From Tipula vernalis (Eukaryota; Arthropoda; Insecta; Diptera; Tipulidae): a DNA stretch of 64,000 nucleotides. Position 1 is the stretch's first letter; each line of letters begins with the position of its first letter. Location: NCBI GenBank assembly GCA_958295665.1, contig OY282560.1:270917315-270981314 (forward strand). Direction: 5' to 3'. Positions 1-64,000 of this stretch are shown here, in pieces. The notes under the pieces were generated by a model that worked only from the letters and a program-made list of their open reading frames with translations, was not told the DNA's origin and did not search any database. Both the position numbers and the translations under genes were made by a program.

Positions 1-364
1 TAGAAACGAAATTATCCGTACCGGAATAACATCATTCGTACAAAAAGCTAAAAAAAAAATCGAATTAAAATTCGTAATCGCGCTCAACAAAAGCTAAAGA
101 ATGAGGAAAGTTTTTTTTTTTTGAAAGATTGATACAAATATTTAACAATTGTAGAGTATTTGAATATTTTCAACTATAACCAACATTCGGAAATTATACC
201 AAAATCAAAAAAAAAAGACATGTTAGATAAATAATTTAAAAATTTAGAACAAAAACAAAACCAAATTGAATTTATAAAAATCTAACGTAATAAATTTAAC
301 AGATATGTATTTACCTAAAGAGTGTTTTATGATATGGAGTGTTGGATCAAATTTAAGCTTTCCT
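1..364. other. AT-rich sequence without a gene
   Basis: Low-complexity A/T-rich DNA with several A- and T-runs. No ORF, repeat or RNA is recognisable here. It flanks the 3' end of the first non-LTR element. Confidence 0.6.
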
Positions 365-387
365 TTAGGTTAGGTTGGTTAGGTTGG
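365..387 (-). repeat. TTAGG-like 3' tail of the non-LTR element
   Basis: On the plus strand this reads TTAGGTTAGG followed by TTGG-interrupted repeats; in element orientation it is a (CCTAA)n-like tail after the 3' UTR. Several dipteran non-LTR families end in such pentamers, so I read it as a retrotransposon tail rather than telomeric DNA. Confidence 0.55.
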
Positions 388-458
388 AGTGGCTGCTTAC
401 GCACACTTAGACCGGTGACGGTCCGTTGTGATACCACAGGATGTATCCCCTTTTACCC

Positions 459-2132
459 CTATTGGAACCATTTCGAGCTACTTATGTAGCGTAAGACGTC
501 CCGCACTTTAATGTTTTCGAGATCCGAGAGGCAGTCCATATTGAACTTACCTAAGTGTTTGTGCCTTCTGAGAGCCAATGCTGGACACGAGCAAAGGAAG
601 TGGACCAACGTCTCTTCCTCCTCTTCGTCCAAGCAGCTTCTGCAGAAGTCATTAGCCTCCAGACCCAGCCTTCTTGCATGTTCTCCAAAAAGGCAGTGTC
701 CCGTGAGAATTCCTACGACCGTTCTTAATTCACGTCTTCGTAAGGATATTAATGCCCTAGTGCGCCCCAAGTCCAGCTTTGGCCAAACTTGTCTTGCAAC
801 TCTACAGGTGAGGGCGTTAGACCACCTTTCCCCCGCTGAGGATAGCGCCTGCTTCCCAAGTGCTTGTCTCAGCGCTGTGATAGGCCTCCCCAGACTTGCC
901 CTTTCCGGTTGCAGCTGGAGAGTCGTACCATGCCTAGCAAGTTCATCTGCCCTGCAGTTCCCCATGACGCCCGAGTGACCTGGGACCCAGACTACCTGGA
1001 TGTTGAAATGCTCACCCATCTCATTTAGAGATGAGTGACAACTCAACGCCACCCGTGACGCCAAAGACACCGATTCTAACGACCGGATCGCCGCTTGACT
1101 GTCCACATAGATTGTGATATCGTCTGAGGATAACACATTATGCTTCAACCACGTCATGACCTCCTCAATCGCTACGACTTCAGCTTGGTACACGCTGCAG
1201 TAATCAGGGAGACGAACAGAAATATTTACATTTAATTTGTCACAGAATACTCCAGCTCCTACTTTGCCGTCTAGCTTGGAGCCATCTGTGAAGAATTGCA
1301 ACGCTTCGGTTTCCAATAACGGTCTATCCCTCCAGGATTCCCTTGAAGGGAAGGAGGTCCGAAATCGCTTCTCGAAGCGTAGAGTAGGTTTAATGTAGTC
1401 AAGATTCGCCAGCTCATCCTTCAACGATCTGACTATAGTAGAGTGTCCTATACTAAGACACCTCCACTGAGAGACGGCTGCAAGTCGTACAGCCGTATTT
1501 GCCGCCATCTGTTTGCCAAAAATGTCGACCGGAAGAAGGTGCAACATAACCTCTAAGGCACTTGTCGGTGTAGACCTCAATGCCCCGCTAACAAGCATAC
1601 AGGCCGTTCTTTGCACTCTCTCAATCTTACTTTTGTAAGTTACCTTATCCAGAGCTGGCCACCAAACACCCACCCCGTACATGAGTACAGGTCTCACTAC
1701 GGCGGTGTAGAGCCAGTGTACCAGCTCCGGCTTCAGACCCCATCTATGACCAATGGCGTTCCTACAGGAGTACAAAGCAATAGTAGCTTTGTTTATTCTC
1801 TCCAACATGTTGGGCTTCCAACTAAGCTTACTGTCCAAGATAATGCCCAGATATCTAGCTCTATCAGTAAAAGCAAGTCTCGTGCCATTTAAGGTAGGAG
1901 GGACAACTACCGGGATTTTGTATTTCTTAGTAAAGAGTACCAGCTCTGTCTTGGACGGGTTAATACCAAGTCCACATTTGCCAGCCCATTTCGTAACGAT
2001 GGTAAGCGCATTCTGCATTACGTCTACAATCGTGCCCAGGAATTTCCCGGTAACAGCTAAAGCTACGTCATCTGCGTACGCGATAACTCCAATACCCTCT
2101 CTCTCCAATTCAAGTAGTAACCCGTTTACCAC
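459..2132 (-). pseudogene. Non-LTR ORF2, second part: RT thumb, RNase H, zinc knuckle
   Basis: This 557-residue open stretch is the C-terminal half of ORF2. It opens inside the reverse transcriptase and shows the AYADDVAL catalytic box near residue 19, then the palm/thumb region with a KYLGI-type motif (here ARYLGIILD). RNase H follows, with FFTDGS, the QAE glutamate, YVDSQAA and PGHSG...ADELA as its active-site blocks (about residues 280-410). A CX2C...HX4C knuckle (CRSC...HFLCSC) closes the protein, as in LOA and R1 clades. It is out of frame with the upstream RT half because of a long C run at 2158-2171. ORF2 makes the nicking and cDNA-copying enzyme used in target-primed reverse transcription; this copy cannot make a complete one. 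Confidence 0.85.
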
Positions 2133-3003
2133 TATGTTCCAGAGAAGAGGGGACAGAACCCCCCCCCCCCTGCGGAGTTCCCCTAGTTACTCGCCTCTTG
2201 AAGGTGGAGTCCCCCAACTTCGAGCTAACAATCCTGCTTCCCAGCATATAATTGATTAACCCTATCAGAGGAACGTCCACCTCCAAAAATGACAATCCCT
2301 CCTTGATTGCCTCCGCTTTCACATTATTAAAGGCGCCTTCTATATCCAGGAAGGCCACCAAACAGAATTCCTTCGAATTAATCGATTTCTCAATCGTAGA
2401 CACCAAGGCGTGCAGAGCCGTGTCCACAGATCTACCCTTTGTGTACGCATGCTGAGACGATGCCCACTTCCTGGCACCTATTTTATCTCTGATGTATACA
2501 TCCAGCAGCCTTTCCAAGGTTTTCAAAAGAAAGGATGATAGAGTTATTGGTCTTAGGACCTTAGGATAGACATGTGAGCTTTTCCCCGCTTTCGGTATGA
2601 ACACCACATTGACCTCCGTCCAGTACCTAGGAATATAGCCCAGCTTCAAACACCCTTTGAATATAGCTTCCAGGTAAGGAAGAATAATTACTGAGTTGTT
2701 TTGAAGTTCCGCTGGTATAATTTGATCCGGACCAGCCGATTTAAATGGTTTAAAACCCCTCAGTGCCCATAGGATCCGTTTTCTGGTTACGATATCCTCT
2801 GTGGTTACTGACAGTGATTCCTGATGATTAAAACGCACCAACAGGTCTTCAAAGCTCCCTGGGAAGTGTGTCTCGAAGAGAAGCTCCAGAGATTCTCCAC
2901 TAGAAGCTGTCCAAGACCCGTCCGGTTTTATCAAAAAACTAGGACTAGATGTACTTTTGGAAAGAATCTTCCTAAGGCGGGAGGTTTCGGATACCTCTTC
3001 CAT
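2110..3003 (-). pseudogene. Non-LTR ORF2, middle part: reverse transcriptase N-terminal half
   Basis: Reverse transcriptase fingers and palm: an FKSAGPDQI motif, IPKAGK, LRPITLSSFLLKTLE, the first catalytic aspartate in FLDIEGAFNNV, and RGTPQGG, where the frame is lost in a run of C on the plus strand. It is in the same frame as the upstream endonuclease segment, interrupted only by a TAA at 3160-3162. The product should continue into the segment ending at 459, so this is one broken gene rather than two. Confidence 0.85.
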
Positions 3004-3159
3004 ATTATCACAGAAGATTCTCCAAGACCTCCTTTGTGCCTTTCTTAATTCTTTCTTATAAGTTCCGAGTTTCTCCTTATAGGAGTCCCAATCCTGAGCC
3101 TCCCTTGCATTTTTGGCTCTATTAAAGGCTATCCTACAAGCCTTTCGATAGGTTTCCAG

Positions 3160-4074
3160 TTACCTGGACCACCATACCGGTTTTTGCCTACCCCTAGGCT
3201 TAGCCAGTGGGCAGGCAGCGCGAAAGGATCGGTTGCATGCGCTAGTAACGCTAGCCACCATGTCCTCCAGCTCCCCAACGGTCGTCGGGGGCTCCATAGC
3301 CCTCGTCGGTAACATTTCCTCCAATAATTCCCCATATTTGCTCCAGTTGGTCCTTCTAGGGTTCCTGAAGGCTTCCCGGGTAGCAGGGTGAATATCGAGG
3401 CTATAGGTTAAATATCGATGATCAGAAAAGGAGTGTTCCTTATCCACCCTCCAATTTTTAACCATATGAAGAATATTATTTGAGGCAAGGGTCACGTCTA
3501 GAACCTCCTGCCTGTTACTAGTAATAAATGTGGGTTCCCGCCCAATATTACACACTGAAAGGTTAGTACTCATCAAATAATCAAAAAGCGACTCACCTCT
3601 TTCATTAATGTCTGTGCTTCCCCAGATAGTGTGATGCGCATTAGCATCCACTCCCAGTACCACACCTACCTTTGATTGTTCCGCTTTACGGATCAGCTCC
3701 TCCAGGTTATCCGGAGGAACCTCCTTCTCCCGGTCCATGTAGGCTGAAACTAGCCAGAATCTACAAGTGCCTACTTCCAGGCTAACTGCAGTAGTGTCAT
3801 TATTGCTGTATTGAGAGAGAAGGAAAAGATTTATATTATTTTTCCCAAGAATACAGGATCTGATCTTCCCAGACTTACTAGAGGATTAAATTTTATACCC
3901 CTTGGTTCTGAGGCCACAGATCCTGTTGTTGTTAATCCAAGGTTCTTGGATTAGTATCACATCCTCACCCGAACTAGTCAGCCTGAGGAGTAGAGCTGCC
4001 GAAGCAGCCTTAGAATGGTGAAGGTTAATTTGAGTTATCTTAATCATAACCATTTCACCTCTACCTACCTCCAT
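3160..4074 (-). pseudogene. Non-LTR ORF2, first part: AP-like endonuclease
   Basis: Endonuclease/exonuclease/phosphatase-fold nuclease that nicks the target DNA. Motifs in order: ITQINLHHSKAAS at the start, LIQEPWI (catalytic E), GVDANAHHTIWGS (D and N), and SDHRYLTYSL near the end (D and H). A single TAA at 3886-3888 splits it into 3886-4074 and 3160-3738, all in one frame, and a second TAA at 3160 separates it from the RT. The start at 4074 is the first Met before the conserved ITQINL block; it lies about 30 nt after the ORF1 stop, a normal spacing for these elements. Confidence 0.85.
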
Positions 4075-4100
4075 GATAAATTCCTGCTACCGCAGGAATA

Positions 4101-5412
4101 TTAATTCCCGGTAATTTGGGATGCGCCGGATACGCCCGTCTCGCCACTTCTCGTACCCTCTATAGAGGACTTGTCAGTGCTCCCCCGTCTGGCCGGGCTG
4201 TCGACATCCTCCTCCATCGGTACACCAGCTCCTTCGCTTATGTGCACCTCCTCATCCTTCGAGAGAGTCCTTGCCCTACCAAGGTCGCCGGATTCACTCT
4301 CCCCCCTACCCTCAGCTTCTTCCCCCATGCTGCTGGTACCCCCTTCTGGGGGCCTGGGCGGGTTGCCACCCTCCTCCGGTTGGCCTCCCGTACGCGCTTC
4401 CGCCCCATCCTTCTTATAAACGTTGAGAGTAATTGACCCGAAACCGAAGTCAATTACTCCCTTCGTTTTGTGAAGGAGGGCAAGGGAGTCCTTATTTATC
4501 ACCATGATTGATAATTTCGAGCCCCCCCTTGGCCTCCTCCTGCTTGACGATCTTCCAATTTCCTGTCGGAAGATTCGGGTTACTGGCCTGAATGATTTTC
4601 AAAGCCCCGTCCGGGCTAGCCGGTTCGGATGGCAGCCATACACGTGCCCGCGGCCTGCTGGGAATTTCCTGCCGGCTAACTGCCGCAAGCTTTGCGCCTG
4701 GCCACACCTCCCCTACTTTGGCTATAGCCTTTTTGTACAGATCCACAGATCTAGAGTCCGAGCATGCAGTCATCTTTACACGCCCTTGATACCATCCCGC
4801 ATCTCTGCAGGATGGGGGTGGTCCCGGATTTTCACCCAGGACCTTTAAAAAGACGAGGTTGAGTGCATTATACACCAACCTCCATTTTTCCGCCGTGATG
4901 CTCCCATCTTCTTGACTTTCGTCAATGACGGCTAGCATCAACACATGCTCCCTCAGGACCTCGCTGAACAGCTTTGTCCCTGAGTTGGAGCTCGGCTTCT
5001 TTTCAGTCACCAATTTGGCCCGCTTGCTGTTGACTACTTCCACCTCGTCCTGGGACCGCTGTCTTTTCGACATATGGTCCCTTTCCGAGCTTCCGCAGCC
5101 CACAGTGCTCCTTGCCCAAGCTACTGATCTTCTTTGCTCTTCCGTAAGCTGCCCCTCGGGGGTCGCAGCCCACTTCTCGAGAATTCGGAGCGCCGAGCGG
5201 CGATTCCTGTATCGCCTTTTCGCCGGAGGAATGTCTCTCGTCCCACTCCCCTGTGCTGCGTTGGTACCGCTAACTCCCGGGACTTGTGCCCTAGAGTCAA
5301 CCACCTTTGCAACCTTAGAGGCCCCACCCGTCTGGTTCGAGGTACCTCCCTCCGCTGATACCGGCTTTTGAGGAGAGCCGGTGCCCTTTGTTTTTGTGTT
5401 TGATCTTACCAT
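4101..5412 (-). pseudogene. Non-LTR ORF1 (RNA-binding gag-like protein, DUF4780-like)
   Basis: ORF1 protein of the element, expected to coat the RNA. The first part (4492-5412, 306 residues) has a basic, Ser/Gly-rich N terminus, then a block around VKMTACSDSRSVDLYKKA and WPGAKLAAV that resembles DUF4780, a domain found in ORF1 of LOA-like elements. The second part (4101-4505) carries the conserved GVIDFGFGSITL segment and a Gly/Pro/Glu-rich tail. They are in different frames; the slip lies in a G-run (plus-strand C run near 4522-4529). The element at 56-60 kb has the same two ORF1 blocks, which supports reading this as one broken gene. Confidence 0.75.
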
Positions 5413-6033
5413 TTGATTCCCACGAGTATCGGAGAAATAAAGGTCCGCCTGCGCAGAGATCCGTATACGCAGGTAAGGCTAATTACAACTGGAGGTCGCC
5501 AGGTATCCAGAGGGCTCCGTTAGCGACTGGGCTTTGTTAAATTGGCCCCCAGCCTAGTAGACCATCAGCACGGGTCGCTTAACGCCTTAATCCAGCCCAT
5601 TCGGCTCGCTGGCACCCCGGCCTCCCTGCACCCCCTTCCCTCCGCCCATTCTCTCCCCCATTCACCTAATCACATGGAGAGCCCAATCCAATGGGATCCA
5701 TTCCATTCACCGGGTCACCCGTTTATAGGGTCCCCCACTCATCACCCGCGGAGACTCCGGAGGTGCAGAGAGGACGTGACGCCCAGTCCGCCGTGGTTAT
5801 TGGCCGATGGTTTTCTGGCGCCATCTGTTCGCCTTTCCATGCTGGGCATCATAGGCACTCAGAATTTAATGAACTCAGGTTAACCACTCCCCAGTTCCCT
5901 GAGACTCTCCCCCCAGCTGGACTGCGGTTGGGGGCGGCTTATTTAATTCACCGCTAGCCTACCTATCGATAGGCCGTCCACTATCCACCACCTGTGACCC
6001 CCCCGATAGCTGCAGTACGCCACGGGAAGCTTT
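5413..6033 (-). other. 5' leader of the non-LTR element
   Basis: Sequence upstream of ORF1 that is clearly richer in C and G than its surroundings, with a sharp return to AT-rich DNA near 6035. Non-LTR elements carry an internal promoter here, but I see no motif I can name. Short ORFs in it are not supported by any similarity. Confidence 0.45.
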
Positions 6034-6044
6034 CCTTTAAAACG

Positions 6045-6362
6045 AAACAAAATTCCAATTGTAGAGAGTTTGGCTGATTTAGAAAATATTTTATCTTTAG
6101 TAGACCGAAATTTTATGGGTGAAAAAAGATCCCAAATACGAAATACGGCGACACAATTTTTAAAGCAAAATCAACATTTTCTAAAACCGACAAAATTCCT
6201 GTGAATAGTCAAAAAGTGGCAAATAAAATGTTAGAAAATAATCCGGACCTATGTTTAACTAAATCTAATAAGGGCAGTAAGAAACTATTACTGAACCTAT
6301 TGGACTACCAAAACAAAATGACTAAACTGATAATTAATACTCCCCAATATCCGTAAGCCGAA
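6045..6362 (+). pseudogene. Penelope-like element fragment (N-terminal RT region)
   Basis: Two short translated stretches in different frames resemble the region just before the reverse transcriptase core of Penelope-like elements: IPIVESLADLENIL... and LCLTKSNKGS...LLDYQNKM, comparable with the ADKG...NKMTxLL block of that family. A stop near 6200 and a frameshift separate them. No catalytic motif is left. The match is by eye and short, so confidence is moderate. Confidence 0.45.
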
Positions 6363-7040
6363 TAATCATTAAAGGTCACTTGTCTCGACCAGTTCTTCGG
6401 CTTATAATTTGTCTAAGTTTTGGTTGTAAACAGAAAACTGCAAATTCAACATCGAAAATTCTTTTATATTCATAAACTTGAAAAATTAATGAGAATGATA
6501 TATAGATTAGCATCTTTGGATTTCAATTTTCCCAACGAGTTATGGCGATCAGTTTTTATAGCAAATCTAAGTAGTTGAAGGTCCGTATAGTGTAGTATTT
6601 ATTGAACAAAAAAAAACAAGCAGGTTTGCATTTGGAAAAGGTTTTTCCTTTCGAGGGAATAAATGGAATTTTTTTTTTTTTTCTCTCGAAGAAAGAAGGT
6701 GTAAAGAAAAACAAGGGTGCTAGTAAAACTAATGTACAAAAATAAAAACAAATTTTCCTATTTTAAATAAAATCTAGGTACCAAACATTTGTATATGTGC
6801 TAAATAAAACTAATGTAAAGTAAAAGCAGTGCCTCTTCTAAATACCATTAAGTAGGTTTATGTGCTAATTAAAACGTCGACCTGGGTCAAGTCGATATCC
6901 GATAGCCCTATATCATAACCAAAAAAAAAAAAAAACAAAAGACATCAAAAGGAGAAGTTCAAACAAAAATTTGTGAACCAAAAAAAAAATATCTAGAACG
7001 GTTTTGGCCATGAAATTGTATAAAACAACCGAAAAGGAAC
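6363..7040. other. AT-rich non-coding stretch
   Basis: No gene seen. It holds poly-T and poly-A runs and a 9 bp inverted pair (TAAGCCGAA near 6354, TTCGGCTTA near 6402) with a 40 bp loop, at the edge of the Penelope scrap. Confidence 0.4.
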
Positions 7041-7081
7041 CAAAGCATCAAGAAGTGTCGGCTGATCTTCAAGGCACCTCC

Positions 7082-7110
7082 TATTTAAGGAGGGAGTACT
7101 TCCTCAGTTC
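7082..7110 (+). promoter_or_regulatory. Possible TATA-plus-initiator core promoter
   Basis: TATTTAAG at 7082 is followed at 7104 by TCAGTTC, an insect initiator-like sequence, at a plausible spacing for a Pol II start. It sits in a locally less AT-rich block (7040-7170) that could be part of an unrecognised LTR. No coding sequence that it would drive is evident, so this is a weak call. Confidence 0.3.
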
Positions 7111-7170
7111 ATCAGCTGGAGACCTGATGAAGCACGCCCTACGAGGTCTATTCGGTCTATTCATCCGTTC

Positions 7171-8850
7171 TTAAATCTTAAAATTTTGCTGAACATTTTT
7201 TTTTTGGATTGATCCATTTATAATATTTAATGTTTTTTAATTTTTTTATCAACCACCTTTTTTCTCCTTTTTACGTTAATCGATGTCTAAAATCCCAAAT
7301 TACATTTTGTGTAAATGGTGTATTTGGGGTTACCAAAACCATAACTGTGTAACGAACTGGTCGTTACTGACATTCTTTTCTGTGTTCGTCATGATGTTTT
7401 TTTTGGTTGATGTTGTCATTTCGCTTTCATTTCACTTTGCGTTGTGTATTGGGTGGATGAGATGTGAACGCAGCCTGTGTAAGCGGTGTATGGATTGTGA
7501 GACAGATGGCCGCCCGGTGTTTCATGGTTTCGTCGACGAATATGGGTTGAAAAAGGGCGCACGGATAGGCAAGAAGCATTTTTTTTGTTATGGTTGAGAA
7601 TGAGAATTTTTTTTGGGGAGGGATTGAAAATCGAGACGTCAAAGCGTAAAGACGAAAAAAAATAATAATAATAAGATTGGGAATAAAAATTAATACAAAA
7701 TTAACCTAAATAAATAATTATAGAAAAAAAATAAAATAAAAAAAAAATAAGAAAAAAAAATCCCAGGCAAGCAGAACAATATAATTACCACATAAATAGG
7801 AAAAAAAAACTAACAGTGAAATAAAATATCCGTAAGTACTACTAGCGGGAGTATTAGCGGTGCTGTTAGCGGTTCACTGTTGTTTTGTGTGGTTTAAAAT
7901 AAACCATTTACATCCAAATCGTTGTGTGGTGGTGCAATAGAATAGACGATTTACGCCAGAATCGTTGTATGTGGTCTATTGTTTAAGCGGCTGATGGTTT
8001 TGTTACTCTGATTGGCGTAATTCTCAGCAACATTCAGCGGTGGCGTCTTGTTGGCAAGTGTTGACATTTCCGTGGAGCCCCAAGAGACGAACAGGCAACA
8101 GTAGCAGTATTTTCAACAGGTCATCTTGTGAAAATGTCGGTATAGCCAAGTTTTTTATTATCCACTGTCACATTTTTTTTTGTTGTTTAGATAAATTCTG
8201 TTGGATTGAAGAACTCATTTGCAAAACATAATTTTTTTTCAATCAATCCGCGCGAGTTTTTTTTTTGTTTCTTTTTAGATTTCAGGTATCCTCTGGATCG
8301 GAGAGCTCGAAGAGTCCACAGGATGTCGCCGTGCGTTCGAGTGGGATTGTCGTTTGCAATTGAATGATTTAAATACAGTTTTGTTGTTGTTAAATTATAT
8401 AAAATCATAATTTTTATTTTGTTTGTTAATAAATTATGAAAATTTTGGTTGTACGACATAATCTTGCATCATGAAGCGTTGAGTAATTATTGTGTTCGGG
8501 AGGTGACCATGAAGGTGGTGTGTGTGACTGGGTGAAATGGTGAAATAAAGTGACCTTAATGCAGCTTTCAAGGCCCTGAATGGACACCACCACAACCCAC
8601 GACAGACTGCGCGATAGCCGGAGCAAATGCTGCAGGTGGTGACGTCGGGGCATTCTGTTTAACGAGGACAGCCACTAGTTGTCCCCGTTATAACTGTTTT
8701 TTTTGTTTAAATACGATCCAATGTTTAAAAATGAATTAAACGTTTTATTTACGGTAGGATGAGCGGAGAACATGAGGTGTTGTTCAATTAAATCTTTCTA
8801 AGTATAAAATCTCGACATAAGCAAAAATATTGCTGCTCTCTCTATTACAA
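7171..8850. other. Non-coding stretch with short repeats
   Basis: No gene recognised. Two related direct repeats lie at about 7900-7935 and 7947-7975 (ATTTACATCCAAATCGTTGT and ATTTACGCCAGAATCGTTGT), and a 10 bp inverted pair, AACAGTGAA/TTCACTGTT, brackets 7812-7886. A poly-pyrimidine tract ending in AG at about 8255-8285 resembles a splice acceptor, but no flanking exon can be shown. Short ORFs (7283-7597, 8040-8231) have no family features. Confidence 0.35.
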
Positions 8851-8854
8851 CAAC

Positions 8855-9358
8855 TGCTGGGGAAGTATTGACCTATAGGTCTAGTTCACAAACAACATTA
8901 ATTAAGAAGGAAATGAGCTCGCATTTAGCTAGTTTCTCTAAGACTTTGGGAAAAGACAAAAGTTCTAGCAAAACTGATCCTGGAGTAATGAATTCCAAGA
9001 TGTCCCGATCCTTGGGGACACTATGTGGGCTCCAAGAGGACTTGGTGTCAGACTCGCCTTTGGGCGGGGAATTCCGACACGACAGTAGTGGAGGCGACGG
9101 TGTAAATTGATGCTAAGGCTGGTGCAGATCAATTTACACCATTGCAAGCTAGCCTTGGCTGCTTAAAATTGAAGCTGATGGAGTTGACGTTAACCTGATC
9201 CAGGAGCCATAAGTCATTGGAGACCGGGTTATGGGACTCAGGGCACTAAACTATAAAGTGATGTTTGCCAAGAAGGAAGGTAAAACTCGTTTGTGCATTC
9301 TCTGTTTAATTACAGTAACTCAGATGTAGTGGTGGCTGGCACTGAGATTGGTAGTTTA
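8855..9358 (+). pseudogene. LOA/R1-like non-LTR fragment (ORF1 end and endonuclease start)
   Basis: Frame-shifted fragments on the plus strand. 8868-9110 encodes a Ser/Lys-rich piece that may be ORF1. From about 9140 the translation reads LKIEADGVDVNLIQEP, then GDRVMGLRALNYKVMFAKKEGKTRLC, and SDVVVAGTEIG: the beginning of an R1/LOA-type endonuclease with its LIQEP catalytic block. It ends abruptly at about 9358. The ORF1 assignment is weaker than the endonuclease one. Confidence 0.6.
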
Positions 9359-12300
9359 CATTGTTACGAACCCTTCGGGAACATGCACGTTTATTTCGGG
9401 TAGCTCTAGCGGCTAGGGGGGTTTTTGGTTACCGAATATGCGAGATCCAACAAATCATACGTGCACTCTTTAGGAAATCTACATTATCGTTCACAAGGGT
9501 CTGATCACTTTCACGCCATCACAATAAAAGAAAATTAGCTCATTTTTGACACTGTATTACCCTCATTTAAATAGTCGACCATACAAAAAAAAATTTTAAC
9601 ATAATAAATCACAGAACTAAATGTTTATAATCTTACTGTAAACTAAGAACTTGTGTAGATTTTTATTAAAAGAGCAAGACTGGCTTAATTAATTAATTAA
9701 AAAAAGTAGGTTGCTTACCAATTTTATTCCGAAGAGCGCTCCTTGGAAGATACAATAGCTTAGCTGAAAAAAAGGAATTAACTGATTTGACAAAACAAAA
9801 TTTACCCTGTTTTGCTCCTTGACTTAATCTACACTCACAAATTTAACTATTTCAATACTTATTAAATTGAACATTTAACAAAAAAAACCAAAAACAAAAA
9901 AATTTCGCTAATTAGGAATCGATTTAGGCAACAGCGACGTAATGACGATGTCGCGAATGACACAAGACTTTGGACCCGATGTAATATTAATCTTCTATCT
10001 GTCTATCTTAAAATTTTTTTAAATTCAATTTAAATTTTAACTTCAGGCAACCAGTTGGGAAATGCCTTATTTATGTAAATAGTTCGATGTTTCAAAATCA
10101 CACAAATTACACAAAATTACATTTCCTAACGTATTTCATGCAAGGTATTTTCTAATTTTAATAACAAATCAGCAAATTATATATTTTTGAAAATGTCAAA
10201 GTAACAAAGGGTTTCATCAATATTTGACTAATGGCCAGACCTGCTGTTTTTTGACTAAACATAATAATTTACTCATTCGTGTATTATTCTCTGTAGAGCT
10301 TTGACTGCCTCATGAAAATTTTATATACGTACAACATACAATTTATTATTGTGTGCTGTCATATACGTTATTTGTATTAGGGTATCATTTTGTGAAGGTA
10401 AGTATCAAAAGTAAGCCAATCGGTTGAAATCTCACTTGCTATGAAGCAAGAGAATTTACAATACTGTGTTGTTCATTGCTCAAACAATACGGTAAGTATT
10501 TTTTGAATATTCTACTTTTAGTAAAGTTCTATTACATATTGTATAATAAAAAAATGTATTTCTTTAGTTTTAACTTAATATATTTGTTTATTAATTTTTT
10601 ATTAATTTATAATAAATTGGTTTTTTATTAAAAATTATTAAAAAATTAATAAACAAAATTATTAAGTTAAAACTAACGAAATTCATTTTTTTATTTTGTG
10701 AATGTAACGTAAATTAACGATAATTCGTATTTTTAATATATAATCGGTCGAATATATTAAAAGAATCTAACGACTCGCGCAACTCATTATCGGTTTTGTT
10801 TTCAGTTTACAATTTAAAATTACTAATTTATTCAAAAAAAAAAATAAAAAATAAACGGAAGAAAACAATTTTAACAGCACTAGTACAAATACATACCACA
10901 AAATAACGAAACGAAAAAAAAGAGCATTCGAACACACACAATAACTAATACCATCACGACCCGGTAATTCTCGCCTCACTGACTCATGAGGCGACCAAAA
11001 TTCTTCTCCAGTTGTACTTTGCGTGATCAACGAGAAATTTTGTTTGAATTGGCACGTTAAAACATGAAACTGGAAATATAAAACTTAAAAAACGAAATCT
11101 TCGGCTTAACATTTTTAAACTTATTTTTGATTAGGGTAAATTCAAATGTTCGCATTATTTTCGTTCTATTTTTACGAAATAAGGTATAAAGTGATAATCA
11201 TGGTGAGGTATAAGGGCGCATCACCGTGATTGATCAGTGATCGTTCATGAAGCGCTCATTCGTACAACAGGGATGTTACAATCAGCTTTTTGGTCGTTGT
11301 CTCTACCGACCTCTTTTCAATTTCTGAAAATTTTGTTTTCCGCCCTCCACTTCGATACCTAAAAGTTCGTTTTCTTGTTTGACTCAATTTCTAATTTGAA
11401 CTCTCTGGAATCCGGTAGCTTTTCCTAACGACAGTATTTCTGAAGCGAATATCATCTGTAAAATCGCCCAACCACTGGTACTAGTACCTAGGGTAATGTT
11501 CACGAGTTTGAACGATTTGTCTGACTACACGCGTAGTAACTAGATCAAAACCATTGATTTTTGCGTTAAGTATAACTTTCTAAATTATTTAAATACGGTT
11601 TTACTGTTTTAGTGACAGTAAAATTATTTTTATTTATTATTCTATCGATATCATCGAACTTTACAATGACACCATCGATCCATTTTTGCATATTTTATTT
11701 TTTCGTAAATTCAGATTTGGCAAAAACAAAATCTAACTTTTACTTAAGGCGGTAGTTTACTTAACAAAAACATTTGGAACATAAATTAATGTCATCGATT
11801 TATTACATTATTTTTTGGATTTCTGTTTTTTGTTAATTTTCCAAACTTTATGGTTATATTTCCTACGTTTGAATTCAAATAAACAATTTTTCAATAGAAA
11901 TTTGATGAATTGTAAAATTAGCTGAATTGGAAATATACAAAAAAAAAAACAAAAACTTTTTCGGATCGGATTTCATATTCATTCTACCCTCCACAACATC
12001 AAAAACATAAAATTAACTAAAAGTAGGAGTGTTATTTATTGACATTCAACATTTTTTCCAAATCAAATCGATTTATTATTATTTTTTTTATTTTGGCTCT
12101 CAAATTTATTTCATTTTTATTGTAATAGGGACAGAAAAGATTATGGTATGAGCCGCGCCGATTCATTATCATTGTTATTATGTTTGATTATCAAATTTCG
12201 TCATAATTTCATCCTACATTACATTCTATTCGTAGTATAATAAAATATAAAAACCAATTGTTTGATAATAATTGCCAAAATAATAAAATTAAAGCAAACA

Positions 12301-12949
12301 CCTACATGAGCCGCATATATCCTTCCACAATAGATCTCCCTCATTGATTCGAGAGTAAATAATAGCATGTTTTGTTCTATTTTGGTTTCAGTATGCATAA
12401 ACATAAACACAAACCCACATATGTACTACATACAACGAAAGAACGAATACAATATGCATAATATAATATCGCCTTAGAGAATAATAAAATTACATTATTT
12501 TATGTGCACAATAAACGTATGTATATGCGACTATGTATGTAATACATAAATTTTATATTGAATTAAGCATTTTAATATTATTTTTTGTTTAGGTTGCTTT
12601 AAAATTTATATTAAGACCCACATAAATTAAGATCATGATATTAAACAAAAATAAATCGAAGGAAATTCAGTTTGTACACGAGAAAATCAAAATACAGTGA
12701 GTCAAAGTCAAACTCATACACTACAAAATATTAGTACATTTTTAAAGAATATTCGCCCTTCTCAGCCTTCTCCTTGTGAAATGAAATAAGATTCTTTATT
12801 CTCTTTCCATACATTTTGGAATGTACACTCTCCCTATATATTTTTAGGTTCCAAGACTAAGCCATTAAATTTTAAATTTGTCCCCCATAATCCAAGATGT
12901 ACAAAAAATTAAATACTGTTCTCATTTTATTTAACTCTGCATCTCATTT
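9359..12949. other. AT-rich sequence without recognisable genes
   Basis: About 3.6 kb of A/T-rich DNA with many homopolymer runs. ORFs such as 10767-11030 and 12219-12410 are low-complexity translations with no recognisable domain. A short inverted sequence (AAAAAATTAATAAACAAAATTATTAAG and its near-complement) lies around 10560-10670. No RNA gene seen. Confidence 0.5.
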
Positions 12950-13145
12950 TTATTGTGCTGGGTGCGTCTCAATATGGTAGGGGTTGACCGTCTATAGCCA
13001 TGTATCTCGTAGTCTATATTCCAACGCTGCAACTATGTAGAAACCACCAAATGTGTCTAGTATACCTCCACGTGGTTAAAGCCGGGCAACGATGTGAAGC
13101 ATCGGCGAAATACCAGAGACGAGTGCAGTACACTATAAATGAGCA

Positions 13146-13376
13146 ATGAGCGGAACAAATATGGAAACTAATACCCCAGGTGATACACCTGTTGCTCAGG
13201 TAAATCCACCCTTTTCGGAGGTCGGTCTCATGGATTCTGGGGGAGACCAGCCATTGCTATACTACAATTATAATAATGTGGTGAATAATCAAGCTCAATA
13301 GAGTGAAACAGAAAAGGATAATTCACATCCCTTCCAGAGAAGTAATAAAGTGTCGTATTCTTCGATAAGAGGCGGT
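13146..13376 (+). pseudogene. Jockey ORF1, 5' exon-like piece before the BEL insertion
   Basis: The ATG at 13146 opens a frame (MSGTNMETNTPGD...) that runs to the BEL target site. A TAG at 13299-13301 interrupts it in frame; the frame then stays open to 13376 and resumes without a shift at 20435. It is a Ser/Asn-rich N-terminal segment with no domain of its own. Confidence 0.6.
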
Positions 13377-14199
13377 TGTTGATGATGATCAAACAGCTGA
13401 TATCCTGAAAACAATAAAAAACCACAGAGAATCATCGAAACACAAAAAAAAAACTATAAATTATACTTATCTAATTTACCGGCTGATGTATCGCCGTTTT
13501 TTAATCCCATAACCAATCAATTATTAAAAAAAAAAAAAAAATCAATTATTGTAACGTTACATTTAAATAATTTTCATTCTTGTTTTATATTCTACTTACT
13601 AAACAAGTCTGACATTTTTATTAACATAAATCACAATCATACCAACCTTTGTAATTAAAATTATTATTATCAATTAGAAAATAATTTATAGTTAAGATAC
13701 CAACTTAATTATAGTACCTTATATATTAATTATTTTAAATGTTAGATGGCGATATTTATTGTATAACACTTAAATTAATTTTGTATAACAATTATTTTTA
13801 TATAAATATGTAAAAGAAAATATTATGTACAATAGTCTGAGATAATCCAGTGAATACAGTGATCAACCAAACAAACAAAAAAAACCAGTGAATTTTTATT
13901 TTTTATATACCGGGACAAAAAATTGGAATTGAGAAAGCCGCTTCGACATTTTATTGACCTACGCAAGTAAATTGGACACGATAACACCCCAAACGATTTT
14001 TTGGACCTTCGCCTTCATTTTGGACACCGACGACAAAACCAACCATTTTTATTACGACCAACGCTATTCTACCGGACACGAGAAATTTCCAGTTCAACAC
14101 ATATATGGGTTTTGGTAATTAAATTTTATTTGCGAATTGCCACACATAGTGCAAATAAAACAAAATTTAAACCGAACCTATTGGATACAACTTTGTACA
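13377..14199 (+). repeat. 5' LTR of the BEL/Pao element
   Basis: 823 bp direct repeat matching 19611-20434, TG...CA ended, immediately followed by a primer binding site. It holds the element's promoter and polyadenylation signals by family rule; I did not pinpoint them. Confidence 0.95.
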
Positions 14200-14216
14200 T
14201 GGTCCTTCGAGCCGGA
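14200..14216 (+). promoter_or_regulatory. Primer binding site, tRNA-Tyr
   Basis: TGGTCCTTCGAGCCGGA directly abuts the 5' LTR and is complementary to the 3' end of eukaryotic tRNA-Tyr (acceptor TCGAAGG plus discriminator A and CCA). It is where the tRNA would prime minus-strand cDNA. Confidence 0.85.
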
Positions 14217-14407
14217 TAATTGGAGCCTTTTGTTAATAAGCCGTGAGTAAAAAGCTCAATTATCTAAAAATTAAAAAAAAAAAAAAATCAAACGGAATTT
14301 AAACAGTGAGAAAACGTGAACTTATTTTTTATTGAGAATATTTTGTGCGATATCGGTAAAATTTTCCACGTTTTGTGCAATAAATTACGGTCTACAAAAT
14401 TTATAAA

Positions 14408-17400
14408 ATGGCGGAAACTCGAGCCATTAAACGTTTGTTGAAGGGCTTGGAAAATATTAAAGCTCAAGTGATAACTTTCAGTGATACTACTCGTATAAGT
14501 GAAATAAAGGCATACTTAGATCTTTTAGTTGACGAGTGGAAGGAATTCCAAGCGCTCGAAAAAAGTGTGAAAGGTAAATTTGACGAAGCGCATTCTGAAT
14601 CTCTAGACAAAATTGAGAGTCTCCATTTTGATTTAAAACAAAAATTAATCAAATGGGAAAAACTGTACGAAGAGAATAATGCGTATCAAAATCCAAATAA
14701 TTTCTCGATGAATGAACTAATGCTCAATCAAACCAATTTTCTTCAACAAATGTCGTCGTTGAACAAGCGAGAAAGTGAGGTGCGTTTACCACGTGTTAAC
14801 ATACCAGGGTTTAGTGGCAAATATTCGGAATTTCCATCTTTTCGTGACTTATTTGAAGCATCAATACACAACAATGACAACATTTCCAAGGTTCATAAGC
14901 TGCAATACCTGAAGGGTCTGCTCAAGGGTGAAGCATATTCATTAATCAATCACATAGCAGTCACTGATGCCAACTACGATGAAGCATGGGAGAAAATAAA
15001 GGCTAAGTATGACAAACGCAAACATGTAGTTCAGACTTTATTAAAAGAATTCATCGAGCAGCCTAACATAAGCCAAGGTTGTCCAAAATCTCTTCGTCAT
15101 CTATGTGATGTATCAGACGAAGTAATGCGTGGACTAAAAGTACTTGGCGAACAGGCCGAAAGTCGTGATCCATGGTTGATATACATTTTAGTTAAAAAGT
15201 TAGACCATGATTCCAAGCAGGCATGGGCTCACGAAACTGCCACCATTGATTTTCCTACTCTGGACCAATTGTTTAGTTTTTTAAATAAAAGAAGCGACGC
15301 TTTGGAGAGCTTGAGTTCAATGCAAAAAACGAAACCTCATCCTCCTGCTAAACGAATCAATACTATGATCACACAGTCCGATCCAATTAGGTGTCCAATA
15401 TGTACAGAAGAACACTATTTAAATAAATGCGAGAAATTCCTCAATATGTCGATTCCGGAACGCAAGCAATTGGTTGCTGAGAAGAAACTTTGTTTCAATT
15501 GCTTGTCACCTACTCATCAGTCTACGGTGTGCAAATCACGATACAGTTGCAGAATATGTAGGCGCAGGCATCACTCAACTTTACACCCTGAAATCGCATC
15601 TACAGTTAGCAAAGAAACTAGCGCAGAAGAAGTTAATTCACCTAACAAATCCGAATCAACCAGTTATAATACCGTAGTGGAAACCAGATCACCCCAGGGT
15701 GAACAAATCCAAGCCATTATACCAACCGCGATTGTACTTATCAACGATAAATTTGGAAATACACATAAATGTCGTGCTCTTTTAGATTCAGGGTCTCAAT
15801 CCTCTTTTATTTCTGAAAATTGTGTGCAACGACTACAATTACAACGTCAAAGAGCCAACGTCAACATAACTGGTATAACAGCTGGTTCGGTGATTACCAA
15901 GGGGAAGACTCTTGTAATGATGGGATCATTATATGACAAAAACCTGCAATTAGAAGTGAATGCTTTAATAATAAACCAATTACCATCTAAAATACCAAGC
16001 TGTAACATAGACCTTGAAGATACTCGATTATTTAAGGATTTACAACTGGCTGATCCTGATTTTCAAAGGGCAGCACCTATAGATATCTTGATTGGGGCCG
16101 ATAAATTCTTTTCAGTTTTAGAAAGCGAGCGGCGACAAATAAATTCAACGATTTTACAAAAAACTGTATTTGGATGGATAGTGTCTGGTCTACCCAAGTC
16201 AATACCAAACGGGGCCTCATCAACTTTTATGGCACTAAACATTCAATTGGATATCGATTTAGATAAAACGTTACGACAATTTTGGGAGATTGAAGAGACT
16301 CCACAAGTTAAAATATTATCACCAGAAGATGCAGCATGTGAAGAAATATTCACAAACACACACAGAAGAGAGCAAGATAGGAGATATGTCGTTAAACTTC
16401 CGTTTAATAAATCATCATCTAAACTTGGGAATTCTCTAAATGTTGCAGCTCAACGCTTTTTAACACTTGAACGGAAATTAGCAAAAGATGAAAGGTTACG
16501 AGATCAATACATCGAACAAATGAGAGAATATTTAGAGATGGGACACATGGTAGAAATTTCTGAAATGCAACGCATTGGCAGCGATGATAAAATATATTAT
16601 TTGCCTCATCATCCAGTAATCAAAGAATCCAGCAGCACTTCAAAACTTCGAGTGGTATTCGATGGTTCCAGCAAAAGTACTTCCGGAGTTTCTCTGAATA
16701 ATAAACTGATGGTAGGACCAACCATTCAACCAACTTTATGGGCAACATTGATGCGATTCAGAAGCAACAGAATCGCGATAACTGCTGACATCGAAAGAAT
16801 GTATCGACAAGTCGTTGTCTCTTCTGAAGATACGGATTATCAACGAGTCCTTTGGCGAGAGAACTCTAGTCAAAAAATGAGACATTATAAACTTACGAGA
16901 GTGACATTTGGTCTGGCATGTTCAGCATTTTTGGCAATCAGAGCACTACAACAGTTAGCTCATGATGACGGCGATGAAAACATTTCTAAACACATATTGG
17001 AAGACTTCTACGTTGATGACTTTTTATCCGGAGCTCATGATGTGGAAAGTGCGGTCCTCCTAAAAGAAAATATGGTACATGTACTGAAGCAAGGAGGTTT
17101 TTTACTAAGAAAGTGGCGATCCAACATCCAAAGTTTATGTGACGCAGCAAACAAGGACGACACAACCTCAGCAGAACTATGCAGTGATATCAATTCCGCA
17201 GTGTCAGTTCTTGGACTCCATTGGCACCCCAATACAGATGTATTAACTTTTAAAGTCAAGGCCGAGCAAGATGGCATAATAACGAAGCGAAAGATCATAT
17301 CCGAAGCGTCTCGCATCTTCGACCCATTAGGATTTTTGTCTCCATCTATTATTCTATTAAAAATCTTATTTCAGAAGCTGTGGTTTTTAAAAATAGATTG

Positions 17401-18613
17401 GGATGACGCACTACCTGTTTGCTATGAAAGGGAGTATAAAAAAGTGAGGGAAGAATTCCATTATTTTGAAGACATCAAAATCCAGCGATTCACTAACCAT
17501 TACGAGAATATACAAATCCATGGTTTCTCCGATGCAAGTGAAGTGGCTTATTGTGCAGTTGTCTACAGCCGCGTTAAAAATGAAAATGGGGAAACAATCA
17601 TAAATCTGTTAACTTCAAAAACTAAAGTGGCGCCTATTAAGAAAGTTTCTCTACCAAGACTGGAACTGTGTGCGGCGCACTTATTAGTTAAATTAATGAA
17701 TTCTGTGAAAGAAACTATAGCGCCAAATGCAAGATGTTATGCTTGGACAGATTCGACTATTGTGTTAGCATGGCTGTCTACATACCCCGCTCATTGGAAG
17801 ACGTTCGTCGCGAATCGAACAAGCCAAATATTGGAGAAATTTCCCAGGCAACATTGGGCACATGTCAAATCCGCCGACAATCCTGCTGATCACGGTTCTA
17901 GAGGATTATCTCCCAACAAATTATTGCATCTAGAGCAATGGTGGCATGGTCCGGAATGGCTAAAACAACCTGAATCTCTTTGGCCTATTACACACTGTGA
18001 TTCAACATTAAACAAAACGGCGATAGAGAAAGAATCAAGTAAAACTAAATTAGATTCACAGGCATTTCAAGCTAACTTTGTGGAAGATTGGTTGGATACA
18101 CTGTTTAACAGAAAATCTAATATACAAAAAATATTTCGAATAGTGGCTTTAGTAAGGCGTTTCGCGGCTAACCTAAAAACAAGGAATGCAAAGAACAGGT
18201 GGATCAGTGAACTAACTACAAAGGAAATTGAAGATGCTAGAGATGAATGTGTGATGTGGGTACAGGCTAATGAATTCGACGAAGATATAAAACATTTGCG
18301 ACAAAACAAATCAGTGAGAAGCAATTCTAAGTTGTTATCTTTAGCACCTTTCATTGACGCGACAGGCATACTAAGAGTGGGGGGTCGCCTTTTCAACGCA
18401 GACTGTGATTTTGAGAACAAACATCCCGTGATAATACCTCCAAACCATTTATTCACTGAAAGGCTCATAAGAGAAACCCATTCCAAAAATTTACACGCCG
18501 GCCCTACACTCACTAACAACATACTACGCCAGAAATACTGGATAGTGAATGGGCGGTCAAAGATACGATCTGTATTAAAAAAAATGTGTGGTCTGCGCAA
18601 AATACGCTCATAA
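14408..18613 (+). CDS. BEL/Pao Gag-Pol polyprotein (Gag, protease, RT, RNase H, start of integrase)
   Basis: 1401-residue polyprotein. In order: a Gag region with the DUF1759 block PRVNIPGFSGKYSEFPSF (about 130-275); zinc-binding Cys/His clusters CPIC...CFNCLSPTHQ...CRICRRRHH (about 326-395); an aspartic protease with LLDSGSQSSF (D near 460); RT with LRVVFDGSSKS, ITADIERMYRQ and FYVDDFLSG (about 750-880); RNase H from FSDASEVAYCAVV (about 1040); and the integrase H2C2 finger near the end. Start: the ATG (14408) of MAETRAIKRLLKGLE, about 190 nt after the primer site. The frame ends early at 18611-18613 because of a one-base slip in the A8 run near 18580-18590; the frame of the next segment continues the integrase. 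Confidence 0.93.
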   Translation: MAETRAIKRLLKGLENIKAQVITFSDTTRISEIKAYLDLLVDEWKEFQALEKSVKGKFDEAHSESLDKIESLHFDLKQKLIKWEKLYEENNAYQNPNNFSMNELMLNQTNFLQQMSSLNKRESEVRLPRVNIPGFSGKYSEFPSFRDLFEASIHNNDNISKVHKLQYLKGLLKGEAYSLINHIAVTDANYDEAWEKIKAKYDKRKHVVQTLLKEFIEQPNISQGCPKSLRHLCDVSDEVMRGLKVLGEQAESRDPWLIYILVKKLDHDSKQAWAHETATIDFPTLDQLFSFLNKRSDALESLSSMQKTKPHPPAKRINTMITQSDPIRCPICTEEHYLNKCEKFLNMSIPERKQLVAEKKLCFNCLSPTHQSTVCKSRYSCRICRRRHHSTLHPEIASTVSKETSAEEVNSPNKSESTSYNTVVETRSPQGEQIQAIIPTAIVLINDKFGNTHKCRALLDSGSQSSFISENCVQRLQLQRQRANVNITGITAGSVITKGKTLVMMGSLYDKNLQLEVNALIINQLPSKIPSCNIDLEDTRLFKDLQLADPDFQRAAPIDILIGADKFFSVLESERRQINSTILQKTVFGWIVSGLPKSIPNGASSTFMALNIQLDIDLDKTLRQFWEIEETPQVKILSPEDAACEEIFTNTHRREQDRRYVVKLPFNKSSSKLGNSLNVAAQRFLTLERKLAKDERLRDQYIEQMREYLEMGHMVEISEMQRIGSDDKIYYLPHHPVIKESSSTSKLRVVFDGSSKSTSGVSLNNKLMVGPTIQPTLWATLMRFRSNRIAITADIERMYRQVVVSSEDTDYQRVLWRENSSQKMRHYKLTRVTFGLACSAFLAIRALQQLAHDDGDENISKHILEDFYVDDFLSGAHDVESAVLLKENMVHVLKQGGFLLRKWRSNIQSLCDAANKDDTTSAELCSDINSAVSVLGLHWHPNTDVLTFKVKAEQDGIITKRKIISEASRIFDPLGFLSPSIILLKILFQKLWFLKIDWDDALPVCYEREYKKVREEFHYFEDIKIQRFTNHYENIQIHGFSDASEVAYCAVVYSRVKNENGETIINLLTSKTKVAPIKKVSLPRLELCAAHLLVKLMNSVKETIAPNARCYAWTDSTIVLAWLSTYPAHWKTFVANRTSQILEKFPRQHWAHVKSADNPADHGSRGLSPNKLLHLEQWWHGPEWLKQPESLWPITHCDSTLNKTAIEKESSKTKLDSQAFQANFVEDWLDTLFNRKSNIQKIFRIVALVRRFAANLKTRNAKNRWISELTTKEIEDARDECVMWVQANEFDEDIKHLRQNKSVRSNSKLLSLAPFIDATGILRVGGRLFNADCDFENKHPVIIPPNHLFTERLIRETHSKNLHAGPTLTNNILRQKYWIVNGRSKIRSVLKKMCGLRKIRS

Positions 18614-19583
18614 AACCAGTTCTCAATTGATGGGGAATCTACCAGCAGAAAGAGTTACACCTATGCGACCTTTTACTAATTGCGGAATTGATTTTGCTGG
18701 ACCACTTTATTTTGCATCGAAAAAGGGAAGAGTTGGAACTAATCCTATCAAAGGATATCTGTGCATTTTTGTTTGCCACTCGGTAAAGGCAATCCACGTA
18801 GAACCGGTAAGCGATCTGACGAGCGAAGCATTTTTGGCTGCACTTAAACGGTTTACGGCGAGGCGAGGTATACCAAAGAAAATTTATACGGATAATGGGT
18901 CCAACTTCATCGGCGCAAAGAGAATTCTGAATGATGCCTGTAAGCTGATGCAAAACATTAATCATAATTATATAATTTCAGAGTACCTTACTAGCAATGG
19001 AATAAATTGGCATTTTATTCCACCTGCATCTCCTCATTTTGGTGGGCTGTGAGAATCAGCTGTGAAATCAGTAAAAACGCATTTACTCAAATCCACACAC
19101 AATGTAAATCTGACTTTTGAAGAGATGGCTACCCTTTTGTGTCAGATAGAAAACATCCTCAATTCACGACCGCTTTGTGCAACATCCACAGAAGACGATT
19201 ATGAAGTGCTTACACTGGCTCACTTCTTAATTGGCACCTCAACGGGGTCTGTTCCACAAAAATCAGTGACAGCAGCAGATTCGTCGTTATCCAGATGGCA
19301 AAGGATTCAAGCGAGAATCCAAACATTTTGGAAAAAATATTACACCGAGTATTTGCACAACCTACAGCAAAGACACAAATGGCAAAAGACAAGAGAAGAC
19401 CTGCAAGTCAACGACGTCGTACTTATAAAGGAAGACAACACGCCGATATGCAAATGGCCTCTTGGACAGGTTACCAAACTTCATGCAGGAGACGATAATC
19501 TAGTGAGAGTCGTCACCGTTAAAACTGCAAGTACTACACTACAACGTCCAGTAGTCAAAATAATCAAACTTCCTATTGGTTAA
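18588..19583 (+). pseudogene. BEL/Pao integrase core and C-terminal domain, broken
   Basis: Continuation of the polyprotein in another frame. The first part (18588-19052) has the second half of the zinc finger (CAKY), the DFAGPLYF block with the first catalytic D, and TDNGSNF with the second. A TGA at 19050-19052 stands where the HFGGLW-E motif normally has tryptophan, then the catalytic-E segment and a DUF5641-like C-terminal domain (KYYTEYLHNLQQRHKW, GQVTKLHAGDDNLVRVV) follow at 19062-19583. Both lesions are single-base events. The integrase would insert the cDNA; as it stands this copy would need help in trans. Confidence 0.88.
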
Positions 19584-19599
19584 CGATGGATCGTTAACG

Positions 19600-19610
19600 G
19601 TGGGGGAGTA
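19600..19610 (+). promoter_or_regulatory. Polypurine tract of the BEL/Pao element
   Basis: GGTGGGGGAGTA lies immediately before the 3' LTR, the usual primer site for plus-strand synthesis. Confidence 0.75.
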
Positions 19611-20434
19611 TGTTGATGATGATCAAACAGCTGATATCCTGAAAACAATAAAAAACCACAGAGAATCATCGAAACACAAAAAAAAACTATAAATTATACT
19701 TATCTAATTTACCGGCTGATGTATCGCCGTTTTTTAATCCCATAACCAATCAATTATTAAAAAAAAAAAAAAAAAATCAATTATTGTAACGTTACATTTA
19801 AATAATTTTCATTCTTGTTTTATATTCTACTTACTAAACAAGTCTGACATTTTTATTAACATAAATCACAATCATACCAACCTTTGTAATTAAAATTATT
19901 ATTATCAATTAGAAAATAATTTATAGTTAAGATACCAACTTAATTATAGTACCTTATATATTAATTATTTTAAATGTTAGATGGCGATATTTATTGTATA
20001 ACACTTAAATTAATTTTGTATAACAATTATTTTTATATAAATATGTAAAAGAAAATATTATGTACAATAGTCTGAGATAATCCAGTGAATACAGTGATCA
20101 ACCAAACAAACAAAAAAAACCAGTGAATTTTTATTTTTTATATACCGGGACAAAAAATTGGAATTGAGAAAGCCGCTTCGACATTTTATTGACCTACGCA
20201 AGTAAATTGGACACGATAACACCCCAAACGATTTTTTGGACCTTCGCCTTCATTTTGGACACCGACGACAAAACCAACCATTTTTATTACGACCAACGCT
20301 ATTCTACCGGACACGAGAAATTTCCAGTTCAACACATATATGGGTTTTGGTAATTAAATTTTATTTGCGAATTGCCACACATAGTGCAAATAAAACAAAA
20401 TTTAAACCGAACCTATTGGATACAACTTTGTACA
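19611..20434 (+). repeat. 3' LTR of the BEL/Pao element
   Basis: 824 bp copy of the 5' LTR; the differences I found are only in A-run lengths. It is followed by the second copy of the GCGGT target duplication, after which Jockey ORF1 resumes. Confidence 0.95.
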
Positions 20435-21369
20435 GCGGTAGTCCCTCCATTGGGGCCAGCAGCTACAAGACTCGTTCTACAAACGAAGAAAAGCTTCACA
20501 ATGAATTGTGTAAAACTAATATTGCATTAGTTGAAGCCAACAATATAAACAAGCAACTGAATGATACAATTGCATGGATGCAACAGCGCATGAAGACGCT
20601 TGAAAACGAAGTTAAAGCTCTTAAGACAAGGGAGGACGTCGGTTCTACTCCTAACCAGAATACAGTTCAACAAGAGTACCACACGGATGAAGAAGAACTA
20701 GCTCGAGAAACTGAGTGGATGAGGGTTAAAGGTGGGAGAAAAAAGGAAACGGAATAATACGCCCTCCCCACCTCAATTCAAGGATGTTCCAAATATTATC
20801 CAGAAACAACCAAAAAAAAATACATCTACCACCACTAATAGTAATAGATGAAGTAATGGAAACACCATCAAAATAAATTTGGAAGATGCTGAAACTTACA
20901 GAAAAATGACAAAAATGTTAAACGAAGAAAAACGTGCTTGGCATACGTTTAAAGTCAAACAAACCAGACCAATTAGGGTGCAAAGTGGTTATTCAGCCTC
21001 TAAGAAGATCTAGCCTTATACCACAATGTAAACAATGTCAAATGTTTAGGTAAACATCATACCAAAGATTGTGTAAAAGCCCAAAATGTTCAACCTAAAT
21101 GCGTTCACTGTGGAGAAAACCATCCGGCTAACTACGGAGGATGCAGCGTTGCTATTGAACTGCAAAACATCAAAAATAAGAATGTGAATGCTAAAAATCC
21201 AAGTTTATTCAGAAAGGAAGCGGTTAAGATAAACCGACCCGAAGTAAATCGTAGGGTGTCGGGAACTACTCAAGGACAATTTGGTAAAATGACTTATGCT
21301 CAAATAATGATGAGCAACGGAAATCCAGGAAAAACGGCTCAAAATGACGATATAAGTCAAACACTTTAA
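20435..21369 (+). pseudogene. Jockey ORF1, part after the BEL insertion
   Basis: Resumes the ORF1 frame at SPSIGASSYKTRS, then a heptad-rich coiled coil (about 20500-20630, NEELH/ANNINKQLNDTIAWMQQRMKTLE). A frameshift near 20750 moves it to another frame, which continues through ETYRKMTKMLNEEKRAWHTF (PRE_C2HC-like) and Cys/His knuckles ending in CVHCGENHPANYGGC, to a stop at 21367-21369. A stop at about 20848 and another frameshift near 21010-21050 also break it. ORF1 proteins of this clade bind the element RNA and localise it. Confidence 0.75.
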
Positions 21370-21394
21370 CTAATTTTAAGCAGACTAAATACAT

Positions 21395-21832
21395 TTGATG
21401 AGCGATTACAGAAACGAAAGTACAGCACTAAGGGAGCCACCCCTAAACAGAAAAATGGCCAATGATATTAGAATCTTATGTTGGAATGCCAATGGACTGA
21501 TGCAACATCAACAAGAACTGCAAGTGGTCCTGGACACAGAAAAAATCGATACATGTCTCATCACGGAAACCCACTGCACTAGACAATCAATCATTAAATT
21601 TAAAAATTATCAAACATATCACACTAATCACCCTGGAAATACTGCTAAAGGATGTAGTGCTGTTATAATTAGAAATAGTATTCATCACTATGAGGAGTTA
21701 AAATATAAAACGGAAGAAATACAAGCAACTGCTGTTATTGTCAAATCCAAAAGTAGTTCTATTTGTATTGCTAGTATTTACTGTCCACCGAAGCACTCAA
21801 TGAAAGAAAGATTATCTCGAGTTCTTCAGTAA
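21395..21832 (+). pseudogene. Jockey ORF2 endonuclease
   Basis: N-terminal endonuclease of Jockey ORF2: IRILCWNANGL, TCLITETHCT (catalytic E), and IASIYCPPKH. It begins 25 nt after the ORF1 stop. The frame is lost at about 21832; the later GGDFNAKN-like segment (21850-21890) and SDHSPILLTL segment (22084-22110) of the same domain sit in other frames. Confidence 0.8.
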
Positions 21833-24005
21833 ATTATGAAAACAATTTGTACTTGGAGGAGACTTTAATGCAAAAAATGTCCACTGGGGATCCAGATTAA
21901 CAACGACTAAGGGTAAAGAACTTCTAAAAGCTATCAGAAAATGCAGTTGTGAAGCCCTCTCAACGGAAAACCAACCTACTGACCAACTGATCCAAACAAA
22001 GTACCAGATTTGATTGATTTCTTCATAATAAAGAACATATCTGTAAATTATGTACAAGTAGATGAAAGCCACGACTTAAACTCTGATCATTCACCAATAC
22101 TTCTAACGTTAAGTGAAAAAATCATTTAAAAAGAAAGAAACCCATTCCTAGTAAATAATCACACTAATTGGGCATGTTCTATACTATCGCTAGAAGAAAA
22201 AATTAACTTAATGGTTCCATTAAAGACTGAAGAACAATTAGACAAAGAAGTTCACAAATTTGTAAACGATATACAGCAATAAGCTTGGGAAAATACTCCT
22301 GAAATTAAAACGAAAATCAAGGGAAACAACTACCCTATGGAAATTAGGGAACTCCTCGCAGAAAAAAGAAGAGCGAGAAGAGTATGGCAACAAATAAACA
22401 AGGGCCCCCCAAGATAAAACTCATTTGAACAACCTCACTCAACAATTAAGAAGAGAGATCAAAGAATTGAAAGATGAATCAATCAGCAACTATTTAAGAA
22501 AATTAACTAATGATAACAGTACTGATTATTCTCTTTGGAAAGCAACCAAAAGAATCAAAAGACCAATAATGCAGATTCCCCCAATAAAAATAGCAGGTGA
22601 GAAATGGGCTAGAAATAATGAAGACAAAGTTCGAGAATTTGCTGAACACCTCGGAAAAATATTCCAGCAACTGAGCAAGCTGTGCAAGAAAGTAAAGAAA
22701 TCCTACCTACAACACCAAACGAAGTCATGTGTGAGATAAAAGCTAATATGAATACAAAAAAGCTCCTGGGTACGATATTATTACTGCAGAAATCTTAAAA
22801 GAACTGGCAAAGAAAGCTCTGGTGAAGCTCACCAATCTAATAAATGCAGCATTTAGAATCAAATGTGTACCAAGCTTATAAAAAATTGCAGAAGTAATTA
22901 TGATCCCAAAACCTGGGAAACCACATAACATCGTCTTATAGGCCAATTTCGCTATTGCCAGTAATGTCCAAACTCTTTGAGAAGCTTCTGGTAAAAAGAT
23001 TGAATGCGATAATCGAGAGTAAAAACTAGATCCCAAATCATCAGTTCGGTTTTCGCAACCAACACTCAACAATTGATCAAGTACACAGAATAACCAGTAT
23101 AATTGAGAACATTAGAGGTGAAAAAAACTATTCAACAATATTTCTAGACGTTGCACAAGCATTTGATAGAGTGTGGCATGAAGGACTTACCCAGAAGTTA
23201 AGAAATCTTCTACCAATGCAATTTGCTAAGATACTGGAATCTTACTTGAAAGATAGGTTCTTCAGGATTAAGTTAGATGATACATTTTCAAATCAATGCA
23301 GGAGTTCCACAGGGCAGTTTATTAGGGCCGGTTTTATACCTGCTATACACTTATGATCTTCCTACATTAGAAAACAATACAGTGGCGACGTTTGCAGATG
23401 ACACGGCGATCTTAGCTGTTGGAAAAAGCAACGAAGAATCAACACAGAAGTTACAATCAGCTATAAATGGACCAAAAGATGGAGAATAAAACTAAATGAA
23501 GCTAAATCAGTTCACATCAACTTTACAAACAGACGATTCGAACATATTCCGATTACTATAAATCGGGAAATGATACCGCATGCGAACACAGCTAAGTATC
23601 TCGGGATGACCCTGGATGCTAAACTACGATGGAAAGCACACGTCAAGAAGAAAAGTGAAGAATTAAGACTTAAATACAGAAAAATGGATTGGCTCATGGG
23701 AAGGAACTCTTGTTTATCAACAAACAACAAGCATCTACTTTATAAGCAAATATTGAAACCGATTTGGACTTATGGTATTCAGCTTTAGGGTTGTACCAAA
23801 CAGAGAATCGTAAATATCATCCAAAGATTTCAGAATATGGTATTAAGGAACATCGTTGATGCACCTTGGTATGTCAGGAACAGTGACCTTCATAGGGACC
23901 TTAAAATGAACCTCATCTTAAACGAAAGCCAAGAAAAAGCACGGAGATATGAAGAATGGCTCACTATTAAATATTATTTTCTTAGAAAATTATTTTTACT
24001 ACCCC
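21833..24005 (+). pseudogene. Jockey ORF2 reverse transcriptase, multiply frameshifted
   Basis: The remains of the RT in several frames: a linker with NYLRKLTNDNSTDYSLWKATK (22425-22739), PGYDIITAEILKEL, PISLLPVMSKLFEKLL (about 22940-22990), FLDVAQAFDRVWHEGL (about 23140-23185), GVPQGSLLGPVLYLLY, ATFADDTAI (catalytic ADD, about 23385-23410), and the thumb with AKYLGMTLDAKLRWKAHV (23588-23640). The end, RNIVDAPWYVRN, is a conserved Jockey C-terminal motif. At 24006 the gypsy LTR begins. No RNase H is present. Confidence 0.8.
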
Positions 24006-24218
24006 TGTTTTGTATACGATAATTAATAAAATACTCGTTATTTTAATATTTAATTTTAGTTTCTTTTATTCATATATGTATGCTACACTCTACAAATAAC
24101 TTCTCTATCTATGACAGACACACATTTATGCTTGACGACGATGCCCGATATCCATGTCATACACTGCTGGTAGTTTCATAGTCCACTAGTTGGCAGCATA
24201 CATCATACATACAACACA
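24006..24218 (-). repeat. 3' LTR of the gypsy element
   Basis: 213 bp copy; in element orientation it starts TGTGTTGTATG and ends ATACAAAACA. It follows an AAGGGGGA purine tract. It holds ORF-sized stretches on neither strand. Confidence 0.93.
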
Positions 24219-24226
24219 TCCCCCTT
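24219..24226 (-). promoter_or_regulatory. Polypurine tract of the gypsy element
   Basis: AAGGGGGA on the minus strand directly precedes the 3' LTR, the site for plus-strand priming. Confidence 0.7.
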
Positions 24227-24332
24227 CTTTATTAATATTCTTCACAGATCCAATTTCTGAAGCGGCCTAACCGTTCGACCCGCTCTTGTTTGATACATAC
24301 TCGAATCATTTGGCACAGACTCGGCACCCCGC

Positions 24333-25090
24333 TCATTGCACTCTCACAATTTCCGGCCCTCTTCGACTTTCAACAGCTGTATCATCCAAACATAACATCG
24401 TCCTATTAAACCGCGGTTCAACCAATGTATTCCTCAAATGATTTGAGTTTCTGCGATATAACTTTTCATTTTCCTGTTTTATTACATAAGAACGTGGCTC
24501 TTCTCTTCTTTCTACAACTATTGCTGGAGACCACTGTTTACTTAACTGGTCCTGAACTATTACTTTATCTCCTTCAACAAAACTTGACTTATCCTTACCT
24601 GTTCTATCATAATTCTTTTTCGTAATTATTGCTCTCTCCATTAACGCTCTGTATGCCTCTCCATCAACTAACTTTGGTTGTAACATTTTCTTCCTTATCG
24701 GCAATTTTGTTCACAAATTACGTCCCTTTAATATTTGACTAGGTGTATACTCAACACCAGCTACTGGTGTTGCACGATATTCTAACAATACTTCGTATAT
24801 ATCCGGTTCATCATTGCTTTTCTTAATTATGTTTTTTGCAATTCCTACTGCTTTTTCCACAAGGCCATTAGACCTAGAATAATAGGGACTAGTATGTATT
24901 ACGGTGAAACCATAATTCCCAGCAAACATTCTAAAATCACGACTATTAAAGGGATTGTTATCACAAACGACTTATCTGGGTTTGCCAAGTACAGCAAACA
25001 ATTTAATAGATTCCATAACTATATCTTTCACCGATTTAGATCGCAATTTCACAACCTCTATTCATTTCATTTACTAAAATAATCGACTAT
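24333..25090 (-). pseudogene. gypsy integrase, C-terminal part (left of the Maverick)
   Basis: Continuation of the integrase whose N-terminal part is at 39364-39906. Next to the Maverick the minus strand reads IVDYFSK, the segment just after the first catalytic aspartate region, then a degraded DNNPF stretch (second D), RMFAGNYGFTVIHTSPYYSRSNGLVEKAVGIAK (catalytic E in the LVEKAV block, 24711-24929), a stop, and a C-terminal domain with KVIVQDQLSKQWSPAIVVERR (24333-24704). The stop near 24711 is one in-frame lesion. Confidence 0.85.
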
Positions 25091-25096
25091 GACCAG

Positions 25097-25686
25097 AGTA
25101 GTGTAAAGTGGATTGTCCTGGGCCAGCCGAAAAAGATTTTACACCAAACATTTTTTGCATGTAAATTACAACAACATAAACGTTTACGTATTTTTTTTAT
25201 ATGCATACTACACAGTGCAACCACAGTAACTAAATCTCTGTACAGTGCAATCAAAGTAACTAAACTCTTTAATAATGATAAAACATGTATAAATTCAACA
25301 AGAAAAATTCTTGGTCATCGACGAGAATCGAACTCGAGACTTTTGCATGGTAAGAAACTGTCTTAACCATCATACTACGAGCGAGATTGTAAATCATCAA
25401 CTATTTATGGTTTAAAAAAAAAATTCCGCATGTTCAGCGAAATAAAAAAATTACAATAATATAATAATACCCCTAAATGTCGATTACAAACTCTACACGC
25501 TTTAAAAATATTTTGTATACGATAATAATTTTTTTTTTAATTGAAATTAGATAGTGTAAAGTTATAATAATATTTTTTTTTTTTAATTCAACCTTGACAT
25601 TTCCGGAGAATGCATAACTGCATAGTTATAATAATATTTTATAATTTAACCTTGGCGTAAAATTTGCTGTAATGTACATAATGAAA
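25097..25686 (+). repeat. Left terminal inverted repeat of the Maverick
   Basis: Matches 38769-39357 in reverse complement almost base for base; the divergence begins after TAATGTACATAATGAAA. It contains a tRNA-like sequence (25312-25385, minus), a roughly 30 bp tandem pair starting CAGTGCAACCACAGTAACT and CAGTGCAATCAAAGTAACT (about 25216-25280), and a second direct pair of GTTATAATAATATTTT...TTCAACCTTG type (about 25559-25660). Confidence 0.95.
25312..25385 (-). ncRNA. tRNA-like sequence in the left TIR
   Basis: On the minus strand 74 nt have a tRNA layout: an A-box-like TAGTATGATGGTTA about 10 nt in, a B-box-like AGTTCGATTCT, and a 3' end ...ATGACCA. The T arm pairs at four of five positions, but the acceptor stem pairs at only three positions and the anticodon stem is poor, so it is not a functional tRNA gene. 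It could be a tRNA-derived Pol III promoter; a T-run follows the CCA. The right TIR carries the mirror copy. Confidence 0.5.
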
Positions 25687-25916
25687 ATTAGAAATATAGA
25701 ATATATAAGTGGTAGTTTTGATGTTATTTTGATGCATTTAATTAATAAACTTATACAACGTATTACTGTGTGGTGTAAAATTAAATACAATTTAAAATAT
25801 AAATTAATATTTTTTTGATTTACCTATTATTTTAAAATTAAAAGTGAAGTGATCGTAATCAATGTTGATCAATAAAAAAACAATATAAAAGTTAAGAAGT
25901 ACCTATTTGTGAAAAT

Positions 25917-26090
25917 ATTTGTGTAGTACCGAAAATTATAAACTAATTGTTATACAACTTTTAATTGTTAAATATTATAATTTAATCAATAATCTTTTTT
26001 TTGTGTTAGTGAACATTTATTTGTGTAGTACCTATAAACTAATTGTTATATTTACAACTTCTAAGTGTTAAATATTAGAAGTAAATCAAT
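25917..26090 (+). repeat. Diverged direct duplication upstream of polB
   Basis: Two related units, 25917-25990 and 26019-26090, both begin ATTTGTGTAGTACC and contain AAACTAATTGTTATA...GTTAAATATTA, ending in AATCAAT. They lie just inside the left TIR and upstream of polB, where its promoter must be. Confidence 0.7.
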
Positions 26091-26138
26091 TAATAAAATA
26101 AATAAAATTTTAAATACATAAGCGAAAAATTTTTTAAC

Positions 26139-26210
26139 GTAAGTTACAAATATACATTTATTTAAATTATATATAACGTTTTAACATATTATCTCTTTAT
26201 ATATTTTCAG
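26139..26210 (+). other. Candidate 72 nt intron in the polB 5' UTR
   Basis: A good donor (AAC|GTAAGT at 26139) and a pyrimidine-rich acceptor (TATATATTTTCAG ending 26210) lie 8 nt upstream of the polB start codon at 26218. Length and A/T content suit an insect mini-intron. No transcript evidence is available from sequence. Confidence 0.4.
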
Positions 26211-26217
26211 TTAAATC

Positions 26218-26994
26218 ATGAATAACTGTGAAGAATGCAACAAAATGTTTTCATCAAAAGACGTTTTAATTCGGCATTCAAAGGAGCAGCACCCTCAAGA
26301 TAACATGCTGTGTGAAGTGTGTGGCATCGTTTTCGGCAATAAACGAAAACTTGATTATCATAGCAAGAGGATGCATGTTACATCAGCCGTTAATAATCGC
26401 GAGAGGGTACATATTCCATCAAACTCAAGGACAGTTGTAGGAGCTGCCAAGAGAATCAAAATGGATGATGCACCTACTGATGACGTTTTATGTAGTAATT
26501 GCAATGTAAGTATTTCAAAAAAAATTTTATTTAATCATTATAAATCCTTACTTCATAAAAACAATTGTTTAAGGAACTATAGTGAGAATGATGAGAACAT
26601 CCAAATAATTAGCACTGCATTCAAGTCCCGAATAATTAGTTATAGGGTTTCAGATGTACCTATTAACTATATTAGTATAAATGATTTTATGTGTTCAATA
26701 AAACATAAAATAATTAAATTAATAGAGCTTCAAACAGAGTTATTTAAAGTTTGCAAAGTAAATTTTGAATTGTTTGGCTTATTCACTAAATTTGATTTAA
26801 AAGATGAAGCAAATGTTAGCTCATTAAAATCATTTAATACTAAAAATGCAATTTTAACGGAAGCTAGCGATTTGGATGAGATATTTTCTCAGCTTGTCTG
26901 CACCCTGAATACTCTGAGTGAGGAGTTTCAGGAGAAAGAGTCTGGATGGGCAATTGAAAAAGTATTGTTCATTGAAGTAAATTTTAACAAATAG
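26218..26994 (+). pseudogene. polB, N-terminal zinc-finger segment
   Basis: 258 residues with three C2H2-type zinc fingers in the first 120 residues, then a domain ending ESGWAIEKVLFIEVNFNK, a block that in family members leads straight into RGSSYIPLP. The frame is shared with 27001 onward; the TAG at 26992 is the only break. Confidence 0.85.
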
Positions 26995-27000
26995 AGTCCA

Positions 27001-29106
27001 ATGAGAGGGTCCTCTTACATACCTCTCCCAAAATGTATTAAAGATAAAAAGGCTATAATCAATGTACAAAATGCAGATCAAGCCTGCTTCGCCTGGTCAA
27101 TCATGGCTAGCAAATATCCTAATGTAAGAAAACCTCAACGGTGTAATTCATTTCCTCACTATAGTTCTATCTTAAATTTAGATAATATTAGTTTCCCCAT
27201 GCCTTTAAAAGATATCCCACAATTTGAAAGCCAGAATAATATAAGTGTAAATGTGTATAGTTTAGAAGGTAATCAAATTGTGGGACCTTTATATTATACA
27301 AAATCAAAAAAATCTCATCATGTTAATCTATTGTATATAGAAGATAGTGGAAATAGTCATTATTGCTATATAAAAAAATTAAATACCTTAGTAGGCAAAC
27401 AATTGTCAAAAAGAACTAATAAAAAATTTATTTGTGATGGTTGTTTAATATTTTTTAGAAATGAGGAAGGTTTAAATAATCATGTGCAATATGGTTGCAA
27501 TAGAATTAAATGTATTCTTCCTAATGAAGAAAATGACTTTTTAGAATTTAGTAATTATCGTCATAAATTACAAGTCCCATATGTGATATATTGTGATTTT
27601 GAAGCAATATTAAAACCAATTGATTCGTGTACTCTAAATCCTGAGATATCTTTTAGTGAAAATATTTTAAAACATGAACCCTACAGTTTTGCATATTACA
27701 TTAAATGTTCATATAATGACATTAAATCTAAATTTGTTACATACAGAGGTAATGATTGTGGGAAAATTTTCATTGATAAATTAAAACAAGATTTAGAAAT
27801 TATATACAACGAGCTACACGTAAATCGAAAAATGAAAAAACTTTCCTACACGGAGCAAGTAAATTATAATTTTTCAAATAAATGTCATATTTGTGATGGT
27901 GATTTTGATGATGATGAAAACTATAAAGTTAGGGATCATTGCTATTTAACAGGGAAATTTAGAGGTGCTGCACATGTTAAATGTAATTTAAATTATAAAA
28001 TAGCTGATTTCGTTCCAATATTTTGTCACAATTTAAGTGGCTATGATTCTCATTTTATTATAAAAGAATTAGGGTTTGATACTGAACAGATAGATTTAAT
28101 CGCTCAGAATAAGGAACGATATATATCATTCACAAAACATTTTAAAATTAGTGAGCATAAAAAAATTAAATTAAGGTTTGTAGATTCATTTAAATTTATG
28201 GCAGTTAGCATTGACAAACTATCTAATAATCTTAATGACTCTCAATTCAAAGAAGTTAGAAAGAGTTTTTCTAATCATACTGAATTTAACCTTATAAAGA
28301 AAAAAGGAGTTTTCCCCTATGATTATCTAGATAGTTTCAAAAAGTTAGATGAAACTCAATTACCACCTAAAAATAATTTTTATAATAAATTACTAAATTG
28401 TGATATTTCTGACGATCAATATAACCATGCTTTAAATGTTTGGGAAACATTTCAATGTAAAAGTTTAGGTGAATATTCTGACTTATATTTAAAATCAGAT
28501 GTTCTTATTTTGGCGGATATATTTGAAAATTTTCGAAATGTTTGCATGAAAACGTACGGTCTTGACCCGGCTCATTATTTTACATCTCCTGGTTTAAGTT
28601 GGGATGCAATGCTTAAGTTTACAAAAATCAAATTAGAATTGCTTAAAGATATAGACATGGTAAATTTTATTAGGAAAGGTATTCGAGGTGGTTTAGCTCA
28701 GTGTTCAAAACGATATGCAAGAGCAAATCACAAATATATGAAAAATTATAATAAGGAAATGGATTCTAATTTTCTTGTTTATTTAGATGCCAACAATCTA
28801 TATGGATGGGCCATGAGTCAATCACTACCGTATGCTAATTTCAGATTTCTTGATTCATCGGAATTAGATAAATTTGATATTAATGCTCTGACAGATAATG
28901 AATCAGGCATAGGTTATATTCTTGAAGTTGATTTAGATTATCCGAGCCATCTACATAAACAACATAATGATTTACCATTTTGTATGGAAAACATAAAACC
29001 CTTATACCAAAGCTCAAAAGAAAATAAATTAATTGCTAATCTACAACCTAAACAGGAATATGTTATTCATCAGAAAAATTTGAAAGACTGTCTTATAAGG
29101 GATTAA
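27001..29106 (+). pseudogene. polB, exonuclease and palm segment
   Basis: 701 residues that hold the 3'-5' proofreading exonuclease (ExoI-III motifs) and polymerase motif A, as detailed for the whole gene. The zinc-binding HNH/endo-VII-like insert (about residues 295-333) is characteristic of insect Mavericks. It ends at the frameshift. Confidence 0.92.
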
Positions 29107-29153
29107 TATTAAAAAAAATACATAGAGTTTTAAAGTTTAGCCAAAAACCATGG

Positions 29154-30041
29154 TTGAAATCTTATATTGATTTAAATACAGATCTTCGTACAAAAGCTCA
29201 AAATTCTTTTGAAAAAGATTTGTATAAATTAAAGAATAATAGTGTTTTCGGAAAAACAATAGAAAATGTTGAAAAAAGAACCGATATAAGATTATCAACA
29301 CATTGGGAAAATCTAGGTAACAAATTTGGTGCTAATACTTTAATTAGCAAACCTAATTTTCATTCATCCTCGATATTTGATGAAAATTTGGTTGCTATTC
29401 AAATGAGCCGATTATCTATTACGTACAATAAACCTATTTATGTGGGTTTCTGTGTTTTAGAATTATCTAAAACTCTAATGTATAATTTTCATTATGATTA
29501 TATTAAGACAAAATACAATGATAACGCAACACTTTTATATACTGATACAGACTCATTAATTTATGAAATTCAAACTATAGATTTTTACAAAGATATAAAA
29601 CCTGATTTAAATGAGAAATTTGATACTTCAGATTATTCTCCTAACAACTTATATAATTTCCCATTAGTAAATAAAAAGGTTTTAGGTATGTTTAAAGATG
29701 AATGTTGTGGAAAAATCTTAACAGAGTTTGTTGGAATCAGGGCAAAATCATATAGTTTGAACCTTGAAGATGATAATGAAATTATCAAGAAAATCAAAGG
29801 AATAAAAAAAAATGTTGTTTCTGATTCTATATCATTAAATGATTTTAAAAATTGTTTGAATAAAAATGTTAATGTAATTAGATCACAAATACATTTTAGA
29901 AGTATTAGACACAACCTATACACGCAATTGACAAACAAATTAGCGCTATCAAATTTCGATGATAAACGATTTGTAATTCCAAATTCATACAAAACTTTGG
30001 CATGGGGTAATAATGAAATTGATAATTTCTATTTTACTTAG
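29154..30041 (+). pseudogene. polB, C-terminal palm and thumb segment
   Basis: 295 residues with motif B (NSVFGKT) and motif C (YTDTDSL), followed by the thumb. The coding frame is open upstream to about 29095, before the first Met at 29154, so this Met is not a natural start. It terminates at 30041 with no nearby extension. Confidence 0.92.
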
Positions 30042-30283
30042 TTATAAATAACATATTTTATATTTCTTAAATATATATGTAATACATTTAATGCCTTACA
30101 ATTTTAATTAAATTTAGAATAGTAATAATTAATAGGTTTATATTTTAAAATAATTATAATTGTATGTATAGTATATGAAAATTTGTTTATTTATATGTAA
30201 AACAATATATTAGTTCTTTAAAATAAATAATTAATAATAATAATAATAATAATTAATTTTAAAATAAAAAACACTAGAATATT
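30042..30283. other. Convergent intergenic gap of the Maverick
   Basis: AT-rich gap between the 3' ends of polB (plus) and integrase (minus), with TAA/AATAAT repeats at about 30230-30255 and AATAAA-type signals for either strand. No ORF. Confidence 0.5.
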
Positions 30284-31204
30284 TTAAATAATATCGTTTT
30301 TATTTATCCATGAGTTATGAGATGATCCAAAACCGAGCCATTTAACATAAACTTTGCTACCTTTCTTCTTCAAGATTTTCTCTACGAGGTAAGTATCAGG
30401 ATGATTTGTCTTTTGGAGCTCTTTTTCATAAAACCTGCCAGATATTAGCTGTCCCTTCTAATCCTCAAGTAAATACGTCACAGGAAACTTATTGTTAATA
30501 CTGATAACTTTAAATATTTCAGTAGTCCAATTTGGTGTACAACCTTTTTCGAAAACGGTTTTAAATTTGCTAACTCGAACGAAATCGCCAACTTTAAATT
30601 TATTTTTCTGCATTAACTTAGGATATGTATAAACATGTTTTAAAAGTTGTTGTTCATTTGCCACAGTAACCTCTGCAGGTGCTAATTTAATTGTCCTATG
30701 TTTTTTGTTGTTGTAATCTTTCACTAAGTTTTTTAAAATATTTACCCACTTGTAAGATCCTTGAAGACTAAACTTCCTCCACATATGTTCCTTCAGAGTT
30801 CTATTAAATCTTTCTACTATACATGCTTTTATTGGGCTAAATGTTGAGTAATGGTTAATACTTTTCTGTTTCACAAGCTGTCTGAAATCTTTATTATAGA
30901 ATTCAGTTCCCATATCTGTTTGTAGATTCCTTGGTATTCTTTTACTCTCATTGAAAATTTTTGTTAAAGCATCAACAATCACCTGTGATGTTTTGTTCTT
31001 TAGAGGTTCTACCCAAGCAAATTTAGAAAAAGCATCGATTACAGTTAGAAGATATTTAAAACCAGCATTTTCTTTTGCATAGGGAATCATTTCCACAAGA
31101 TCTGCCTGCCATAAGTCATCAATACCCTTAATTTTAACATGTCTGCGTATAAAATTTTTACGTGCCGGCTTATGCAATTCATTGACTATTTGAAAGCGAC
31201 TCAT
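30284..31204 (-). pseudogene. Maverick integrase (retroviral type, chromodomain), one stop
   Basis: Inserts the element. 30458-31204 encodes 248 residues with a DDE core: D in LWQADLVEM, D in LQTDMGTEFYN and E in ACIVERFNRTLK, 33 residues after the second D. A TAG at 30458-30460 ends the ORF, but the same frame continues to 30284 with a chromodomain-like tail (DTYLVEKILKKKGSKVYVKWLG...SWI). Without the stop the protein would be about 300 residues, near the family norm. A TATA-like sequence lies about 55 bp upstream of the ATG. The stop may remove only chromatin targeting. Confidence 0.9.
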
Positions 31205-31520
31205 TTTATATATGTGGTCGAAGTATTAATGAAAGCTTATGAACTTTGGATTGTTATATATAAAATAATTTTTCCACATAATATTTGGGATTTATTTAAA
31301 GCGAAAGATATCTAAGATTATGATCACTGCAACATTCAACAAAATGAATGAGTTAATAATTTAAATCTAGAACATCATAAATGCTAGTTGGTTTGTTCAC
31401 AGCGTTGATAACAGTGAAGAAGCGGAGTCGAAACACCATTTTAAGATTGTTTTGAAATGAAATTAAATACGTTTTCTAAATAAGTTTATATAATATTGTT
31501 TTATTTATTTATTTATTTAT
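31205..31520. other. Maverick intergenic gap with TTTA repeats
   Basis: About 315 bp without an ORF; a (TTTA)n run of six units lies at about 31501-31524. Holds the integrase promoter. Confidence 0.5.
31254..31263 (-). promoter_or_regulatory. TATA-like sequence upstream of integrase
   Basis: TTATATATAACAATCC on the minus strand, about 50 bp before the integrase ATG at 31204. One of several TATA boxes at a similar distance from Maverick genes. Confidence 0.5.
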
Positions 31521-31877
31521 TTATACAAAATGCACATTATATTTATCTAATTTCACCATAATTAAGTGATCTTTACATAAATTGCTTAAATTTTGAACTT
31601 CCATTTCATTAAAAACGTTGAATCGCTCCGGCATAAATATAATGTTCTCCTCTGTCTCTATTAGGATTTTCACCCCATATCTAGTGTTGACTGATTTTAC
31701 TTCTTGCACCACATAGTTTCTAGCCACCTCCAGATCTTCAAATTTTATTATTGTTTTCTCTGCAAACCTTTCCACGTTATTGAGTTTTTCTATAAGTTGT
31801 TTTCGAATATCCATGGTTGGTTGATTGTTAACAATCCTATGCTTACTCTCAGACTGATGATTTTCAAAGAAACTCAC
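31521..31877 (-). CDS. Maverick orphan protein, 118 aa
   Basis: Intact small acidic-basic mixed protein with no signal peptide or membrane segment. The middle reads VKSVNTRYGVKILIETEENIIFMPERFN, a beta-rich pattern that reminds me of small OB-fold-like proteins found near insect DNA elements and viruses, but I cannot name a family with certainty. It is divergent from the BIR gene across a 440 bp repeat-containing gap, and co-oriented with integrase. Confidence 0.6.
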   Translation of the reverse strand: MSFFENHQSESKHRIVNNQPTMDIRKQLIEKLNNVERFAEKTIIKFEDLEVARNYVVQEVKSVNTRYGVKILIETEENIIFMPERFNVFNEMEVQNLSNLCKDHLIMVKLDKYNVHFV

Positions 31878-31920
31878 TATAATTTATACTAATTAGTAAT
31901 TATGGTTTAATATGACTTTT

Positions 31921-32200
31921 AAACACGCGCGTGGTATCAAGTAACATTCAATGATTTCAACAACCATATCAGCAAAATAGAGACCATAAACATGTTTAAT
32001 CATGTTTAACCACACAGATTAAATTTGCTTTCTTAGAAACAATTGCCCTCGTATCACGTTGCATCCTATGATTTCAACAACCACATCAGCAAAAAAAAAA
32101 AAAAAAAAAGAGACAATAAAGAAACATGTTTAATCATGTTTAATCATGTTTAATCATACATATTAAATTTGCTATCTTAAAAACAATTTAAAGACAAGTA
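31921..32200. repeat. Direct duplication in the divergent promoter region
   Basis: Two diverged units of about 120-140 bp: 31930-32043 and 32047-32192. Each contains ATGATTTCAACAACCA, a stretch ending GAGACnATAAA, then CATGTTTAAT repeats (two in the first, three in the second) and TTAAATTTGCTnTCTTA. It lies between the divergent 118-aa gene and the BIR gene. Confidence 0.75.
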
Positions 32201-32246
32201 AACACGTGACCTCTAGGATGGCCTCATTTAAAACTATTCAAGAGTT

Positions 32247-32253
32247 TATATAG
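32247..32253 (+). promoter_or_regulatory. TATA-like sequence upstream of the BIR gene
   Basis: GTTTATATAGACTCAGT, with TATATAG 65 bp before the ATG at 32318 and an initiator-like ACTCAGT at 32254. The direction agrees with the BIR gene. Confidence 0.5.
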
Positions 32254-32317
32254 ACTCAGTAAAGACTTGAACATTACATGAATCAGGTGTGAAAAGTCCA
32301 AAAAAAAAAAAAAAAAA

Positions 32318-32710
32318 ATGGAATGTGAAAGAGAAAACCTTATCGAAATGGATTCAGTACATCGAGAGGAAAATGGAGATACATGTGGTTTATATGGCTT
32401 AAACGGTGGTATGAACAAGATACAGAATCGATTAAAATCATTCAAGAAGTTGTGGAACAAATGGATCATTGATCCATTACAACTATCTCGAGCTGGATTT
32501 TATTACACAGGTGTAGGCGACTGCATCAAGTGTTTCAACTGTAAAGGAGTTCTCGAAGATTGGAATATCACCTATGAAATATGGACAGAACATGCATTTT
32601 GGTTTCCCACATGTCAACACGTTAGAAACATCAAGGGTGAAGTGTTTATTGATAACATCCAAAACAAATGGAATCAAGAGGGTGTAATTCATTGTAAAAA
32701 TAATATTTAA
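32318..32710 (+). CDS. BIR-domain (IAP-like) protein in the Maverick
   Basis: 130 residues with a single baculoviral IAP repeat, about residues 38-102. It starts RLKSF..LW, has the AGFYYTGVGD turn, and zinc ligands C72, C75, H92 and C99 in perfect CX2CX16HX6C spacing; the W82, W89 and FPTC positions also match. There is no RING, CARD or second BIR, so it would act by binding rather than as a ubiquitin ligase. BIR proteins of insects and their DNA viruses block caspases or bind their antagonists; whether this one does is inference. It is the only plus-strand gene in the right two-thirds, has its own TATA-like sequence, and looks less AT-rich than its neighbours, suggesting capture from a host or virus. 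ORF intact. Confidence 0.88.
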   Translation: MECERENLIEMDSVHREENGDTCGLYGLNGGMNKIQNRLKSFKKLWNKWIIDPLQLSRAGFYYTGVGDCIKCFNCKGVLEDWNITYEIWTEHAFWFPTCQHVRNIKGEVFIDNIQNKWNQEGVIHCKNNI

Positions 32711-32751
32711 GAAATAAAAAATAGATTTCAAAAAGTATAAATTGTTTTTAT

Positions 32752-33495
32752 TCATTTATTTTTGTTTGTACGAATACAAAGATCATTTATTATTTTTTGC
32801 TTACATAAAACTGGTATTTCATTGAACAATCTTGAATAATTAAAATAGTTATATCCTGTTACTGGTGGTATAAAAAAATCCTGTATTTGTAGAGAATGTG
32901 TTTTCCGATCGACACATTTTGCTAAGTATAAAAAGTAATAATTAGCGACATCAGTCCATACTGCCTCGCTCCAGATAATAATTGATTGCAAAAATGATGA
33001 TAAAGATGAGCAGCGTTCCCATTCTTTGGAATTTAAAACGAGTTTCTTCCCACCACTCGTAAACAAAATGCGTCTTTCATTATTTCTACTGGTTAGCTTT
33101 ACATCACAATTTCCATTCGTTTTTGGTAATTCAGCAAAGGAAATGTTATTTACACAACTGAAGTGATTTTTTATTGTTTGTAAATTATTGAAAATTGTAG
33201 TCGTCCACATTTCAGCACTTAGTGTATGAAACATTGTGTTTTTGAATAAGATTATAGTAGTTTTAAAAGTGTTAACATCATAACCAATGTTGAGATAACA
33301 TGTATGTTGATCATTTAAAAAATATGTATGAGACAACAATAAATTAGGTATGGTCACCATCTTTTTTTTAATTATATTATTAACGCTTTTTACTTTAAAC
33401 ATATTATTTGGGTTTAAAGGCAAATGTAAACTAGCTTTTGATAAAAAAACAGCTTTCCTATTTATACCCTTCAAGAGTTGCACTATCTCTTTCAC
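32752..33495 (-). CDS. Maverick orphan protein, 247 aa
   Basis: Intact ORF with a positively charged N terminus and no signal or clear membrane segment. Around residues 140-165 it reads RRILFTSGGKKLVLNSKEWERC, which weakly recalls PC4-like single-strand DNA-binding proteins (a beta strand followed by SxEW), but the match is short and I do not assign it. Convergent with the BIR gene (40 bp apart); it follows the protease in the minus-strand cluster, 55 bp downstream. Confidence 0.6.
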   Translation of the reverse strand: MKEIVQLLKGINRKAVFLSKASLHLPLNPNNMFKVKSVNNIIKKKMVTIPNLLLSHTYFLNDQHTCYLNIGYDVNTFKTTIILFKNTMFHTLSAEMWTTTIFNNLQTIKNHFSCVNNISFAELPKTNGNCDVKLTSRNNERRILFTSGGKKLVLNSKEWERCSSLSSFLQSIIIWSEAVWTDVANYYFLYLAKCVDRKTHSLQIQDFFIPPVTGYNYFNYSRLFNEIPVLCKQKIINDLCIRTNKNK

Positions 33496-33550
33496 ACATA
33501 CAAATCATCTCATCTCTTGGTTCTTCTTGTCGATGAACTAAAATAACCAG

Positions 33551-34081
33551 CTAAGCAATTTCTGAAAGGTGCTGAATCATGTTTGTTTTTGTTCTTGTAG
33601 TTAAAATCTTAGGGAATTCTTTTTTAAAAAGTTTCTTTATTTTTACATCATTTTCAATCTGGTTTTTAATATTAAATAATTTTATAAATTTTTCCATTGA
33701 ATTACGTTTACATCTATTTAACAAAAATATACAACAATATTGACCGCAAACTCCAGTGAATAAACTTTGTAATTGTTTATTATTGTATATAATACATTTA
33801 CTGTTACATTTTAGAAACCTCTTAATCTCAGGATATTTCGTTGCTGATCTTCCATAAGAATCAAAAAATTCTCCACATCCATTTGATGGAAAATAAACAG
33901 CTAACCAATGTTGCCCTGGTTGATTTGATTTATCCGTTTTAATAACATATAAAGCAGGTTTTGATTTAACCCTCTTTGGGATTGTGTTGATTGCAAAAAC
34001 ACCTTGAAAATACTTCTTAGTAAATTTATGTGATTTCAATGCTTTTTGAATGTCTAAAGTAGTCATTGTATTGACAATCAT
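33551..34081 (-). CDS. Maverick adenain-like cysteine protease (virion maturation)
   Basis: 176 residues, C5/Ulp1-type protease that in related viruses trims capsid precursors during assembly. Catalytic residues line up with adenain: H58 in GQHWLAVYF, D74 in EFFDSYG, Q105 in KQLQSLFTG, and C112 in GVCGQYCCIFLL, with the Q seven residues before the Cys as in adenovirus. Length is close to the family norm and the ORF is intact. A TATA-like TATAAATAG is about 50-60 bp upstream. It sits just downstream of the major capsid gene. Confidence 0.93.
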   Translation of the reverse strand: MIVNTMTTLDIQKALKSHKFTKKYFQGVFAINTIPKRVKSKPALYVIKTDKSNQPGQHWLAVYFPSNGCGEFFDSYGRSATKYPEIKRFLKCNSKCIIYNNKQLQSLFTGVCGQYCCIFLLNRCKRNSMEKFIKLFNIKNQIENDVKIKKLFKKEFPKILTTRTKTNMIQHLSEIA

Positions 34082-34128
34082 TTTGTACAGTATTGTTACA
34101 AACTAACTCTTTATTTTAGAATTGTGAG

Positions 34129-34139
34129 CTATTTATATT
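34129..34139 (-). promoter_or_regulatory. TATA-like sequence upstream of the protease
   Basis: AATATAAATAGCTC on the minus strand, about 50 bp before the protease ATG and next to the end of the capsid ORF. Confidence 0.45.
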
Positions 34140-34140
34140 A

Positions 34141-35430
34141 TTAATAGTTTGTTATAATATTACGATTTTTATCGATTTCTAGAGTAGTATCATATTCCAA
34201 GTACACTAGACATGTTTTAGTTGAGTTAAGAGCTTCTGCAAATCTTGCCTCTAATCTTAAGCTTCCTTGATTCATTAGAGAGTTACATGATAAAGTACTT
34301 GACATGTCTGAAGTTAAATCAAAAGCTAATAGGAAATAACCATTCTTAAACATTTCTTTGGTAATCAAATTTCCCTGAGGTGTGTGTAAAATTCCACTTG
34401 ATGTAAATATTGTTGAATACGCTCTAGCGTAACTGACCCCGTCTGCGAAATTCATTTCAATCGGTGCACTAGGAACTTGAACCCCATTCATATAAATTGA
34501 GAACGAAGTTATTTTATTATTTTTAAAATTATATGGGTTCTTAGATCTTTTCCCAGAATACGCATCATTATCTATCATTGTAAATATTAGATTTGTTGGG
34601 AGCTGTCCTAACACAATATTATCCAGTGAAATTGAGTTTCCTCCGGCAGGAATTGTAAATGATTTAATTTCATTACGCTTGTAGTGGTATTTTGCTGTTG
34701 TATTTTCAAGCATTTTGTGATGAGCAATTAAAATATTTGGATTTATATGAGCATGTCTCAAGTAAAGTGTAGCTTCTGTTATTTTAACAATCGAAGTATC
34801 TGTATCAACACCGAGTAAATAAAACTCCGGTTTGTTCAATGTTAACGAAATTCGTAAATCTACATTGTTTAATAATAACAAAGGTTGATTGAGCATGTCA
34901 GCATGCAATTTTCCATATACTTCTACAATTCTACTGTTTTTAGTTAACGCTGCTCTTAATTTTAACCCATCGTTTTCATTAAGATTATCGAGATTTTTCG
35001 TCTCCAAACTCCATCCTGACAATTGCAAATGTGTTTTGTATGCATCATCACCATAATTTAATAGTTGTTCCAAATATGCTCGATAACTGTAATTCCCATC
35101 TGTTGAATTTATATTCTTCCCATTTAAAGAAATATTGACTTGATGAAACAGAGAATGCAGCATATTGTTTACCAAACTAGGCTGATCTTTATCTGTGTCT
35201 ATATATACCTTGCCATCATTTTTAGTTACTTGAAATTTCAGGCACAAATTTATGGATGATAAATCTAAATACGAATCGCCATGACTGTAACAAGCAAATT
35301 CAATAACCGACTGATTTTCTAAACTGGTTATAGGCTTGTATGCTACTTCTTCATTTTTTAAAATACTTGTCTGAATTGAAGGCGGTTGAAATAAATCTAG
35401 TTCTGATTTCATACATTCTGTAAACGTCAT
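34141..35430 (-). CDS. Maverick major capsid protein (double jelly roll)
   Basis: 429 residues, beta-rich throughout, without signal or membrane segments. Landmarks of the insect/nematode Polinton capsid family (often annotated F54H12.2-like): LDLFQPPSIQTSI near the start, YLDLSSINLCLKFQVT, NNMLHSLFHQVNISLNGK, and YRAYLEQLLNYGDDA. In this family the fold is a double jelly roll that trimerises into hexons of an icosahedral shell; that is known for relatives and inferred here. The ORF is intact. Its ATG overlaps the stop of the preceding gene by one base (TAATG), so the two are likely co-expressed. Confidence 0.88.
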   Translation of the reverse strand: MTFTECMKSELDLFQPPSIQTSILKNEEVAYKPITSLENQSVIEFACYSHGDSYLDLSSINLCLKFQVTKNDGKVYIDTDKDQPSLVNNMLHSLFHQVNISLNGKNINSTDGNYSYRAYLEQLLNYGDDAYKTHLQLSGWSLETKNLDNLNENDGLKLRAALTKNSRIVEVYGKLHADMLNQPLLLLNNVDLRISLTLNKPEFYLLGVDTDTSIVKITEATLYLRHAHINPNILIAHHKMLENTTAKYHYKRNEIKSFTIPAGGNSISLDNIVLGQLPTNLIFTMIDNDAYSGKRSKNPYNFKNNKITSFSIYMNGVQVPSAPIEMNFADGVSYARAYSTIFTSSGILHTPQGNLITKEMFKNGYFLLAFDLTSDMSSTLSCNSLMNQGSLRLEARFAEALNSTKTCLVYLEYDTTLEIDKNRNIITNY

Positions 35431-35891
35431 TATGTAAAAATATCAATAATCCGTTTCTTGTTTGATTTATTTTTTAATATATTTTTCCTCTTTTTCACTC
35501 TATCACGAGCAACTTTCAACTGTTTACAACGGCTTCTCAAACAGCCTTTTATTGAATTTTTAGCTCCTGTACCAGACATTTGTTTAATTTTTTCTGCTGC
35601 TTTATCTCGTAGTTTATCAACCACTTGTATTGATCTATCACGAAGTATTTCATTAATCGGCTTTTGCGTTTGAAGAATGTCTGAACCAACCTGAAGCGCT
35701 TCACTTTTTAAGCCCTGAAGGGCTGATGTTAATATTGGTTTCAAGTATCGAAATATTCCTGCGAAAAATCCTCCTAATCCTCTTCCCTTTTGATATACTC
35801 TTTGAGATCGTAATAATGGACCAAAATCTTCATTGTTATACCCACCACCACCTGATTGGTTAGCATAGTACTTTGCGTAATAGTTATCCAT
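35430..35891 (-). CDS. Maverick small basic virion protein (pX/pVI-like, tentative)
   Basis: 153 residues: a Gly/Tyr/Asn-rich N terminus (YANQSGGGGYNNED), an amphipathic to hydrophobic GRGLGGFFAGIFRYLKPILTSAL stretch, then a very basic C terminus (KKRKNILKNKSNKK). The GLGGFF..LFR-type helix followed by a basic tail resembles small core or membrane-active proteins encoded next to the capsid in Polintons and adintoviruses. It ends one base into the capsid ATG. TATA box TATATAAAG at 35921-35930. Confidence 0.65.
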   Translation of the reverse strand: MDNYYAKYYANQSGGGGYNNEDFGPLLRSQRVYQKGRGLGGFFAGIFRYLKPILTSALQGLKSEALQVGSDILQTQKPINEILRDRSIQVVDKLRDKAAEKIKQMSGTGAKNSIKGCLRSRCKQLKVARDRVKKRKNILKNKSNKKRIIDIFT

Positions 35892-35920
35892 TTGTAATTA
35901 ATGTAATCTGTAAGATACCT

Positions 35921-35930
35921 CTTTATATAC
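35921..35930 (-). promoter_or_regulatory. TATA-like sequence upstream of the basic virion protein and capsid
   Basis: GGTATATAAAGAGG on the minus strand, about 32 bp before the ATG at 35891, overlapping the penton stop codon. It would serve the bicistronic-looking pX-like/capsid pair. Confidence 0.5.
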
Positions 35931-36792
35931 CTTTACGAAAGTGAAGTACTAGGTAGGTCATAAATAGTCCATCATTAAAATTGATTTGTTCTCCAGTTTC
36001 ATCAGTTATTAAAATACTGATCTCTGATATATTATACTTTTCAATGGGACAATATTGAACATTATCTATTTGATACGATCGAGGTATGCTTCTATCAGCG
36101 TCTGTTCCTAGAGGATGCATATACAAACATGGTACAGATGCATCTCCGATAGTTCTCGGTTTGATTATATTACAATAAAAACATATGTAAAATGGAATTG
36201 GGTTGATATTTGTATTCACATCAATATAACTATCTTTAACATTTTTTATTTTAGCTTCAATCTGTTTTGTTGGTTTGAAATTTTTAATTTCCTTTTTTAA
36301 AGATTCTTTAAACTCTGGCCATCGCGTTATTCTAATTTGAGAAAATATTACATCAAAAAATTCCTCAAGTGTGTACTCTTGATTACATTTTATTAAGGGA
36401 TAAACATCTTTTAACACTGGTAGCTGAATATATGGTTCATTCTTGTTATAATTGAATTTAACTAATTCAGCTGATGAGTTATATCGATCAAAGAAATTAG
36501 GTTCTTCAATTTTTTGATAAAATTTAGAGGTAGTTGCATTTAAAAATATTATTAATTCTATGTCTAAAGGAAGTATTTGTTCTGATGTCGATTTAATTGT
36601 AATTTTTGTTTCATCACTTATAGAAGTATGAGCGACGTTAGTTAGACCAACATACCATTTCTCATTAGAATCCAAATTTATAGTGTTTGGGAGTTTAACC
36701 GTGAACCTCGATAATGAATTTTTTGGGTAATATTTCAAAGAACTGTTACTTAAAAGAGTTACGTATGTGAAATTATCCATCACTGTTCTCAT
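35923..36792 (-). CDS. Maverick penton-like minor capsid protein
   Basis: 289 residues. It opens YVTLLSNSSLKYYPKNSLSRFTVKLPNTINL and WYVGLTNVAH, and ends with ISILITDETGEQINF...GLFMTYLVLHFRK, both hallmarks of the single-jelly-roll vertex protein of Polintons. It would form the pentamers at the icosahedral vertices (family knowledge). The ORF is intact; a second Met (MDNF) six codons in is an alternative start. TATATAAAGGAT lies 42-50 bp upstream. Confidence 0.85.
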   Translation of the reverse strand: MRTVMDNFTYVTLLSNSSLKYYPKNSLSRFTVKLPNTINLDSNEKWYVGLTNVAHTSISDETKITIKSTSEQILPLDIELIIFLNATTSKFYQKIEEPNFFDRYNSSAELVKFNYNKNEPYIQLPVLKDVYPLIKCNQEYTLEEFFDVIFSQIRITRWPEFKESLKKEIKNFKPTKQIEAKIKNVKDSYIDVNTNINPIPFYICFYCNIIKPRTIGDASVPCLYMHPLGTDADRSIPRSYQIDNVQYCPIEKYNISEISILITDETGEQINFNDGLFMTYLVLHFRKGI

Positions 36793-36833
36793 TAATAACT
36801 ATTAAATTAATAAATTAAAACACCGATTTTATC

Positions 36834-36844
36834 CTTTATATAAC
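36834..36844 (-). promoter_or_regulatory. TATA-like sequence upstream of the penton gene
   Basis: GTTATATAAAGGAT on the minus strand, in the 70 bp gap between the 261-aa gene and penton. Same core as the copies at 35921 and 38654. Confidence 0.55.
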
Positions 36845-36862
36845 TTTTTATTTTTAAAATTT

Positions 36863-37648
36863 TTATTTAATTCTTGACCTAGGTTGATTTCGTAAGCGTT
36901 CTTGTTCACTACGTTTTATTGTTTGAACTGTTAACGGACGATCACTTCTCCTCTGAGGTAGGTCTGAAGTTGTTTGTAGTGATCCTGGTTTTGGAGCCTG
37001 AAAAACACCTTTTTGTTTTTTAAAAATATGTTTTTTTGTTGGAACAGAGATTGTTGTTCCGTCCTTCATTTCAAATGTTCTGTACATATTAGAATGTGAA
37101 GAAATTCTTTCGCGTAAAATTTCTTTTGGATTAATAAACTCATCAGAAACAATACTATCATTATCATCATCATCATCATCATCATCTTTATCATCGAATA
37201 CATCGCTGTTATTTTCAAATGTTTCTTCTGCATCTAATTGTGTAAACACTGGCTTAGGTTTTTCATCAGCATCTGTGTACTCCTCTTTTGCTTTAGGTAT
37301 ATCAGCTTGTGTATATTTATCAGAACCTTTTGATGATGCATCTGTATTTGTATCTTTGTTTTTAGAAATAATTCTTTTAGTTTGAACTCCCACTTCATGA
37401 ACATGACGTATTGCTGGTTGATACAAATTAAATTTATCTTTATACGCATTTTTTCTTTTCATTGATGAATATGTTAATAAGTTCTGTCTATATAGATGCC
37501 ACTTATTCAAATCAGTTAGTTTGTTGTTACGTAGAATTGATTTCATATTTTTATCTAATTCCGATAGTTTACTATCATCAATTAAAATTTTTTTAATTTT
37601 TTCGAAAATTTCTGGTTGTATAACAATCATCCGTTGTAAATTACTCAT
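36863..37648 (-). CDS. Maverick orphan protein, 261 aa, acidic patch
   Basis: Intact. N-terminal helical region (MIVIQPEIFEKIKKIL...LTDLNKWHLYRQNL), then Lys-rich, then an acidic run of D/E around residues 145-165 (a GAT/ATC repeat in DNA), and a Ser/Pro/Arg-rich basic C terminus. The WHLYRQ block recurs in Polinton proteins but has no function known to me. Its ATG overlaps the upstream gene's stop by four bases (ATGA), so it is probably read from the same transcript. Confidence 0.65.
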   Translation of the reverse strand: MSNLQRMIVIQPEIFEKIKKILIDDSKLSELDKNMKSILRNNKLTDLNKWHLYRQNLLTYSSMKRKNAYKDKFNLYQPAIRHVHEVGVQTKRIISKNKDTNTDASSKGSDKYTQADIPKAKEEYTDADEKPKPVFTQLDAEETFENNSDVFDDKDDDDDDDDNDSIVSDEFINPKEILRERISSHSNMYRTFEMKDGTTISVPTKKHIFKKQKGVFQAPKPGSLQTTSDLPQRRSDRPLTVQTIKRSEQERLRNQPRSRIK

Positions 37649-37977
37649 GATGTCTGATTAATTATTTGGCCTATCAACCCTGATAAAATAGTGCTGATTA
37701 AAACGGGTAAGAATCCACCTTTTTGTACAAGAATTTTACGCTTTGAAGAGAGACACAGTTTTAAACAAGCCAAGTCGCGAAGTTCTCTTTTATACTTTTT
37801 TAATTTTGTTTTACACTGTTTAGAAATTCTGTTGTTTCCATTTAATGTGTTGAGTGATATTTCACATAAAGTTTTTATAACTTCAGGGGTGCAGACTTTA
37901 AGTAGCGCTTTTCTTGTTTTTGAGTTACACTTTTTTAGCACATGTAGAATATGTTTGTTTGCCTTCAATCGTTTCAT
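37645..37977 (-). CDS. Maverick small protein, 110 aa, basic with hydrophobic tail
   Basis: Basic, helix-rich protein (KANKHILHVLKK, LKKYKRELRDLACLK) ending in KRKILVQKGGFLPVLISTILSGLIGQII, a Gly/Leu-rich hydrophobic tail of membrane-segment length. The pattern is common in animal Polintons, and some authors compare such proteins with adenoviral core peptides; the role is unproven. It overlaps the ATPase end by about 53 bp at its start and the next gene by 4 bp at its end. Confidence 0.65.
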   Translation of the reverse strand: MKRLKANKHILHVLKKCNSKTRKALLKVCTPEVIKTLCEISLNTLNGNNRISKQCKTKLKKYKRELRDLACLKLCLSSKRKILVQKGGFLPVLISTILSGLIGQIINQTS

Positions 37978-38620
37978 TTTTTATACACACTTTTTTATTT
38001 TCGAATAAAATTGATGGACAATAGCATGTGAAATAGCCTTTTTTTAAGATATCGGTACGGAAACGAAATAAATCATTAACTGATTGTGTTAAATCAAATA
38101 GTAAATAACCATGAGGTCTCGAAGTAGCTTCATTATATACCCTCATAAGTTCCGCTGTGTTTTCAGGGTATATTTGTCTGGCTAGAGAACAAATCTGAGA
38201 TCTGTCTCGTGGATTTTTAAAAACTACAAGATATTTACAATTTAAAGAAATATCTCGACAATATTTTGCCTGATGAAACACATTCTGAGTTACTAAAATA
38301 ATAGATAAATTATTATGATGTGAACCTTTAGTAAAAAGTTCACAAATATTTTTATTATACGCTTCTGTCATTAGATCATCTAATATTATGATACTTCCGT
38401 CTTCGCAATTCTCAAAAGTATCTGGGATATTTTTTATAATTTCTATTTCATTTGTTTCATAGATATCTTGTGGTATCGCTTTTGAGTTTCCATTACACCA
38501 CACAATTTTATTAAATTTTTTACCATCATTTAAATGTTTTAATAAATTTAAAACGAAAGTTGTTTTTCCACACCCTGAGGGTCCCGCAACCATCATTGTA
38601 AACGGTTTAACCATATACAT
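37925..38620 (-). CDS. Maverick packaging ATPase (FtsK/HerA, A32-like)
   Basis: 231 residues; pumps the genome into the capsid in related viruses. Walker A GPSGCGKTT (13-21, K19), Walker B SIIILDDLM (D81/D82), and a sensor-type LVTQNVF (about 110-115). C-terminal RPHGYLLFDL is also typical. The length fits the compact A32-like family. ORF intact; TATA-like TTATAAAAGGG lies about 35 bp upstream of the ATG. First gene of the minus-strand virion cluster. Confidence 0.95.
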   Translation of the reverse strand: MYMVKPFTMMVAGPSGCGKTTFVLNLLKHLNDGKKFNKIVWCNGNSKAIPQDIYETNEIEIIKNIPDTFENCEDGSIIILDDLMTEAYNKNICELFTKGSHHNNLSIILVTQNVFHQAKYCRDISLNCKYLVVFKNPRDRSQICSLARQIYPENTAELMRVYNEATSRPHGYLLFDLTQSVNDLFRFRTDILKKGYFTCYCPSILFENKKVCIKNETIEGKQTYSTCAKKV

Positions 38621-38653
38621 TATTCTAATGTATCATACAATAAATGCGTACCC

Positions 38654-38662
38654 TTTTATAAC
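38654..38662 (-). promoter_or_regulatory. TATA-like sequence upstream of the ATPase
   Basis: GTTATAAAAGGGTACGC on the minus strand, about 35 bp before the ATG at 38620; sets the start of the virion cluster. Confidence 0.55.
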
Positions 38663-38768
38663 TTCTAAATAGAATGATTTTTTTTTCACGAAATGCAGAT
38701 GTAATATAACAGGTTGATAACTATACAAATACACTTCAATTCAAATATTTTCTCTTACATATACAGAA

Positions 38769-39357
38769 TTTCATTATGTACATTACAGCAAATTTTACGC
38801 CAAGGTTAAATTATAAAATATTATTATAACTATGCAGTTATGCATTCTCCGGAAATGTCAAGGTTGAATTAAAAAAAAAAAATATTATTATAACTTTACA
38901 CTATCTAATTTCAATTAATAAAAAATTATTATCGTATACAAAATATTTTTAAAGCGTGTAGAGTTTGTAATCGACATTTAGGGGTATTATTATATTATTG
39001 TAATTTTTTTATTTCGCTGAACATGCGGAATTTTTTTTTTAAACCATAAATAGTTGATGATTTACAATCTCGCTCGTAGTATGATGGTTAAGACAGTTTC
39101 TTACCATGCAAAAGTCTCGAGTTCGATTCTCGTCGATGACCAAGAATTTTTCTTGTTGAATTTATACATGTTTTATCATTATTAAAGAGTTTAGTTACTT
39201 TGATTGCACTGTACAGAGATTTAGTTACTGTGGTTGCACTGTGTAGTATGCATATAAAAAAAATACGTAAACGTTTATGTTGTTGTAATTTACATGTAAA
39301 AAATGTTTGGTGTAAAATCTTTTTCGGCTGGCCCAGGACAATCCACTTTACACTACT
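38769..39357 (-). repeat. Right terminal inverted repeat of the Maverick
   Basis: Inverted copy of 25097-25686, ending CTTTACACTACT next to the GACCAG target duplication. The two differ clearly only in a T-run/TTATT position by eye, so the insertion is recent or the repeats are homogenised. Confidence 0.95.
39069..39142 (+). ncRNA. tRNA-like sequence in the right TIR
   Basis: Mirror copy of 25312-25385, reading CTCGCTCGTAGTATGATGG at the start and GTTCGATTCTCG near the 3' end, ending ATGACCA, then AAGAATTTTTC, a Pol III-type terminator. Not a functional tRNA by its weak acceptor and anticodon stems. Confidence 0.5.
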
Positions 39358-39363
39358 GACCAG

Positions 39364-39906
39364 ATATATAACTGTCCTATATTTACATATATCCATAGCC
39401 ACTTTATGAAACGGCAATGTTGTGATATCATGCGAAATTAATGGCTCTTTAACGTTGCTCCTTTGAAACTTAGCACACTCTCGACAAGTGTGAACCACTC
39501 TTTCAATATCCTCTCCCATTTTAGGCCAATACAACAATCTTCTAGCTTTCTCTTTCGACTTAACCATGCCGCCATGACCTTTATATATTAACTTTAACAT
39601 ATTTTGTCTCATACTGGTTGGCACTACCACCTTATCACCATTAAATATTAACCCTTCTTTCACAAATAATTGATCCTTAACTTTCATATAATAATTTTCT
39701 ACTCCTTTAACAGGCCTCGTCCACCCCTCATGAATGTGTTTTAGAACTTCCCTCAAACATTTATCCTTACTTGTTTCTACCTGAAATTCCTGAACTTTCT
39801 CCTCTGATATAAGCAAATATTCATGAATACTGATCACATTTATAACATCTTCATCAATATTACAATCATCAACACTTTCATTATTTCCTGAATCCCTTGA
39901 CAACAA
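39364..39906 (-). pseudogene. gypsy integrase, N-terminal part (right of the Maverick)
   Basis: The H2C2 zinc finger (GHGGMVKSKEKARRLLYWP, HTCRECAKF) and the start of the catalytic core (FHKVAMDI, first D) of the gypsy integrase. Read through the Maverick border it ends at YLV, and the rest of the core resumes as IVDYFSK at 25090. The ORF that appears to run on to 39088 enters the Maverick TIR and is not real there. Confidence 0.88.
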
Positions 39907-39941
39907 ATCAGCAATATATATTCGCGTTTCTGGTAAATACT

Positions 39942-40220
39942 TTATCTCGAATGAATAACAAATAATTTAACATACATCCTTTGAATTCGTACAGAACTTT
40001 TATGAATATCCTTTGTCAATATACTAACCAAAGGCTTATGATCAGTTTCTATCTGTATTTTATGCCCATAAATGAAATTATGAAAACTGGTACACGCAAA
40101 CATAATACCCAAAAGTTCTCGTTCAATAATCGGGTACTTTTGTTCCGTCGTACACAGACTTCTCAACGCAAATGCCACTGGTTTACCATCCTGTAACAAA
40201 CAGGCTCCTATTCCATACAA
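39942..40220 (-). pseudogene. gypsy RNase H fragment
   Basis: 92 residues: MYGIGACLLQDGKPVAFALRSL, KYPIIERELLGIMFAC (catalytic E), ETDHKPLV (D). This domain removes the RNA strand during cDNA synthesis. A frameshift separates it from the RT. Confidence 0.85.
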
Positions 40221-41300
40221 ACTTGCATCACTCTGTGTAGTTATTAATTTCTTGTTGTTAAAATGGGTTTACTCCTATGCTTCAATTACACATTTTTTAA
40301 CTTGTCAAATGCTTGTTGATGTTTTTCTCCCCATCTAAATTCACTCCCCTTACTTAATAACTGTCTTAAAGGGTAAGATTCTGTTGACATGTTTGGTATA
40401 AAATTATGTAAAAAATTCAACATTTCCAAAAATCGTTGAATAGCTTTTTCTTTAGGTACTGATAAATTAGCAATTGACTCAATTTGCTTAGTGTCTGGCT
40501 TGACTCCATTAAATCATCAAATATTTTACAGTATTAACCTTATTTTGAGTTTTTTCAGGATTAAATATAACTTTATTTTGTCTGGCTCTAGTTAATACCA
40601 AATTCACTAGCTTGTCATGCTCATTCTCATCTTCGGCTGCAATTATTATGTCATCAAAATATACCGAGACTCCCGGAATATCTCCAAATATCCTGACATT
40701 CTCCCGCTGACAAATTTCGGGGCTACTTCACAATCCAAATGGTAACCTTTTATAACAATACCGACCCCAAGGCGTATTGAAGGTACAAATAAACGAAGAT
40801 TCTTGATCTAAAACTATTTGATGAAACCCATCCTTCATGGCCAGTACTGTATACATCTTCTTCCCAGCTAATTTCCGCAAAATTTCCTCTATTGTCGGTA
40901 TAGGATAATGTTCTCTTTTGATAACTTTATTTAGCTCCAACGGATTAAGACATATTCTTAACGAACCATATTTTTTCTCAACAATTATTAAAACATGCAC
41001 CCAATCAGTAGGCTTTGTTACTTTTTCGATAACTTTTTTTTCTCTAACCGACTAAGAACTGACTCCAATTTGTCCTTAATACTATCCGACAGTCTTCCGA
41101 CAGGTTAACTACCGGAACTGCTCCCTTTTGCAAACGAATTTTATATTTAAACGGCATTTTTCCCAGACCTTCAAACACTGTCTTATTATTTCCTATAAAT
41201 TGTTGTTTTTCTTTATCGACATGCTCTATAATATTTATTTGCTTAGTTAAATTCAACTCCACACAAGTAGGCAACCCTAGTATCGGCTTAACATGCTTTA
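40221..41300 (-). pseudogene. gypsy reverse transcriptase, frameshifted
   Basis: 41044-41274 holds the linker (MPFKYKIRL, AVPVV) before the RT, 40728-41000 the fingers and palm (RICLNPLELNKVIKREHYPIPTIEEIL, DGFHQIVLDQESS, RYCYKRLPFGL), and 40560-40690, in another frame, VYFDDIIIAAEDENEHD with the catalytic YFDD. Several frameshifts and stops are present. Confidence 0.85.
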
Positions 41301-42380
41301 TTACAACAAACTCAACATTACTTTCGCTCTATTCCTAGGTTGACATACCAATTTAATTCCGAAGACAACATTGAGTCGAAACCCTCCAAAAGCGCTGACT
41401 TTACTATTTCGTTCCTTAATCAGATGCACCCTATTCAGCTTCTCTACTACGTCATATGGAATCACATTAATTTCTGCTCCACTATCAATCTTGAAGTTAA
41501 TTAATTGTTCGTTTATCTCTACTTCATGTGACCAGTTTTCCATTTTGATATCCGATTGGTTTACTTCATGAACCTCTGTTATTTGTCTAATAGACAAACT
41601 ACAATCATCTGACTCTCCATCCTCACCAGAATTCTGTTCTTTTTCCACTTGATCAACTATCCGATTTCTAGTATTGTACTTTGCAAATTGCTTCGCCTGT
41701 TGGTCAGTTTTATTTCGCTGGTAACACCCCACTGCAAAATGTCCTACCTTCGAACATATCATGCACTTTTTCCCGTAAGCTGGACACTTCCTTAATTTAT
41801 GGTCCATTCCACATTTCTTGCAACGAAAAACCTCCTTATTACGATGAACATTGACCACATTCACTGACTTTGCCACATAGTCTTGTACTTCTTTAGCTTG
41901 CATTTTACTCGCTTCGTGCGCTCTACATATTTGCACCGACTTATCTAGATCCAACCCCGTGTTTCTTAATAGATATTCCTGTACAACTACATCCTTTATA
42001 CCAATAATTATTCTATCACGTATCAATGACGACTCTTGAACTCCAAATTCACAATCCCGTGCCAACATTTTTAAACTTGTTAAAAAATTGTCAAACAATT
42101 CACCATCTTCTTGTGCTCTTTTGAAAAACCTAAACCGATTAAACACTGTGTTTTTCCTTGGACTAAAATGCTCATCAAATTGTTTAAATATCACTTCGTA
42201 CGTTTTTTTATCTTCCTCACTCAACTTAAATGTGTTATACACCTGCAATCCTTCATCGCCAATACAATTTAATAGCATTGCAATTTTAATTACGTCATCC
42301 TTATTCTGTGTTTCTGACGCTTGAAAATAAATTGTGAATTTTTGTTTAAAAATTTTCCAACTGTCCGCCGGATTTTCCAT
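41301..42380 (-). CDS. gypsy (Mag-type) Gag and protease start
   Basis: 359 residues. Gag: WKIFKQKFTIYFQASE and FNRFRFFKRAQEDGELFDNFLTSL, typical of the K02A2.6-like Gag. Two zinc knuckles, CKKCGMDHKLRKC and CMICSKVGHFAVGC (about 183-220). An aspartic protease starts at FKIDSGAEINVIP (about 300), and the ORF ends before the RT begins in another frame. The start is the first Met in the frame, 200 nt from the LTR. Confidence 0.88.
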   Translation of the reverse strand: MENPADSWKIFKQKFTIYFQASETQNKDDVIKIAMLLNCIGDEGLQVYNTFKLSEEDKKTYEVIFKQFDEHFSPRKNTVFNRFRFFKRAQEDGELFDNFLTSLKMLARDCEFGVQESSLIRDRIIIGIKDVVVQEYLLRNTGLDLDKSVQICRAHEASKMQAKEVQDYVAKSVNVVNVHRNKEVFRCKKCGMDHKLRKCPAYGKKCMICSKVGHFAVGCYQRNKTDQQAKQFAKYNTRNRIVDQVEKEQNSGEDGESDDCSLSIRQITEVHEVNQSDIKMENWSHEVEINEQLINFKIDSGAEINVIPYDVVEKLNRVHLIKERNSKVSAFGGFRLNVVFGIKLVCQPRNRAKVMLSLL

Positions 42381-42569
42381 AAAATTACCATTTTTTTGGT
42401 AGTTTAAATTCCATTATTATATAATTACACTTGTATTTATTAATTTTTTATTGTCTTTAACTTAATATATTCTAATTTTGCTTTCTATGCCGAACACTTA
42501 ACCTCACTTAAGCACGCGTTTAATTACTAGTTTGTTATTCTCTTATTTTTTAGATTATCACAACACAGA

Positions 42570-42587
42570 ACCACTAATCTGACACCA
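42570..42587 (-). promoter_or_regulatory. Primer binding site of the gypsy element (probably tRNA-Leu)
   Basis: On the minus strand TGGTGTCAGATTAGTGG directly follows the 5' LTR; it is complementary to a tRNA 3' end ...CTGACACCA, as in tRNA-Leu species. The exact isoacceptor cannot be set by eye. Confidence 0.65.
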
Positions 42588-42801
42588 TGTTTTGTATACG
42601 ATAATTAATAAAAGACTCGTTATTTTAATATTTAATTTTAGTTTTCTTTTATTCATATATGTATGCTATACGCTACAAATAACTTCTCTATCTATGACAG
42701 ACACACATTTATGCTAGACGACGATGCCCTATATGCATGATTTACACTGCTGGTACTTTCATAGTCCACTAGTTGGCAGCATTAATCATACATACAACAC
42801 A
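42588..42801 (-). repeat. 5' LTR of the gypsy element
   Basis: 214 bp copy of 24006-24218 with about a dozen differences by eye, next to the primer site and followed by the ACCCC target duplication. Confidence 0.93.
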
Positions 42802-42806
42802 ACCCC

Positions 42807-43984
42807 AATGTTGTAAATTCGAAAAGTACACTAGTATAAATTGTCTGCATTAAATTAATATCGACATTTACCAACGTTAACTAGTAAATGTGCACATTAT
42901 CCAAATGTGGTAGATAAATGTAGGTTGAAATCACATTATGCAAAACACTAAAATCGGGTCACACTTGTTTTTAAGAAATTAAATTTTCGATTAATCGTTT
43001 AATATTCTACGATTAATCAATCAATTTTAAACAGTCGATTATTCGATTAATCTAACTACATTCTACTAAAAAGACGAATGGGCGAGCAAAATAATTTTTA
43101 TCGTCGGTCATAAATAATTTTCAGCGACAAAAACAAAATGAAAAAAATATTAATTTTTTTCACCAATTTTGACATAAGTTATTATACATCGTCAAACCCG
43201 AATCGCCATTTGTATTTTATCGATGATAATTATATCATTTTTAATTATCATCGAACCAGAATCGCTTTATATTATGTTGATGGTAAAATAAAATGATAAA
43301 AGCAAATGAAAAATCCAATGATATTTTTGTTTTTTCATTATCATATCATCGAACCAGAATCGAACCCCTGGCCCGTAGTGCTTTCCACCGTTCCCATATT
43401 AATTTTTTCAGGCTTGTGTTACGATAATTTTGGTGGCTTAATTGATATAGCAACTCTCTCCCTTCCTTTCTCACCTCGTCTATGATGTTTAGGTCAATTT
43501 CCGCATTTGGATCCAAAATAATAAAAACACAATTAACACAAAATACTTACTTCATTATCAAAATTTTAATATTACATTAATAATGATTACTTACCGTTAT
43601 TGCTCATTATTGTATTGTATTTTGAATTTATCACAATTAATTTTATTATTTTAATATTTTGTGATTTTTAATTTTTATTTAAACAAAAAAACGCATCAAC
43701 ATCAAATTTTAAATAACAGAAAATCAAATCAAATGAAACGTCAAATAAGAGCTATTTAGCGCCTTTTGTACATAAACTGTTCAGCGCGTTTTGTACTAAG
43801 AGCGAAATATTGCTAATAATTTTTTTTTTTTTTTTGATTACCCTGCGCTACCCTTTGCTCAGAGTAAGAATTTTTTCAACTCGAGTAAGGAAGAAGTAGA
43901 AGGAGCTTATGTCATTTAAAGTGATTTGATTGATAGAGAGTTCGTAAATAAATACTATGGTATTTTTCCTATGTCGCTCCCGAT
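42807..43984. other. AT-rich stretch with small repeats, no gene
   Basis: Presumably begins with leftover Jockey 3' sequence, but no boundary is visible. It contains a palindromic ATCGATGATAATTATATCATTTTTAATTATCATCGA-like pair near 43220-43260 and two copies of ATCATCGAACCAGAATCG (about 43243 and 43347). A tRNA-like B box occurs at about 43355-43400 on the minus strand. Poly-T at 43820-43840. Confidence 0.45.
43352..43415 (-). ncRNA. tRNA-like relic (B box only)
   Basis: Minus strand reads ...CTACGGGCCAGGGGTTCGATTCTGG, with a good B-box-like GGTTCGATTC but no convincing A box or acceptor stem. It may be the head of a tRNA-derived SINE or a chance match. Confidence 0.25.
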
Positions 43985-44009
43985 GTTATGAATCAAGCTT
44001 CAAGCTTGT

Positions 44010-44255
44010 CCATTGTTTTTTCTTTTGGTAATGTCTGTATAATCTTTAGGTTTATGTTTATATCCGTGTATGAATGTTTTTCGCTTATTATGGTATGTGT
44101 TGAGCGTAATTTGACTTGAAATTTATTTTTGTATGTGCGTGTTTTATTTCGTGTATGTGTTCAGCAAATCTCTTCGTGAATATACGACTAGTTTGTCCGA
44201 TATACCAGTTTATATATACCATAATACACCTATTCGTCCGATGATAAACTTCACC
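44010..44255 (-). pseudogene. Penelope-like element tail with GIY-YIG endonuclease, minus strand
   Basis: Translated on the minus strand it gives WYIGQTSRIFTKRFAEHIHEIKH and, after a frame change, THTIISEKHSYTD-like sequence, the GIY-YIG endonuclease of Penelope-like elements. About 90 bp at 44015-44105 nearly match 51540-51625 in inverted orientation. It abuts a plus-strand RT fragment at about 44255, so two pieces of the family are joined head to head. Confidence 0.65.
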
Positions 44256-45290
44256 TCAGCTTCATCATTTAAAATCGCAAAGTTACCCAATAAATGGCTG
44301 ACATAAACTATAAAATTGGAAGATGATTGCTCTGTAAAAAAAAAATAACAGAGCTTGTTGACCAAATTCGATCAATCAACATCCCAACAGATGCAAATCA
44401 CGCATCATTCGATGTGACAAATATGTACACCAATATACCAGTTACAGAATCGATCGAAATAACTAAAAAATTACTAATCAAAACCAAATATTTTCTAAAA
44501 AAAGTCGCAGACGTCGTTAATATATTGAACACAATTACTCGTCAAAATTATTTTCAGAACAACAATTCATTCTACATACAAAACGATGGATTACCAAGGG
44601 GAAGCCCACTTTCAGGCATATTGGCTAACATTTATTTAAAAACAACATCATTTATTGGTTCAGATGTGTGGACGATATACTTTTATTATTCAAAGGAAGC
44701 CATAGGCAACTTGACAACTTGCACAAATATATGAATAACATACAGCCGAACATTAAATCTACACTTAAAATAGAAAACAACAAATCAAGTAATTTTTTGA
44801 AATTAACTATCGAAAGTATCAACCAAAAACCCAATTTTAAAATATACCGAAAATCTACGCAAACCGATCACACTATCCATAAATCTTCTAACCATCCTCC
44901 GCAACATGAAGTCTCTGCTTACAATCATATGTTGAACAGGCTTAACTGCATTCCTATGAATAAAGTTAATTACGACACTGAATATAACATAATAACACAA
45001 ATAGCAACCCAAAATGGATTCAATATACCGGCTGAACAATAAAATAAAAAACAAACTAAATCTACAACAAACAACCACTTTACATATAGAACGAAGCAAC
45101 GCCAAAAAGTCACACTTGAATACAACCAAGTTTCCAGTCACACAATGAGAAAATTTTTTTACAAATACTACTACCAACTTGCTCACACAACAAATCACAA
45201 ATTACAGAAACAAAAAATTAAATTACTATCGGACAAACTGGTCGTACATTCAGGAAGAGTGATACAAACCGTGGTCACAGTTTAATCAAT
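44256..45290 (+). pseudogene. Penelope-like reverse transcriptase fragment, plus strand
   Basis: 44327-44734 encodes ITELVDQIRSINIPTDANHASFDVTNMYTNIPV (catalytic D) and DGLPRGSPLSGILANIYL (the Penelope GxPxGSPLSP block), with a frameshift leading to CVDDILLLFKGSHRQ (DD) and KSSNFLKLTIES...FKIYRKSTQTDHTIH (44668-45042). It is a middle fragment of the RT; its upstream part is lost at the junction. The remaining downstream region to 45290 is weak. Confidence 0.8.
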
Positions 45291-45837
45291 TACGAACCAT
45301 GACAACGATTGTTAACAGAAATATTGCTGTAGTTTTATGTTCTTGGTGCGGTTTGCGGCTATTTCTCGTCGATGTGTCGTGGGTGATCCAAGACTACAAT
45401 AATCCTGAATAAATTACTTTAGATGGAATTACACCTATCAATAAAAATTATGCATAATAGGAAGTAGTATGATCACATAACAAATCATCGAAATATTCTC
45501 AGGAACAAAAACCAAAAGAAAATCCATGATTACAAATTAATGACAATAATTCTAATCCAAACAAATTCCAGATATAGCAAGATAACTAATAATTATAATT
45601 ATTATGTTTTTATGATTTAATAATTTAAATTTTTATTATTTTATTTATTGTTCAAATTTATAACCAATACACAGAATGTTTTTCATGGATTTTTTTTTTT
45701 TTTTTTTTTTTATAATACCGATCGACCATTAAGGCATTAACTGTCTTTAGTAATTAACGGCACAGTAGTATCATCCGATTTTACGCGGGAAAACATTTCA
45801 ATTTATTATAATTTTTCCTCTAGTCTTCGGGTTTGGC

Positions 45838-45905
45838 AGCCAATAAAACTAATTTTTAATATTTATATCGACGTTTCAATAATTTTATTATCTTCTTCAG
45901 GTCTA
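45838..45905 (-). ncRNA. Hammerhead-like motif of a Penelope-like element
   Basis: On the minus strand CTGAAGA, then a self-complementary GATAAT-AAA-ATTATT stem, then GAAACGTC. These are the conserved parts of a hammerhead core (CUGANGA, stem II, GAAA, and a GUC cleavage triplet). Penelope-like elements are known to carry such motifs at their ends. Stem I is not convincing from this single copy, so activity is doubtful. Confidence 0.5.
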
Positions 45906-47515
<1,610 letters not shown>

Positions 47516-47559
47516 CTAACAGTGGACAAATGGTTAGTACGGTCGGTACCAATAACAAT

Positions 47560-48185
47560 GTTCATCAAAATTCGAATTCAGCTTCGAAAAATGTAAAGAA
47601 ACTCAAACTATCAGGTGCCAGGAAAATAAAAGAAAATGTTTAGATATTAAAAAATACTTCACAGCAACTATACCCAAGCCTACACCAGAATTGCCAACAA
47701 ACTTAGTTAGTTCATTAGCCGAAGGCGAAACAAACAATACTGTTGAGATTTATGAAATGCATAATTCGAATGTGTCAGAAATTCATTCGATCGAAAATTT
47801 TAACGAAAGCCCTTCAATAGAAGATCAGTTGATTTCCCCATCTGTATCCGACCAATTAAACGTTGACGATTCTGCAAACAACTTAATAAATTTTTCAGAT
47901 CCAGCTTTATGGCCTAAAACTCTTAACAATAAAATTACTGATTATTTGGTTGTTCAGGGTCCCAGACAAGTTCAACTTACACGATATCCTAAAGATGCAA
48001 CCAACCGTCATTTCTCCAATAATTATTACTTCCGTGTACTTTCTAATAACGAACGTGTACCGCGACGATGGATATTATATTCTGAAACTGCTGACCGTGC
48101 ATTTTGTTTCTGTTGTTTGTGTTTTGATCAAAGTGGTACGAATTCAAAATCAAGTTTAGCAAACGTACATAGATTACAATAATTG
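47560..48185 (+). pseudogene. hAT transposase, N-terminal region with TTF zinc finger
   Basis: The first part (to 47643) ends the chimeric frame: KKLKLSGARKIKENV. After a frameshift 47691-48182 has a linker, then a TTF-type zinc finger region, LWPKTLNNKITDYLVVQGPRQ...RHFSNNYYFRVL...DRAFCFCCLCF, characteristic of ZMYM-like hAT transposases. The finger binds the transposon ends in relatives. Confidence 0.8.
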
Positions 48186-50122
48186 GATCCATATATATAA
48201 AGTGATTAGGTCACATGAAACTAGCCCAATTCATATGGTATGTTATGAAAGGTGGGTAGAAACGGAATCAAGACTGAAATCAGGATCAACAATCGATCAA
48301 GCGGAACAACTTATAATTCAAAAGGAAACAGAGCGCTGGAAAAATGTTTTCAATAGATTGATGAGTATCACTCTATAGTATACCTTGCGCAAAATAATAT
48401 GGCATTCCGCGGTTCTTCTGATAAGTTATATACCAAGAATAACGGAAAATATTTAGGCCTAATTGAATTACTTGCTAAATTTGACCCCGTTATGCAGGAA
48501 CACGTTCGTCGAATCCTAAAAAACGAGTTATCTGTTCATTATTGTGGAAAAAATATTTTAAACGAAATAATTGAATTGATGGCGGAAAACGTCACTCAAA
48601 AAATAATTTCTTGTATTCAAAATGCAAAGTATTTTTCCATCATTGCTGACTGTACTCCGGATATCAGTCATATAGAGAAATTATCTCTGACTATAAAATT
48701 TGTTGATTTATCAAATGATAAAGTCGAGATATGTGAGAAATTTTTTGGTTTTACAGCGTCATCTGATGCTAGCGGTTCGGAAAGATTTATCCAATGCGAT
48801 TTTAAATTTGTAGGGAAAAACTAAAATCGAATTGAAGTACTGCCGAGGTCAAGGATATGACAATGGCGCAAATATGAAAGGCAAACACAGTGGAGTTCAA
48901 AAAAGAATTTTGGATCAAAATCCATTGGCATTTTTCATGACCTGTGAGTGCCACAACTTAAACCTGGTGTTGTGCGATGCAGCTAAATCGTCTTTAAAAT
49001 CCTTGTCATTATTTGGAATATTAGGAAGGCTTTATTCATTGTTCGCCGCGTCTGTTAATCATTGGCTAATATTAACCGATCATGTCAAATCATTGACATT
49101 AAAAAGACTTAGCGACACACGTTGGGAAGCAAAAATTTTTAGTGTTAAGGCTGTTCGTTACCAAATTGGAGATGTTCACGATGCACTTGTCAAACTTGGT
49201 GAAAAGGAAGAGAGGCACGATACAGAAATAGTACACGAAGCGTTTAGTTTAGCTCGACAATTAAAGGACTTTAATTTTCTTGTATCGTTGATCATTTGGT
49301 ATGACGTTTTGTTTCAAATCAATATTGTCAGTAAATCTATGCAGGGTCAAAATATCGATGTCAGCAAAATCGCGGATTTAATCAAAGGATGTATTAATTT
49401 TTTCAAACATTACAAACAAACCGGTTTTGAGAAAGCTATATTAGTCGCCAAAGAACTTGCCGGACTCCTTGATGCTGAAACTGACTTTCAATCAACAAAA
49501 CGAATAAGATACGTAAAACGGCAATTTAATTATGCGGGTAGAGATGAGCCCATTTTAACGCCTAAAAAACAATTTGAAATAGAATTTTTCAATATATTGC
49601 TTGATACCGTAATGATGTCGATTCAAGAAAGATTTGAACTAATTAACCAGCATGCCAAACCTGGGGATTCCTCTACGATCTAAGAAAACTGCCAAAACGC
49701 GAAGAACTTGAAAAGCACTGTAGCGATCTTCAGTTGGTTTTAACAGTTGGTGAGACTTCCGATATTGAAGGGGCTATTTTATGTGATGAACTCATCAGTA
49801 TTAAAAAATTTGTCGAACTTCTTGATGATCCGTCCCCAATCAATATTCTTAATTTCATTAAAAAAATAAAATTGAAGATTTATATCCTAATGAATGGGTT
49901 AGTTTAATAATATTATTAACTACACCTGTTATGGTTGCCAGTGGTGAAAGAAGCTTTTCAAAATTAAAATTAATTAAAACATATTTGAGATCAACTATGT
50001 CGCAAGAAAAGTTGAGTTCATTAGCAATTCTTTCAATTGAAAATGATGTAGCCCAAAGTATCGATTTCTCCGAAGTACTAAAATCTTTCGCAAGCAAGAA
50101 AGCACGAAAAGTAAATTTTTAA
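48186..50122 (+). pseudogene. hAT transposase, catalytic and dimerisation region
   Basis: Three open segments in different frames. 48399-48824: AFRGSSDKLY...NGKYLGLIELLAKFDPVMQEH and YFSIIADCTPDISH (first catalytic D region). 48832-49683: CRGQGYDNGANMKGKHSGVQ (second D), CECHNLNLVLCDAA, and SDTRWEAK. 49931-50122: a C-terminal hATC dimerisation block, VASGERSFSKLKLIKTYLRSTMSQEKLSSLAILSIEND. Stops and frameshifts separate them. Confidence 0.85.
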
Positions 50123-50570
50123 AAGAAAACTGTGTTTAATGACTCAATAATAATTTAATATTAACATAATATATTCTTGATGCAAACAAAAATCTTTACA
50201 TATAAATACAATAAAATATATTAATATGAATAAATACAATTATTCCTTACAAATATTTTTATTAAATAAAATATTTATGAATTACTATAATATTTGACTC
50301 TTATTATTGCCCTTACATATTATTATTAACTAAAAGCAGCAAAATAAAATTATAGTGTTTACTATTAATCTCAAATTGATCTAACCTGTTTCTAACCAAT
50401 TCCCTACCTTAACATCCTTATATTAGGTTTTCCCTCTTTTCAGCCTATGCAGTTTTAAAACTACATAGTTCCAATAAAATGTCGGATTTCAACTTGCTCT
50501 AAATTTAACTTCTTATTTTCTTACCAAACTCCCAATTTCATAATTCATTTTTTTATCAATTTAAATAAAA
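50123..50570 (+). other. hAT 3' non-coding region
   Basis: AT-rich sequence between the transposase stop and the terminal GC-rich motif, with no ORF. Confidence 0.5.
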
Positions 50571-50631
50571 AATAACAGGGGCGCTCCAACAATTCTCGCG
50601 CAGGGCGCTCAAATGTCTGGAGCCGGCGCTG
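50571..50631 (+). repeat. hAT right terminal sequence
   Basis: CAGGGGCGCTCC starts a subterminal GC-rich block containing GGGCGCTC and ending AAATGTCTGGAGCCGGCGCTG. It has the layout of ZMYM-type hAT ends. It was picked up as the apparent C terminus of a gypsy ORF, which is wrong. Confidence 0.65.
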
Positions 50632-51476
50632 GGTTGATGTCCCATAGGAGGTTTTAAAATATGATTCACCGGTTTATTCATCTTACAAGTATCGCATTTG
50701 AGAACAAATTCTCTAAGGTCGGAAGCCATAGTCGACCAGTAGAACTGGCGCTGTAATCGTTCTAAAGTCTTTTGCACTCCCATATGAGCTGATGATGAAG
50801 CGCTGTGTGCTTGCCTAATGATAGCTGCCTGTAATTCCTCTGGAACTAGCAATTTCCAATCAGATATATCAGTGTTAAGATATTTAGAACCATACGCGAG
50901 TTGAATTAGAATCATACCATACCTAATGCAATAATTACTGCTGATTTGAGAACCAAGACTCTCAATATTTCTAATTTAATCTAGATACGGAGCTGATGAA
51001 AATGCAATGGAGTTAAGATTGATATGTACCGATGGTAGCTGATCATCAGGAATTGGCGCAACTGGGTCGGATAAATTATCGATGGAGCATAGATAGGAGA
51101 TCGAGTAAGTTTCACTATCTAATTTATATAGTTATAGCCAAGCCAACATGCTAACGGTGTTAAGCGCATAACGAATCCGCTACGATATTTTCTGAACCCT
51201 TTCGATAATCAATTACGAAGTTATAAGGCTGGAGTTTTAAACTCCACCTCGCTAATATTCCCGAGAGGTCCTTCTGGGCCATTAACCACCGTAATGCAGC
51301 ATGATCTGTGTATATCGTAAATTGATATCCCTCAATATAACACCTAAACTTTTTGACACTGACCACGGCAGCTAAGCATTCCAACTCTGTTACCGTATAA
51401 TTTTTCTGAGCGGCGTTTAGCTTCTACGAAATGAAAGCTATTGGACGCTGCCGCCGACCCTCGGAACTCGCGTCGA
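50632..51476 (-). pseudogene. Ty3/gypsy fragment (RNase H and integrase zinc finger)
   Basis: Minus strand: DASSEGRRQRPIAFIS, then ELECLAAVVSVKKFRCYIEGYQFTIYTDHAALRWLMAQ and VADSLC (RNase H, 51160-51476), and after a gap WKLLVPEELQAAIIRQAHSASSSAHMGVQKTLERLQRQFYW and CDTCKMNK (integrase H2C2 finger, 50640-50915). The catalytic integrase core is cut away by the hAT end at 50631 and the upstream pol by the Penelope tail at about 51477. A family distinct from the gypsy at 24-42 kb. Confidence 0.8.
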
Positions 51477-51735
51477 ATTGAATAAAAAACAGTCGAGCCT
51501 TTTTTCGAACCGATTTTTTTTTTTTGACATGATCAGAATAATAACCGAAACACATTCATACACGGATATAAACACAAACCTAAAAATTATACAGACATTA
51601 CCGAAAGGAAAAACAATGGACAGTCTTGAAGAATATCATATTTACGAACACCGAAACAATCCGATGTTGCTGAATGACAAAATCAACACAAAAACAAATA
51701 GTATTTACGAATTCATGTTACATAACAAATAAACG
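51477..51735 (+). pseudogene. Penelope-like element tail (end of GIY-YIG protein)
   Basis: The plus strand reads THSYTDINTNLKIIQTLPKGKTMDSLEEYHIYEHR and a TKTNSIYEFML end, the C terminus of the Penelope endonuclease region. The stretch 51540-51625 nearly equals 44015-44105 in inverted orientation, so it is the same family as the fragment at 44.0 kb. Confidence 0.65.
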
Positions 51736-51796
51736 AATTAACAGTTTTTTACCGAAGGGAAAATGTATAAAAAGACGAAAAAAATTTCAAATTAAT

Positions 51797-51974
51797 CACC
51801 CCTATTATGATTGTCGAGTCGATCGACAATCGACACGACTCTGTGTTGCCTTTTCCTTTTTCTTATTGTTTTTATCAAATGGAAAAAACGAAAACGCAAG
51901 AGTCGATCGACAATCGACACGACTCTCGAGAGTCGTGTCGATTGTCGATCGACTCTTGAATCATAATAGGGGTG
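51797..51974. mobile_element. Palindromic MITE-like element
   Basis: 178 bp, ending in CACCCCTATTATGATT and AATCATAATAGGGGTG (perfect 16 bp inverted ends), flanked by AAT on both sides (a possible 3 bp target copy). Inside, a 26 bp unit beginning GAGTCGATCGACAATCG occurs three times, two direct and one inverted. Almost the whole can fold into hairpins. No coding capacity; ORFs seen are side effects. Confidence 0.6.
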
Positions 51975-51991
51975 AATATAGTTGTTAAAAG

Positions 51992-52025
51992 ACACTGATG
52001 GTGGAAGAATGTTCGGAAACTAGTT
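51992..52025 (+). ncRNA. Possible decayed hammerhead-like motif
   Basis: CACTGATGGTGGAAGAATGTTCGGAAACTAG has CTGATG and GGAAAC in hammerhead order, in keeping with a Penelope tail just upstream. The core is imperfect (A9 position is G) so it is probably a relic. Confidence 0.3.
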
Positions 52026-52216
52026 CTTTAAAAAAAAAATAAATAAATAAATAAAATTAAAACTAAACTAAAAAAAAGTTTTTAACTTATTTAAATAATT
52101 TTCTATTTTTATTTTTAATTTTTTTTGTAAGTTTTTAATTTATTGAAGAATTGTGAATAAAGTGAGCCACAACAAATCGAAAAGAATAAATAATAGATTT
52201 AAACTCCACGTGATAA
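52026..52216. other. AT-rich gap
   Basis: Contains an (AAAT)n run at about 52030-52055; no gene. Confidence 0.4.
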
Positions 52217-52700
52217 ATGAGAAGCCAATTCACCGTTAATGGCGACCGTTATTGTGCCATGTTACCTGACTTTTTATTCCCTACGATTGGAGAGCGAGAC
52301 TGGGCCGTTATTTGTTTTCAACAGGATTGCATCACTGCCCACACAGCCAACGATATAATAAACATTTTGCACCGTACCTTTGAAAATCGTATTATAGCTA
52401 AACTGGCCACCTAGGAGCTGCGATTTGACTCCGTTAGACTATTATTAGTTGGGAAGCCGTTAAGGACAAATGTTTTGTTAATCATTCAGAGACGGCTGGG
52501 GCTTTGAAAGATGCTATTAAAGTGACTTTTGCTAATAGTGACTCAAACGACTGAAAATGTACTGAAAAATTTGGTCTACAGAATGGGCTATTGCAAATCC
52601 GGCGGAGGCTGATTGCCTTTTTTACAATGGTTGTAAAAGCTAAAAATATTTTAAAAAGGTCTCATCAGGCTTTCAGAACATGTGCGGTTTTTCTAATTGC
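52217..52700 (+). pseudogene. Tc1/mariner-type transposase fragment
   Basis: VNGDRYCAMLPDFLFPTIGERDWAVICFQQDCITAHTANDIINIL carries the second catalytic D block (FQQD..TAHTA) of mariner-like transposases. After a stop near 52412 the same family continues in other frames as CDLTP-like and VKDKCFVN...SETAGALKDAI and ending in a KNLVYRMGYCKSGGG-like stretch. The N-terminal DNA-binding part is missing. Confidence 0.65.
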
Positions 52701-55700
52701 GTAGGAGCCATTATTGTTAAATATGTCACCATTCAAGTAAAATATTTTAACATTTTAAACATTTCATTTATCATTTGATATTGTAAAAAATATTTTATTT
52801 ATGTTTTTTTAAAGGCACCAGGTAATTCAGGAGCAGAGTTTTTCAACTACAAAAAGTATTCCTTAATTGTTTTAATGGCCGTCTGTGATCACGATTATAA
52901 TTTCGTTTGGTGTGTTATTTATTGGTGCTGCCGGTCGTCAGAGTGACGGAGGAGTGTTTCGGGAAAGCAATTTTGGAAAGCGATTTTATGTTAAAATACT
53001 TGCGTAAAAAACATCTAAAACACCACCCGTACCAATTTCCCTAATATATATTAGGTACAATTCATGTGTCTGTAAATTATTTAATTACCGGTTTAGTAGG
53101 ACTCGCCGAATTATCGAAATTTATTTTGGTATCTTTCCTGCTAAATGATGTTAGTTTGACGGATGATATTTGGCAATGTTGTTTCTGTCTGCACAACTGG
53201 TTGAGAGAGAACAACAAAAGACTTCATCACTGACAACCGTTGTCCATCAACCGTGAAGTAGAAGGAAATATTGTTCTTAGTCAAAATTTAACTACGATGC
53301 ACAAAATTTAAATTGTATTTAAAATCTCTGTTATATATTGTAGGTTTTTGGAATAATCAACCGAATACATTGTTGCCTATTCAGCCGAACCGAAATACCA
53401 CAAACACAGCCAAGTTTCACAATTATATTATGATTATCGTTTGATTATCGCAGCTTTTCTTATTTATTTTTTATTTTTTGCTGTTGAAGGCTAGTAATGA
53501 TTGCCCTTAGGACAAACAAAACCACCTTTTGCCATCAACAGATGTGTTTGGAAATCCCTGTTGTGTTACAATTGCATTGCAGTAATTTTCGTTGGAAACG
53601 CGTTATATAATCTTTAATTAAAAGTAAGTATAAAAATCCAAACAAGAAAAACGACGATTGCAGAAATAAACATTTGTTTTACGCTTATATTTAATTAAGG
53701 ATAACAAACAAAGTCTTTCATTAAAAATAAAAATTTAAATACGAAAAAATAAAAATATGTAATTATGAAACGGAAAAGTTTTTTTTTTTGTTTAATTTAA
53801 ATTTAAAATTTCTCTGCTTTAGTTTTTTGTACATTCATACATATGTATGTACGAGTTTATACAAATTTTTGTGCTACGTAAAAATAAACGAAACGGGACT
53901 TAATTATTTCTCTTCACTGCCAATTATAATTAGTGCCAGATTAAAAAAAAAAATAATGATTACAAATTTATAATGGGAAAAACATTATTGTTTAAAAATA
54001 CTTGACATGTGCAACTCTTAACTTTGCACATTATGTTACGCTTTGTAAAATATATTGTTGAAACTTTAGCGACAATAATGTGAGAATTTAATGAAATTTT
54101 GTAATTAAAAATTCAAAAAATATTTCTTTTAGATTTTAGTATTCTTTTTTTTTATGAATTATGGTGTTGTCACAAATATTTTGTAAATTCCTGGTAAATA
54201 AGTTGACAATCACATTTTGGGATCTGTTAAAGTCAAGTCAATCTTCTCCATGTTGAATCGTTTTTGATATGATAAAAACCTCTATTTGGATGGGGGGATT
54301 TGGATGAAATGTTTAATAATTAATCAAATTTGTTTTAAATATTTAAACAAGAAAAATGTTGAAAAGAATAGCTTTTAAAAGATAAATTTGAGAAGATGAA
54401 TTTTTGAAAATGAATATTCACTGTATTCCAATGGAAACAATTTGCTACTACCAAGTACTGGTGAGTAGATGTTCAATGGAATGCAGTTTTTTGTGACAGT
54501 AGTAAAACATAACCTCAATTTAACTAAAACTGCTAGATTTTGACAAAAAATACGTTGTTCTATTAATAAGTAATAAAACATTAAACAACGAAATATTTAA
54601 AATATTTTTAGGATTTAACAATTACGCGTCGAATCACAAATATAAACAAAAATTATTTGTTTTTAACCCTAATCGAACCAACATATTTTTGTTATGTCAG
54701 TAAATTCAAATTCTAATCAAATAATTTACTAAATTTTGGCAAAGAATGCCTAGTGGAATGGAATGTTTCAAAAAAAAAAAAAATACATACACGTTTCTAA
54801 CTAATTAACATTATTTTGAAAATCGATGCATTAATCAAATGAGCCAAAAAACCACACATTGGTCGAATTAGGGTTAAAAAATGACATTTCACACAACCAA
54901 AATTGGTATAGAGCCATCTATTAGAATTGTTTAAACTAAAATCCCTCTTTTGTTAATTATATGCGTAACTACTTCTAACAACTACACCATCACTTGAGCA
55001 TGAGTAGTTGCGAGTAGATACAAGTACTTGTAAGTAATTTGCTCACGCCAATGGAACACTCTTAATAATTAAACAAAAATTAAAGTAAAATGAAAGTAAT
55101 GTGATTGAAAATACGACAATTCTATCATGTGTAAGATGTCGCCTCAGTTTGAATCTTTCACTTCCATCTTTTAATTTCTTTCACTTTTTGTTCTGAGCTT
55201 ACCGCTGGTGGGGCCTATGACCAGAGGGTGAAATAACGATGAATATGGTTTAGATTTTACTACTTTTATTATGCAATTAACTCTGTTCATACTGAAAATC
55301 TTGCGGGATGACGAGCAACGCTTAATGGCATACTTGTCATGAATAGTAGTTTCTCACAGGCAGCCGGTGTAGGTCGAGTTGATTGTTGGATCAACTTCGT
55401 ACGTGGTGGATTAAAAAATATGTCCCAAGCGCTATTGATGTGAATAGGACCAGATGTGTAGCCGCATAATTATGAACATGATGAAAGCGCTCGTGGGTTA
55501 TGCTCCTCTCTTTCTCTATCCGACGACAGATTTGCTCTTCTAAAGCCCGTGTGTTTTAAGTATGGTGCAATTCTGAAGTTCTCAATCGTGCTTTCGAATC
55601 TATTAGACGCCAGTATGCTTACGTGGTTGTCTCTTAAGATTCCGAAGCTAATTTGGCTATTCCTGTTCCGGATAGTTACTGTTGGTAATTAGCTTATCCG

Positions 55701-56223
55701 CACGTAATAGTGACGGTTGTTTCATTTATCATTATGAATACCCATTGATTTGTTGCGCACAGCTTTATTCCAACATTTGACGTAACGTTTTGAAATTTTA
55801 TTTCACCTATACCTTGTAAGACTTGTGTTGCAATATTTCGATTTCATAGTAGGTTCTGGTTGTAGTGTGTGTTCAGGATTATCAGCAGCTGAAAATAAAC
55901 AATAAACATTTTTTTTACTTATATTTTGTATTTAAAAATTGAATACTAAAACTAAAGGAGACCAACTTAGCCCAAAATATTACTGTCATTAGAATTTGAC
56001 AATTGTTCATTGTTTTCATAATTTTGCTATAAAAGTTATACTTACAAATCCCGTTGCCATCTGTGTTTGGGCATGTATAACTTATTTAAATGTTATCCAC
56101 CATTTTACTATAAGAAATAATTGTGAACGACCCCAGTTCTGGCGTTTTTATTTTTATGGCTAAACAATTTTATGATTATCTACTCGTTCACTTTTACTTT
56201 GTCATGCGAGCTGTAAGCATCAT
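52701..56223. other. Non-coding AT-rich block
   Basis: About 3.5 kb without a recognisable gene. Short ORFs (53788-53973, 54375-54581, 56123-56308) have no family features. The section 55280-55780 is noticeably less AT-rich and could be an old coding relic, but I could not identify it on either strand. Poly-T and poly-A runs are common. Confidence 0.45.
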
Positions 56224-57301
56224 CTACACAACATGTTCCGCTGATTCCGCTTCCAGACCGCAGAAGCGGCATTCATCTGTCGTACTTAGGCCAATCTTCT
56301 TAAGGTGATACCTTAAGGGGACATGACCTGTGAGGAAGCCAATAAGCAGCCTCAACTCAGGTTTCCTTAGTTCAAGACACTCCTTAACCCTGACAGACGA
56401 AGGTGATATACATTTTTTCGCCTGTCGCAAACCTGGAATTCTGCGCCAGTAGGAGGACATCCATCCATTGAACATCCTCCCAGCGTTTTACCGCTGCTCT
56501 AAGGTGTCCCTTAGTAACGCCGCAGAAGGGTTCTGGTCCAATGAATGGAGAGGCAGACCCCTCACGGGCAAGGCCTTAGCTGCCTAGTTTCCTTCGATTC
56601 CAGTATGACCTGGCACCCATATAAGTGTTACCTTATTTGAGCCTACCAGATGTTTAATAACCTTCAGACAGTCCCATCTAGCCTTGACTCAACGGTACAA
56701 GACCTAAGAGCCTTTAAGGCCGATTAGCTGTCTGATACAATATAAAACTTTGCATCGTTTAGGCCTTTTGCTATGCCTATCCGAGAGCAAAGTTCTATAG
56801 CATGTACTTCTGCTAGAAAAACGCCCCATCTTCCGTTTTTGATCCATCTGAAAACCATACCATGGACCCTCGTTCAAAGGATGGTCCACCTGCACTCCAC
56901 ACATCCTGGTCAGGTAATCTAACACAGAATGGTTTATGGAAGTCCAGTTTAGCTGGCATACAGTCGGAAGGCATTCCTATGGTAGGGCCTGTCTGAAATT
57001 CCTTAAGGATTTCCAGATGACCCCCCATATTGTTTGGTTTAATATTTCCTTCCGCCTGCATTTTCAGGGCCTTAAACCCAACACCTTTTTCAACATGCAG
57101 GTGTAACGGTGTCAGTTCTAGAAGTGACTCCATCGCAGCGGTTGGACATGTTTTCCTTAAGCCCGTAACACCGATGCAGGCTATACGCTGAACCTTATTC
57201 AATAAAGTTTGCATTGCCTTCTGCTCAGTTTTAGGCCACCATACAACCGCTGCGTAGCTGACCATAGGCCTAATGATTGTAAGAAATGACCAGTAGATCA
57301 T
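56224..57301 (-). pseudogene. Decayed ORF2, C-terminal part: RT thumb, RNase H, knuckle
   Basis: MIYWSFLTIIRPMVSYAAVVWWPKTEQKAMQTLLNKVQRIACIGVTG (RT thumb, 57190-57301), GSMVWFSDGSKTEDGAFF (RNase H start with its D, 56815-56870), RNase H remains in another frame to about 56600, and LLIGFLTGHVPLRYHLKKIGL with CRFCGLEAESAEHVV (knuckle) at 56224-56475. Frameshifts separate the blocks. Confidence 0.75.
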
Positions 57302-57328
57302 TTTTGGTTGTAGTCCCCAAGTACGCCC

Positions 57329-57984
57329 TTAGAGCCTTTGACAGGCCCAGAAAGCCTTGGTGGCTCTATCTTGAACTTTCAAGAAATATTGCTTGCAGTT
57401 CAGTTTTTGATCTAGGATAACCCCTAGATATTTAACCTCGCTGGAAAAAGGAACAGTAGTACCGTTTAACGAGGAACCTGTAAGCGCGAGCTTTTTCCTC
57501 CTCGTAAAAGGAATAATGAGAGTTTTGTTTGGATTGACACAGAGTCCTTCCTGGTAACACCACTGCCATATTATATTGAGTGCATTTTGCATGCGATTAG
57601 AAATGACCTCTTCAAATTTGCCTCTGCCACATCATCCGCATAGCCCTGGACATCAAACCGAAGGCTACTCAGAAGGACCAGTTGTATGTCAATAACCAAT
57701 GACCACAAAAGAGGAGATAGTACGCATCCTTGGGGACAGCCCGATACGGCCCTGATGGTTACTGACTCGCCACCCAGTCTGGCAGTAATCACACGATGTT
57801 CCAGCATGGAACGGATCCACCTAATTGTAGAAAGCGGAACCCTTTTTTCCATTGCTGCCCTCTCTATCGTTCTATAGGAGGTATTATCAAACGCCCCCTC
57901 AATGTCCACAAAGGCACAAAAGGCAATTTCTTTGTATATCACCGCTTTTCCAATCCTCGTGACTAGACCGCTAAAGGCCGTCAC
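57329..57984 (-). pseudogene. Decayed ORF2, reverse transcriptase palm
   Basis: 57571-57984: FVDIEGAFDNTSYRTIERA (first catalytic D), GCPQGCVLSPLLWSLVID and GYADDVA (DD). A frameshift leads to 57329-57592: MQNALNIIWQWCYQEGLCVNPNKT and VKYLGVILDQKLNCKQYF. Clear RT motifs, one frameshift between them. Confidence 0.85.
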
Positions 57985-58039
57985 AGTGAATTTACCAGTT
58001 TCCTACGCAAACTGGTCCCAATGCAGCAGATTTTTTCCT

Positions 58040-58865
58040 ACGACCTCACTTTTTATTTGATAGTCCAGGATTTTTTCCGATATGCCTTGACTTGGGTGTA
58101 TGGACAACCCTCTCCACCGCCCCACTCCTTTGGTATAAAAACCACATTAACCTTCCTCCACAGTTTCGGAATCTAGTTGAAAGCATAACTTGCCCGAAAT
58201 ATCTGGATCAAGCTGGGGAGTATTTCCTCAATACCTTTTTGAAGTAAAGCTGGATAGATACCATCTCCTCCAGCGGATTTGAAATGTTTGAAACACCCAA
58301 TATTCCATCGCACCTTGCTGGGTGTGAAAACGGTCCCCGAGAGACTCCAGATCCTTCTGTGAGGCGCATAGGCGCCACTTGAGTGATTATGCGGGTCCTC
58401 TTGGGCTCCCACCACAACTGAATCCGGAAAGTAAGGCTCTAACAGTACCTCTACGGTTTCCTTCCGGTTTCCAGTGAACCTCCCATCTTGCTTCTGGAGA
58501 AGTCCTAAGCCATTTGAATGATCCCTGTAAAGGACTTTCTGGAGACGAGCTGCAGAGGGCAACTCATTGATTCCCTCACAGAAATTCCTCCAGGTAGCCC
58601 GTTTGGATCTTCTCAATTCGAATTACACACGAGATTACATTTTATACTTGCCCCATTCACTGGTGCATTGAGCCCTGTTGAATAATCTTCTCGATTTTTT
58701 TCTCAATTTACCCAGCTGACCGTTCCACCAAGGGACCATCTTTGTGGACTCTCTTCGCTTAACCGGGCAGCTATTCTCGTAAGCCAAGTGTATAGAATAA
58801 TGCAGCTGGTTTGAACAGATCTCCAAACCCTCTGGAGACTCTATGTTCCTAACAATCGAGGGCAT
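58040..58865 (-). pseudogene. Decayed ORF2, linker and start of the RT
   Basis: 58635-58865 (REST-KMVPWWNGQLGKLRKKSRRLFNRAQ) corresponds to the post-endonuclease linker of LOA-like ORF2, and 58173-58616 (ATWRNFCEGINELPSAARLQKVL...FKSAGGDGIYPALLQ) to the RT start. A frameshift lies near 58620 and another near 58170. Confidence 0.75.
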
Positions 58866-59355
58866 TTCTGATTCGAGTGAGACTCTATAAGAGCCCTAGT
58901 CGGTCAGTTTTGGAATTCTAAGTTCCTGGCGCTACATGGTCTCGGCCGCCAAATCGAATCTGATGTGCAAGTGATTCAATAATGAGGCCTCTTCAGACAG
59001 ATGCCAGTTTTTGACCAAGTCGCTGAAATGTGTACTAGCAAGTGTCAAATCTAGAATCTCTTGCCTAATCGCATTTATAAAAGTAGCTTTCCTTCCCCTA
59101 TTACAATGTCTACAATATTTGAGATCAGAAATTCAAGGTACTTACCCCTGTTATTGATGTACGTGCTACCCCACACCGAGTGGTGCGCGTTTGCATCGCA
59201 TCCTATCAGGTAGCCCAGCCCATTGCGTTTGCAATGAGCTATGAGCCGCCTAACTTCAAGTGGAGGTATCAAGGATGCAGGTTTATCTGCAGGCAGGCGA
59301 AGTATGCCTTCATTTTTCCGAAGGCCTCTTCAGAAGGCTCTGCTCAGCCTCCTTA
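58866..59355 (-). pseudogene. Decayed ORF2 endonuclease
   Basis: 59075-59272 gives NGLGYLIGCDANAHHSVWGSTYINNRGKYLEFLIS, the catalytic GCDANAHH block. The rest of the domain (N-terminal QEP motif, C-terminal SDH motif) is in shifted frames or too decayed. Confidence 0.7.
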
Positions 59356-59945
59356 TCAGCACCGCCACCACCCGCATGCTTTTTTTGTCCGGCCGATGGC
59401 TGACCAGTGTCCCCCATCGCCGTTCTGCTGGCTCCCGCTGCCTGAGAGCCTCCAGGGTTCACCAGTGGCTTGGGCGGGAGGAGCCCTTTGCGGAGCCTTC
59501 TCCCGTGGACCCCCTGACGCCTTCCCCTCTCTTTCCTGCCTTCTCCTCACTTGTTTCCTGGAGACGCCCGCCACCGCAGTGGTCTTGGCTACAGGTGCCG
59601 CCACCGTAGCCCCCACAGGCTTGACCACTTGGATGTAGTTGGACAGTCCCAAACTTATAGTTGACTTTAAAGCCAACCCGCTTGAGCTTCTCAACTGAAG
59701 AGTGGTCCATAGAGAAGGTGCAAAAGGCCGAAGAGCATTTCGCCCTCCCTTGCATGCCCTCGTTTTAGCTTTTGATAAAACCAAAAAGCTTCTCCGTGGG
59801 AAATTCAGCACTATTTAACACAATCCTGGCTCGAGGCAGGTTTTCCGCCTCGACGACGATCAGCTGTGCACCCTCCCATGGCTTGATAGTTCCTATGGCC
59901 TCCCTGAACCACTGAACAGTGTCCCGGTCAGCATCATTCAACAAT
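59356..59945 (-). pseudogene. Decayed ORF1, DUF4780-like end
   Basis: DRDTVQWFREAIGTIKPWEGAQLIVVEAENLPRARIVL at 59820-59945 is a clear DUF4780-like block. A frame change leads into SVEKLKRVGFKVNYKFGTVQLH (the counterpart of the GVIDFGFGS segment in the first element) and a Gly/Arg/Glu-rich tail. The sequence upstream of 59945 is not ORF1. Confidence 0.7.
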
Positions 59946-60110
59946 TAGCTAAATATAATAAGCTACAGTATAAGAAAAATATAAGTATAAGATAAGTATA
60001 AAATATGAAATAATTTAGTGTTTACATTTTTATATTTTTATTTTCAGCTCCTGAACATCCCGCACCCATTGACTAACCGAGTAAGAACGTAACAAACAAA
60101 TTTTTTAGAT
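59946..60110. other. AT-rich junction
   Basis: No gene. Separates the truncated non-LTR element from the BEL/Pao fragment. Confidence 0.35.
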
Positions 60111-60900
60111 TGGCCAAACAATTTCACCAAGTTCGGTTTTAACTCGCAAAACTCGTACTAATCCATCTGGACCCGGAATTATCTTAATAATGCGACCCAT
60201 CAGCCATCTGAGAGGTGGAACATCTTTTTCAATGACAACTACTAGATGATCTATGGCTGGATTTGCTGTTGGTGTTATCCATTTCTGGCGTTGTTGTAGC
60301 GACAGTAAATATTCTTTATTCTACCTCTGCCAGAAATGTTTGATCATTTGCTGTATATTTTGCCAACTTGACAGCCGGTTTTCCTTAATATGTAGCAAAT
60401 TTTGATCCGGAAACAAAGTAATAGGTTGCTAGATTAGAAAATGTCTGGGAGCTAGAGGATCCATATCGTCTGGTGTTAATTCGCATAGTGGTCGTGAGTT
60501 AAGGATGGCCTCTATTTCAATCACCAACGTTGCCATCTCCTCATAAGTAAGACGTGACTCTCCTATTACCCGTTTTAAATAAAATTTTGTAGATTTTATG
60601 GTTGCCTCCCATAAACCTCCAAAATCTTCATTATAGCTGTGTCTTTTGATACCGCTAGACTGGATTGCAGTTATAAAATCCGATAAAATTGGACCCATTG
60701 TCACTATATATTACGTCGCATATTCCTCGTCGACCATGGACTCGTCGCAGAGCTGCTAGGAACGCCTCAGTGGTTAGATCACACACCAACTCTAGGTGTA
60801 CAGCCTTTGTAGCCATGCATACGAAAAGCGCCAAATAAGCCTTTATGGTTTTCGCGAGAGAAAGAGAGAAAAGAACATTTATTTTTCTGGAAAATAACAA
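60111..60900 (-). pseudogene. BEL/Pao integrase fragment
   Basis: Minus strand: KAYLALFVCMATKAVHLELVCDLTTEAFLAALRRVHGRRG and YSDNGSNF (second catalytic D, 60655-60900), then EDFGGLWEATIKSTKFYLKRVIGE (catalytic E, 60429-60704), and a C-terminal DUF5641-like QQMIKHFWQRWNKEY, WLMGRI-type segment (60120-60420). A different and older family from the BEL at 13-20 kb. Upstream pol is missing. Confidence 0.8.
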
Positions 60901-62240
60901 TTAACCAGATTGATATATTATTGATAGGTAGATATAACAATTTTCTATTTCAGATGTGATCAGGTGAAGAGATGCTTAAATAATCCTGAAACTTGTCAAA
61001 TGTCTCTGTAATAGTCTCATCAAGACCTTTAAAATCGATTGGAGAATTTCACACATACAAGACTAAAAAGCAGAAAATAATTATTTAAATAATTTTTTTT
61101 TTTTTTAATATACCACGGTTTTAAAACGGACTAAAAGTATAAAATGGTTCGCAATATTACTGGTAAGATCTTCGAAAAGATACAGAAATTCGTTTAGCAG
61201 GAATTTGGTGGATGCCCGCTGATGATTTGGAGTGGATTTTGCTATAACGAAAATACTTCCACTTGCCTGAATTTCGATGACAAAGACTCGGAGTCACTAA
61301 AACAGATTTTGTTTAATTTTTTTTTTAACCTAATACAAAAGTTTTATTACAAAATACTTTGAGGCTAAATTAATTTCGCTAAGTGTATTACACAGAAAAT
61401 ATTTACACATCATTCTTACATTTAATTCTAATCAGAGAATCTACCAAATTAAAAACGTGATATTTTAATTTTTTCCAATTTTTGTTATTTCGGTTTCCTG
61501 TTTTTTGCTGTAAAATGCCATTTTTACAAATATCTGTTTAACGATTTAATTAATTTTATGGCACGTTTTGTCAACACAATGTTTTATAACTACATAATAA
61601 TACATTTTTGCTTTGCCAAATTGACTATGAACATTTTTTTTATGTAAAATGCTAATTCTAATAATAAGTACTTTGTACAATGGGAATATCTACTCTACAT
61701 ACATAATATCTATCTACAGTTTTATCATTGCATGTATTTACTATACAATATACATTACCATGTAAATACCATGTATGTACAAATCGATAATATGGTTCTA
61801 CCATCTACTAAGGGTATAATTTGAAAATGCTTTAGTTTCAATCGAAGGAAGGAAATTAGCAGCAAGTTTACGACCTTTTAAAACTAATTTGCACATATCA
61901 AACGAACTACGAATCTTTTGTTAATATTCTCATTCATTTTGAGAATAACTTTTGTTATTCGAGGCGGAAATTGACCTAGATTATATAATTATATAAAATT
62001 TTTGTTAATGACATACTACAATCTTGGTTCCGCTTTACTTATTCTAAATCCCATATCCCAAATATTAGTTAATTGACCTGAAACTTTCCTAATTTTATCA
62101 GGCAAGAAATTATCTTTATTGACTCACCTCTAGATTGTAGCCTTCAAATATTAACAAATATTAAGCTTGAATGAATGAAGGAGGTAGCCAGTTTACTTTG
62201 GATGACATATTCCGACAAATGTAGCCGACATAGAGTTCGG
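60901..62240. other. AT-rich stretch without a gene
   Basis: Nothing recognisable on either strand; only homopolymer runs. Confidence 0.5.
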
Positions 62241-62262
62241 CTCTTTAAAAAATCCGGAAAAT

Positions 62263-63100
62263 GTGAACAAGGAGACTCGGGTCTTTAGGCCTGTCTCTAA
62301 GTCTACAAATAAACGATGGGGCATAAGCTCAAGTGAGGCCGGTGCCTCCGCTCGGGTCACTAAATCTCAAGACCGACTTATAATTCTAGCAGGAAGGCCT
62401 GGAGGGCCCTGGATAAGATTAACAACATCTCGCCAGAAGACAGGATGGATAAAGACAAAGTCCCAAAAAAAGTCACCGAACAAAAGTCTGAAGGTCCTTC
62501 AACTAGCTCACAGCTTAAAAGAATCACATCTCTAGAGGAAAGTCCTAAGATCGCAAAGAGAACGCAGCTCCACGCTATAGCTATTAGGTCTTTTAACATG
62601 GTCCTCAAGGATCAGCTGGTTGTGGCAGTTATTCCCAAGAACAGTTCCAAGAGGATGGCAGTAAAACGCCCGCCAATTGGAGGAAGGTAGAAGGGGCCTT
62701 AGCCACCACCAACCTGAGTCCTGTAAGAAAGCCCACCTGCTCTGACTCATCGGGAAGGGGGCTGGCACAGAAATCAGGAGAAACTTACTGCATGTGCAGA
62801 TCAGAGATCTCTGTGCTTTATACGAAGGCAGATTGGTAACCCAGATTTGCCAATGTACAACTAGAAAGTTGCCAGGCTCGAGGAGCCAAAGGCTGATTAC
62901 AGTTCTTAATTTTAAACAGGGAGTCACTGACTGCACTGGAAAAAACTAATGGTACCGTAAACTATGGTTTCAGTGCAGTCACACCAAAAAATTAAAAGGA
63001 CTCGGAAAAGCCAGAGGCGCCGAAGTCTGAGGAAGCTGCGCTTGAAAGCTCATCTGGTCGCCCTGAAGAAGGCAGGTGGAAACTCTTTCCACAGACACAG
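62263..63100 (+). pseudogene. LOA-like ORF1, decayed
   Basis: Two overlapping frames, 62263-62535 and 62445-62690, carry a basic Ser/Lys-rich N-terminal region (KKSPNKSLKV, KRITSLEESPKIAKR). At about 62920-62970 ALEKTNGTVNYGFSAVT is the counterpart of the GVIDFGFGS block of the first element. Too broken to define start and stop. Confidence 0.6.
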
Positions 63101-63199
63101 AGATGACAATGTTCTTATAGTCATGGAATAGGTTGTCAGAGAACTTCACATCAGAGGAGGACTATGATGATACCGTGGTGGAAGGGAAGGTCTAGAAAT

Positions 63200-64000
63200 G
63201 GTAACATTCCTACAAATTAGCCTACACCACTCAAAGGCAGCATCAGCTGCCAGAAGGTACAGATATTATCTTGATCCAAGAAACATGGGTCACTTAAGAC
63301 CAGGTACTTGGACTCAAGATTCCCTGTTACAGATTAATGCACACGAAAAAAGAAGGTAGGTTTCGGTCGTGAATTCTCGTCAAGAATAATAAAAGTTGTT
63401 TTCTGCTATCAAATTTCAGCAATGGAGATGTAGTGGATTAGCTGTTCAGCGCTCTAGTCCTCTTAGCAGGCCTAGGGGTAAATTTCGGACACTCTCTTGA
63501 AAACAGCAAGGAAAACAAGAGCCGCTGTATGCTGGGGCTCCCAAAAGCAAGTCCTCAAAATTTATAAATTTCAATTGAGAAGTGCCAAGAACAGATCTTG
63601 GAGACTATATTGTGTCAAAATTGAGAATTCTAGTGTTGGCTACGCAAAGTACTATCCACTGGCCCTTCCATCCCAAGTTATCTTCAACGGCCGGATGGGA
63701 TATGGGCCAATAATAGTGCGGAGACTCATTTGTAGGCCAAATTATTAACAAAAAAAAACATCCCGTGTACGATAAATAGTTTTAAACCGTATAAGTCGCC
63801 TGGACTCGATGGTATTATCGCCGTGGATATTCAACAAGCTACGGATGTAACCATTTCCTGGTTAGAGGCATTTTTCAAAGGCAGACTAGAACTATGTATG
63901 TCACATAGCTGGTAAATGGAAGGAAGTGAAGGTTGTATTTATGGTATGCCTTAAACGGGAAAAGGCTCACACTGTAATCCCAAAGACCTTAGGCCGATTA
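63200..64000 (+). pseudogene. LOA-like ORF2, endonuclease and RT start
   Basis: About 63215-63300 reads ISLHHSKAASAA, then DIILIQETWVT and LGLKIPCYRLMHTKKEGR in neighbouring frames: the endonuclease beginning. At 63780-63900 FKPYKSPGLDGIIAVDIQQATDV is the RT entry motif. The ORF at 63497-63748 is the region between. Truncated by the window end. Confidence 0.65.

What the first reader, a model, noticed from the sequence alone, without database searches (positions are those of the whole stretch)
32318..32710. A BIR (IAP-like) gene carried by a Maverick/Polinton
A 130-residue intact ORF has a canonical BIR: CX2CX16HX6C (C72, C75, H92, C99), RLKSF, AGFYYTG and FPTC landmarks. It stands alone on the plus strand among minus-strand virion genes, with its own TATA-like sequence, and looks less AT-rich than its neighbours, as expected for a captured gene. 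Insect DNA viruses use BIR proteins against apoptosis; a virus-like transposon that must get through replication in the host cell could benefit in the same way. I do not know whether a Polinton BIR gene has been reported; that must be checked. The binding function is inference.
Basis: partly seen in the sequence, partly recalled or inferred. Interest (0 to 1): 0.9.

Follow-up and report, generated by a model that had tools for sequence, protein, structure and literature searches.

The report
Cell-death inhibitor gene in a Maverick
A recently active virus-like transposon in what is likely an insect genome carries its own intact BIR gene, a domain likely taken from a host cell-death inhibitor and predicted to keep the cell alive while the element multiplies.

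Summary
Window 32318-32710 is an intact 130-aa protein with one BIR domain (PF00653, E 4.4e-18), inside a 14,261-bp Maverick with 590-bp inverted repeats and a 6-bp GACCAG target duplication. It is not a one-off host fragment: 47 of 49 recent integrase copies in this genome have the BIR gene within 12 kb on the opposite strand, and divergent relatives (groups A, B, C) carry it too. Between divergent relatives it changed mostly at silent sites, so its protein was kept by selection. The predicted fold matches DIAP1-BIR2 and XIAP-BIR3. The tree is compatible with one capture from an insect second BIR. There is no RING. Most likely it binds the N-terminal motifs of insect death inducers or the initiator caspase and delays apoptosis; this is inference. 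Against it: the window's sub-lineage has Tyr at a groove position that is acidic in 20 of 23 Maverick-type BIRs, and only 10 of 36 older integrase places have a BIR nearby. No Polinton BIR report was found, but related precedents are in print.

The parts
25097..25686 (.). left terminal inverted repeat of the Maverick
   Evidence: 441 nt at 100% and 157 nt at 99% complementary to the right arm; 6-bp flank GACCAG at 25091-25096
38769..39357 (.). right terminal inverted repeat
   Evidence: GACCAG at 39358-39363
32318..32710 (+). single-BIR protein, 130 aa, no RING
   Evidence: PF00653 E 4.4e-18; DIAP1-BIR2 E 3e-20 by sequence; fold
32247..32252 (+). TATATA, possible TATA box of the BIR gene
   Evidence: by eye; TATA-like stretches also lie upstream of the BIR in the six loci printed (L009, L011, L013, L015, L016, L017); AT-rich DNA, function untested
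30458..31204 (-). integrase (rve), shorter than in other copies
   Evidence: PF00665 E 2.5e-15; open frame 255 against 313 in most of the 49 recent copies
31521..31877 (-). 118-aa ORF of unknown function, weak relatives near BIR genes of groups B and C
32752..33495 (-). 247-aa ORF convergent with BIR; its relative lies beside BIR in group C too
   Evidence: 31% over 206 columns, E 2e-24
33551..34081 (-). adenovirus-type C5 cysteine protease
   Evidence: PF00770 E 0.00039, 20.6 bits, just under the cut-off 21.3
34141..35430 (-). 429-aa ORF, likely capsid protein; 421 relatives, of the 120 listed two named 'F54H12.2-like' in flies
   Evidence: no solved-structure match by sequence; capsid role inferred
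35430..37977 (-). four further late-region ORFs of unknown function (153, 289, 261, 110 aa)
37925..38620 (-). A32-type packaging ATPase
   Evidence: PF04665 E 3.8e-9, 36.8 bits, cut-off 22.8
26218..26994 (+). C2H2 zinc-finger protein
   Evidence: PF13894 E 3.8e-7
27001..30041 (+). likely DNA polymerase, split into two ORFs (27001-29106 and 29154-30041); YTDTDS motif in the second
   Evidence: no Pfam polymerase hit in the window copy, so by eye only; searched in pieces, not joined

Best explanation
The Maverick at 25097-39357 carries an intact single-BIR gene that was likely captured from the second BIR of an insect DIAP1-type inhibitor of apoptosis and is predicted to delay death of the host cell. 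The protein folds, as predicted, like a BIR with a peptide groove. It would occupy the N-terminal IAP-binding motifs of Hid/Reaper/Grim-type death inducers (sparing the host's own DIAP1) or of the initiator caspase Dronc. Having no RING it should not by itself mark its partners with ubiquitin, so it would work by binding alone, as a decoy or blocker. A cell in which element DNA is replicating and being packaged would stay alive longer. Shown here: the gene, its element, its spread, its conservation and its kinship. Inferred: expression, zinc and peptide binding, and any effect on apoptosis.
Against: No expression or binding data. In the window's own sub-lineage (window, P0002, L017) residue 86 is Tyr, where DIAP1-BIR2 has Asp; in known BIRs that acid holds the ligand's free N-terminus (recalled), so binding may be weakened or changed. 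Among close copies selection is not clear (L017 p 0.39, L018 p 0.12, L019 p 0.027). Silent sites are saturated for L009 and L010. Only 10 of 36 older integrase places have a detectable BIR within 12 kb, so the gene is not part of every Maverick here. The split between first and second BIRs in the tree has support 79/15 only. Solved-structure hits show fold, not function. Planarian Burro retroelements carry a BIR too (PMC6431247), so a BIR does not by itself show a virus-like life.
Confidence: 0.6

Rival explanations
1. The BIR protein acts on immune signalling rather than on death: as a decoy for IAP-binding motifs it would interfere with the DIAP2 branch of the insect IMD pathway.
For: The fold is shared by BIRs with peptide grooves of several IAPs. 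No RING, so a decoy mode is natural. The DIAP2-like host BIR (L025) sits unresolved in the same open fork of the tree as the Maverick genes. DIAP2's signalling role is recalled, not from a call.
Against: The nearest insect domain among solved structures, by sequence and by Foldseek, is DIAP1-BIR2. No DIAP2 structure appeared among the hits shown, so this comparison is one-sided.
Confidence: 0.15
2. The BIR has been repurposed: with Tyr86 the groove in this sub-lineage no longer takes free N-termini and binds another partner, such as a virion or chromatin protein, with the N-terminal tail as a second binding site.
For: Tyr86 is shared by the window, P0002 and L017. Many group A and B tails have a short TDS motif, repeated in two group B proteins. 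BIRs with non-death roles exist (survivin; recalled).
Against: 20 of 23 Maverick-type BIRs keep the acid and 23 of 23 keep Trp95; the neighbouring residue 87 is Glu in the window, which might take over.
Confidence: 0.15
3. Neutral cargo: a host gene piece was caught once and multiplied passively with a recent burst of the element.
For: The recent copies are nearly identical (2-3 nt differences in the seven compared with the window), so their intact frames prove little. Most older integrase places lack a detectable BIR (26 of 36).
Against: Divergent relatives show strong excess of silent change, BIR and the 247-aa ORF are neighbours also in very divergent elements, and other datasets hold full-length relatives.
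Confidence: 0.08

Closest known systems
DIAP1 BIR2 (Drosophila; PDB 1jd4, 1jd5, 1jd6, 1q4q)
   Same: BIR fold, groove Trp, zinc ligands; best Foldseek match
   Different: DIAP1 has two BIRs and a RING (recalled); here one BIR, no RING, a private N-terminal tail, Tyr for Asp in the groove
Baculovirus, nudivirus, entomopoxvirus IAPs (e.g. IAP-3)
   Same: BIR gene carried by an insect DNA virus; BFVD hits, best E 5e-8, 36 of the 50 rows shown named as IAP, apoptosis inhibitor or BIR protein
   Different: the one IAP-3 that the search returned (P0015) has two BIRs and a RING and lies outside the A+B and C clades
Burro giant LTR retroelements of planarians
   Same: a mobile element with a BIR, and a BCL2-like motif (PMC6431247, passages)
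   Different: there a domain inside a huge polyprotein of a retroelement; here a free-standing gene of a DNA transposon
Adintoviruses (animal Maverick-type viruses)
   Same: integrase and adenovirus-like genes; [quoted passage not shown]
   Different: no IAP, survivin or BIR mention in that main text (the one 'bir' is 'birth'); its supplements were not seen

Membership tests
BIR domain (PF00653) | profile match above the curated cut-off | tested here: met
   66 bits against 22.9, E 4.4e-18
BIR domain (PF00653) | CX2CX16HX6C zinc ligands | tested here: met
   C72, C75, H92, C99
BIR domain (PF00653) | BIR fold | tested here: met
BIR domain (PF00653) | binds zinc | not testable with these tools
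   needs protein
IAP with peptide groove (type II BIR) | groove Trp and acidic residue for the ligand's N-terminus (roles recalled) | tested here: inconclusive
   Trp95 present; Tyr86 instead of Asp/Glu
Insect/baculovirus RING-type IAP | C-terminal RING | tested here: not met
   130 aa; BIR is the only Pfam family at E up to 1
IAP (functional) | blocks apoptosis | not testable with these tools
   needs cells or protein
Maverick/Polinton | long terminal inverted repeats and 6-bp target duplication | tested here: met
   590-bp arms, GACCAG
Maverick/Polinton | rve integrase | tested here: met
   PF00665 E 2.5e-15
Maverick/Polinton | A32/FtsK-type packaging ATPase | tested here: met
   PF04665 36.8 bits, cut-off 22.8
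Maverick/Polinton | adenovirus-type protease | tested here: inconclusive
   PF00770 20.6 bits, cut-off 21.3
Maverick/Polinton | protein-primed PolB | tested here: inconclusive
   no Pfam polymerase hit in the window's two ORFs, YTDTDS seen by eye; PF03175 E 6e-24 in group B locus L013
Maverick/Polinton | double-jelly-roll capsid protein | tested here: inconclusive
   429-aa ORF with 421 relatives; no structure match by sequence; not folded
Adintovirus | PolB with OTU-like N-terminus and hexon recognisable by BLASTp | not tested
   definition read in PMC11071296 passages

The most novel reading that the evidence does not exclude
Insect Mavericks have their own dedicated family of single-BIR, RING-less cell-death blockers, acquired once and kept through at least three element lineages (A, B, C). 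They behave towards the host cell like apoptosis-suppressing DNA viruses, which is an indirect sign that they still pass through a virus-like, virion-making stage.
Probability: 0.4. Interest if true: 0.75.

Novelty: new variant of a known kind. Interest (0 to 1): 0.58.

Why it matters
Whether animal Mavericks are mere transposons or still live as viruses is open. A cell-death inhibitor has no obvious use for an element that only hops in the germ line, but is what a virus needs while it makes particles (the BIR of Burro retroelements, PMC6431247, warns that other uses exist). A conserved BIR gene in many Maverick copies makes that question testable, and offers small, natural, RING-less BIR proteins to compare with DIAP1.

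Tried and rejected
Rejected: host IAP fragment caught once by chance; chance motif. Composition as proof of capture: too weak. The first structure model, from 4 rows, was poor (mean pLDDT 55) and was dropped for the 19-row one. One search compared four minus-strand loci without turning them, so its per-copy differences for those are wrong; redone. Its pN/pS rows were made from aligned tblastn matches and are not affected. A first count of older integrases used 26 hand-picked rows (10 of 26); it is replaced by a fixed rule (10 of 36).

Led nowhere: viral-contig scans for the BIR (window's, the 10-row alignment, one group B and one group C protein) and for the 429-aa ORF found no relative; NCBIfam; solved-structure sequence search for the 429-aa ORF and the first polymerase ORF. 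The host was not identified: a cytochrome-oxidase search did not complete. 'Likely insect' rests on host BIR-BIR-RING genes and on the two named relatives of the 429-aa ORF among the 120 listed, both flies. Literature: ten searches in open-licence PubMed Central only; listings, plus passages of three papers; no Polinton or Maverick BIR report seen. Of the lists, one search showed 20 of 29 papers, 6 of 7, 30 of 399. The original adintovirus paper was looked up by a DOI that I recalled and no paper with that id is held, so a BIR could be mentioned there.

Full report
What is there. The ORF at 32318-32710 (+) encodes 130 aa. Pfam finds one family at E up to 1, BIR, E 4.4e-18, 66 bits against a cut-off of 22.9. 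Phmmer against solved structures gives NAIP chains first (sums over three BIRs), then DIAP1-BIR2, E 3.3e-20, then cIAP1-BIR3 and others including XIAP-BIR3. The protein has one BIR and no RING.

The element. Inverted repeats 25097-25686 and 38769-39357 (441 nt at 100%, 157 nt at 99%) are flanked on both sides by GACCAG (25091-25096 and 39358-39363; printed), a 6-bp target duplication. The element is 14,261 bp, GC 0.283. It holds an rve integrase, an A32-type ATPase and a near-threshold C5 protease. The polymerase assignment in the window rests on the eye (YTDTDS) and on PF03175 in a group B locus; in the window it is split into two ORFs. The 429-aa ORF has 421 relatives (best 120 listed, two with descriptive names: 'F54H12.2-like' in Condylostylus and Hermetia); that this is the capsid protein is inference. 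The near-identical arms say that the insertion is recent. The window's integrase frame is shorter (255) than in most of the recent copies (313).

Copies in the genome. G000 has 1.27 Gb in 340 contigs, three of them 464, 412 and 371 Mb. A search with the BIR protein gave 106 matches; 47 are full length at 97% identity or more without a stop (my count). I took 53 BIR rows (those 47 plus six: four nearly full-length at 95-98% and two at 90%, one of these with a stop) and the 49 integrase rows of 92% or more that cover at least 218 of 248 residues, out of 152 matches (not all printed). Of the 49 integrases, 47 have one of these BIRs within 12 kb; another has BIR fragments beside it; one (C1:376779436) has none in the list, and its sequence could not be fetched. 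In all 47 pairs the genes are on opposite strands; in 45 the start coordinates differ by 1.4-1.96 kb, in two by 4.1 and 8.6 kb. Six of the 53 BIR rows have no integrase among the 49. In the eight copies fetched, the seven others differ from the window by 2 or 3 nt in the gene and share D67 and S74, so G67 and N74 are private to the window copy among these eight.

Older relatives. By a fixed rule (integrase rows printed, outside the 49, at least 120 residues and 40% identity) there are 39 rows at 36 places; 10 of the 36 have a BIR match within 12 kb. The search lists only the best candidates, so decayed BIRs may be missed. In the fetched loci the order 429-aa ORF, protease, 247-aa ORF, BIR, integrase is kept in L009 and L010 (BIR 61-65% identical); L017 and L018 keep it up to the BIR and the 118-aa ORF, with no integrase match in the stretch; L019 shows nearly the whole order, with a decayed integrase. 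Group B (L011, L012, L013, L014; BIR 45-50%) has another layout; L013 holds a PF03175 polymerase (E 6e-24) and L014 an rve integrase; L011 and L012 show no such gene in their 10 kb. Group C (L015, L016; BIR 32-33% over 119 columns) has BIR next to a relative of the 247-aa ORF (31% over 206 columns, E 2e-24) but on the same strand. Membership of group C in Mavericks rests on that neighbour and on a weak relative of the 118-aa ORF; the integrase piece 6 kb from BIR in L016 is 73% identical to the window's and may belong to another insertion. Layout differs between groups, so rearrangement or repeated capture is possible.

Outside this genome. A protein search with the BIR gave 3 relatives (85, 68 and 51%); with the 10-row alignment 34. 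By sequence P0002-P0004 and P0027 join A, seven join B and four join C; the rest are other BIR proteins. Their contexts could not be seen.

Selection. Nei-Gojobori counts, window against eight loci, one-sided Fisher p for pN below pS: L009 3.3e-18, L010 5.9e-18, L011 2.4e-6, L013 1.7e-4, L015 0.0022, L019 0.027, L018 0.12, L017 0.39. L016 was counted but not put to this test. Silent sites are saturated for the first two, so no ratio is given. The pattern says that the protein was kept over long times; it cannot show it for the recent burst.

Origin. 68 BIR domains were cut out by motif; three were dropped (a spurious match, a truncated one and L014's). In the tree of 65 (79 columns) A is one clade 98/83, B 99/96, C 99/96, A+B 99/97; all lie on the side that holds the second BIRs of host and other IAPs, but that split itself has 79/15 only. 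Holding A+B+C as one clade is not worse (p-AU 0.49), nor is holding A+B with four host DIAP1-like second BIRs (p-AU 0.56). So one capture from an insect DIAP1-type second BIR is compatible with the data, not proven.

Mechanism. From established knowledge (recalled): type II BIRs bind free N-terminal Ala motifs of Hid, Reaper, Grim, Smac and of the initiator caspase. A RING-less single BIR would act by occupation. The benefit to an element that replicates by its own polymerase and makes capsid-type proteins is inference.

Novelty. No report of a BIR in a Polinton or Maverick was seen in ten searches of open PubMed Central. PMC6431247 (passages only) reports BIR and BCL2-like domains in planarian Burro retroelements; [quoted passage not shown] PMC8905726 (passages only) names Mavericks and expanded IAPs in a clam without linking them in the passages seen. 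So: a new variant of a known kind.

Noticed in passing
P0003, P0004, P0005, P0007-P0009, P0011, L009, L011 (N-terminal tails): A short TDS motif ahead of the BIR in groups A and B, often (E/S)TDSxxFS; 9 of 14 tails have TD[S/T], P0005 three times and P0011 twice, against 0.000-0.092 expected per tail in shuffles. The window, P0002, L017, P0027 and P0025 lack it; the window has EMDS there.
   Followed up: partly
32573-32575 (residue 86): Tyr instead of the acidic groove residue, shared by the window's sub-lineage; a natural test of what that residue does.
   Followed up: partly
39088-39906 and 41301-42380: The Maverick's right end lies against a retroelement: an integrase zinc-binding ORF (PF17921, E 3.4e-14) that runs into the repeat, and an aspartyl-protease-like ORF (PF13975 E 9e-5, under its cut-off).
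   Followed up: no
14408-19583: Largely intact BEL/Pao retrotransposon in three ORFs (PF05380, PF03564, rve, PF18701).
   Followed up: no
459-5412 and 57571-57984: Pieces of retroelements: reverse transcriptase, RNase H, endonuclease; an upstream ORF with PF16012.
   Followed up: no
G000:C3:77.17-77.26 Mb and 124.67-124.80 Mb (L020-L024, L026, L027): Two clusters of intronless-looking host BIR-BIR genes, four of those fetched with a RING-like tail (L021-L024); L027 and L028 (C3:146 Mb) continue after the BIRs into a stretch that looks like a zeste/SANT-type domain (recalled, not searched).
   Followed up: no
31521-31877 and L011, L013, L015, L016: A weakly conserved small protein lies near the BIR in loci of all three groups (E 4e-4 to 0.014 for L015, L016 and L013 against the window's; L011's matches L013's but not the window's).
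   Followed up: partly
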